Assembly: GCA_024398405.1 (NCBI GenBank)
Contig: JAKSJE010000014.1
Span: 1 to 37,040 of the forward strand
Length of the DNA stretch: 37,040 bases
Reading direction: 5' to 3'
From: Bacteroidaceae bacterium
GTDB taxonomy: Bacteria > Bacteroidota > Bacteroidia > Bacteroidales > Bacteroidaceae
Position numbers and translations under genes: made by a program
Notes under the pieces: generated by a model
The model's database searches: none
Seen by the model: the letters and a program-made list of their open reading frames with translations, nothing else
What the model was told of the DNA's origin: nothing
In this document: in pieces, positions 1-37,040 of the stretch
Layout of the letters: every line of letters begins with the position of its first letter
Numbering within the stretch: position 1 is the stretch's first letter

Positions 1-83
1 TGCTAAAGAACAATCTCAAAATCATCTAAAATGTAATTAATAGAACACCCCTATAAGGTGGGGGCGGTAAGCTCAACTTTATC

Positions 84-152
84 ATTCGGTGAATTTACAG
101 AACCCACCAGAAGGGAAACATACGAAAGGTGGGTTCTATAAATTCACCGAAT
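84..152. repeat. 25-bp inverted repeat pair (dispersed repeat copies 1 and 2)
   Basis: Positions 84-108 and 128-152 are reverse complements with a single mismatch over 25 bases, separated by a 19-nt loop (109-127). The core of the right arm is GGTGGGTTCTATAAATTC. In RNA or single-stranded DNA this would be a very stable stem-loop. The same core recurs at 300-325, 3571-3591 and 7780-7805, so it is a dispersed element and not a local palindrome. No T-tract follows the stem, so a simple terminator is not the obvious reading. Confidence 0.9.
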
Positions 153-299
153 AATACAAATTTATCAAACATGGGTGACATAATTCTTTTCAGCGCTTTT
201 GGCTTTGTTCCGGCATCTTGCTGTTTGTCAGTCAGTCATTATGCCCGCATAATTCCTTCCTTCCGCACAGCAACCCGCCTGGAACAAACCTCAAAATCG

Positions 300-325
300 C
301 AAGAAATGAATTTATAGAACCCACC
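300..325 (+). repeat. Dispersed repeat copy 3
   Basis: These 26 bases are identical to the reverse complement of 7780-7805, between argD and argF'. The copy lies 11 nt before the ATG of the surface-protein gene, in the opposite orientation to the copy at 3571-3591 that follows the gene pair. Confidence 0.85.
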
Positions 326-336
326 GAAACAAACAA

Positions 337-3300
337 ATGACCATGAGGAAATATCTAATGCTTATCTTGATGTTGCTGGCCAGTGCAGACGCGATGGCTG
401 GTGAGATTGTCGTCACGACCGCCGCCGGGCTCCGGGATTCCATCAGGAACCATAGCACTGGATACATCAGGCTCGCCGCCGACATCGACCTTACGCAAAT
501 CGACGCCATCAGCACCACGTTCAGTGGGACCATCGATGGCGAGGGGGAGAAAGACGGGAAGCGCGTCTTCTACTCTCTCTCCAACGGCAATGGCAAGAGC
601 CGCGTGAACCACCCTATCTTCAAACACATCGAGGGTGCGACGCTGAAGAACCTTTTGATACGCAACTTCCGCATCGAGTGGGATGATGACGACATCGGCG
701 CCGTGGCCTATAGCGCCAAGAACTGTAAATTCAGCAATGTCATCGTCTCGGAAGTCTCCATCTTCAACGATGACGACGAGGCCGGCGCCATCGTCGGCAA
801 GGCTGAGGGCTGCGACTTCCGCATGGTCAAGGGCATGGGCAACGACGTGACGGTGGATGGCACCCATGCCGGCGGTTTCGTCGGGATCAGTTACAACTCG
901 GTCTATTGCGACTGCAGCAACAGCGCCTACTCCACCGTCTATGCCGATGGCAGCTGGGGCAATGCCTATGCCGGCGGCTTCGTGGGCGAGAGCAAGAGCG
1001 ACCAGTTCGTGTTCTGCGTGAACTTCGCATCCGTCGGTGCGCTCGACGACCGCATCGGCGGCATCGTGGGCTACGCCGCCAACTCCTTCTTCACGAACTG
1101 CAGCAACAGCGGCTATGTCATGCACTGCGAGGAGGAGGACTTCATCACCTCTACCAACAGCCTAAAACGTGGTCTCGCGGACAAGCTGAAGGCAATAGAG
1201 GAAGACCTGAAGGCGCAGTACGACAAACAGGAGTTCGACCTCTCCGCTGGCTTCGTGTCGTTCATAGGCACGATAGGTCTGTCAGCCGCCACCTTCGGCG
1301 TGGAGCTGGGCCTGCTCTCGTTCGCCACCGCCGGCGCGGGTGCGTTCACCGTGACAATCATCGTCGCCGCCACGGGCATAGTCGTATCGTGCATCAACCT
1401 CATAGACGCTGAGATAGGCGCTCACGACGAGATGGGCGGCATCTGCGGCACATGCGAAGGGAGCGTCTTCGACACCAGTTCCAACTACGGCACTCTGTTT
1501 TGCCGCGACAGTTACGTAGGCGGCATAGTCGGCCTGATGAGGAACCTGCCTACGGCGAACAGAATCATCCACTGTCTCAACGCCGGTGAGGTCAAGGGGT
1601 TCGAGTGGGTCGGCGGCATCTTCGGCCAGTGCCAGCCCGCCGATGAGATATCGCATTGCCTCCATGTGGGCAAAGTGAGTGTCACGAAACCCACAGAAGT
1701 GAAGAATGACCCGATTGGCAATGTGGAGCGCGAGGTCAGCGTCAGCAACCTGTCGAAGAACTACTACCGCGCCGCCAAGTACGATCCCAAGGCTGAAGGC
1801 AGAATACCCGTAACCGCCGACTTGCTCGCCGACGGGTCCGTGGCGCGCTGGTTGAACGACGGTGCGAGCAGCGAGCATGCGCCATGGCACCAAACCATAG
1901 GTACGGACATGTACCCCGTGCCCGACCCGACACACGAGACACCGGAACCGCAGAAGCATGACAACGTGTTCGCCATAGCCAGCGCCGAGGATTTCAAGGC
2001 TCTGCGCGAGTCGGTCAACAACGGCAAGCAAGCCAGTTATGTCGTATATATAGAAAAGGACATCGACTGCTCTGACACGACCTGGGTTCCTATCGGCACG
2101 TCCGCCCACCCGTTTTCCGGCATCTGCTTCGGCAATGGCCACACCATCAGCAACCTCCACACATCCAACGACAAGACCAAGAACGCCGTGGGTCTCTTCG
2201 GTGCGGTAGGCATCAACACCGAAGTGCGCGACCTCATCATCGGCTCCGGACGAGTCGTTGGAGGCAACGGTGTAGGCGCGCTCATCGGCTATTGCGACCA
2301 CAAGGCACAGACGGAGGGCACGATCAGACTCATCGGTTGCGGCAACGCGGCGACCATAGAAGGCAATTACGACTGCGGAGGCCTTATCGGCGCCATCTAC
2401 TCCGACCATAACATGCGGCTCATCCTCGACAACTGCTACAACACGGGAGCGGTGTCGGGCAGCACCAACGCCGCCGCTCTCTGCGGCTTCGCCAAGGAGA
2501 ACGCGACCGTCACGAGTTGCTGGAACGCGGGAGTCGTGACTGGCTATGAAGCGAACAAAGGTTTCGTCCGCGCCGACCCGAGCGCAGCACTCAAGATCTA
2601 TAACTGCTATTATGCCGAAGACCATCCCGAACTGCTGCAGACGGGTGAGAACACATACATGTACTCATTCTCACCCCTCGACGCACAGGACGGCACGCTC
2701 TGCCTCGGTCTCAACGGCATGAGCAATGACACCAGCGTAGGCCTGCCATGGGAGCAGGACATCTCCTCCGGTTCCATGTATCCGACATACAGGGGCAAAG
2801 GCGACGGCAAGTGCATATACACCAGTCGTGATATCCAGAGCAAGTACGGCACGGTGACGCTGCCTTACACCGTGAAGTCCGACGACCACATCAGGTATTA
2901 CGTCATGGACAAAAGCACGTTCGGCACCGATGACACCCAGGTGCGCCTCAACGCCGTGGAAGTATTGCCGGCAGGCACTCCCGCCATATTCATAGCAGAC
3001 ACCACTGGCGTGTATGACTTCATAGGCGCTGACGAGAATTTCGACTATACGCTTCACAAGGTCACGTCAGACAGTTGGACGATGACCGGCAACCTCAGCA
3101 TCAGCGACATGGAGTTCACAGGTGACGCCCTCAGCGACATCTACTACATCAGCGGCGGTCAGCTCAGGCAAGCCACCAGCACGCTCACCATCGCCCCGTT
3201 CCGCGCTTTCCTGCACGGTCCGGTCCGTAGCAGCTCAGTGCGCGACCTGAAACTGGTGTTCGACGATGGTACGGAACCAACCGTCATCAGCCTCACGCCG

Positions 3301-3417
3301 GTCGGCACGCAGGACGGTGTCACGACCTACGGCATTTTCAACCTCGCCGGTCAACGTCTTGACGCACCACAGCGTGGCATCAACATCGTCCGTGGGAAGA
3401 AGTTCCTCCACAAGTAA
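337..3417 (+). CDS. Secreted GLUG-repeat surface protein with Prevotella-type C-terminal tail
   Basis: This 1026-residue protein begins with a signal peptide (basic MTMRK, then a Leu-rich core ending near Ala-Met-Ala at about residue 21), so it is probably exported. Its body carries degenerate GLUG-type repeats with a GG-[FIL]-[VICF]-G core near residues 179, 212, 242, 367, 395, 426, 647 and 682, each followed by a Cys/Asn-rich strand such as SNSGYV or CYNTGAVSG. Such repeats occur in bacterial surface and adhesin-like proteins and probably form a beta-helix. Residues about 301-361 are a Gly/Ala-rich hydrophobic block interrupting the repeats. The last 30 residues contain IFNLAGQR and GINIVRGKK, resembling the C-terminal sorting-type tails of Prevotella surface proteins. 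Either Met1 or Met3 (343) could be the start. A 46-residue peptide gene follows after 11 nt. The ligand is unknown. Confidence 0.85.
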   Translation: MTMRKYLMLILMLLASADAMAGEIVVTTAAGLRDSIRNHSTGYIRLAADIDLTQIDAISTTFSGTIDGEGEKDGKRVFYSLSNGNGKSRVNHPIFKHIEGATLKNLLIRNFRIEWDDDDIGAVAYSAKNCKFSNVIVSEVSIFNDDDEAGAIVGKAEGCDFRMVKGMGNDVTVDGTHAGGFVGISYNSVYCDCSNSAYSTVYADGSWGNAYAGGFVGESKSDQFVFCVNFASVGALDDRIGGIVGYAANSFFTNCSNSGYVMHCEEEDFITSTNSLKRGLADKLKAIEEDLKAQYDKQEFDLSAGFVSFIGTIGLSAATFGVELGLLSFATAGAGAFTVTIIVAATGIVVSCINLIDAEIGAHDEMGGICGTCEGSVFDTSSNYGTLFCRDSYVGGIVGLMRNLPTANRIIHCLNAGEVKGFEWVGGIFGQCQPADEISHCLHVGKVSVTKPTEVKNDPIGNVEREVSVSNLSKNYYRAAKYDPKAEGRIPVTADLLADGSVARWLNDGASSEHAPWHQTIGTDMYPVPDPTHETPEPQKHDNVFAIASAEDFKALRESVNNGKQASYVVYIEKDIDCSDTTWVPIGTSAHPFSGICFGNGHTISNLHTSNDKTKNAVGLFGAVGINTEVRDLIIGSGRVVGGNGVGALIGYCDHKAQTEGTIRLIGCGNAATIEGNYDCGGLIGAIYSDHNMRLILDNCYNTGAVSGSTNAAALCGFAKENATVTSCWNAGVVTGYEANKGFVRADPSAALKIYNCYYAEDHPELLQTGENTYMYSFSPLDAQDGTLCLGLNGMSNDTSVGLPWEQDISSGSMYPTYRGKGDGKCIYTSRDIQSKYGTVTLPYTVKSDDHIRYYVMDKSTFGTDDTQVRLNAVEVLPAGTPAIFIADTTGVYDFIGADENFDYTLHKVTSDSWTMTGNLSISDMEFTGDALSDIYYISGGQLRQATSTLTIAPFRAFLHGPVRSSSVRDLKLVFDDGTEPTVISLTPVGTQDGVTTYGIFNLAGQRLDAPQRGINIVRGKKFLHK

Positions 3418-3428
3418 ACCTCATCATC

Positions 3429-3569
3429 ATGAAAAAGACATATATCCAACCGACTGCCAAGTTCTTCAGCATCAGCACCGAGTCGCTCTTAGGGAGTTCC
3501 CCCTTCCCCGAGAGAATCGACTTCGACCCCAACGATGTGGTTGAGGAAGAGGACGGCATGGCGGATTAA
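3429..3569 (+). CDS. Small 46-residue peptide, MKKTYIQPT family
   Basis: This short frame starts with ATG 11 nt after the stop of the surface-protein gene and ends with TAA at 3567-3569. The peptide begins MKKTYIQPTAKFFSISTESL and ends in an acidic tail (VVEEEDGMAD). From memory, Prevotella and related Bacteroidales genomes encode many short proteins beginning MKK-x-Y-x-x-P followed by a hydrophobic strand and an Ser/Gly-rich then acidic tail. They often sit beside surface-protein genes and have no assigned function. It has no signal peptide or transmembrane segment. The close spacing suggests co-transcription with the surface protein. It is below usual gene-calling length, so it could be missed. 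Lack of a Shine-Dalgarno site is normal for the group. Function unknown. Confidence 0.7.
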   Translation: MKKTYIQPTAKFFSISTESLLGSSPFPERIDFDPNDVVEEEDGMAD

Positions 3570-3570
3570 A

Positions 3571-3591
3571 GGTGGGTTCGATCAATTCACC
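3571..3591 (-). repeat. Dispersed repeat copy 4
   Basis: On the minus strand this reads as the same element as 88-108, matching 18 of 21 positions. It starts one base after the stop codon of the small peptide gene and is inverted relative to copy 3 at 300-325, so copies 3 and 4 bracket the two-gene cassette. Confidence 0.8.
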
Positions 3592-3604
3592 AAGCAGAAA
3601 CACA

Positions 3605-3641
3605 AACCGGTCATTTGGCTATCATGCGCAAATGACCGGTT
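3605..3641. terminator. Perfect 13-bp stem-loop between convergent genes
   Basis: AACCGGTCATTTG (3605-3617) and CAAATGACCGGTT (3629-3641) are exact reverse complements with an 11-nt loop. The stem lies between the 3' end of the plus-strand surface-protein genes and the 3' end of argH, where a shared terminator is expected. On the minus strand it is followed by a T-rich run (TTTGTGTTTC); on the plus strand the U-tract is poor, so it probably works best for the argH side. Confidence 0.7.
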
Positions 3642-3665
3642 CAAGAGTTCAGCAGACCAGTTGTC

Positions 3666-5033
3666 TCACCGCATCAAGGCATCGAGAGCCTGATGAACCT
3701 GTGCGAATGAGAACTGGGAGAGTACCCCCGACATCTTAGCCCTGACGCTGTCGTTGCACAGATTGCCGATGGAGCCCTCATGTGTGTGGTGTATGGTGCC
3801 ATGGTATTCGAACCTACCCTCCTGAATCTCCAAGCCGACCTGCTTGTAGGCATCGCGGAATGGGACTCCGTTCCCCACCCTGTAATTGACCTCCTCGACA
3901 CTGAAAGCGGGTTTGTAGAGCAGTTGGTCCATCAGTCCCTCACTGACCCGCATGTTCTCGATGGCATAAGTAGTGATGTCGATTATGTCGTCCATCTCAG
4001 CGAAGAGAGGCAGATATGCCTCCTTCAGGAGTTGCATGTCACGGAAATAGCCCGACGGCAGGTTTGTCGTCATCTGGCGTATCTCGACCGGAACCGCATT
4101 GAGACGGTTGCAGTGAGCGCGTATGAGTTCGAAGACATCAGGGTTCTTCTTGTGCGGCATGATTGACGAGCCAGTCGTAAGCGTGTCAGGCAGCGTTATG
4201 AAACGGAAGTTCTGGCTGTTGTACATACAGCAGTCGAAAGCCAGCCTGCCGATGGTCTCCGCGAGACATGAATAGGCGAAGGCGACGATACGTTCCATCT
4301 TCCCACGTGTCATCTGCGCATATACGGAGTTGTAGTTGAGTTGGGCGAAGCCAAGGAGTTTTGTGGTCAGGCTACGGTTGAGCGGAGCCGATGAGCCATA
4401 GCCGGCAGCAGAGCCGAGCGGGTTCTCGTTGGCGACGTTCCACGCTGACAGCATGACCAAGAGGTCATCAGTGAGGCTCTCAGCATAAGCGCCGAACCAA
4501 AGTCCGAAAGAAGAGGGCATAGCCACCTGAAGATGCGTATAGCCCGGCAAGAGTATGTCTTTGTATTGTTCGCTTTTCTGCTGGAGTACAGAGAACAGTC
4601 GCTCCACCTTGCCCACTGTAGTCTCTATGGCGCTACGGGTGAAGAGTTTGAGGTCAACAAGCACCTGGTCGTTACGAGAACGCCCCGTATGCACTTTCTT
4701 GCCTATGTCGCCGAGTCTCTGGGTGAGCAGCAGTTCGACCTGTGAATGGACATCCTCAATTCCCTCGTCAATCGTGAACTCGCCATCAGAAGCCCTGTGA
4801 TAGAGCGACCTCAGTTCTGCGAGAAGCGGAGTGAGTTCGTCGGTACCCAACAGTCCGACGCTCTGCAGCATGGTGATATGCGCCATCGTGCCGAGAATGT
4901 CATGAGGCGCCAATAGCAAATCGAGTTCGCGGTCGCGACCGACGGTGAAACGCTCAATCTTCTTGTCGAGGCTGTAGCCTTTGTCCCATAGTTTCCGGGC
5001 AGAGTCAGGAGCGAGAGGTGATGATTGTGGCAT
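3666..5033 (-). CDS. argH: Argininosuccinate lyase
   Basis: ArgH cleaves argininosuccinate to arginine and fumarate, the last step of arginine synthesis, in the cytosol. The 455-residue product has the fumarase/aspartase superfamily signature GSSIMPHKKNPD at about residues 285-296, holding the mobile catalytic Ser loop, and the family motifs HTGRSRND and GYTHLQVA earlier in the chain. Length is normal for the family. It is the last cistron of the long minus-strand run; its start codon lies 29 bases inside the 3' end of argE in another frame, so translation is probably coupled. There is no alternative Met before the conserved N-terminal segment, which supports this start. Stem-loop 3605-3641 lies just downstream. 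Confidence 0.96.
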   Translation of the reverse strand: MPQSSPLAPDSARKLWDKGYSLDKKIERFTVGRDRELDLLLAPHDILGTMAHITMLQSVGLLGTDELTPLLAELRSLYHRASDGEFTIDEGIEDVHSQVELLLTQRLGDIGKKVHTGRSRNDQVLVDLKLFTRSAIETTVGKVERLFSVLQQKSEQYKDILLPGYTHLQVAMPSSFGLWFGAYAESLTDDLLVMLSAWNVANENPLGSAAGYGSSAPLNRSLTTKLLGFAQLNYNSVYAQMTRGKMERIVAFAYSCLAETIGRLAFDCCMYNSQNFRFITLPDTLTTGSSIMPHKKNPDVFELIRAHCNRLNAVPVEIRQMTTNLPSGYFRDMQLLKEAYLPLFAEMDDIIDITTYAIENMRVSEGLMDQLLYKPAFSVEEVNYRVGNGVPFRDAYKQVGLEIQEGRFEYHGTIHHTHEGSIGNLCNDSVRAKMSGVLSQFSFAQVHQALDALMR

Positions 5034-6072
5034 ATGATTCGATGAGTTTTTTGTATGTTACTATTCCTTGTTCTATTTCCGAGATGCCGATGAACTCGTC
5101 TGCTGTATGTGAGCGCGCCGACTCACCCGGGCCAATCTTCACGGTTGTGAAGCTGAGCACGGTCTGGTTGCTCGCCGTCGGAGAGCCGAACACGTCAAGT
5201 CCCAAGCCAATTCCCGCGCGCACGAAAGGATGGTCAAGACTGATGCCGGAACTGTTGAGACGCGTGGAACGCTCTTTGATATCGCAACGGACCCGCCTAC
5301 GGATGAGTTCGAGAAGCTCGACATTGGAATAACAGTCGTTTGATCGGATATCGACCATGAATGTGCAGGTGTCGGGAATGACATTGTGCTGGATGCCGGC
5401 ATTGATGCCCGTGACAGTCATCTTCACGGGTCCGAGAGTGTCGGAGACCTTGGGGAACTGATAGTTCCTGAACCAGCCGATATCGTCCAGAGCCTCGTAG
5501 ATGGCATTGAGTCCCTCATCACGCGCAGCATGGCCGCTCCTGCCATGAGCAGTGCAGTCGAGTACGAGGAGTCCCCTTTCGGCAACTGCCATCCGCATGC
5601 CCGTAGGCTCTCCGATGACTCCGAGGTCAACAGGTCCGATGTCAGGTACAATCAGTTCGATGCCGTTCCTTCCGGACACCTCCTCCTCCGCTGTCGCGGA
5701 GAACACGACACGCGGCAGACGAGATTGCCCCGACCGGCAGAGAACCATGAAGACAGCCAGCAAAGCCACGAGCGAGCCACCGTCATCGTTGGAGCCGAGA
5801 CCATAAAGCCTGTCACCGACGATGTCGGGAGAGAAGGGGTCACGAGTATAGGACGCCGACGGACGGACGGTGTCAATATGGGCATTGAGAAGTATCGTCA
5901 AGTCACCCTCCGTATGGGGGCGACTCTCGCACCAGAGGTTATTAGCCTTCCGATGCACGCAGAGACCATGCTCCCTCATCCAGTCATCGAGGAAGTCAGC
6001 CACCGCCGTCTCCTCCCTGCTGAACGAAGGTATGGCAATGAGTCGTCGTAGCAGTTGAATATATTCGTCCAT
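5005..6072 (-). CDS. argE: M20-family N-acyl-ornithine/citrulline deacylase (ArgE type)
   Basis: A 355-residue metallopeptidase-family protein. The dimetal ligands are visible: His65 and Asp67 in NAHIDT, Asp97 in GSNDDGG, the catalytic Glu pair 129-130 in SATAEEE, Glu155 in GEPTG, and a late His in ARSHTADEF. In the arginine operon with an ArgF' transcarbamylase this enzyme should remove the acyl group (probably succinyl) from N-acylcitrulline, giving citrulline for ArgG. It starts one base after the end of argB and overlaps argH. The M20 family also includes other deacylases and dipeptidases, so substrate assignment rests on neighbourhood, not on a signature I can read. Confidence 0.88.
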   Translation of the reverse strand: MDEYIQLLRRLIAIPSFSREETAVADFLDDWMREHGLCVHRKANNLWCESRPHTEGDLTILLNAHIDTVRPSASYTRDPFSPDIVGDRLYGLGSNDDGGSLVALLAVFMVLCRSGQSRLPRVVFSATAEEEVSGRNGIELIVPDIGPVDLGVIGEPTGMRMAVAERGLLVLDCTAHGRSGHAARDEGLNAIYEALDDIGWFRNYQFPKVSDTLGPVKMTVTGINAGIQHNVIPDTCTFMVDIRSNDCYSNVELLELIRRRVRCDIKERSTRLNSSGISLDHPFVRAGIGLGLDVFGSPTASNQTVLSFTTVKIGPGESARSHTADEFIGISEIEQGIVTYKKLIESYATIITSRS

Positions 6073-6822
6073 CTATGGTTTTATCTCCGTCTCATTGATA
6101 AACACCTTTGAAATGCCCTTCGCAAGTGCGTCGAAAGCATTCTGGAGTTTCGGAATCATGCCATCCGACACGATGCCCTCGCTCATGAGGCGTTCGAAGT
6201 CGGCATGGCCAATCTCACGTATCAGGCTCTCATCGTCATCAGGATTGAGCAGCACCCCACGTTTCTCGAAATAGTAGATGAGCCGGACGCCGAAGAAAGG
6301 CACAAGCGCCTTCGCCGTCTCCGCGGCAATGGTATCGGCATTCGTATTCAGGAGTTGGCCCCTGCCATCGTGAGTGAGTGGGGCAATGACCGGAACGACG
6401 CCCTCGTCCAAAAGACCTTGAAGAGTCTTTCCGTCAACATCATCGACATCACCCACGAAGCCATAATCAACCACAGCCCCAGTCCGTTTATGCGCTCTCA
6501 GGATGTTCATATCCGCGCCGCACAGACCTAACGCATTGACTCCACGAGCCTGCAGTCGCGCCACGATGCGCTTGTTGACCAATCCGCCATAGACCATCGT
6601 CACGACATCCAGCATAGCGGCATCTGTGACACGGCGTCCATCGACCATGCGAGTCTCAATCCCAAGACGCGAAGCCATCTTGGTGGCCGAACGTCCACCG
6701 CCATGAATCAGCACCTTGGGTCCTTCGATTGAGGCAAACCTGTCAAGCAACTGCTCCAAAGACTCAGGAGTCTCGACGATGGCGCCTCCGACTTTCAGAA
6801 TGGTGATATCGGTCATAGACAC
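6073..6822 (-). CDS. argB: N-acylglutamate kinase (acetyl/succinyl)
   Basis: ArgB phosphorylates the gamma-carboxylate of N-acylglutamate with ATP, the second step of arginine synthesis. The 249-residue amino-acid-kinase fold shows Lys10 in ILKVGG, the glycine loop IHGGG at 39-43, the NTNADTIAAE segment with the catalytic Asp, and GMIPKLQNA with the C-terminal ATP-contacting Lys. It lacks the long N-terminal helix of hexameric, arginine-inhibited kinases, so direct feedback inhibition by arginine is less likely (inference). Its first 10 bases overlap the end of argF', and argE begins right after its stop. From the gene set the substrate is probably N-succinylglutamate. Confidence 0.93.
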   Translation of the reverse strand: MSMTDITILKVGGAIVETPESLEQLLDRFASIEGPKVLIHGGGRSATKMASRLGIETRMVDGRRVTDAAMLDVVTMVYGGLVNKRIVARLQARGVNALGLCGADMNILRAHKRTGAVVDYGFVGDVDDVDGKTLQGLLDEGVVPVIAPLTHDGRGQLLNTNADTIAAETAKALVPFFGVRLIYYFEKRGVLLNPDDDESLIREIGHADFERLMSEGIVSDGMIPKLQNAFDALAKGISKVFINETEIKP

Positions 6823-7766
6823 TCCAGCATTTTCCTCATTACGACCTGAGCGGATACCACACGGTTGGCAGCCTCGGGTATGACGAGACTACGAGGCGAG
6901 TCGATGACCTCGTCGGATACTATCATATTGCGACGTACAGGAAGACAGTGCATGAACCGAGCGTTGTTGGTGACAGCCATATGGCGCGCATCGACAGTCC
7001 ATGACATATCCTTCGAGAGAATCTGTCCGTAAGTCTCATCAAGTGGCGAACTCCAGTTCTTCGCATAGACGAAGTCGGCACCCTCGAGAGCCTTCATCTG
7101 ATCGTACTCCACCGTGGCATCACCCACGAACCTCGGGTCAAGCTCATAGCCGTGAGGATGTGTGATGACAAAATCCACATCGGCAGCGTTCATCCACTCC
7201 GCGAACGAATTGGGCACAGCCTGAGGTAGAGCCTTAGGATGCGGAGCCCAGGTCATCACGACCTTCGGTCGGCGAGTATCCTTATGTTCCTCGATTGTTA
7301 TGAGGTCGGCGAAAGCCTGACAAGGATGTACGGTAGCGGACTCAAGACTGATCACAGGACGTCCGGAATACTCGATGAACTGACGGAGAATGGTCTCGTT
7401 ATAGTCGAATTCCTTGTCCGTAAGACCGGCAAATGAACGTACTCCTATTATGTCGCAGTAGCTGCCTATCACCGGAATCGCCTCGCGTAGGTGCTCAGAC
7501 TTATCGCCATCCATGACAACGCCCAGTTCCGTCTCAAGCCTCCAGCTGTCCCCATTGACATTGAGGAGAATAGGGTTCATGCCGAGGTTGAGAGCGGCCT
7601 TCTGACTGCTCAGACGAGTGCGGAGGCTACTGTTGAAGAACACTAATATAATTGTCTTGTTCCTGCCCAGCTGCTGCCAGGCGAACGGAGTTCTCTTGAC
7701 CTCAAGCGCTTCCTGAAGAGCGGTGTCAAGATCTCCTATGTCTTGTACATGAAAGAATGATCTCAT
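6813..7766 (-). CDS. argF': N-succinylornithine carbamoyltransferase (ArgF')
   Basis: This 317-residue transcarbamylase closely matches what I remember of Bacteroides fragilis N-succinylornithine transcarbamylase: FFNSSLRTRLSSQKAALNLGMN at 43-64 with the carbamoyl-phosphate loop, VVMTWAPHPKALPQAVPNSFAEWMNA, and FMHCLPVRRN near the C terminus. Residue 90 (codon 7497-7499, in GDKSEHL) is Ser. In work comparing the acetyl enzyme of Xanthomonas (Glu92) with the B. fragilis enzyme (Pro90), replacing Glu92 by Pro, Ser, Val or Ala converted acetyl to succinyl specificity, so Ser90 predicts a succinyl enzyme. It replaces the usual ornithine transcarbamylase. A 50-nt gap with a dispersed repeat separates it from argD. 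Confidence 0.95.
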   Translation of the reverse strand: MRSFFHVQDIGDLDTALQEALEVKRTPFAWQQLGRNKTIILVFFNSSLRTRLSSQKAALNLGMNPILLNVNGDSWRLETELGVVMDGDKSEHLREAIPVIGSYCDIIGVRSFAGLTDKEFDYNETILRQFIEYSGRPVISLESATVHPCQAFADLITIEEHKDTRRPKVVMTWAPHPKALPQAVPNSFAEWMNAADVDFVITHPHGYELDPRFVGDATVEYDQMKALEGADFVYAKNWSSPLDETYGQILSKDMSWTVDARHMAVTNNARFMHCLPVRRNMIVSDEVIDSPRSLVIPEAANRVVSAQVVMRKMLECL

Positions 7767-7779
7767 CTGAATTATATAA

Positions 7780-7805
7780 GGTGGGTTCTATAAATTCATT
7801 TCTTG
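7780..7805 (-). repeat. Dispersed repeat copy 5, inside the arg genes
   Basis: The minus strand here is identical over 26 bases to 300-325. It occupies half of the 50-nt gap between argD and argF', the largest gap in the 18-gene run, so the element was probably inserted there. It has no U-tract and need not end transcription; an effect on mRNA processing is possible. Confidence 0.85.
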
Positions 7806-7816
7806 CTCCAGAGTTC

Positions 7817-8935
7817 CTACACCTCGGCGAAAGCCTGGACGAAGTTCTCAGCCTGCTCCAAGTCAAGCACAAGCGGCGGGAGCAAGCGAATCATGTTCTG
7901 CCCAGCCACACCGGTGAAGATATGCTTGTCGAAAAGCAGTCTCCTACGTTTGTCCGCGATAGGACGCTTATGCTCGATGCCTATCATGAGTCCTCGTCCG
8001 CGCACCTCCTTGACATCATCCGTAAGTGGGATGTTATGTAGCAGGTAGTCACCCACCATCCTGACGTTATCCATCAGCCTGGCCTCGCCGATGATGTCAA
8101 CGACAGCTATGGCCGCGGCCATAGCGAGGTAGTTGCCGCCAAAGGTCGTTCCGAGCATGCTCTTCACAGCCTTGAACTCAGGAGAAATCAGCACTCCACC
8201 CACAGGGAAGCCGTTGCCCATGCCCTTTGCCGTGGTGATGATGTCAGGGCGTATGCCGTACCATTGATGTGCGAAGAACTTCCCCGTACGTCCGAACCCG
8301 CTCTGCACCTCATCGAGTATGAGCACGACAGCGTGTCTCCGACAAAGTTCCTCAAGAGCCCGCATGAACTCCTCAGTAGGCATATTGATGCCGCCGCACC
8401 CCTGTATGCCCTCGACTATCACCGCTGCCACGTCGCCTCTGCCGACTTCACGCTCAACGGAGCAGATGTCGTTGAGAGGACAGAACGTCACCTTGTGACC
8501 AGTATTGAACGGCGACTGAATCTTCGGATTGGCGGTGACTGCCACTGCGCCGCTCGTCCTGCCATGGAAACTTTTCTCAAAGGCGATGACACGGTCTTTG
8601 CCAGTATGGAACGACGCCAGTTTAAGCGCGTTCTCATTCGACTCCGCACCCGAGTTGTCGAGGAAGAGAGAATAGTCGTCATAGCCAGACAGCCTTCCGA
8701 GTTTGTAGGCAAGTTCTTCCTGAAGCGGATTCCTGACGCTGTTGGAATAGAACCCTATTTTGTCAATCTGCTCCTTGAGTGACGCCACATAATGCGGATG
8801 TGAATGACCGACGGAAATCACCGCATGTCCCCCGTAAAGGTCAAGATACTCACGTCCCTCATCGTCCCAGATAGTACAGCCTCTGGCCTTGACCGGCGTG
8901 ACGTCATAAAGAGAATAAACATCGAATAACTGCAT
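7817..8935 (-). CDS. argD: N-acylornithine aminotransferase
   Basis: ArgD is a PLP enzyme that transfers an amino group from glutamate to N-acylglutamate semialdehyde, giving N-acylornithine. In the 372-residue product the class III aminotransferase features are clear: NSGAESNENALK (94-105) for the PLP phosphate, FHGRTSGA (123-130), LDEVQSGFGRTGKF with Asp208 contacting the pyridine nitrogen, and Lys237 in TTAKGMGNG as the Schiff-base lysine. Length is slightly short but complete. It starts two bases after the end of argC. ArgD-type enzymes often accept several N-acyl substrates, so it is compatible with the succinyl route suggested by ArgF'. Confidence 0.95.
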   Translation of the reverse strand: MQLFDVYSLYDVTPVKARGCTIWDDEGREYLDLYGGHAVISVGHSHPHYVASLKEQIDKIGFYSNSVRNPLQEELAYKLGRLSGYDDYSLFLDNSGAESNENALKLASFHTGKDRVIAFEKSFHGRTSGAVAVTANPKIQSPFNTGHKVTFCPLNDICSVEREVGRGDVAAVIVEGIQGCGGINMPTEEFMRALEELCRRHAVVLILDEVQSGFGRTGKFFAHQWYGIRPDIITTAKGMGNGFPVGGVLISPEFKAVKSMLGTTFGGNYLAMAAAIAVVDIIGEARLMDNVRMVGDYLLHNIPLTDDVKEVRGRGLMIGIEHKRPIADKRRRLLFDKHIFTGVAGQNMIRLLPPLVLDLEQAENFVQAFAEV

Positions 8936-8936
8936 A

Positions 8937-9914
8937 TTAGAATCTGTTTGCTTTGAGTTTGAGTCCTGTAGTCTCAGGAATGGAGAAGAGTATGTTCATG
9001 TTCTGCACCGCCTGCCCGGAAGCGCCTTTGGTGAGATTGTCGATTATGCTGACGATATGTACCTTAGTTCCATACCGATGGACAGACAGTACGCACTTAT
9101 TGGTGCCCACCACCATCTTCATGTCAGGATTGGCATCCACCACATGTACGAACGGTTCGTCTTTGTAGTATGCCTTATACAGGTCGGTCACTTCCTCCTC
9201 GCCGAGGTCGCAGTCCAGATAAACCGAAGCCATGATGCCTCGTGGGAAATCGCCCCTTACGGGGACGAAGTTGATGTTCCCGGTCCAAGAAGGAGCCAGA
9301 GCCTGAAGCGTCTCGCCTATCTCTCCTAAATGCTGATGAGTGAAAGGCTTGTATATGCTCATGTTGTTGGCGCGCCAAGAGAAATGAGTTGTCTCCTGCG
9401 GTTTCTGTCCTGCTCCGGTAGAGCCAGTGATTCCAGTGACATGAATCTCGCCCAGCCGGTCAGCCTTTGCCAAAGGGAGCAATGCCAACTGTATTGATGT
9501 GGCAAAGCATCCGGGATTGGCGACATGGCGCGCGGAGACGATATTCCGCCGGAACGCCTCTGGCAGTCCATAGACGAAGTCCTCGGCGTCAGCATGAAGA
9601 CGATAGTCGTTACTGAGGTCGATGATTCGGCCGTCATAGCCCCAAAGCAGCCCGTTGACAATCGCTTTTGACCTGCCATGCCCGGCACAGATGAACACGA
9701 CATCACAGTTGTCACGAATATCGTCGATGGCACTGTCATCACAGAAACAGAGGTCAGTGTCGCCAACGAGGTCCTGATGAACCATCCATACGGGATTGCC
9801 GGCATTGCTTTCGCTATGAGCAAAAAGCACCTCCGCCAGAGGATGGCAAAGAAGTATCCTGATGAGTTCGCCCGCCGTATATCCCGCCGCGCCTATAATA
9901 CCGGTCCTAATCAT
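8937..9914 (-). CDS. argC: N-acyl-gamma-glutamyl-phosphate reductase
   Basis: ArgC reduces N-acylglutamyl phosphate to the semialdehyde with NADPH. The 325-residue product opens with the dinucleotide-binding GIIGAAGYTAGEL (residues 5-17) and carries the active-site motif ANPGCFATS with Cys136 as the thioester nucleophile, followed by GITGSTGAGQKP. It overlaps argG by four bases (ATGA) and is followed almost at once by argD. Length is close to other Bacteroidetes ArgC proteins. No unusual features. Confidence 0.96.
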   Translation of the reverse strand: MIRTGIIGAAGYTAGELIRILLCHPLAEVLFAHSESNAGNPVWMVHQDLVGDTDLCFCDDSAIDDIRDNCDVVFICAGHGRSKAIVNGLLWGYDGRIIDLSNDYRLHADAEDFVYGLPEAFRRNIVSARHVANPGCFATSIQLALLPLAKADRLGEIHVTGITGSTGAGQKPQETTHFSWRANNMSIYKPFTHQHLGEIGETLQALAPSWTGNINFVPVRGDFPRGIMASVYLDCDLGEEEVTDLYKAYYKDEPFVHVVDANPDMKMVVGTNKCVLSVHRYGTKVHIVSIIDNLTKGASGQAVQNMNILFSIPETTGLKLKANRF

Positions 9915-11122
9915 TCAAAATCTTTTTCGAGTTCGTCTTTGTGGTTGGCGTAATAGACACGAAGCGGGGTCGAAGTGACCTTGATAAAGCCTTTGGCATC
10001 GTCGGAAGTCCAGCCTTTCTGCATCTCCCCATACTCGCCGAACTTTGTCTTGACGAGGTCGTTCCGCGACCTGACACCGACCGTCTCGAAACCGTAAGGA
10101 CGCATCAGCATAGTCACTTCGCCAGACACATTCCTCTGACTGGTGAGGAGCATGCTCTCCATGTCACGCATCACCGGTTCGAGATACTGGCTTTCGTGAA
10201 GGAACATCCCGTACCAGTTGGCAATCTGGTCCTTCCAGTACTGCTGCCACTTGCTGAGAGTGAATTTCTCAAGGAACTTATGAGCCGCGATGATGAGCAT
10301 CGGTGCAGCAGCCTCAAAGCCGACCCGGCCTTTGATACCGATGATGGTGTCACCCACGTGCATGTCACGTCCGATGCCGAACGGAGCGGCAAGTGACTCG
10401 ACTTTCCGGATTGCCTGGATAGGATCGGAGAACATCTCGAAATTGACGCCCACCAGCTGGCCTTCATCGAACTCAAGGACAATCTTTGCCTCGTCACTGC
10501 GAGTGACCTGCTTGAGATATGCCGCCTCCGGGAGCCCCTGCTCAGAATCGAGAATCTCGCCACCGCAGATGCTCGTTCCCCAGATACCGACATTATAGGA
10601 GTATTTCAGTTTGGCGAAGTCGGCTTTGAATCCATGTTTATTGAGGTAGTCCACCTCATACTGACGTGTGAGAGCCATGTCGCGAGTGAGAGTGATTATC
10701 TCAATGTCAGGGTCAGCGACGAGGAACGTCATATCGAAGCGCACTTGGTCATTGCCAGCTCCAGTAGAGCCATGAGCAATCGCATCGGCACCGATCTCCT
10801 TGGCATACTTAGCGATGGCAAGTCCCTGGAAGATACGTTCGGAAGAGACCGATATCGGATAAGTCCCGTTGCGGAGAACATTGCCATAGACCATATACCG
10901 AATGCACTTCTGGTAGTATTCCCTCATCACGTCAAGTGTGACATATTGTTTCGCACCGAGTTTGTAGGCATTCTCCTCGTTGGCCTTGAGCTGCTCAGCC
11001 GAGAACCCACCTGTATTGGCACAAGCCGCATAGACTTCATATCCTTTCTCCTTGGCAAGATACATCACCGTGAACGACGTGTCAAGTCCGCCAGAGAATG
11101 CGACCACAACTTTTTTCTTCAT
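9911..11122 (-). CDS. argG: Argininosuccinate synthase
   Basis: ArgG joins citrulline and aspartate using ATP. I place the start at 11122 (product MKKKVVVAFSGGLDTS..., 403 residues): the open frame continues upstream to 11224, but those 34 residues lie inside the carB 3' end, are not family-like, and the PP-loop SGGLDTS (10-16) normally sits near the N terminus. Other family segments visible are AHGSTGAGNDQVRFD and WGTSICGGEI. The gap to carB is 25 nt, and the stop overlaps argC. In Bacteroides, argG commonly follows a GNAT gene; here that GNAT is fused to the C terminus of the preceding CarB. Confidence 0.95.
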   Translation of the reverse strand: MKKKVVVAFSGGLDTSFTVMYLAKEKGYEVYAACANTGGFSAEQLKANEENAYKLGAKQYVTLDVMREYYQKCIRYMVYGNVLRNGTYPISVSSERIFQGLAIAKYAKEIGADAIAHGSTGAGNDQVRFDMTFLVADPDIEIITLTRDMALTRQYEVDYLNKHGFKADFAKLKYSYNVGIWGTSICGGEILDSEQGLPEAAYLKQVTRSDEAKIVLEFDEGQLVGVNFEMFSDPIQAIRKVESLAAPFGIGRDMHVGDTIIGIKGRVGFEAAAPMLIIAAHKFLEKFTLSKWQQYWKDQIANWYGMFLHESQYLEPVMRDMESMLLTSQRNVSGEVTMLMRPYGFETVGVRSRNDLVKTKFGEYGEMQKGWTSDDAKGFIKVTSTPLRVYYANHKDELEKDFE

Positions 11123-11147
11123 ATATTGTTCTTTTGTTTCAGTTTTA

Positions 11148-14100
11148 TTACTTCTCGTTTTTAGCAGGGTCATACAACATGCCTGTACAGAGACAGCGCT
11201 GGTTGTCATTGCGACATAGCACATCGTAATTGATACAACTTTCGCAACCTTTCCAGAATGTAGGATCGGAGGTCAGTTCGGAGAATGTCACAGGCACATA
11301 TCCGAGCTCGGTGTTGATCTTCATGACAGCAAGTCCAGTGGTCAGTCCGAACAGTTTGGCATCCGGGAAGCGGAGACGTGAGAGTTCGAAAGCCGTCTTC
11401 TTTATCTTCCTCGCGAGTCCACGCCCTCTGAACTCAGGTTTCACGATGAGTCCGGAATTAGCCACGAACCGTTCATGATCCCATGACTCAATATAGCAGA
11501 AGCCCACAAACTCGTTGTCGCAAAGCGCGATGATAGCCTTGCCCTCACGCATCTTCTGCTCCACATACTTAGGTTGACGCTTAGCGATGCCAGTACCGCG
11601 CACCTTAGTGGCATCCTCAATGGTCTTAAGTATCTCAGGCACATAACGGATATGCTTTTCGGATGCGACGGCAACCGTGATTACGTCTGCCTTATCTTTC
11701 TTGCCGTTCTCCTTCTTTTTCGCTGATTTCTCATACTCTTCCCATGCCTTGATGTGAATATCATTGAGTGAGATAGTGCAGAACGCATTGATAAACGCGC
11801 TCGCAAGCCTGGCATTAGTGAAAAGAGGTATGTTGGAGTCAATGGCAGTACGACGAATCTGGAATCCGTTGTCGAGTTCCTGATCTGAGTAGTTCTTCGG
11901 GATATTGATTACCATATCAACCTTATGCTGGCGAATGACGTCAAGCACATTCTCAGCGCCGTCGGGAGCCTCATGCTGCCAAGAGACCCTCGTGGACGGA
12001 ATGCCCAGTTCCTTGAGATAGCGATATGTGCCACCAGTAGCGAATATCTTGTAGCCATTGTCAACAAGTTGCTGGCAGGCGTCAATCAAGTCAGCCTTTT
12101 GCTTAGCAGTGCCAGAGGATATGAGGATATTCTTGTTAGGGACAGTGTTGCCGACAGCTATGGATGAAGTGAGAAGAGCCTCGCTGAGAGTATCACCGAG
12201 ACATCCGACCTCGCCGGTAGATGCCATGTCAACTCCAAGCAGCGGATCAGCATTGGAGAGGCGTGCGAACGAGAACTGTGATGACTTCACACCCACATAA
12301 TCAAGTTCGAACTCACTCTTCGCCAATGGTTCCGGATGTAGTCCGAGCATGACTTTCGTAGCAGTCTCGATGAAGTTGGCACGTAGGACCTTAGAGACGA
12401 ACGGGAAGCTGCGTGACGCGCGGAGGTTACATTCGATGACCTTGATCTCGTTGTTGTGTGCAAGGAACTGTATATTGAAAGGTCCGGAGATGTTCAGGGC
12501 TTGTGCGATGCTGCGAGCCATACGTTTGATCTTTCTGACAGTCTCGACGTAGAGACGCTGCGGAGGACATTGAATCGTAGCATCCCCTGAATGCACCCCC
12601 GCATACTCGATATGTTCTGAAATGGCATAGATAAGGACTTGTCCTTCATCCGCCACGGCATCAAACTCTATCTCCTTGCAGCCCGAGAGGAACTGGCTCA
12701 GAACGACGGGATGCTCTGCCGACACATCGGCGGCAAGTGAGAGATACTGACGGAGTTTATTCTCAGTATAGCAGACGTTCATTGCCGCGCCGGAAAGCAC
12801 ATACGATGGTCTGACGAGTACAGGATACCCCACCTCTTTGATGAAGTTCCTGATGTCCTCCATAGAAGATGCCTCCTGCCAGCGCGGTTGGTCAATGCCC
12901 AACTGGTCAACGATAGTAGAGAACTTATGGCGGTCTTCAGCACGGTCAATATCGACAGCAGACGTACCAAGTATATTGACTCCGTTGTTATGAAGTTGCA
13001 AAGCGAGGTTGTTAGGGATTTGTCCACCGACTGATACTACCACACCAAAAGGATGCTCAAGGTCAACGATGTCAAGCACACGTTCCAAAGTGAGTTCCTC
13101 AAAGTACAGTTGGTCACACATGTCATAATCCGTCGAGACAGTCTCAGGATTGCAGTTAATCATGACTCCACGATAACCCTGTTTCTGCAGTTCCTTAAGG
13201 CAATAGACAGAGCACCAGTCGAACTCAACCGAACTACCAATCCTATATGCTCCAGAACCTATTACGATTATGGACTTATGTGAAGTCTCTCGAAGAGAAG
13301 TAGTACAATTATCGTCCTGGTTGTATGTAAGATACATATAGTTGGACACATCCGTGGTCAGTGTCTCAATAGTCCCAAGGACAGGAACGATTCCTGACCT
13401 CTTCCTGAGTTTCCTGATTTCGTCAATTGTAGAGCCGACCGCATCCGCTATCTGTTGATCAGAGAAACCCTGCTGTTTTGCCTTTCGAAGCAATTCATCG
13501 GAAATATCCGCGGATTTCCTCATTTCCGACAGAGTGTTGACTATGTCATTAAGACGTTCAAGGAACCATTTGTCAATTTTGGTGAGTCGTTCTATCTCAT
13601 CAGTAGAATAGCCCGCCTGGAGTGCCTTAGATATGACGAAAATACGGCTGTCAGTAGGATTCCTAAGAGCCTCGGCGATATCATCGACCACAAGTTCCTT
13701 GTTGCCGACAAACCCATTCGCACCCTGTCCAATCATACGAAGACCCTTTTGAATAGCCTCTTCGAACGTCTTTCCTATTGCCATGACCTCACCAACAGAC
13801 TTCATGCTTGACCCAAGCAGACGTGAGACGCCATGGAACTTACTAAGATCCCAGCGCGGAATCTTGCAGATAATGTAGTCAAGTGAAGGCGGAACGGCAG
13901 CCGAGATGCAACGTTTCTCTGAATAGTAGATATCACTGAGTCCGTATCCCAGGCCGATTTTAGCAGCCACACATGCCAATGGGTAGCCTGTCGCCTTTGA
14001 TGCCAGAGCAGAAGAGCGGCTGAGCCGGGCATTGACTTCGATGACCCGGTAGTCACGTGGTTCAGGATTGAACGCGAACTGGATGTTACACTCACCGACG

Positions 14101-14921
14101 ATACCAAGATGCTTGACAATCTTGACGGCGAGATCACTCAAATACTGATTGTCCTCGTCACTCAAAGTCTGTGCCGGAGCCACGACGATGCTCTCACCTG
14201 TATGTATGCCCAATGGATCGAAGTTCTCCATGTTGCAGACGGTGATACAGTTGTCGTACTGGTCACGGACGACTTCGTATTCAATCTCCTTCCAACCCTT
14301 GTAAGACTTCTCCACCAGTACCTGAGGTGAGAACGAGAACGCTTTCGCACAGACATCAGCGAGTTCCTCGTCATTGTCAACAAAGTCGGAGCCAAGTCCT
14401 CCCAGTGAATACGCAGCACGGATAATCAAAGGATATCCAAGGTCATCCGCTGCCTTCTTGGCCTCGTCCATATTGACGGCCGGAAACGATCGGATAATAT
14501 TGATGTCTATTTCCTCAAGACGGTTCACAAAGAGCTCGCGATCCTCAGTATCCATGATGACAGTCACAGGCGTGCCCAGCACCTTGACTCCATATTTTTC
14601 CAATATTCCGTTCTGATACAGTTCAACACCACAGTTAAGTGCTGTCTGTCCACCGAAAGAGAGGAGGATACCCTGCGGCCGTTCTTTCTCAATCACTTTT
14701 TCTACGAAGAATGGCGTCACAGGCAAAAAATAAGTCTTATCGGCAATACCCTCAGACGTTTGGTAAGTGGCGATGTTTGGATTTATGAGAACAGAACTGA
14801 TACCTTCATCTCTCAGTACCTTCAGAGCCTGTGAGCCTGAATAGTCGAACTCTCCTGCCTGTCCTATCTTAAAAGCGCCACTGCCTAAGACAAGGACTTT
14901 CTTAAAATCTGAATTTTTCAC
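11148..14921 (-). CDS. carB: Carbamoyl-phosphate synthase large chain fused to an ArgA-like GNAT domain
   Basis: A 1257-residue protein, about 180 longer than a normal CarB. Residues 1 to about 1063 form a complete large chain: two carboxyphosphate/carbamate ATP-grasp halves (GGQTALNC and VGGQIPNNL segments, EVNARLSRSSALASKATGYP, ECNLRASRSFPFVSK) and a C-terminal allosteric domain (about 940-1040). Wording such as GQAGEFDYSGSQA, GIVGECNIQF, KIPRWDL and CNPETVSTD resembles eukaryotic CPS more than E. coli CarB. A Lys/Glu-rich linker (about 1064-1079) leads to a GNAT domain (1080-1257) with acetyl-CoA loop RGRGLA (1165-1170) and a tail with Cys 1226, 1229, 1236, 1243 and 1245. This domain resembles the stand-alone GNAT preceding argG in Bacteroides, proposed as the N-acylglutamate synthase. 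Carbamoyl phosphate feeds ArgF'. No carA lies in the window, so the glutaminase subunit must be encoded elsewhere. Confidence 0.93.
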   Translation of the reverse strand: MKNSDFKKVLVLGSGAFKIGQAGEFDYSGSQALKVLRDEGISSVLINPNIATYQTSEGIADKTYFLPVTPFFVEKVIEKERPQGILLSFGGQTALNCGVELYQNGILEKYGVKVLGTPVTVIMDTEDRELFVNRLEEIDINIIRSFPAVNMDEAKKAADDLGYPLIIRAAYSLGGLGSDFVDNDEELADVCAKAFSFSPQVLVEKSYKGWKEIEYEVVRDQYDNCITVCNMENFDPLGIHTGESIVVAPAQTLSDEDNQYLSDLAVKIVKHLGIVGECNIQFAFNPEPRDYRVIEVNARLSRSSALASKATGYPLACVAAKIGLGYGLSDIYYSEKRCISAAVPPSLDYIICKIPRWDLSKFHGVSRLLGSSMKSVGEVMAIGKTFEEAIQKGLRMIGQGANGFVGNKELVVDDIAEALRNPTDSRIFVISKALQAGYSTDEIERLTKIDKWFLERLNDIVNTLSEMRKSADISDELLRKAKQQGFSDQQIADAVGSTIDEIRKLRKRSGIVPVLGTIETLTTDVSNYMYLTYNQDDNCTTSLRETSHKSIIVIGSGAYRIGSSVEFDWCSVYCLKELQKQGYRGVMINCNPETVSTDYDMCDQLYFEELTLERVLDIVDLEHPFGVVVSVGGQIPNNLALQLHNNGVNILGTSAVDIDRAEDRHKFSTIVDQLGIDQPRWQEASSMEDIRNFIKEVGYPVLVRPSYVLSGAAMNVCYTENKLRQYLSLAADVSAEHPVVLSQFLSGCKEIEFDAVADEGQVLIYAISEHIEYAGVHSGDATIQCPPQRLYVETVRKIKRMARSIAQALNISGPFNIQFLAHNNEIKVIECNLRASRSFPFVSKVLRANFIETATKVMLGLHPEPLAKSEFELDYVGVKSSQFSFARLSNADPLLGVDMASTGEVGCLGDTLSEALLTSSIAVGNTVPNKNILISSGTAKQKADLIDACQQLVDNGYKIFATGGTYRYLKELGIPSTRVSWQHEAPDGAENVLDVIRQHKVDMVINIPKNYSDQELDNGFQIRRTAIDSNIPLFTNARLASAFINAFCTISLNDIHIKAWEEYEKSAKKKENGKKDKADVITVAVASEKHIRYVPEILKTIEDATKVRGTGIAKRQPKYVEQKMREGKAIIALCDNEFVGFCYIESWDHERFVANSGLIVKPEFRGRGLARKIKKTAFELSRLRFPDAKLFGLTTGLAVMKINTELGYVPVTFSELTSDPTFWKGCESCINYDVLCRNDNQRCLCTGMLYDPAKNEK

Positions 14922-14943
14922 TTTTCCGGGAATTTATATTTCT

Positions 14944-16008
14944 TCAATCATTATTGATGTATTCACAAATCCATTCACCCACCTCGGAAGTTGAATAGGT
15001 CCTCTCTCCCTCAATCTGAATATCGCCAGTGCGCACATTACCTACGATTGACGCATCAACAGCCTTTCTGATTTCCGACGCTTCGTCCTTGAGGCCGAAT
15101 GTGTATTCAAACATCATGGCAGCAGAGAGGATGGTGGCAAGCGGGTTGGCGACATTCTTGCCAGCGGCCTGAGGCCATGAGCCGTGGATAGGCTCATAGA
15201 CCGACGTATAAGTTCCGATCGAAGCACTTGGGAGGAGTCCCATTGAGCCAGTTATGCATGAGCCCTCGTCTGTGAGAATATCTCCGAACGTATTTTCCGT
15301 CACCATCACGTCGAAGAACCTCGGTTCCTGAATCATGCGCATAGACGCATTATCCACAAACATGAAATCTGTCTGAATGTCAGGATTCTGAAGAGCCATC
15401 TCCTGAGCCACCTTTCTCCACAGACGAGATGAAGCAAGGACATTCGCCTTGTCAACAACCGTAAGATGACGGTTACGCTGGCGCGCATACTCAAATGCGA
15501 CCTTCAGTATCCGCTGTATTTCGTTCCGGGTGTAGATATTCGTATCATACGCCATGTCATCACCTTCGTGCTTTTCCCCGAAATACATGCCTCCTGTCAG
15601 TTCGCGGATGCAGATGAAATCAGCTCCTCTAACGAGTTCTTCCTTCAATGGCGACTTATGCACAAGGCTATCGAACGTCTGAATAGGGCGGATATTGGCA
15701 AAAAGCCCGAGTTTCTTCCTCATAGCCAGAAGCCCCTGTTCCGGACGGATCTTAGCAGAAGGGTCGTTATCGAAGCGAGGGTCGCCCACCGCACCGTACA
15801 AGACAGCATCACTCTCCAAACACAATTGATGGGTAGCCTCAGGATAGGGGTCACCCACTTCATCAATCGCATGCGCGCCACAGATGGCGTACTGATATTC
15901 CAATTCATGCCCGAACTTATGACAGACGGTCTTCACCACATTCAAAGCCTGTCCCACTACTTCTGGTCCTATACCGTCACCAGGTAGTACTGCTATTTTA
16001 AGTTTCAT
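14944..16008 (-). CDS. leuB: 3-isopropylmalate dehydrogenase
   Basis: LeuB oxidatively decarboxylates 3-isopropylmalate (leucine) and, in the citramalate route, 3-methylmalate to 2-oxobutyrate (isoleucine). I choose ATG at 16008 ([17 protein letters not shown]..., 354 residues) over the upstream 16035, because it starts two bases below the leuD stop and places the GDGIGPEV motif at the expected N-terminal position. Family segments include [27 protein letters not shown] and [12 protein letters not shown], with the substrate-metal Asp in [13 protein letters not shown]. It is the last BCAA gene; carB follows after 22 nt, with no promoter or terminator I can recognise between them. Confidence 0.95.
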
Positions 16009-16009
16009 A

Positions 16010-16633
16010 TCAATAATATGTTTGTTCTGTTTCAAATTGCTCTATCTTATCTTTGATTCCCAGAAGGAAATCAACATCATCAAGTCCGTTAATCAAACAG
16101 TATTTCTTATATGGATTGATGTCGAAGTGTTCACTTCTGCCTGTGTTCTTATCTGTGACAATCTGGTTAGGCAGGTCAACCTCAACAACAGCCTGTGGGT
16201 CTTTCCTTACAGAGTCAAAGAGTTGCAACTGAAATTCCCGGCTTACGATGACAGGCAGCACAAAGCCATTCATGAGATTGTTCCTATGAATATCCGCGAA
16301 CGATGACGAGATCACACATCTGACGCCATACCCGGAAATGGCCCATACAGCATGTTCACGTGATGAGCCTGAGCCCCAGTTCTGTCCTCCAATAATTATC
16401 TCATGCACACCTTCACGTGGTCTCTCAACGAAATCGGGTTGGTTAAGCACGAATGTAGGTATCGGTCTATCATCCTTATCGAACCTGAGATCATGCATGA
16501 ATCCGTTTCCGAAGAATTGTGGGTCACGGGAAGTCGTAGCCATGAAACGGGCAGGAATGATAAGATCCGTATTGCAGTTGTCTATGTCAATAGGCAGACA
16601 AGTGGATTGTATTACCGTAATTTTCTTATTCAT
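16010..16633 (-). CDS. leuD: Isopropylmalate/citraconate isomerase small subunit
   Basis: A 207-residue aconitase-C-like swivel domain. The motif [14 protein letters not shown] (around residues 82-95) is the substrate-recognition loop of LeuD. It pairs with LeuC to isomerise 2- to 3-isopropylmalate and, with CimA upstream, citramalate to 3-methylmalate. It overlaps leuC by four bases and leuB follows immediately, an arrangement giving matched subunit amounts. Length is normal. Confidence 0.95.
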
Positions 16634-18012
16634 AACTTTCGTGGATCTGTAATTACACCGGTGATTGCTGAGGCCGCGACGGTAAGAGGACTTGCGAGAA
16701 CCGTTCTGGCTCCAGGTCCCTGACGTCCGACAAAATTTCTGTTTGATGTGGATATTGAAAGTTTCCCTGCCGGGACTTTATCAGGATTCATCGCCAAGCA
16801 GGCAGAACAAGACGGAAGGCGCAATTCAAAGCCTGCCTCCTTAAGAATCTCATCAATTCCCTCGTCGATAATCTGCTTGCGCACGAGCCAAGAGCCAGGA
16901 ACAAGCCATGCGGTCACGTTGTCTGCCTTCTTTCTTCCTTTAACGACAGAAGCAAACGCTCTGAAGTCTTCTATTCTTCCGTTAGTACATGCACCCAAGA
17001 ATACATAGTCAACCGGATGTCCCTCAAGTCTCTCCCCGGGGCTGAACCTCATATAGTCAAGTTGTGCAAGAAAACCAGTTCGTTCTTCCTCGGGAACGTC
17101 CTCAATCAGAGGGATGGTTCCGTCAACAGGGATGCCTGCGCCGGGATTGGTGCCGTAAGTGACACGAGGAGTGATGTCTTCCGCATGATAGGTCACTTCA
17201 CGATCGAAAACAGCATCCTCATCGCTGTGAAGTGTCTTCCAGTACTCGACAGCCCTGTCCCACGCCTCGCCAGCAGGTGAATACTCTCTGCCTTTGAGAT
17301 ATTCAAATGTTTTTTCATCAGGAGCGATAATCCCGGCTCTTGACCCCATCTCGATTGAGAGGTTGGAGAGAGTCAGACGCCCTTCCATAGACAGAGACCT
17401 AATGGCAGAGCCTGCATATTCAACGACATACCCAGTCGCCCCAGAGGTAGTCATCTGAGCCATGATATAAAGAGCCACGTCCTTTGCCGTCACACCTTCC
17501 CGGAGTTTTCCCTCCACATTGATCCGCATCGATTTGGGCTTTTGCTGAAGAATGCACTGAGACGCAAGGACTTCAGCGACCTCGCTTGTGCCGATTCCCA
17601 TGGCAAGCGCACCTAATGCACCATGTGTTGAGGTGTGCGAGTCACCGCATACAATAGTCATTCCAGGAAGTGACAAACCCTTTTCAGGACCTACCACATG
17701 GATGATGCCATTGTCTTTACTCCCCATAGGGAAAAAGTTGACACCGAACTCCTCACAATTTCGCTTTAGTGTCTCAACTTGATTGCGACCAACAGGATCG
17801 CTGATGAATTCCTGTTGATCAGATGGTGTGTTGTGGTCAGGCATAGCGAACACCTGTTGAGGTCTGAACACCTTCACACCCTTGTCTCGGATTGTATCAA
17901 ATGCCTGTGGCGATGTGACCTCGTGACAATAAAGTCTGTCGATATAGAGGACATCATTTTCCATGGAACTCACCACATGACTGTCCCATATTTTATCAAA
18001 GAGAGTATTCAT
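16630..18012 (-). CDS. leuC: Isopropylmalate isomerase large subunit
   Basis: The 460-residue aconitase-family large subunit. The Fe-S ligands are visible as one Cys in [12 protein letters not shown] (about residue 340) and two in [12 protein letters not shown] (about residues 400-403). [13 protein letters not shown] at about 130 is also a family signature. With LeuD it serves leucine synthesis and, given CimA at the head of this operon, the citramalate branch to isoleucine. It overlaps cstA and leuD by four bases at each end, so the three are probably translationally coupled. Confidence 0.96.
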
Positions 18013-19493
18013 TGAATAGTGGTTTTTCTTTTCTTCTCACCTATTACGTAGAAAGCGAACCAGACGAGCAGTCCCATGGACGAGGCGAATCCGATCACGT
18101 TAGATATAGAGATGTCCATCTTGAATCCCTCTGGTGCCGCAAAGATGTAGCTGACGCACACGGCTGTCATCCATAACGCAGGAAGCAAAGTAATCCATAA
18201 ATGCCTTGAACGTTTCGCAAGCCAAATGGAAGCAGCCCACAACGTGATTGTGGCAAGTACTTGGTTTGTCCATACGAAATAACGCCAAAGAACCTGAAAC
18301 TCCACTACCATAAGTAGAATGGACAGTCCCATTATCGGCATGATGATCTCAATTCTCCGTTTGATTTTTCTCTGGCTAATATGAAGAGCGTCCGAGAGTA
18401 TCAGACGAGCGCTACGTAGAGCTGTGTCTCCTGTCGTAATCGGAGCAGCAACAACCCCCAGGATGGCTATGACAGCCCCGAAAGTCCCAAACCAAGAGTG
18501 ACATAGTTTGTTTACGAGGATGGTAGGCATCGCCGCATGAGTTCCGTTATCAGTAAGCAGGTTCAGAAGTTGCTCATAAGGCGTCGAGCCTTCTGTTCCG
18601 AATGAAGATGCAAAAAGGATGGTCGCTGCAGCCCATATCATAGCGATTAAGCCCTCTGTTATCATTGCTCCGAAAAAGACCGGACGCATCAGCTTCTCAT
18701 TCTTGATGCAACGCACCATCAGCGGACTCTGGGTCGCGTGGAACCCACTAACCGCCCCACAACAGATGGTCACACAAACGCCAGGGAACATCGGCAATGC
18801 TGTCTTGTCAGGATTAACCGTACTGAATGTCTCGGAAAAATCCGGTAGATAGCCGCTGTGTGTGAAGATTCCGAAAATCAATCCCAGTGCCATCATTATG
18901 AGGACTATTCCGAAAATCGGATAAATGCGGCCTATGACTTTATCAATCGGCAGCAGTGCCGCAAACAGATAGTATCCGAAAATGACAACCGACCAGAACG
19001 ACACAGAGCCGAATAGTCCACATCCGTTCATCATTGATGCGAGAAGTGCAGCCGGCGTCATGGTAAACGCTGCACCCACCATGACCATCAGGACCACGGC
19101 AATGGAACGGACAATCACTCCCGCCGCGAAACCCATCTCGCTTACGATGATTTCAGGAAAACTCGCACCATTCTTTCGCATGGAAAGTACTGCCCCGAAG
19201 AAATCATGTACAGCACCTACGAACACGCACCCAAGCGCAATCCATATATATGCTATCGGACCATAAAGAATACCAAGTATGGCGCCGAATATGGGTCCTG
19301 TGCCTGCGATGTTCAGAAACTGAACCAAGTATGTTTTCCATGCTGGCATAGGAACAAAGTCCACACCATCACGGAGTCTGATGGCAGGAGTGGCCTTTGT
19401 CGCATCAATGCCAACTACCTTGCTTAGAAATCGGCCATAAAACAGAAGCCCCAATACAAGTATCAGTAAACCTATCAGGAATGATGTCATCAA
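18009..19493 (-). CDS. cstA: CstA-family membrane transporter (candidate pyruvate or peptide carrier)
   Basis: A 494-residue polytopic membrane protein with roughly a dozen hydrophobic segments. The N-terminal half carries CstA-family wording: [21 protein letters not shown] followed by [18 protein letters not shown]. It is shorter than E. coli CstA or BtsT (about 700 residues), as is common for the family outside enterobacteria. Members have been linked to pyruvate uptake and to peptide uptake during carbon starvation. It overlaps ilvC and leuC by four bases each, so it is built into the BCAA operon. Because pyruvate is a substrate of both CimA and IlvB, pyruvate uptake is an attractive but untested role; export or uptake of an intermediate is also possible. 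Confidence 0.88.
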
Positions 19494-20530
19494 TTATTCT
19501 CTGGTCTAAGTTTACGAACCACTTCAGCAGTCCTCCACATTTCGCTGTCATGCAGTGCGGCAAGTTCCTTATTGAGCTTCTCACGATAGTCCGGCTGGCT
19601 GTTGCTGTCGATACTGATCTGAGCCTGTTCTCCACATTTCACGCTTGCATAAAGTTTTTGCATAACTGGCTTAATAGCATCGTGGAACGGGCCCATCCAG
19701 TCAAGTGCGCCTCTCTGTGCCGTTGTGGAACAGTTCGCATACATCCAGTCCATACCTTTTGCCGCAAAAAGTGGCATCAGGGATTGTGTGAGTTCCTCGA
19801 CTGTCTCGTTAAATGCCTCTGAAGGAGTGTGGCCGTTTTCGCGCAATGTCTCGTACTGAGCGAGCAGAAGTCCTTGAATCGCTCCCATCAGGGAACCTCT
19901 CTCTCCTGTCAAATCGCTTGTCGCCTCACGAAGGAAGGTTGTCTCGAACAAGTAACCTGAGCCGATGCCAATTCCAAGAGCGAGTGTTCGGTCAAGGGCT
20001 TTTCCTGTCGCATCCTGATAAACCGCATAGGATGAATTGAGCCCACGACCTTCAAGGAACATAGTGCGGAGACTGGTTCCTGAGCCCTTTGGCGCAACCA
20101 TGATGACATCAATGTCCTTTTCAGGAACGCACCCTGTACGGTCATTCCATGTGATTGCGAATCCATGAGAGAAATAGAGAGCGTCGCCAGGCTTGAGATG
20201 TGGTTTAAGGGATGGCCATACAGACATGACCGCCGCATCAGAAAGGAGACACATTACGATAGTACCTTTCTCAGCGGCCTCCTCAATAGAGAACAGAGTC
20301 TCACCCGGCACCCAGCCATCCGCAATGGCCTTGTCGAAAGTCTTACCCTGTCGCTGCCCGACAATAACATTGAATCCGTTGTCTCTGAGATTGCATGCCT
20401 GACCTGGTCCTTGGACACCATAGCCAATAACCGCGATTGTCTCGTCCTTGAGAATCTCACGTGCCTTTTCCAATGGGAACTCCTCACGGGTCATTACTTC
20501 CTCAATAACCCCACCAAAATTCATTTTCAT
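19490..20530 (-). CDS. ilvC: Ketol-acid reductoisomerase
   Basis: IlvC isomerises and reduces acetolactate or acetohydroxybutyrate. The 346-residue product has GYGVQGPGQ at 36-44 for the dinucleotide, a short cofactor-selecting loop in VGQRQGKTFDKA, the substrate segments FSHGF, APKGSGTSLR and SDLTGERG (Mg ligands), and the C-terminal helical domain ending in RPENN, as in other Bacteroidetes. Start could be Met1 or Met3. The gap from ilvN is 18 nt and it overlaps cstA by four bases. Confidence 0.96.
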   Translation of the reverse strand: MKMNFGGVIEEVMTREEFPLEKAREILKDETIAVIGYGVQGPGQACNLRDNGFNVIVGQRQGKTFDKAIADGWVPGETLFSIEEAAEKGTIVMCLLSDAAVMSVWPSLKPHLKPGDALYFSHGFAITWNDRTGCVPEKDIDVIMVAPKGSGTSLRTMFLEGRGLNSSYAVYQDATGKALDRTLALGIGIGSGYLFETTFLREATSDLTGERGSLMGAIQGLLLAQYETLRENGHTPSEAFNETVEELTQSLMPLFAAKGMDWMYANCSTTAQRGALDWMGPFHDAIKPVMQKLYASVKCGEQAQISIDSNSQPDYREKLNKELAALHDSEMWRTAEVVRKLRPENN

Positions 20531-20548
20531 AATGATGCTGTTTTTAAA

Positions 20549-21187
20549 TTAGTTGTTATTTTGTACTGATAATATCTTTTCATTCTCCCGCTCCGCAAGG
20601 AATTTGTCAAGATACTCCTCCTTGCTTTTTGTAAGGCTAATCCGTCCTGTTCTTGAGAACTGAAGAACGGCTCCTTTCTCATGCAGAAGGTCGAACAGGT
20701 CAAATATGGTAGTTGTCCTACCTATTTTCTCTATAGTCGAGAAGACCGGGTTCACCTCGACGATGTGTGCTCCATGATGGCGTATGGCCTCTGTGATTTC
20801 GGAATCATTCATCATCACTGGTGTTGAAATCTTGTATAGTGCTGCCTCAAGGCTGAACAGTTCATCGTCAACATAGTATCTTGCCTGAAGTACGTCTATT
20901 CGTCTTTCGATTTGCAATGTAAGCATCTTCGCCATGTTTTCCGTGCAAACACATGTGATTGTGTATTTATGAATGCCCGGAATAGAAGACCCACATGTAT
21001 TCAGACTTTCGATGTTCACTTGCCGGCGAGTGAATACCGCGGTAATTTGCGAAAGCAAGCCAGGTACGTTTTCCGAAAACACCATTATCGTATAAAGCCT
21101 TTCGCATTTACTCGTATCCCTTGCGGGAAGTCCTTTGCACTTTCCGCAAGTCTCACAATCACTATAGGGATATTGTCTTTTCTCCAT
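20549..21187 (-). CDS. ilvN: Acetolactate synthase small subunit with Cys-rich N-terminal extension
   Basis: A 212-residue regulatory subunit of acetohydroxyacid synthase. An ACT domain starts at about residue 30 (LYTIMVFSENVPGLLSQITAVFTRRQVNIESL), where valine-type feedback ligands normally bind, followed by a C-terminal domain of the family. Unusually, residues 1-29 form an extension with Cys11, Cys14, Cys17 and Cys28 (C-x2-C-x2-C-x10-C). The extension looks genuine: the ATG at 21187 lies 11 nt after the ilvB stop and no other in-frame Met precedes the ACT domain. The pattern could bind Zn or an Fe-S cluster, or take part in disulfides. I do not recall it in Bacteroides IlvN. Confidence 0.92.
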   Translation of the reverse strand: MEKRQYPYSDCETCGKCKGLPARDTSKCERLYTIMVFSENVPGLLSQITAVFTRRQVNIESLNTCGSSIPGIHKYTITCVCTENMAKMLTLQIERRIDVLQARYYVDDELFSLEAALYKISTPVMMNDSEITEAIRHHGAHIVEVNPVFSTIEKIGRTTTIFDLFDLLHEKGAVLQFSRTGRISLTKSKEEYLDKFLAERENEKILSVQNNN

Positions 21188-21198
21188 ATTCGAGTTTT

Positions 21199-22896
21199 CT
21201 AATCGTTTATCTCGAGAACCATCTCATCGACATTGGCTCCTGGCGGAGTTATCGGAAGTATGTTCTCCTCTTCTTTCACCACACACTGAAGCAGATATGG
21301 GCCGGTGGTGTTGATCATCTCGTTTATAGCCTCGGCGAGTTCCACCCTGTCTGCAACAGTCCGACACGGTATGCTATATGCGCTTGCTATCTTCTCATAA
21401 TCCGGGTTCAGCATTGGGGTGAAACTGTAATGCCGGTCGAAGAACATATATTGCCACTGGCGGACGTTACCAAGGAAGTTGTTATTCAGAAGGATAATCT
21501 TAACAGGGGACTTCTGCTCCATGATCGTACCCAGTTCCTGAATTGTCATCTGCAACCCTCCGTCACCGACGAAAAGACAGACGGTTCTGTCTGGGGCTCC
21601 TAATGTGGCACCGATAGCAGCAGGCAGTCCGAATCCCATGGTTCCGCATCCTCCGGAAGAAACCACGCTACGTCCCTTCCTGAATTTGAAGTATCTGCAA
21701 GCGAACATCTGATTCTGTCCAACGTCAGTCACCATGATGGACTCATGGTTCGTGGCTTCACTTACAGCATTTATCACTTCAGGCATCAACAATGGTCCTG
21801 TTTGTGGATGGATGGCTTTATCTATAACCTTGTCATATTCCTGCTGATAATATGGTCTGAAACTATCTATCCATTCTTTATGTTCATTGGGCTGCACATA
21901 TTTGGTGACCTCTGCCAATGTATGTTTGCAGTTGCCAAGCACGGGAATGTCAACAGGGACATTCTTGTTGAATTCTGATGGGTCAATATCGAAATGTATG
22001 ATCTTCGCTTGTTTGGCGTATGTCTTCAGATTGCTGGTGACTCTGTCGTCGAAGCGCATTCCGACTGCAATCAGGACATCACATTGATTTGTCTTGACAT
22101 TAGGAGCAAGGTTTCCGTGCATACCCAACATTCCCATGTTGAGCCGGTGTTCGGAAGGGAATCCAGACAGTCCGAGCAGCGTACATCCGCATGGTGAATC
22201 GATTTTCTCGACAAAATCAAGCAGTTCTTTTCTTGCATCCCCGAGTTCTACTCCCTGGCCGACAAGCACCAACGGTTTCTTCGCATTGTTTATAAGTTCT
22301 GCAGCCGCAGTGATGGCGTCAGGAGTGAAACCAGGGTCCGGACGATAACTCCTGATAAAACCGACCTTTTCAGAATGGTATTCAAGCAACTCAGTCTGTG
22401 CGTTCTTCGTAAAGTCAAGGACTACGGGACCCGGTCTGCCACTCTTAGCGATATAGAAAGCACGGCTGACTGCCCATGCAATGTCCTCGGCGCTTCTGAT
22501 CTGATAGCCCCATTTCGAAATCGGGCTCGTGACATTCACCACATCAACTTCCTGGAATGCGTCAGTGCCAAGATGATATGTACCGACCTGACCGCATATC
22601 ACCACTAATGGCGTACTGTCAATCATGGCATCAGCTATGCCCGTTACGGTGTTGGTAGCACCTGGTCCGCTTGTGACAATCACGCACCCCACTTCACCAG
22701 AGACTCTCGCAAAACCCTGTGCAGCATGAACAGCTCCTTGTTCGTGGCGGACAAGAATATGATTTAGTTCTTCTTTATGATTATACAAAGCATCATATAC
22801 AGGCATGATGGCTCCTCCCGGATAGCCAAAGAGTGTCTTCACGCCTTCGCTTATCAAACTTCGCATCAAGGCTTCTGAGCCTGTTATCTTTTCCAT
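21199..22896 (-). CDS. ilvB: Acetolactate synthase large subunit
   Basis: A 565-residue TPP enzyme that condenses two pyruvates, or pyruvate with 2-oxobutyrate. The TPP-activating Glu52 is in VRHEQGAVHAA, the FAD/central domain follows, and the TPP-Mg motif runs from GDGGLQMT (about residue 442) to LNNNFLGNVRQWQ (about 471-483). Its partner ilvN follows after 11 nt. Length is typical. Substrates connect it to CimA (2-oxobutyrate supply) and possibly to the CstA-family carrier. Confidence 0.96.
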   Translation of the reverse strand: MEKITGSEALMRSLISEGVKTLFGYPGGAIMPVYDALYNHKEELNHILVRHEQGAVHAAQGFARVSGEVGCVIVTSGPGATNTVTGIADAMIDSTPLVVICGQVGTYHLGTDAFQEVDVVNVTSPISKWGYQIRSAEDIAWAVSRAFYIAKSGRPGPVVLDFTKNAQTELLEYHSEKVGFIRSYRPDPGFTPDAITAAAELINNAKKPLVLVGQGVELGDARKELLDFVEKIDSPCGCTLLGLSGFPSEHRLNMGMLGMHGNLAPNVKTNQCDVLIAVGMRFDDRVTSNLKTYAKQAKIIHFDIDPSEFNKNVPVDIPVLGNCKHTLAEVTKYVQPNEHKEWIDSFRPYYQQEYDKVIDKAIHPQTGPLLMPEVINAVSEATNHESIMVTDVGQNQMFACRYFKFRKGRSVVSSGGCGTMGFGLPAAIGATLGAPDRTVCLFVGDGGLQMTIQELGTIMEQKSPVKIILLNNNFLGNVRQWQYMFFDRHYSFTPMLNPDYEKIASAYSIPCRTVADRVELAEAINEMINTTGPYLLQCVVKEEENILPITPPGANVDEMVLEIND

Positions 22897-22914
22897 ATGG
22901 AACTCTGCATCTTT

Positions 22915-24726
22915 CTAAATAAGTCTAACTCCTCCTTTGTCTGCGCTTGCAACACTCTGCGCATATGCTCTGAGCGCCTTACTGACGATTCTGTTTCTTT
23001 CCAGAGGTCGCTGAGGCCGCCCAGCCAATTCCTCTTCGGAAAGTCTCACGTTGATGGAACGGTTAGGGATGTCTATTTCGATTATGTCACCATCAACAAT
23101 TTTCCCGATATTACCGCCGTTGGCAGCTTCAGGACTGATGTGACCGATACTAAGTCCGCTTGTCCCCCCTGAAAATCTTCCGTCAGTAATGAGTGCGCAT
23201 TCCTTGCCGAGATGCATGGACTTGATATACGAAGTAGGATAAAGCATTTCCTGCATCCCGGGACCGCCTTTCGGACCTTCATGAGTGATGACTACGACAT
23301 CGCCAGCCTTGACCTTTCCGCCTAAGATTCCCTCACATGCATCTTCCTGAGAGTCAAACACCACAGCAGGACCGGCGAACTTCCAGATACTCTCATCCAC
23401 GCCTGCGGTTTTCACGACGCAACCATCCTGCGCAATGTTTCCGAACAGCACAGCCATGCCCCCATCTTTCGTATAGGCGTTTTCTATCGATCTGATACAC
23501 CCATTCACACGGTCTGTGTCAAGTGTGTCATACTGAGAGTCCTGAACTCCCAGTCTGTTGCAGAACACACCTGCCGGGGCAGATGAATAAATACGCCTTG
23601 CTTCCGGATCAACCGATGCTTTGAGTATGTCGAATCTATCTATATCTTCAGCAAGCGTACTTCCATTGACCCGCTTAACAGAAGTATCTATCAGATTCCC
23701 CTTTGCCAGTTCCCCAAGAAGGTTGAGCATTCCACCTGCCCTCCCACATTCCTGAACACTGTACCTCTGAGAATTCGGAGCGAGCTTGCACAAGAACGGA
23801 GTCTTTCTCGACAATTCATCAATGTCCGTCATGGTGAAATCGACATCTGCCTCCTGGGCTATTGCAAGCAGATGAAGCACGGTGTTTGTGGATGCACCCA
23901 TTGCGATATCAAGAGTCATGGCATTGAGGAAAGCCTGACGGGTAGCAATGCTCCTCGGAAGAATGCTGTCATCCCCATCTCTGTAATACGCGAATGCGTT
24001 GTCCACAATCTGACGAGCAGCCTGCCGCATCAATTCTGTCCTGTTCACATGTGTAGCCAAAATTGTCCCGTTTCCTGGCAAGCTGAGTCCAATCGCCTCT
24101 GTAAGGTTGTTCATGGAATTCGCCGTGAACATACCGGAACAACAGCCACAACCAGGACATGCTCTGTTTTCCACCTCTGCAAGTTCCTCATCGCTCACGG
24201 TCTTGTCAGCACCTTTCACCATGGCTGCGATAAGGTCCAGATTCTCACCCTTGTATTTGCCAGCCTCCATCGGTCCCCCACTGACGAACACTGCTGGTAT
24301 GTTAAGTCTCATGGCGGCCATCAGCATGCCTGGGGTTATCTTATCACAATTGCTGATGCAGATCATCGCATCGGCCTTGTGGGCATTGACCATATATTCA
24401 ACGCTATCCGCAATAATATCACGACTTGGCAGCGAATAAAGCATACCGTCATGTCCCATTGCGATTCCGTCATCAATAGCGATAGTGTTGAACTCAGCGG
24501 CATAGCACCCCATCTTCTCTATTTCCGCTTTGACTATCTGACCAGCCTCATGCAAATGAGTGTGTCCTGGAACGAATTGAGTAAATGAGTTTACGATAGC
24601 GATAATAGGCTTGCCGAATTGCTCACGTTTCATACCGTTGGCAACCCAAAGGGCTCTTGCGCCTGCCATTCTCCGGCCCTCGGTACAGACTGAACTTCTA
24701 AGAGGATTAATATATTTCATTTTCAA
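22915..24726 (-). CDS. ilvD: Dihydroxy-acid dehydratase
   Basis: IlvD dehydrates dihydroxy acids to 2-oxoisovalerate or 2-oxo-3-methylvalerate using an Fe-S cluster. The 603-residue product shows the cluster Cys residues in [12 protein letters not shown] (about 125) and [20 protein letters not shown] (about 190-205), plus [15 protein letters not shown] near the C terminus. It is a normal-length member. It lies 35 nt after ilvE and 18 nt before ilvB. Oxygen sensitivity of the cluster fits an anaerobe. Confidence 0.96.
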
Positions 24727-24761
24727 GGTGGGATATGTTTGTTCGTTTTGATAGCAAGTCT

Positions 24762-25784
24762 CTATATGTCAAGGACGGTAACCCAGTTGTGTGTATCCTC
24801 GATGTCGCCGAACTGGATGCCTGTCAGTGTCTCATACAGTTTAGTACAAATCGGGCCCGGCTTCCCGTCTTTTGAAAGTACGTACGTCTTGTTCATCTCC
24901 ACATCGTCAATTCTCTCAATCGGAGATATCACAGCCGCTGTTCCGCAAGCCCCCGCTTCCTCGAATGTCTCAAGTTCTTCAATCGGGACCTGACGGCATT
25001 CCACCCTCATGCCTAAATCCTCTGCAAGCTGCTGCAATGACAGATTGGTTATTGACGGCAGTATGGAAGTGGATTTAGGGGTGACATAAGTGTTGTCCTT
25101 GATTCCAAAGAAATTGGCAGCACCACATTCATCAATGTATTTCTTCTCTTTCGCATCGAGATAGAACTCACAACTGTACCCCATCTTGTGGGCCAGATCA
25201 TTCGCTTTCATGCTTGCTCCATAGTTTCCCCCGACTTTATATATGCCTGTGCCGAGAGGTGCTGAACGGTCATATTGCCGTGTGACCATGTATGGATTGG
25301 TCGAGAAACCGCCCTTGAAGTACGGACCTACAGGTGTGACGAACATTAGGAGCAGGTATTCCGAAGCAGGATGAACTCCCACTTGCGCACTTGTGCCTAT
25401 TAGCAGAGGACGGATGTAAAGAGTCGCTCCGCTTCCATAGTCCGGCACCCACTTCGCATTCAAGGTGACTACTTTCGTCACCATCTCGCAGAACAACTCC
25501 GTAGGCACCTCTGGCATCATCATCCCTCTGCATGTTGACTGCAGACGCTCCGCGTTTTTGTCCATGCGGAAAATCCTCACTTTATCGTCTTTTCCCCTAT
25601 ATGCTTTTAGTCCCTCAAAAGCCTCCTGGCCATAATGAAGGCACGTGGCGGCCATATGGAGTGGTATCATTTCGCTATCTGACACCTGTATGTCTCCCCA
25701 TTTACCGTCTTTGTACTCGCATCGCACATTGAAATCGGTCTTATTATAACCGAACTTTAAATTTGAGCCGTCAAATCCTTTCAT
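24762..25784 (-). CDS. ilvE: Branched-chain amino acid aminotransferase
   Basis: A 340-residue class IV PLP aminotransferase, of the longer BCAT type. GLKAYRG (around 58-64), [10 protein letters not shown], and the Schiff-base Lys183 in [12 protein letters not shown] are clear, as is [14 protein letters not shown] near residue 280 for the PLP phosphate. It performs the last step for Ile, Val and Leu. It is second in the operon, 30 nt after cimA. Confidence 0.95.
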
Positions 25785-25814
25785 AAATATTGTTTTTATA
25801 TCCTTTCGAGTTAG

Positions 25815-27338
25815 TCAACTGTTCTCTATAATGTTCAGCATCTTGATTGTAGCCTTGATTGCAGCTTCAGTCTGATCCGCATCGAGACCTCTGGTCTTAA
25901 ACGTCCGGCCTTCGAACTCCCATGTGATGATAGTCTGGACAAAGGCATCCGTTCTTCCACCAGGGGGAATGGAAACTGCGTAGTTCACAAGCATTGGGAA
26001 TTTTCTTTCCAGAGTTATCTTGTAGATTTTCCGCAATGCCCTAACGAAAGCGTCATACTGTCCGTCTCCGCTCGAAGTTTCCTCGAAAACTTGTCCGTTG
26101 ATGTCAAGCCTCAGTGAGCATGTAGGTTTCAGGCTGTTACACAGTGCCACATTATAGCCGAGCAACCTGACTTTCTCATCCGACACATCATGTTTCAACA
26201 CATCAGAGATGATAAACGGGAGGTCATCCTGTGTCACCAGTTCCTTCCTGTCGCCCAGTTCGATGATTCTTGCCGTGACCTTCCTCATGGAGTCCTCGTC
26301 AAGAGTCATTCCAAGTTCATCGAGGTTCTTCTTTATGTTCGCCTTGCCGCTGTTCTTCCCTAACGCGTATTCTCGTTTCCTCCCGAACCTCTCAGGGAGA
26401 AGTTTGTTGCAGTAAAGATTATGCTTACTGTCACCATCAGCATGTACTCCGGCAACTTGCGTGAAGACATTCTCACCTACGATTGGCTGATTGCTTGCTA
26501 TTGCTATTCCCGAGAACGATTCCACCATCCGGCTCGCAGCCATAAGGCGCTCCTCGTTCAGGTTGGTGTTGACATGCAGGTGATCCTTCAATATGGCCTG
26601 CACGCTTGCGATAGAGGCATTACCAGCCCTTTCCCCAAGTCCGTTGATAGTAGTATGAAGTCCACTGACACCCGCCTTCACAGCCGCAAACACATTGCTT
26701 ATCGCCATGTCATAGTCATTATGCGCATGGAAATCAAAACGCAACTGGGGGAAGTGTCCGACCATCTGTCCTACGAAGTCTGTGACCTGGTTCGGATTGA
26801 GCACGCCTAAAGTATCGGGTAGCATGAACCTTTCGATTTTCTCATTTGCAAGAGCCCGGACTAAGTCAAACACATATTGCGAGTCTCTCTGCATACCCAT
26901 ACTCCAATCCTCAAGATAGAGATTCACCTTGATACCATTGCCGTTAGCATATCCTATCGTGGTCTTGATGTCACTGATATGTTGAGGGAGAGTTTTGCCT
27001 AATTGTTTTTCACAATGTTCCCTGCTTCCTTTAGCAAGGAGATTGATGACCTTGCCACCACATTGCCTTATCCAGTCAACGGATATATTCCCGTCAACAA
27101 ATCCAAGGACCTCTATTTTGTCAAGGACTCCTGCTTTCTCAGCCCATTGACAGATACTGGAGACGGATTTCACTTCGCCTTCGGACACACGAGCAGAAGC
27201 GATTTCGATTCTGTCAACCATGAGTTCCTCAAGCATCATGCGAACGATAGCAAGTTTCTCGTGGGGCATGAAACTCACACCGCATGTCTGCTCGCCATCT
27301 CTCAGCGTAGTATCCAGTATCTCTATATGTTCAGTCAT
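25815..27338 (-). CDS. cimA: (R)-citramalate synthase, LeuA family
   Basis: CimA condenses pyruvate and acetyl-CoA to citramalate, the first step of threonine-independent isoleucine synthesis. The 507-residue product has an intact DRE-TIM site: Arg13-Asp14 in TTLRDGEQ and metal ligands His204/His206 in FHAHNDYD. It aligns with Leptospira interrogans citramalate synthase (from memory) with a constant offset of three: Leu78, Leu101 and Tyr141 match the pyruvate-pocket residues Leu81, Leu104 and Tyr144, and Glu143, Thr176 and Asp301 match Glu146, Thr179 and Asp304. A C-terminal LeuA-type regulatory domain (about 385-507) ends in DADQTEAAIKATIKMLN. The Ile-rich leader just upstream independently supports an isoleucine role. 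It is often annotated as 2-isopropylmalate synthase. Confidence 0.9.
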   Translation of the reverse strand: MTEHIEILDTTLRDGEQTCGVSFMPHEKLAIVRMMLEELMVDRIEIASARVSEGEVKSVSSICQWAEKAGVLDKIEVLGFVDGNISVDWIRQCGGKVINLLAKGSREHCEKQLGKTLPQHISDIKTTIGYANGNGIKVNLYLEDWSMGMQRDSQYVFDLVRALANEKIERFMLPDTLGVLNPNQVTDFVGQMVGHFPQLRFDFHAHNDYDMAISNVFAAVKAGVSGLHTTINGLGERAGNASIASVQAILKDHLHVNTNLNEERLMAASRMVESFSGIAIASNQPIVGENVFTQVAGVHADGDSKHNLYCNKLLPERFGRKREYALGKNSGKANIKKNLDELGMTLDEDSMRKVTARIIELGDRKELVTQDDLPFIISDVLKHDVSDEKVRLLGYNVALCNSLKPTCSLRLDINGQVFEETSSGDGQYDAFVRALRKIYKITLERKFPMLVNYAVSIPPGGRTDAFVQTIITWEFEGRTFKTRGLDADQTEAAIKATIKMLNIIENS

Positions 27339-27351
27339 CTGCCTTTTTTTG

Positions 27352-27388
27352 AAAAAGCCTTTCTCCGTGGTTTACTGAGAAAGGCTTT
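27352..27388 (-). terminator. Attenuator terminator before cimA
   Basis: On the minus strand AAAGCCTTTCTC (27388-27377) and GAGAAAGGCTTT (27365-27354) form a perfect 12-bp stem with an 11-nt loop, running into five T (27356-27352). It ends 13 nt before the cimA ATG, so it can only make sense as a conditional terminator of the cimA transcript (and for read-through from cysE). Confidence 0.9.
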
Positions 27389-27458
27389 ATTGTTTGAATC
27401 AAGAACAATCTTTTGGGAAATAACAAAGACCTATTCTCAGACTATCGGTATAATCTGA
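27375..27458 (-). promoter_or_regulatory. Attenuator: pause hairpin (1:2) and antiterminator (2:3)
   Basis: The last codons of the leader peptide form a 9-bp hairpin: 27458-27450 with 27445-27437, loop ACCG. Its right arm belongs to a segment, 27440-27421, that can alternatively pair with 27391-27375, the left arm of the terminator: CTGAGAA with TTCTCAG, then AGG with CCT, then TTT with AAA, with single-base bulges. Stalling of the ribosome at the Ile codons would mask strand 1, allow 2:3 and prevent the terminator; completing the peptide would favour the terminator. This is the textbook 1:2, 2:3, 3:4 arrangement. Confidence 0.82.
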
Positions 27459-27499
27459 ATTCGGATAATCACTCGACGTACAATGCCAAACTTTGTCAT
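27437..27499 (-). CDS. Ile/Val-rich leader peptide of the cimA-ilv-leu-arg operon
   Basis: A 20-codon frame encodes MTKFGIVRRVIIRIQIIPIV and stops with TGA. Seven residues are Ile (codons ATT, ATC and ATA) and three Val; there is no Leu. A strong Shine-Dalgarno sequence AAAGGAGG (27514-27507) lies 7 nt before the ATG, which is conspicuous because most genes here lack one. It sits directly downstream of a good promoter and its end overlaps the pause hairpin. Its job is expected to be sensing charged tRNA-Ile (and Val) by ribosome stalling, controlling the terminator before cimA. The product itself probably has no other function. Confidence 0.88.
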   Translation of the reverse strand: MTKFGIVRRVIIRIQIIPIV

Positions 27500-27523
27500 A
27501 TTGCTTCCTCCTTTAATCTCGTG

Positions 27524-27555
27524 CAAAATTACAACAAATTCGCAACATATGCAAA
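27524..27555 (-). promoter_or_regulatory. Bacteroidetes-type promoter for the cimA operon
   Basis: On the minus strand TTTG (27555-27552), a 20-nt spacer and TAATTTTG (27531-27524) match the Bacteroidetes consensus TTTG-N19-21-TAnnTTTG exactly. The start site would fall near 27517, a few bases ahead of the leader peptide Shine-Dalgarno sequence. The promoter begins just beyond the cysE stop. Confidence 0.88.
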
Positions 27556-27577
27556 TATTTGGCCAACAAAAATAAGA

Positions 27578-28231
27578 CTATGTTACTTTTGTTCCCGCAT
27601 CGACATCTGACACTATCCATTTGTTAGCTCCAATCACAGAATTCCTACCAATTCGCACCCTTCCAAGTATCGTTGCGTTACTATACACGATCACCCCGTC
27701 TTCAAGTATCGGATGGCGCGGTAGTCCCTTGATAGGGTTACCATCCTTGTCAAGTGGAAAACTCTTTGCTCCGAGGGTGACTCCCTGATACAGTTTCACA
27801 TGGTTTCCGATGACACAGGTCTCGCCTATCACGATGCCAGTACCATGGTCAATCGTGAAATAGCCACCTATCGTTGCACCTGGATGGATGTCAATGCCTG
27901 TCTCACTATGTGCCCATTCGGTTATCATACGAGGTATCAGTCTGACATTCATCGTCCAGAGTTTGTGGGCAAGCCTGTAATTGATTATCGCCTTGATACC
28001 CGGATAGCAACAGATGATTTCCTCGAAGTCTTGCGCTGCGGGGTCGCCCTCGTAAGTCGCCCTGACATCCTTCATTATCTGACCTCTGAGTTCATCAATA
28101 TAACCTATTGGCAACATATCAAACAAAGGTGATGACTCACGAGGCTCGTAATAGTCGGGGAACAGTCTGTTCCTAACCTCGTAAATCAGATGCCTCACAT
28201 CGTTGTAGTTAAATGTCAGATTAGTTTTCAT
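27578..28231 (-). CDS. cysE: Serine O-acetyltransferase, short C terminus
   Basis: CysE acetylates serine with acetyl-CoA for cysteine synthesis. The 217-residue product has an N-terminal helical part and a left-handed beta-helix with HPGATIGGYFTIDHGTGIVIGE and KLYQGVTLGAKSF, containing the catalytic His/Asp surroundings. It ends at GTKVT, soon after the hexapeptide region. Many CysE proteins continue about 15-30 residues and finish with a C-terminal Ile that docks into CysK; here that tail is absent. It is the last gene of the second operon, 12 nt after cysK. Confidence 0.92.
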   Translation of the reverse strand: MKTNLTFNYNDVRHLIYEVRNRLFPDYYEPRESSPLFDMLPIGYIDELRGQIMKDVRATYEGDPAAQDFEEIICCYPGIKAIINYRLAHKLWTMNVRLIPRMITEWAHSETGIDIHPGATIGGYFTIDHGTGIVIGETCVIGNHVKLYQGVTLGAKSFPLDKDGNPIKGLPRHPILEDGVIVYSNATILGRVRIGRNSVIGANKWIVSDVDAGTKVT

Positions 28232-28243
28232 ATTCCCAGTCTC

Positions 28244-29164
28244 TCACCGTCTATACAAATCCGTGGACAGGTATCTCTCGCCGCCGTCCGGTATCAGAAC
28301 GACAGTTTCTCCTGAGTTTTGTTTACATTTTGCCAATGCCGCAAGAACCGCGCCACCAGAGTAACCACATAGCACTCCTTCCGTTTCCGCAAGAAGTCTC
28401 GCCGCATCTACCGCCTCCTCGTTTGTGATGTCCACAACCTCATCAACGAGTGAGTTGTCATAGTTCCCGGGAATGAAGTTGGCTCCTATCCCCTGTATTT
28501 TATGCTCTCCGCTTTTTCCCTCCGTTATCAGAGGCGACGATGCAGGCTCAACACCTACTGTATAAATAGAGGACTCGCCCTTGAGTTCCCGCAATTTCCT
28601 GGCTGTGCCGCACAGTGTGCCTCCTGTTCCGACTCCCGCAATGAACGTACCGATGTCGCCATGCGTATCCGTCCATATCTCCTCCGCCGTAGTATGATAG
28701 TGTGCTGATGCATTGGCTGGATTGTCGAACTGGCCAAGAATCACAGAACCGTCTATTTCCCTGTTCAGCCTCCTTGCTTCTTCCACCGCACCGCCCATTC
28801 CGAGTTCGCCGGAAGTCAGGACCACCTCTGCGCCATACGCTTTCAGGAGGTTGATACGTTCTTGGCTCATTGTGTCCGGCATGGTGAGAATGAGTCTGTA
28901 TCCTCGTATCCTGCTAATCATAGCCATACCCACTCCTGTATTGCCGCTTGTAGGCTCAATTATAGTGCCACCTGCCTGAAGTCTTCCTCTCCTTTCGGCA
29001 TCATTAATCATAAACAGAGCCGTACGGTCTTTCACACTGCCTGCAGGGTTCATGTACTCCAGTTTGGCGAGCGGGACGAAAGTGAGACCCACGGCCTCTG
29101 CATACTTATGAAGCCTCAACAACGGCGTATGGCCTATCAGTTCCTCGATGCTGTTATATATCAT
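28244..29164 (-). CDS. cysK: Cysteine synthase (O-acetylserine sulfhydrylase)
   Basis: CysK makes cysteine from O-acetylserine and sulfide. The 306-residue PLP enzyme shows Lys45 in NPAGSVKDRT, the phosphate-binding TSGNTG (about 72-77), GTGGTLCGTARKL, and CGYSGGAVLAAL near the C terminus. Length is normal for CysK. It starts the base after the oxidoreductase stop and precedes cysE by 12 nt. Confidence 0.95.
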   Translation of the reverse strand: MIYNSIEELIGHTPLLRLHKYAEAVGLTFVPLAKLEYMNPAGSVKDRTALFMINDAERRGRLQAGGTIIEPTSGNTGVGMAMISRIRGYRLILTMPDTMSQERINLLKAYGAEVVLTSGELGMGGAVEEARRLNREIDGSVILGQFDNPANASAHYHTTAEEIWTDTHGDIGTFIAGVGTGGTLCGTARKLRELKGESSIYTVGVEPASSPLITEGKSGEHKIQGIGANFIPGNYDNSLVDEVVDITNEEAVDAARLLAETEGVLCGYSGGAVLAALAKCKQNSGETVVLIPDGGERYLSTDLYRR

Positions 29165-32100
29165 TTATTGTTCGCTTAGTTCCTTGAACAACCCAAATCT
29201 TCTCTCCGCCTCTTCCCTGCCCTTGACGAACAGTTCATCCGCATTCTCAGGGAACGTTCTTCTTAATGACGAATAGCGCACCTCACCATCAAGGAAGTCC
29301 GTGTAAGGCATTGTAGGTGCTTTGCTGTCAAGTTGGAAAGGATGTTCCTTGCGAGGGTCGAACCTGTACAGCGTCCAGTAGCCGCTGTCAACCGCGCGCC
29401 TCATTTCTTCCTGGACTTTCTGAATGCCTATGCTGATGCCATGTGACACACAAGGAGTGTAGCCTATGATCACCGAAGGTCCGTCAAACTCCTCTGCTTC
29501 TTTGATTGCTTTCAGGAGTTGGTTCTGGTTTGCTCCCATAGCCACTTGTGCGACATAGACATTGCCATAGCTCATCATTATACGTCCGAGGTCTTTCTTC
29601 TGGCTTTTCTTTCCGGAAGATGCGAATTTCACCACCGCCCCTATCGGAGTAGCCTTACAGCTCTGCCCTCCTGTATTGGAGTACATCTCAGTGTCTATGA
29701 CGAACACATTCACGTTTGCCCCCGTGGCAATCACATGATCCAGTCCACCGAACCCTATGTCATAAGCCCATCCGTCACCGCCATACATCCAGAATGTCTT
29801 TTTAGCGAAGTGGTCTTTCAGTGCAAGCAGTCGTGCCGTAGTCTCATGCTCACTGGCCTGAGGCATCTCAGAGAGCGATTCTATGAGTTTATCTGAAGCC
29901 TTACGCGAGAGATTCATGTCATTGAATGAGGCGATGAATTCCTCACACGCAGTCCTCAGCCCACCTTCCGACTTATCTTTCAGTTCCGTTACTAAAGAAC
30001 GGACTAATTCGCGTTTCTGTGTCACGGACAAATACATTCCCAGACAGAGCTCGGCGTTGTTCTCGAACAGGCTGTTGGTCCATGCCGGTCCGAAGCCTCT
30101 CTGATTGGTTGTGTAGGGGATAGCCGGCATCGCCGCACCCCACGCTTGCGAGCAACCAGTGGCGTTTGCCCAATACACCCTGTCTCCGAAGAGTTGTGTG
30201 AGAAGTTTCGCATAAGGGGTCTCGCCACAGCCTGCGCATGCTGCTGAGAATTCCAGCAGAGGTGTCCTGAACTGGCTTCCCTTGACGGTGTAAGGGTCGA
30301 ACAAGTCACCTTTGTCTGACACTTTCCGTCCGTATTCGAAAAGCGCCTTGTCTTTATCATCCTGTTCAGCATGGACCATGCTGAGCGCATCCGACGGACA
30401 ACTCTCCGCACAACTGCCGCAACTGGTGCAGTCATAGGCTGAGATTGAAAGTGCATAGTAAAGTTTTCCCTCGGCTTTCGCTTTGGCATTGGCCGACAGT
30501 TTTGCGTCCACCGAAGTAAAACCGGATGGTGCCGCCGCCTTTTCATCCTCATTGAGAAGCAATGGTCTGATTACCGCATGAGGGCAGACCAATGAGCATC
30601 GGTTACACTGGATGCACTTCTCCGCGTCCCACTTAGGCGTCTTCACGGCAATTCCTCGTTTCTCATAGGCTGTGAAGCCAAGTTCCATGGCTCCGTCAAC
30701 ATAGTCACAGAAGGCGCTCACCGGCATGTCGTCTCCCTTCTGGCTGTTGATAGGCAGCAGCAGCGACCTCACCTTTGCCGGGAGGGCGCTCACATCCTCG
30801 GCAGGGTCATCAGCAAGTTCCCTCCAGCAATCAGGAACGGCTATCTCCCTTACCTCATCAGCGCCACAGTCTATCGCTTTGATGTTTTGGGCTATCACCT
30901 TCTCGCCTTTGGCGAAATAAGTCGTTTTTGCCGCTTCTTTCATGGCCGCAAGCGCTGTCTGCGTCTCTATAATCTTGGAGACTGAGAAAAAGGCAGCCTG
31001 AAGGACGGTGTTCGTATGTGCTCCAAGACCGAGCCTCAGCGCTATGTCTGTCGCATTGATCACAAAGAAGCGCACATGCTTTTCTGCCAAGACTCGTTTG
31101 ACATGATTCGGCAGCCATCCTACGAGTTCCGCGTCGTCCTTGTCACAGTTCAGGAGGAACAGCCCCCCGTTCGCCAGTTCGGAGACGATATCATATTTCC
31201 CGATGTAGCTCTGATTGTGACATGCGACGAAATCAGCGTCTTTAACGTAATACGAGGCATCTATCGGCTCGCTGCTGAACCGCAGATGCGACTTGGTGAC
31301 GCCGAACGACTTCTTGGCGTCATACTCGAAATACGCCTGACCGTACATGTGAGAACACTCGCTGACTATGTGCACCGTGTTTTTGTTCGCTCCCACCGTG
31401 CCGTCTCCTCCAAGCCCCCAGAACTTGCAGCGATAGGTCTTCCCTGCCGCATAAGGCTCATAGGTGGTGGCGGGAGCCAGCGAGAGGTGGGTCAAATCGT
31501 CATTTATGCCGATTGTGAATCCGTTGACAGGGCGGTCTGACCTGAGGTTGTCGAACACCGACATGATGAGCGATGGATATGTGTCCTTCGACGAAAGACC
31601 GTAACGGCCTCCTATCACCTTGACCTGAAGACCACGTTGGCACACAGCGGCGCATACGTCTTCGTACAGTGGTTCCCCCATGGCGCCAGGCTCCTTGCAA
31701 CGGTCGAGTACCGCCACGCGCCTGACAGTGCCAGGCATCACACCAAGAAGATGCTCTGCGCTGAAAGGTCTGTACAGGTGCACCTGGACGAAACCGGTCT
31801 TCCTGCCATTCGCGTTCAGGCTGTCAACGGCCTCCCTCACAGCGCCCGACACACTTCCCATTGCCACTACGACATCTGTCGCGTCAGGAGCACCGTAATA
31901 GTTGAAGACATGATAGTCCCGGCCTGTTATCTTGTTTATCTCCAGGAAATAGTCCTCGACAATCTGCGGAAGCCTGTCATAGTATGGATTGCAGGCTTCA
32001 CGAATCTGGAAAAAGACATCCGGGTTCTGCACAGTGCTCCTCATGAGAGGATGCTCAGGACTGAGTGCGTGACGATGGAAGGCTGCGAGTGCTTCCTTGT

Positions 32101-32689
32101 CAAGCAGGCCATGCAGTTTCTCTGTGTCTATCATCTCCACAGTATTGATTTCGTGGGATGTACGGAAACCGTCGAAGAAGTGCATGAAAGGTGTCCTGCC
32201 TTTCAGAGCGGCAAGATGCGCCACGGCGGCGAGGTCTGTCACCTCCTGGACGCTGCTCGTGCACAGCATCGCGAATCCGGTGTTCCTACAACACATCACA
32301 TCGCTGTGATCTCCGAATATGCTCATGGCATGAGTGCCCACGGTCCGTGCCGCCACATGAAGCACCACAGGAAGTCTCTCGCCCGCTATCCGGTGAAGCA
32401 CCGGTATCATGAGCATAAGCCCTTGGCTCGAAGTGAAACTCGTAGCCAGTGAGCCCGTCTGCGCCGCTCCGTGGACGGCGCCGATCGCACCTGCCTCCGA
32501 CTGCATCTCTATCAGCGTCACTGGTTGTCCGAAGATGTTCTTCCGACCTTTGGCTGACCAGTTGTCCGTATGCTCCGCCATCGGCGAGGATGGGGTTATC
32601 GGATATATGGCTGCTATCTCCGTGAAGTCGTAGGCTATGTGTGCCGCGGCCTCGTTTCCGTCAAGTGTGACTAATTCCTTATTTGTCAT
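29165..32689 (-). CDS. nifJ: Pyruvate:ferredoxin oxidoreductase, single-chain
   Basis: This 1174-residue protein has the full single-chain domain order: N-terminal IYPITPSSPMAEH with the catalytic Thr32, then AARTVGTHAMSIFGDHSD with the substrate Arg near 115, a CoA-linked middle region, two ferredoxin motifs CIQCNRCSLVCPH (about 691-703) and CTSCGSCAESCPS (about 751-763), proximal-cluster Cys in ACAGCGETPY (about 815) and ATGCSQAW (about 843), and the TPP-Mg site GGDGWAYDIGFGG to MYSNTGGQSCKATP. It oxidises pyruvate to acetyl-CoA and CO2 and reduces ferredoxin, and can run in reverse. Its overlap with the acyl-CoA ligase fusion and position beside leuA-like raise the possibility of another 2-oxo acid substrate. 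Confidence 0.93.
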   Translation of the reverse strand: MTNKELVTLDGNEAAAHIAYDFTEIAAIYPITPSSPMAEHTDNWSAKGRKNIFGQPVTLIEMQSEAGAIGAVHGAAQTGSLATSFTSSQGLMLMIPVLHRIAGERLPVVLHVAARTVGTHAMSIFGDHSDVMCCRNTGFAMLCTSSVQEVTDLAAVAHLAALKGRTPFMHFFDGFRTSHEINTVEMIDTEKLHGLLDKEALAAFHRHALSPEHPLMRSTVQNPDVFFQIREACNPYYDRLPQIVEDYFLEINKITGRDYHVFNYYGAPDATDVVVAMGSVSGAVREAVDSLNANGRKTGFVQVHLYRPFSAEHLLGVMPGTVRRVAVLDRCKEPGAMGEPLYEDVCAAVCQRGLQVKVIGGRYGLSSKDTYPSLIMSVFDNLRSDRPVNGFTIGINDDLTHLSLAPATTYEPYAAGKTYRCKFWGLGGDGTVGANKNTVHIVSECSHMYGQAYFEYDAKKSFGVTKSHLRFSSEPIDASYYVKDADFVACHNQSYIGKYDIVSELANGGLFLLNCDKDDAELVGWLPNHVKRVLAEKHVRFFVINATDIALRLGLGAHTNTVLQAAFFSVSKIIETQTALAAMKEAAKTTYFAKGEKVIAQNIKAIDCGADEVREIAVPDCWRELADDPAEDVSALPAKVRSLLLPINSQKGDDMPVSAFCDYVDGAMELGFTAYEKRGIAVKTPKWDAEKCIQCNRCSLVCPHAVIRPLLLNEDEKAAAPSGFTSVDAKLSANAKAKAEGKLYYALSISAYDCTSCGSCAESCPSDALSMVHAEQDDKDKALFEYGRKVSDKGDLFDPYTVKGSQFRTPLLEFSAACAGCGETPYAKLLTQLFGDRVYWANATGCSQAWGAAMPAIPYTTNQRGFGPAWTNSLFENNAELCLGMYLSVTQKRELVRSLVTELKDKSEGGLRTACEEFIASFNDMNLSRKASDKLIESLSEMPQASEHETTARLLALKDHFAKKTFWMYGGDGWAYDIGFGGLDHVIATGANVNVFVIDTEMYSNTGGQSCKATPIGAVVKFASSGKKSQKKDLGRIMMSYGNVYVAQVAMGANQNQLLKAIKEAEEFDGPSVIIGYTPCVSHGISIGIQKVQEEMRRAVDSGYWTLYRFDPRKEHPFQLDSKAPTMPYTDFLDGEVRYSSLRRTFPENADELFVKGREEAERRFGLFKELSEQ

Positions 32690-35160
32690 TTCAGTCCAAG
32701 TTTCTCAACAGCGTTCTCACGCATCTTGTATTTCAGTATTTTGCCTGCCGCGTTCATCGGGAACGCATCAGTGAAGTCTATATACTTCGGCACTTTGTGC
32801 CTTGCCAGGCTTGCTGTGATATATGCTCTCATCTCCGGCTCCGTAAGCGTCTCACCGTCTTTCAGGACAATACAAGCCATGGCCTCCTCACCATACTTCT
32901 CGTCGGGCACGCCGATGACCTGCACGTCCTTCACCTTCGGGTGGGTGTAGATGAACTCCTCTATCTCCTTCGGGTAGATATTCTCACCGCCACGTATGAT
33001 CATGTCCTTCAGTCTTCCCGTGATTTTGTAGTTTCCGGCCTCGTCCTTGCAGGCGAGGTCGCCCGAGTGCAACCAGCCATCACCGTCGATGGCCTGCGTT
33101 GTCGCGTCCGGCATCTTGTAGTAGCCCTTCATGGTGTTGTACCCTTTGGAGCAGAACTCGCCGTTCACCCCTGCCGGCACTTCCTCGCCGGTCTCTGGAT
33201 CCACCACCTTGCAAGCCACGTGGGGAAACGCGTACCCTACCGTGTCCGTCCTGACCTCTATCGGGTCTGTCCATGCGGACATCGTACTTCCCGGGGCCGA
33301 CTCCGTCTGACCATACACGCTCACTATCCCCTTCATGTTCATCTCGTCCTCGCGTGCGGCGCGGCGCATCAACTCAGGAGGGCAACCGGAGCCTGCCATG
33401 ATTCCTGTCCGCATGTGAGAGAAGTCTGTCGAGCGGTAGTCCGGATGATTGAACATGGCGATGAACATAGTAGGCACGCCGTTGAAGCAGGTGATCCGCT
33501 CCTGGTTTATGCACGCCAACGAGGATTTGGCGGAGAAATACGGCATCGGGCACATCGTCGCGCCATGTGTCACCGACGAGGTCATCGAAAGCACCATGCC
33601 GAAGCAGTGGAACATGGGCACCTGTATCATCATACGGTCAGCGGTCGAGAGTCCCATGCGGTCTCCAATCGCCTTGCCGTTGTTCACCACGTTGTAGTGG
33701 GTGAGCATCACTCCTTTCGGGAAGCCTGTCGTGCCGGAGGTGTATTGCATGTTGCACACGTCATCCGGCCTCACGTCTGCCGCCATGCCCTCCACCACCT
33801 CCTTCGGCACGAGGTTCCTCCTCGCCATCGCCTCCTCGAAGGTCAGACAGCCGGCCTGACGGAACCCCACGGTGATGACGTTCCTCAGAAACGGCAGACG
33901 TTTGCAGTGCAGAGGCTTTCCCGGCTGGCTGTTGCTTATCTCCGGACATAGTTCGTTGATTATCCTCCTATAGTCGGAGTCAAGGCTGCTCTCTATCATC
34001 ACAAGGGTGTGGGTGTCCGACTGGCGGAGCAGGTATTCCGCCTCGTGCGACTTATAAGCGGTGTTGACGGTCACCAGCACGGCACCTATTCTCACAGTCG
34101 CCCAGAAGGTGATGTACCACGCCGGAACGTTAGTCGCCCAGACCGACACCTTGCTCCCGGGTCTCACGCCCAGCGACACAAGAGCCCGGGCGAAGTCATC
34201 GACGTCACGCCGGAACTCGCTGTAGGTACGGGTATAGTCGAGCGTGGTGTATTTGAAACAGTACTGATCAGGGAACTCCTCAACAAGCCTGTCGAGAACC
34301 TGCGAGAAGGTGTGATTGATCAGTTCGTCTTTCTTCCATATATAGAACCCTGTACCGTCGTGGTTGGGGAAGAGCCTCGTTTTCTTGTCACGGCTTCTCT
34401 CGAAGCGTTCCATGTAATTGACGAAATGAGGGAAGATGACATTCATGTCCTTGAGGTCGGCCATCCATTCGGGTTCCCACTCCAATGACACGAACCCATC
34501 ATAGTCGATGGACCATAGCGCGTCCATCACCTCCTTCACCGGGAAGTTGCCTTCGCCGATGAGGTTGTACGTGTCAGCGTCGTCGCTGTCGCGCAGATGC
34601 ACATGCCTCACGTATGCCCCGAGGTTCTTGATCGACTGGGCGGGTGTCTCACATTTGTCGCGGTATGGATGATGCACGTCCCACAGCACTGCTATCTGGT
34701 CACAAGCGAAGTCGTTCATCAGGTCTCTCAGCAAGGCCGTGTCGGCATAGACACCGCTCGTCTCTATCAGTATCGTCACCCTGTTCTCCTCCGCCAGCGG
34801 AATCAGTCGCTGAAGGTTCTTCCTGATTATGGCTGAGTGGTCGGCCATCGCGCACACGCTCACATAAGGGCTCCTCATATCCGAGGCTATCCTCAGAGTG
34901 CGCAGCAGTTCGTCGCACCGCAACTCCTCCGAGATGTCAACCGACGTATCGAAGCAAGGCACCGCGAGTTTCTTTTCCCTCAGCTCACGGAATGTCCTGA
35001 GGACGGAGAAGGAGTCAAAAGGACCGCCGTTGCCTGTGAGCGACTGGTTACGGCAGGCGTTATAGACCTCTACGCCGGCGAAACGCATCTCTAACGCACT
35101 GGCGACCAACTCATCCCAGCCGGCGCTCTCCCACCCTCGTGTAGAAAACGACAGTCTCAT
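32686..35160 (-). CDS. TIM-barrel sugar isomerase-like domain fused to an AMP-forming acyl-CoA ligase
   Basis: An 824-residue two-domain protein. Residues 1 to about 255 are a xylose-isomerase-like TIM barrel with a plausible intact metal site: Glu133 in LIETSG, Asp161 and His163/164 in LWDVHHP, His186/188 in RHVHLRD, and Glu227 in SLEWEP. Residues about 280-824 are an acyl-CoA synthetase of the ANL family: P-loop YTSGTTGFPKG (473-483), YGQTE (616-620), Asp701 in HSGDL, GRLKDMIIRGGENIYP (715-730) and catalytic Lys807 in NAAGK. The ligase should activate a carboxylic acid to its CoA thioester through an acyl-AMP. The substrate cannot be read from sequence. It overlaps leuA-like and nifJ by four bases each, so the three are coupled. 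I recall similar fusions in Bacteroidales without an assigned role. Confidence 0.85.
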   Translation of the reverse strand: MRLSFSTRGWESAGWDELVASALEMRFAGVEVYNACRNQSLTGNGGPFDSFSVLRTFRELREKKLAVPCFDTSVDISEELRCDELLRTLRIASDMRSPYVSVCAMADHSAIIRKNLQRLIPLAEENRVTILIETSGVYADTALLRDLMNDFACDQIAVLWDVHHPYRDKCETPAQSIKNLGAYVRHVHLRDSDDADTYNLIGEGNFPVKEVMDALWSIDYDGFVSLEWEPEWMADLKDMNVIFPHFVNYMERFERSRDKKTRLFPNHDGTGFYIWKKDELINHTFSQVLDRLVEEFPDQYCFKYTTLDYTRTYSEFRRDVDDFARALVSLGVRPGSKVSVWATNVPAWYITFWATVRIGAVLVTVNTAYKSHEAEYLLRQSDTHTLVMIESSLDSDYRRIINELCPEISNSQPGKPLHCKRLPFLRNVITVGFRQAGCLTFEEAMARRNLVPKEVVEGMAADVRPDDVCNMQYTSGTTGFPKGVMLTHYNVVNNGKAIGDRMGLSTADRMMIQVPMFHCFGMVLSMTSSVTHGATMCPMPYFSAKSSLACINQERITCFNGVPTMFIAMFNHPDYRSTDFSHMRTGIMAGSGCPPELMRRAAREDEMNMKGIVSVYGQTESAPGSTMSAWTDPIEVRTDTVGYAFPHVACKVVDPETGEEVPAGVNGEFCSKGYNTMKGYYKMPDATTQAIDGDGWLHSGDLACKDEAGNYKITGRLKDMIIRGGENIYPKEIEEFIYTHPKVKDVQVIGVPDEKYGEEAMACIVLKDGETLTEPEMRAYITASLARHKVPKYIDFTDAFPMNAAGKILKYKMRENAVEKLGLK

Positions 35161-36575
35161 CCTTCTTGCTCTTCGTAAACTATTTTGTTCAGGGCATTCA
35201 GGTACGCGAGGATACTCGCCTCCACTATGTCAGTGGATGTGCCTATGCCCGAAATCACTTTTCCCTCATGTCGGAGCCTCACCGTGGCGCCTCCCATGGC
35301 CCCGCGCCCTCCAGTCACCGATTGTATCTGGAAGTCGTCGAGCTCATATTTCGTTCCGACGAGACCCTCTATCGCCTGGAAGGCCGCGTCCACGGGTCCG
35401 TCGCCCAGACACACGCCCTCAAGCAACTCACCGTCTTTCCTCAGCCGCATGTGACAGGTCGCCGAGATGACGTTGCCGGAGTTGATAAGATAACTTTCCA
35501 GATGGTATCTGGCAGGAGCCTGGAACGCCACGGACGCGACAATGGCGTCTATCTCCTTCGCTCCGACCGTCTTGCTCTTCTGAGCCAGAAGCAGGAATGC
35601 GTCATACACCCTCTGCGCGTCATCGTCGCTGAGGTCGTAGCCAAGCCCCTGCGTCACCTTCACCACGGCATCCTTGTCGTCGTTGGCGCTCAGTTGCAGG
35701 TCGCCGTCATAGCCGCATGTTCCGTCCATCGACGCGAAAGCGCTCTTCCTGTCCGCCTCGCAGAGGGTCTTTATCTGCCCTACCACCCTCCGGAGCTCCG
35801 TGCGGTTCACGTCACACGACGCATGACAGACATCGGCCTTTACGCTCAGTATCTTCACGAACCGCTTGACCGAAGCCGTAGCGCCGCCGTATGGTGTCGT
35901 CTTCACCTCATCAGCGCCGGCCATCACCGCGGCCAGAGCGCAGGCGTCAGCCATGTACATCTCGTTCGAGCACCACACTCCAAGGCTGACGCTCTCGGGG
36001 ATGGCATGGCGCACGCTCAGCGTGCTCTCGTAGAATTCCTGGCCAAACAACGTACCGGCCGTGTCGTATATGGTGACGGTGGTCGCGCCACTCTCCACCG
36101 CCGTCTGTATCATCCCCATCACGAACTCACGCTCTCCTCGTCCGAAGTCCTCTGCTATGAACTCCACCTCGTCGCACAAGGCTCTGCATCTCGCTATGGC
36201 CGTCTTCACGAGCTCTGCTATGGCGGCGGGTTTCCTGTGGCACTGGTATTCCATCTGGACCGTGCTCACCGGCACCGAGACCTGCAGACGCGGATGGCGC
36301 GCCTCCCTCAGCGCGGCCCATGTCTCGTCGATACTCTCCTGACGGAAGATATCGACCGGGACCGTCAGCACACTGTCGCCCACTGCCGTGGCGAGCGACT
36401 TAACCAACAAGCTGTCGCGTTTGCCGTTCCTTATCTCGCCCGTCTCTATCACCGGGACACCGAGACGACGGAGCAACTTGGCGAGTTCTATCTTCTGGCG
36501 GAACGAGAGCGAGGCTCTTCCGTCCATGTCGGCCAGCTTCATCGTGATGTCACAAACCTTGATTTTCCTGCTCAT
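35157..36575 (-). CDS. LeuA-like protein with degenerate active site and intact regulatory domain
   Basis: A 472-residue homologue of 2-isopropylmalate synthase, first gene of its operon. The barrel is recognisable (DEVEFIAEDFGR at 135-146; ATTVTIYDTAGT), but key residues are changed: the usual TTLRDGEQ reads ITMKLADM, so Arg and the metal-ligand Asp become Lys13 and Leu14; the HCHND metal motif reads WCSNE (201-205); the SGIHQDG His aligns with Cys287; and GIGERAGN is lost. By contrast the C-terminal allosteric domain (about 358-465) is well kept, with GDGPVDAAFQAI, DFQIQSVTGGRGAMGG and STDIVEASILAYLNALNKI. It is therefore either a leucine-binding regulatory partner, or an enzyme with altered chemistry. 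A standard leuA is not in the window. It overlaps the TIM-ligase gene by four bases. Confidence 0.85.
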   Translation of the reverse strand: MSRKIKVCDITMKLADMDGRASLSFRQKIELAKLLRRLGVPVIETGEIRNGKRDSLLVKSLATAVGDSVLTVPVDIFRQESIDETWAALREARHPRLQVSVPVSTVQMEYQCHRKPAAIAELVKTAIARCRALCDEVEFIAEDFGRGEREFVMGMIQTAVESGATTVTIYDTAGTLFGQEFYESTLSVRHAIPESVSLGVWCSNEMYMADACALAAVMAGADEVKTTPYGGATASVKRFVKILSVKADVCHASCDVNRTELRRVVGQIKTLCEADRKSAFASMDGTCGYDGDLQLSANDDKDAVVKVTQGLGYDLSDDDAQRVYDAFLLLAQKSKTVGAKEIDAIVASVAFQAPARYHLESYLINSGNVISATCHMRLRKDGELLEGVCLGDGPVDAAFQAIEGLVGTKYELDDFQIQSVTGGRGAMGGATVRLRHEGKVISGIGTSTDIVEASILAYLNALNKIVYEEQEG

Positions 36576-36624
36576 AAACTATCGGACTGAACAAACTTTT
36601 TACCTTCTGGAAGTGTGAATGCCA

Positions 36625-36645
36625 CACCTTATATTTATTAAGGTG
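36625..36645 (-). promoter_or_regulatory. Inverted repeat at the start of the leuA-like transcript
   Basis: On the minus strand CACCTTA (36645-36639) and TAAGGTG (36631-36625) are perfect inverted repeats around a 7-nt AT centre, directly after the -7 box. It could be an operator covering the start site or a 5'-end hairpin. The right arm can alternatively pair downstream (GTGTG 36627-36623 with CACAC 36617-36613), so two structures exclude each other. Confidence 0.55.
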
Positions 36646-36677
36646 CAAAGTTAGCAAACTATTTTCATTAGACCAAA
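36646..36677 (-). promoter_or_regulatory. Bacteroidetes-type promoter for the leuA-like operon
   Basis: On the minus strand TTTG (36677-36674), 20 nt, then TAACTTTG (36653-36646), an exact match to the Bacteroidetes consensus. It lies about 70 nt before the leuA-like ATG, giving a leader with the inverted repeat above and no leader peptide that I can find. Confidence 0.85.
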
Positions 36678-36985
36678 CAATTACCCGAAAAATCCATCAT
36701 CAACAAATCGCATCTGTTATTTTGACAGCCACGCCACACCTATGAGCCATAAAAAACGCACGGCCATGTGACATTTTATCACGCCACAGTGCCGCGACGT
36801 CACTAATTACGGACTCACCCACCACATCGGTTCCCATGAGGTAAACGCAAATCACATGCAGCGAGTCTCACGAAAGCAGCCTCTAATGATTACCAGCGCG
36901 CCCTTGACGAGTCACGGCACATGCGACAACAAAGCCCACGAACGCACACAAAAATACCCGACCGTGCGGAAGACACTATGCTCAC
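36678..36985. other. Region without a visible gene
   Basis: I find no supported reading frame, RNA gene or strong stem-loop in these roughly 300 bases. Base composition is mixed. It may hold upstream control sequences for the leuA-like promoter or the 3' side of a neighbouring locus outside the window. Confidence 0.5.
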
Positions 36986-37040
36986 GTTACTAACAGCCAT
37001 ATACCACCTGTTACTAACAGCCATATACCACCTGTTACTA
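36986..37040. repeat. 24-bp tandem repeat running off the window end
   Basis: A 24-bp unit beginning GTTACTAACAGCC is present twice exactly (36986-37009 and 37010-37033) and a third copy begins at 37034 and is cut by the window edge. Each unit holds the small palindrome GTTA-C-TAAC. There are no unique spacers, so it is a direct tandem array and not a CRISPR. Confidence 0.85.

Follow-up and report, generated by a model that had tools for sequence, protein, structure and literature searches.

How is a long run of isoleucine, valine and leucine genes in a Bacteroidaceae genome brought under the control of its own products? The 37,040-nt stretch of DNA analysed here (the window) carries cimA-ilvE-ilvD-ilvB-ilvH-ilvC-cstA-leuC-leuD-leuB with gaps of 50 bp or less between genes from cimA onward, and a sequence-only reading had placed an isoleucine-sensing attenuator immediately ahead of cimA. 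Every element that it named (promoter, Shine-Dalgarno site, small frame, hairpin, antiterminator and terminator) is present on the minus strand between 27555 and 27352 (Table 1). We consider it highly probable, at roughly 90%, that these elements form a ribosome-mediated transcription attenuator, responsive to charged tRNA-Ile (and tRNA-Val), for the cimA-to-leuB operon. This reading draws on the sequence elements, on tests that argue against chance, on in silico dependence on ribosome position, and on similar leaders at the heads of other BCAA operons; from these we infer a transcription start, a single operon transcript, actual stalling and termination, and a response to starvation.

Table 1. 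The leader before cimA and the genes of the operon, in window coordinates
Feature	Position	Strand	Remark
Bacteroidetes-type promoter TTTG-N20-TAATTTTG	27524..27555	-	pattern match
Shine-Dalgarno AGGAGG	27507..27512	-	7 nt 5′ of the ATG at 27499
Leader peptide frame MTKFGIVRRVIIRIQIIPIV, with stop	27437..27499	-	20 residues: 7 Ile, 3 Val, 0 Leu
9-bp hairpin (1:2), in the last leader codons	27437..27458	-	nine pairs
Region 2 (antiterminator segment; pairs with terminator 5′ arm)	27424..27441	-	duplex -14.8 kcal/mol
Terminator stem-loop (regions 3 and 4)	27354..27388	-	-17.2 kcal/mol; arm common to relatives
T5 tract of terminator	27352..27356	-	overlaps stem end
cimA, citramalate synthase-like	25815..27338	-	NCBIfam NF042433 best model; best solved chain a citramalate synthase
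ilvE	24762..25784	-	
ilvD	22915..24726	-	
ilvB	21199..22896	-	
ilvH/N	20549..21187	-	
ilvC	19490..20530	-	
CstA-like transporter	18009..19493	-	between ilvC and leuC, the place of leuA in g30 operons
leuC	16630..18012	-	
leuD (presumed name)	16010..16633	-	from translation; homologous to relatives' gene between leuC and cimA
leuB (presumed name)	14944..16035	-	from translation; homologous in relatives

The promoter at 27555-27524 fits what we take to be the Bacteroidetes consensus, TTTG-N20-TAnnTTTG, and the pattern TTTGN{18,22}TANNTTTG has three matches in the window against a mean of 0.24 in shuffles. A generic scan listed neither a sigma-70 promoter nor a terminator between 27000 and 28000, which we ascribe to a promoter that is probably of another type and to a stem mismatch that makes the terminator loop too long for the scan. 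The T5 tract ends 13 nt before the cimA ATG (27338).

The first protein of the operon matches the (R)-citramalate synthase model NF042433 with 627.9 bits, under the curated cut-off of 950 (next model 339), and its best solved chain is L. interrogans citramalate synthase at 388 bits (next 185). A search for leuA at E 1e-130 found none in the window's assembly, which is 59.7% complete. The LeuA-like protein x472 (35157-36575, minus strand), with LeuA_dimer and HMGL-like domains, was considered as the missing leuA and rejected on 26% identity to LeuA and, by eye, replaced RDGEQ and HxH motifs; a LeuA-like protein also adjoins porA in two same-genus genomes where leuA was not found (G001 and G008). 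The ilv/leu run continues with gaps of 50 bp or less into carB and what we take to be an arginine cluster, 18 genes in all (3666-27338, minus strand), so the attenuator might also affect the arginine genes. Two gene fusions lie on the same strand of the window: a carbamoyl-phosphate synthase large chain with a C-terminal GNAT acetyltransferase domain, directly before argG (11148-14921), and a xylose-isomerase-like TIM barrel joined to an AMP-binding enzyme (32686-35160).

Comparison with shuffled sequence and with other small frames of the window sets the leader apart. Of the window's 409 ATG frames with a length of 14-35 aa, the leader frame alone has at least 7 Ile and alone reaches an Ile+Val share of at least 10/19. 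Dinucleotide shuffles of the 239-nt leader equalled that share in 0 of 20,000 cases and produced a frame with at least 7 Ile in 24 of 20,000. A 35-nt hairpin as stable as the terminator or better arose in 1 of 300 shuffles, the antiterminator duplex was matched by 19 of 2000, and the fold of the 176-nt leader has z = -2.81, with 3 of 200 shuffles equally good. The window matches 10 of 11 bases of the terminator 5′ arm GCCTTTCTCAC found in relatives; this common arm is weak evidence by itself, since at one mismatch it has 2 matches in the window against 0.77 expected.

The proposed mechanism would couple transcription to the position of a single ribosome. RNA polymerase would start near 27520 and a ribosome would begin the 20-codon leader. 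With ample isoleucine and valine, the ribosome would get to the stop at 27437 and cover region 2, the 5′ arm at 27388 would pair with the 3′ arm, and transcription would terminate at T5. With isoleucine (or valine) scarce, the ribosome would stall on those codons and leave region 2 (27441-27424) free to bind the 5′ arm, so that no terminator would form and the operon would be transcribed.

Folding in silico agrees with this scheme. A ribosome was placed at each codon in turn, and the RNA still free ahead of it was folded as far as the end of the terminator's loop. Ile codon 6, 11, 12, 14 or 16 in the A site gives a predicted antiterminator probability of 0.85-0.92, which declines to 0.69 at Ile codon 17 and 0.40 at Ile codon 19; Val codons 7, 10 and 20 give 0.79, 0.78 and 0.26, and a ribosome at the stop gives 0.09. 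Footprints of 10-18 nt left the trend unchanged, with stop values of 0.09-0.26. In a textbook attenuator the 1:2 hairpin favours termination if the leader is untranslated, whereas in ribosome-free RNA of the window the antiterminator remains favoured (0.68) and the 1:2 hairpin, present in the sequence, hardly competes (0.17 or less). The scan covered 11 leaders, the window's included. In six others (G011, G010 leuC, G030, G240, G268 and G021) a value of 0.52-0.95 drops to at most 0.22 at the stop, three fall less far (G008, 0.86 to only 0.50; the lone leuA leader of G010, 0.90 to only 0.43; G101, 0.54 to only 0.28), and G045 shows no drop (0.65 at the stop), its region 2 probably being misplaced. 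In leaders from the window's genus the drop starts at, or one codon past, a Leu or Ile that directly follows Arg. The window has an Arg-Ile pair at codons 13-14, yet more Ile codons come after, and the Arg-Leu/Arg-Ile motif is absent from 13 of 39 leaders with leuA and cimA and from 6 of 24 leuA-only leaders.

No other genome among those searched holds a leader with the window's exact sequence, and a DNA similarity search of 301 family genomes gave short matches only: the window alone spanned the leader, and the terminator-end matches pointed to leu and ilvD heads. We compared 16 other genomes of the same genus, 13 of which have a detectable cimA. The expectation of a conserved leader upstream of cimA in close relatives failed here, as 0 of these 13 cimA upstreams gave a leader call; cimA adjoins leuD in 12 and stands apart in G001. 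Homologous leaders in the genus stand at the heads of leu operons that contain cimA. Nine leuA-leuC-leuD-cimA(-leuB) heads have leaders such as MNSISIIGIILSLRLSKLGVREACM, while G010 and G005 have a lone leuA with leader MANFANIAFLNLLVLRLTKSQVRRVCRY and a leuC-leuD-cimA operon with a separate leader (MYSTIINSGIILSLRISCSE for G010), its boundary Leu having become Ile; G008 is similar. The leuC head of G001 (L160) keeps a terminator and has no BCAA leader call, as if the switch had decayed. Heads of ilvD in 14 same-genus genomes have no real leader (one spurious call, G005). A set of 79 cimA upstreams gave two calls immediately before cimA, both of which look spurious (no CCTTTC arm), and another 24 gave none; six more upstreams (L307-L312), from a genus that we call g30, were read by eye only. 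In the cimA locus set, leuB, leuC or leuD adjoins cimA in 74 of 80 loci and ilvE in 0 of 80.

A survey of the family comprised 115 starts, namely 108 leu/cimA operon heads, the window's among them, and 7 starts of leuA that lie within merged clusters. Leaders were called at 84 of the 108 heads, which were picked by match rank and genus and hence non-randomly, with at least two calls probably false (G074 and G049), and at 0 of the 7 internal starts. Three further genomes (G132, G273 and G137), where a leader is apparent by eye or was called earlier, gave no call with the final finder and were left out of the counts. Operon content is known for 74 of the 84 called leaders; the 10 unclassified include G074 and G049. 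We counted cimA as inside an operon if its start lay within about 3.6 kb 3′ of leuA on the same strand; for the 24 leaders without cimA, it lies more than 5 kb off on the same contig in 8, on another draft contig in 14, and was not found in 2.

Sensor codons track this difference. The 39 leaders with cimA hold a median of 5 Ile codons (range 0-6) and the 24 without cimA hold 0-2, a contrast with Mann-Whitney p = 6e-11 over all leaders, 3e-9 over unique peptides (31 v 21) and 0.002 over genus medians (11 v 4), all of them optimistic owing to relatedness. Within genus g15, 15 leaders without cimA hold 0-2 Ile, and the leader of G240, where cimA lies 3′ of leuD, holds 5. Exceptions among leaders with cimA are G141 (0 Ile) and G239 and G167 (2 Ile each). 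At ilvD heads, leaders such as MNLHTSINLAVLHIIRVVVVASRA were called in 39 of 65 cases: all 30 of the 30 best matches, 7 of 20 heads that came from other genera, G117 via its own match, and the spurious G005. Val is more frequent in these leaders than in those at leuA heads (30 against 52 unique, p = 3e-14). They also hold 2-4 Leu, in one case 0, so Leu is not strictly bound to leuA. Leader codons thus tend to follow operon content, with Ile accompanying cimA and Val marking ilv leaders, and exceptions exist.

The closest counterparts of the window's operon come from seven g30 genomes, whose CimA proteins are nearest to the window's (72-73% identity). In these, cimA-ilvE-ilvD-ilvB-ilvH-ilvC is followed by leuA-leuC-leuD-leuB and a leader stands before cimA (MITSNLILVGIILLVLVE, MNATSVVLSLLVVILVKRK); a stricter finder called 2 of the 7 leaders and a relaxed finder all 7. 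In two clusters (G045 and G221) leuA lies directly 3′ of ilvC. The remaining five have an insert of about 4 kb between ilvC and leuA that holds three long co-directional frames, so that a single cimA-to-leuB transcript seems likely. By eye, two frames in the inserts of L301, L302, L304, L305 and L306 resemble lysine genes (aspartokinase and diaminopimelate decarboxylase), and a CstA-like gene lies 3′ of leuB in L304 and L306. The merged-cluster peptides hold 1-4 Ile, 4-5 Leu and 2-5 Val; three have a single Ile, which makes the Ile rule weak in this group. Val sets the merged leaders apart from the six g30 leaders of split operons (MYSLISLQLLDSLLLQPSGKDEKCVYI and similar peptides); five more split g30 leuA heads gave no leader call (G267, G195, G233, G116 and G256). 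All seven merged clusters combine leuA with Leu codons, whereas the window has neither leuA in the cluster nor a Leu codon, a case in which operon fusion without leuA goes together with a leader devoid of Leu codons. Where the sequence-only reading matched Ile without Leu to citramalate synthase, a sensor of Ile plus Val suits the whole cimA-ilv operon rather than citramalate synthase alone.

Leaders of this kind extend through the order. A leuA match was present in 58 of 159 genomes, and 16 of 20 leuA heads, drawn from the better matches with one per family in 20 other families, gave a leader call (G343 doubtful); CCTTTCTCAC spans the arm and loop in 9. Bacteroidales leu/ilv leaders share with the window an arm like CCTTTCTCA, a region 2 like GTGAGAAAGG, BCAA codons and a position at the operon head. 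They differ in their codons, with Leu and sometimes Ile at leuA heads, Ile, Val and some Leu at ilvD heads, and Ile and Val only in the window. On this sequence likeness the window leader looks homologous to an order-wide set. Such leaders are no rarity in Bacteroidales, with calls at 84 of 108 family heads and at 16 of 20 leuA heads in other families, and the ilv-type attenuation logic proposed from the sequence gains support from the anatomy, by folding against ribosome position and by homologous leaders elsewhere.

Pairing between region 2 and the arm was compared across 91 unique leaders, all of which contain a C(C/T)TTTC arm (AAAGCCTTTCTCAGT in the window versus AAAGCCTTTCTCACT in relatives). 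Each leader's own segment and arm pair with a mean of -19.4 versus -16.8 for mixed pairs, a difference reached in 0 of 5000 permutations. Antiterminator columns vary among G-C, A-T, G-T, T-A, T-G and C-G, in a table that leans towards pairing because it was built from each leader's best duplex. At one position the window has C-G, found in 3 of the 91, where 71 of the 91 have G-C, so that both sides have changed. For the window, the native duplex comes 10th of 91 when arms are ranked and 52nd of 91 when segments are, and we therefore take the pairing data as support, not proof. On balance we lean towards one homologous order-wide set of BCAA attenuators in which the RNA switch is kept and the sensor codons are rewritten (to Leu for leuA, Ile for cimA and Val for the ilv genes) as operons gain, lose or merge genes.

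Could the same elements serve another purpose? The hairpin might terminate an upstream cysK-cysE transcript, with a small frame that arose by chance and a cimA promoter of its own that is unregulated; cysE does end at 27578, on the same strand and just 5′ of the leader, and lone cimA genes without a leader call occur in other genomes. We regard this as very unlikely, given that the promoter sits between cysE and the small frame, that no shuffle equalled the frame's Ile+Val share, and that leu and ilv leaders have a similar terminator arm and a similar region 2. We give equally little weight to a leader that acts on cimA translation or mRNA stability, through coupling or reinitiation, in place of transcription termination. 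Leader frames near genes can boost translation by reinitiation, and the same study places the Bacteroidetes peak at 11-14 bp (PMC4833913), against 98 nt from leader stop to cimA; the stem moreover has T5 at its end, and it is the terminator arm, not the cimA start, that the alternative pairing engages.

A separate function for the peptide or leader RNA, as a small protein or a trans-acting RNA, is the least probable of these alternatives. A trans role of a leader peptide has been reported (PMC7298713). Against such a function here, peptide sequence varies from genus to genus, whereas the codon class and the RNA pairing persist. Under the preferred reading as an attenuator, the leader most likely lets its host turn on the isoleucine and valine genes only when these amino acids are scarce, a role predicted from sequence.

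Existing RNA families do not cover the locus. Rfam gave 0 gathering-score matches in the window, and sub-threshold matches at 27300-27650 all had E 0.097 or worse; no leu/ilv leader match reached the gathering score in 10 loci from relatives, and nine leu/ilv-head loci had none at E 0.01. The family BTnc060 matched the leader at full length with 19.3 bits against a gathering score of 228.9 (E 0.84), which we take as chance because those nine loci lack any match at E 0.01. In L150, Acido-Lenti-1 matches exceed the gathering score at 483-528 (plus strand) and 350-395 (minus strand), away from the leu/ilv leader. One Bacteroidetes cis-regulatory leader in Rfam, Bacteroid-trp RNA (RF01692; PMC2864571), establishes that such leaders are known in the phylum. 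It differs from the window in its Trp codons and terminator sequence and matches nothing in the window or elsewhere in that genome. RF01692 matches 1 of 17 same-genus genomes, at a locus with a WWW peptide and a terminator; the same-genus locus L178 has a Trp leader MIRIANNWWWRDSRFQRS with terminator before an apparent trp gene.

Judged by titles and opening lines of abstracts, none of the papers listed treats leu/ilv leader attenuation in Bacteroidales, a subject that subscription literature may cover. To our knowledge, leader-peptide amino-acid attenuation has mostly been described from Proteobacteria and Actinobacteria. The abstract of Vitreschak 2004 reportedly names Bacteroidetes/Chlorobi among groups with attenuators, and priority may lie there. 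The B. theta map mentions frames reminiscent of attenuation leaders (PMC7366714). In Corynebacterium, a reported ilvBNC uORF attenuator resembles the window in having a BCAA leader frame 5′ of an ilv operon (PMC10272879, PMC11857589). It belongs to another phylum and another operon, and we liken the two by frame and position.

The breadth of these calls suggests that attenuation is a common control of BCAA synthesis in Bacteroidales, a dominant gut order. The attenuator type itself is already known; codon retuning is the interesting part. Contrasts within a genus, where one switch meets differing codons and operon content, offer a natural experiment in the evolutionary retuning of a regulator, and if the proposed rewriting is true, leader codons could reveal the products of a merged or split operon. 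Among the closest known systems, the proteobacterial leader-peptide attenuators such as those of E. coli ilvGMEDA, ilvBN and leuABCD share with the window a frame rich in codons for the end product, a terminator and an overlapping antiterminator, all 5′ of the cognate operon. The window departs from these ilv and leu systems in its Bacteroidetes promoter, in a 1:2 pause hairpin that is weak in silico, in a leader free of Leu codons, and in a first gene, cimA, that opens the citramalate route to isoleucine.
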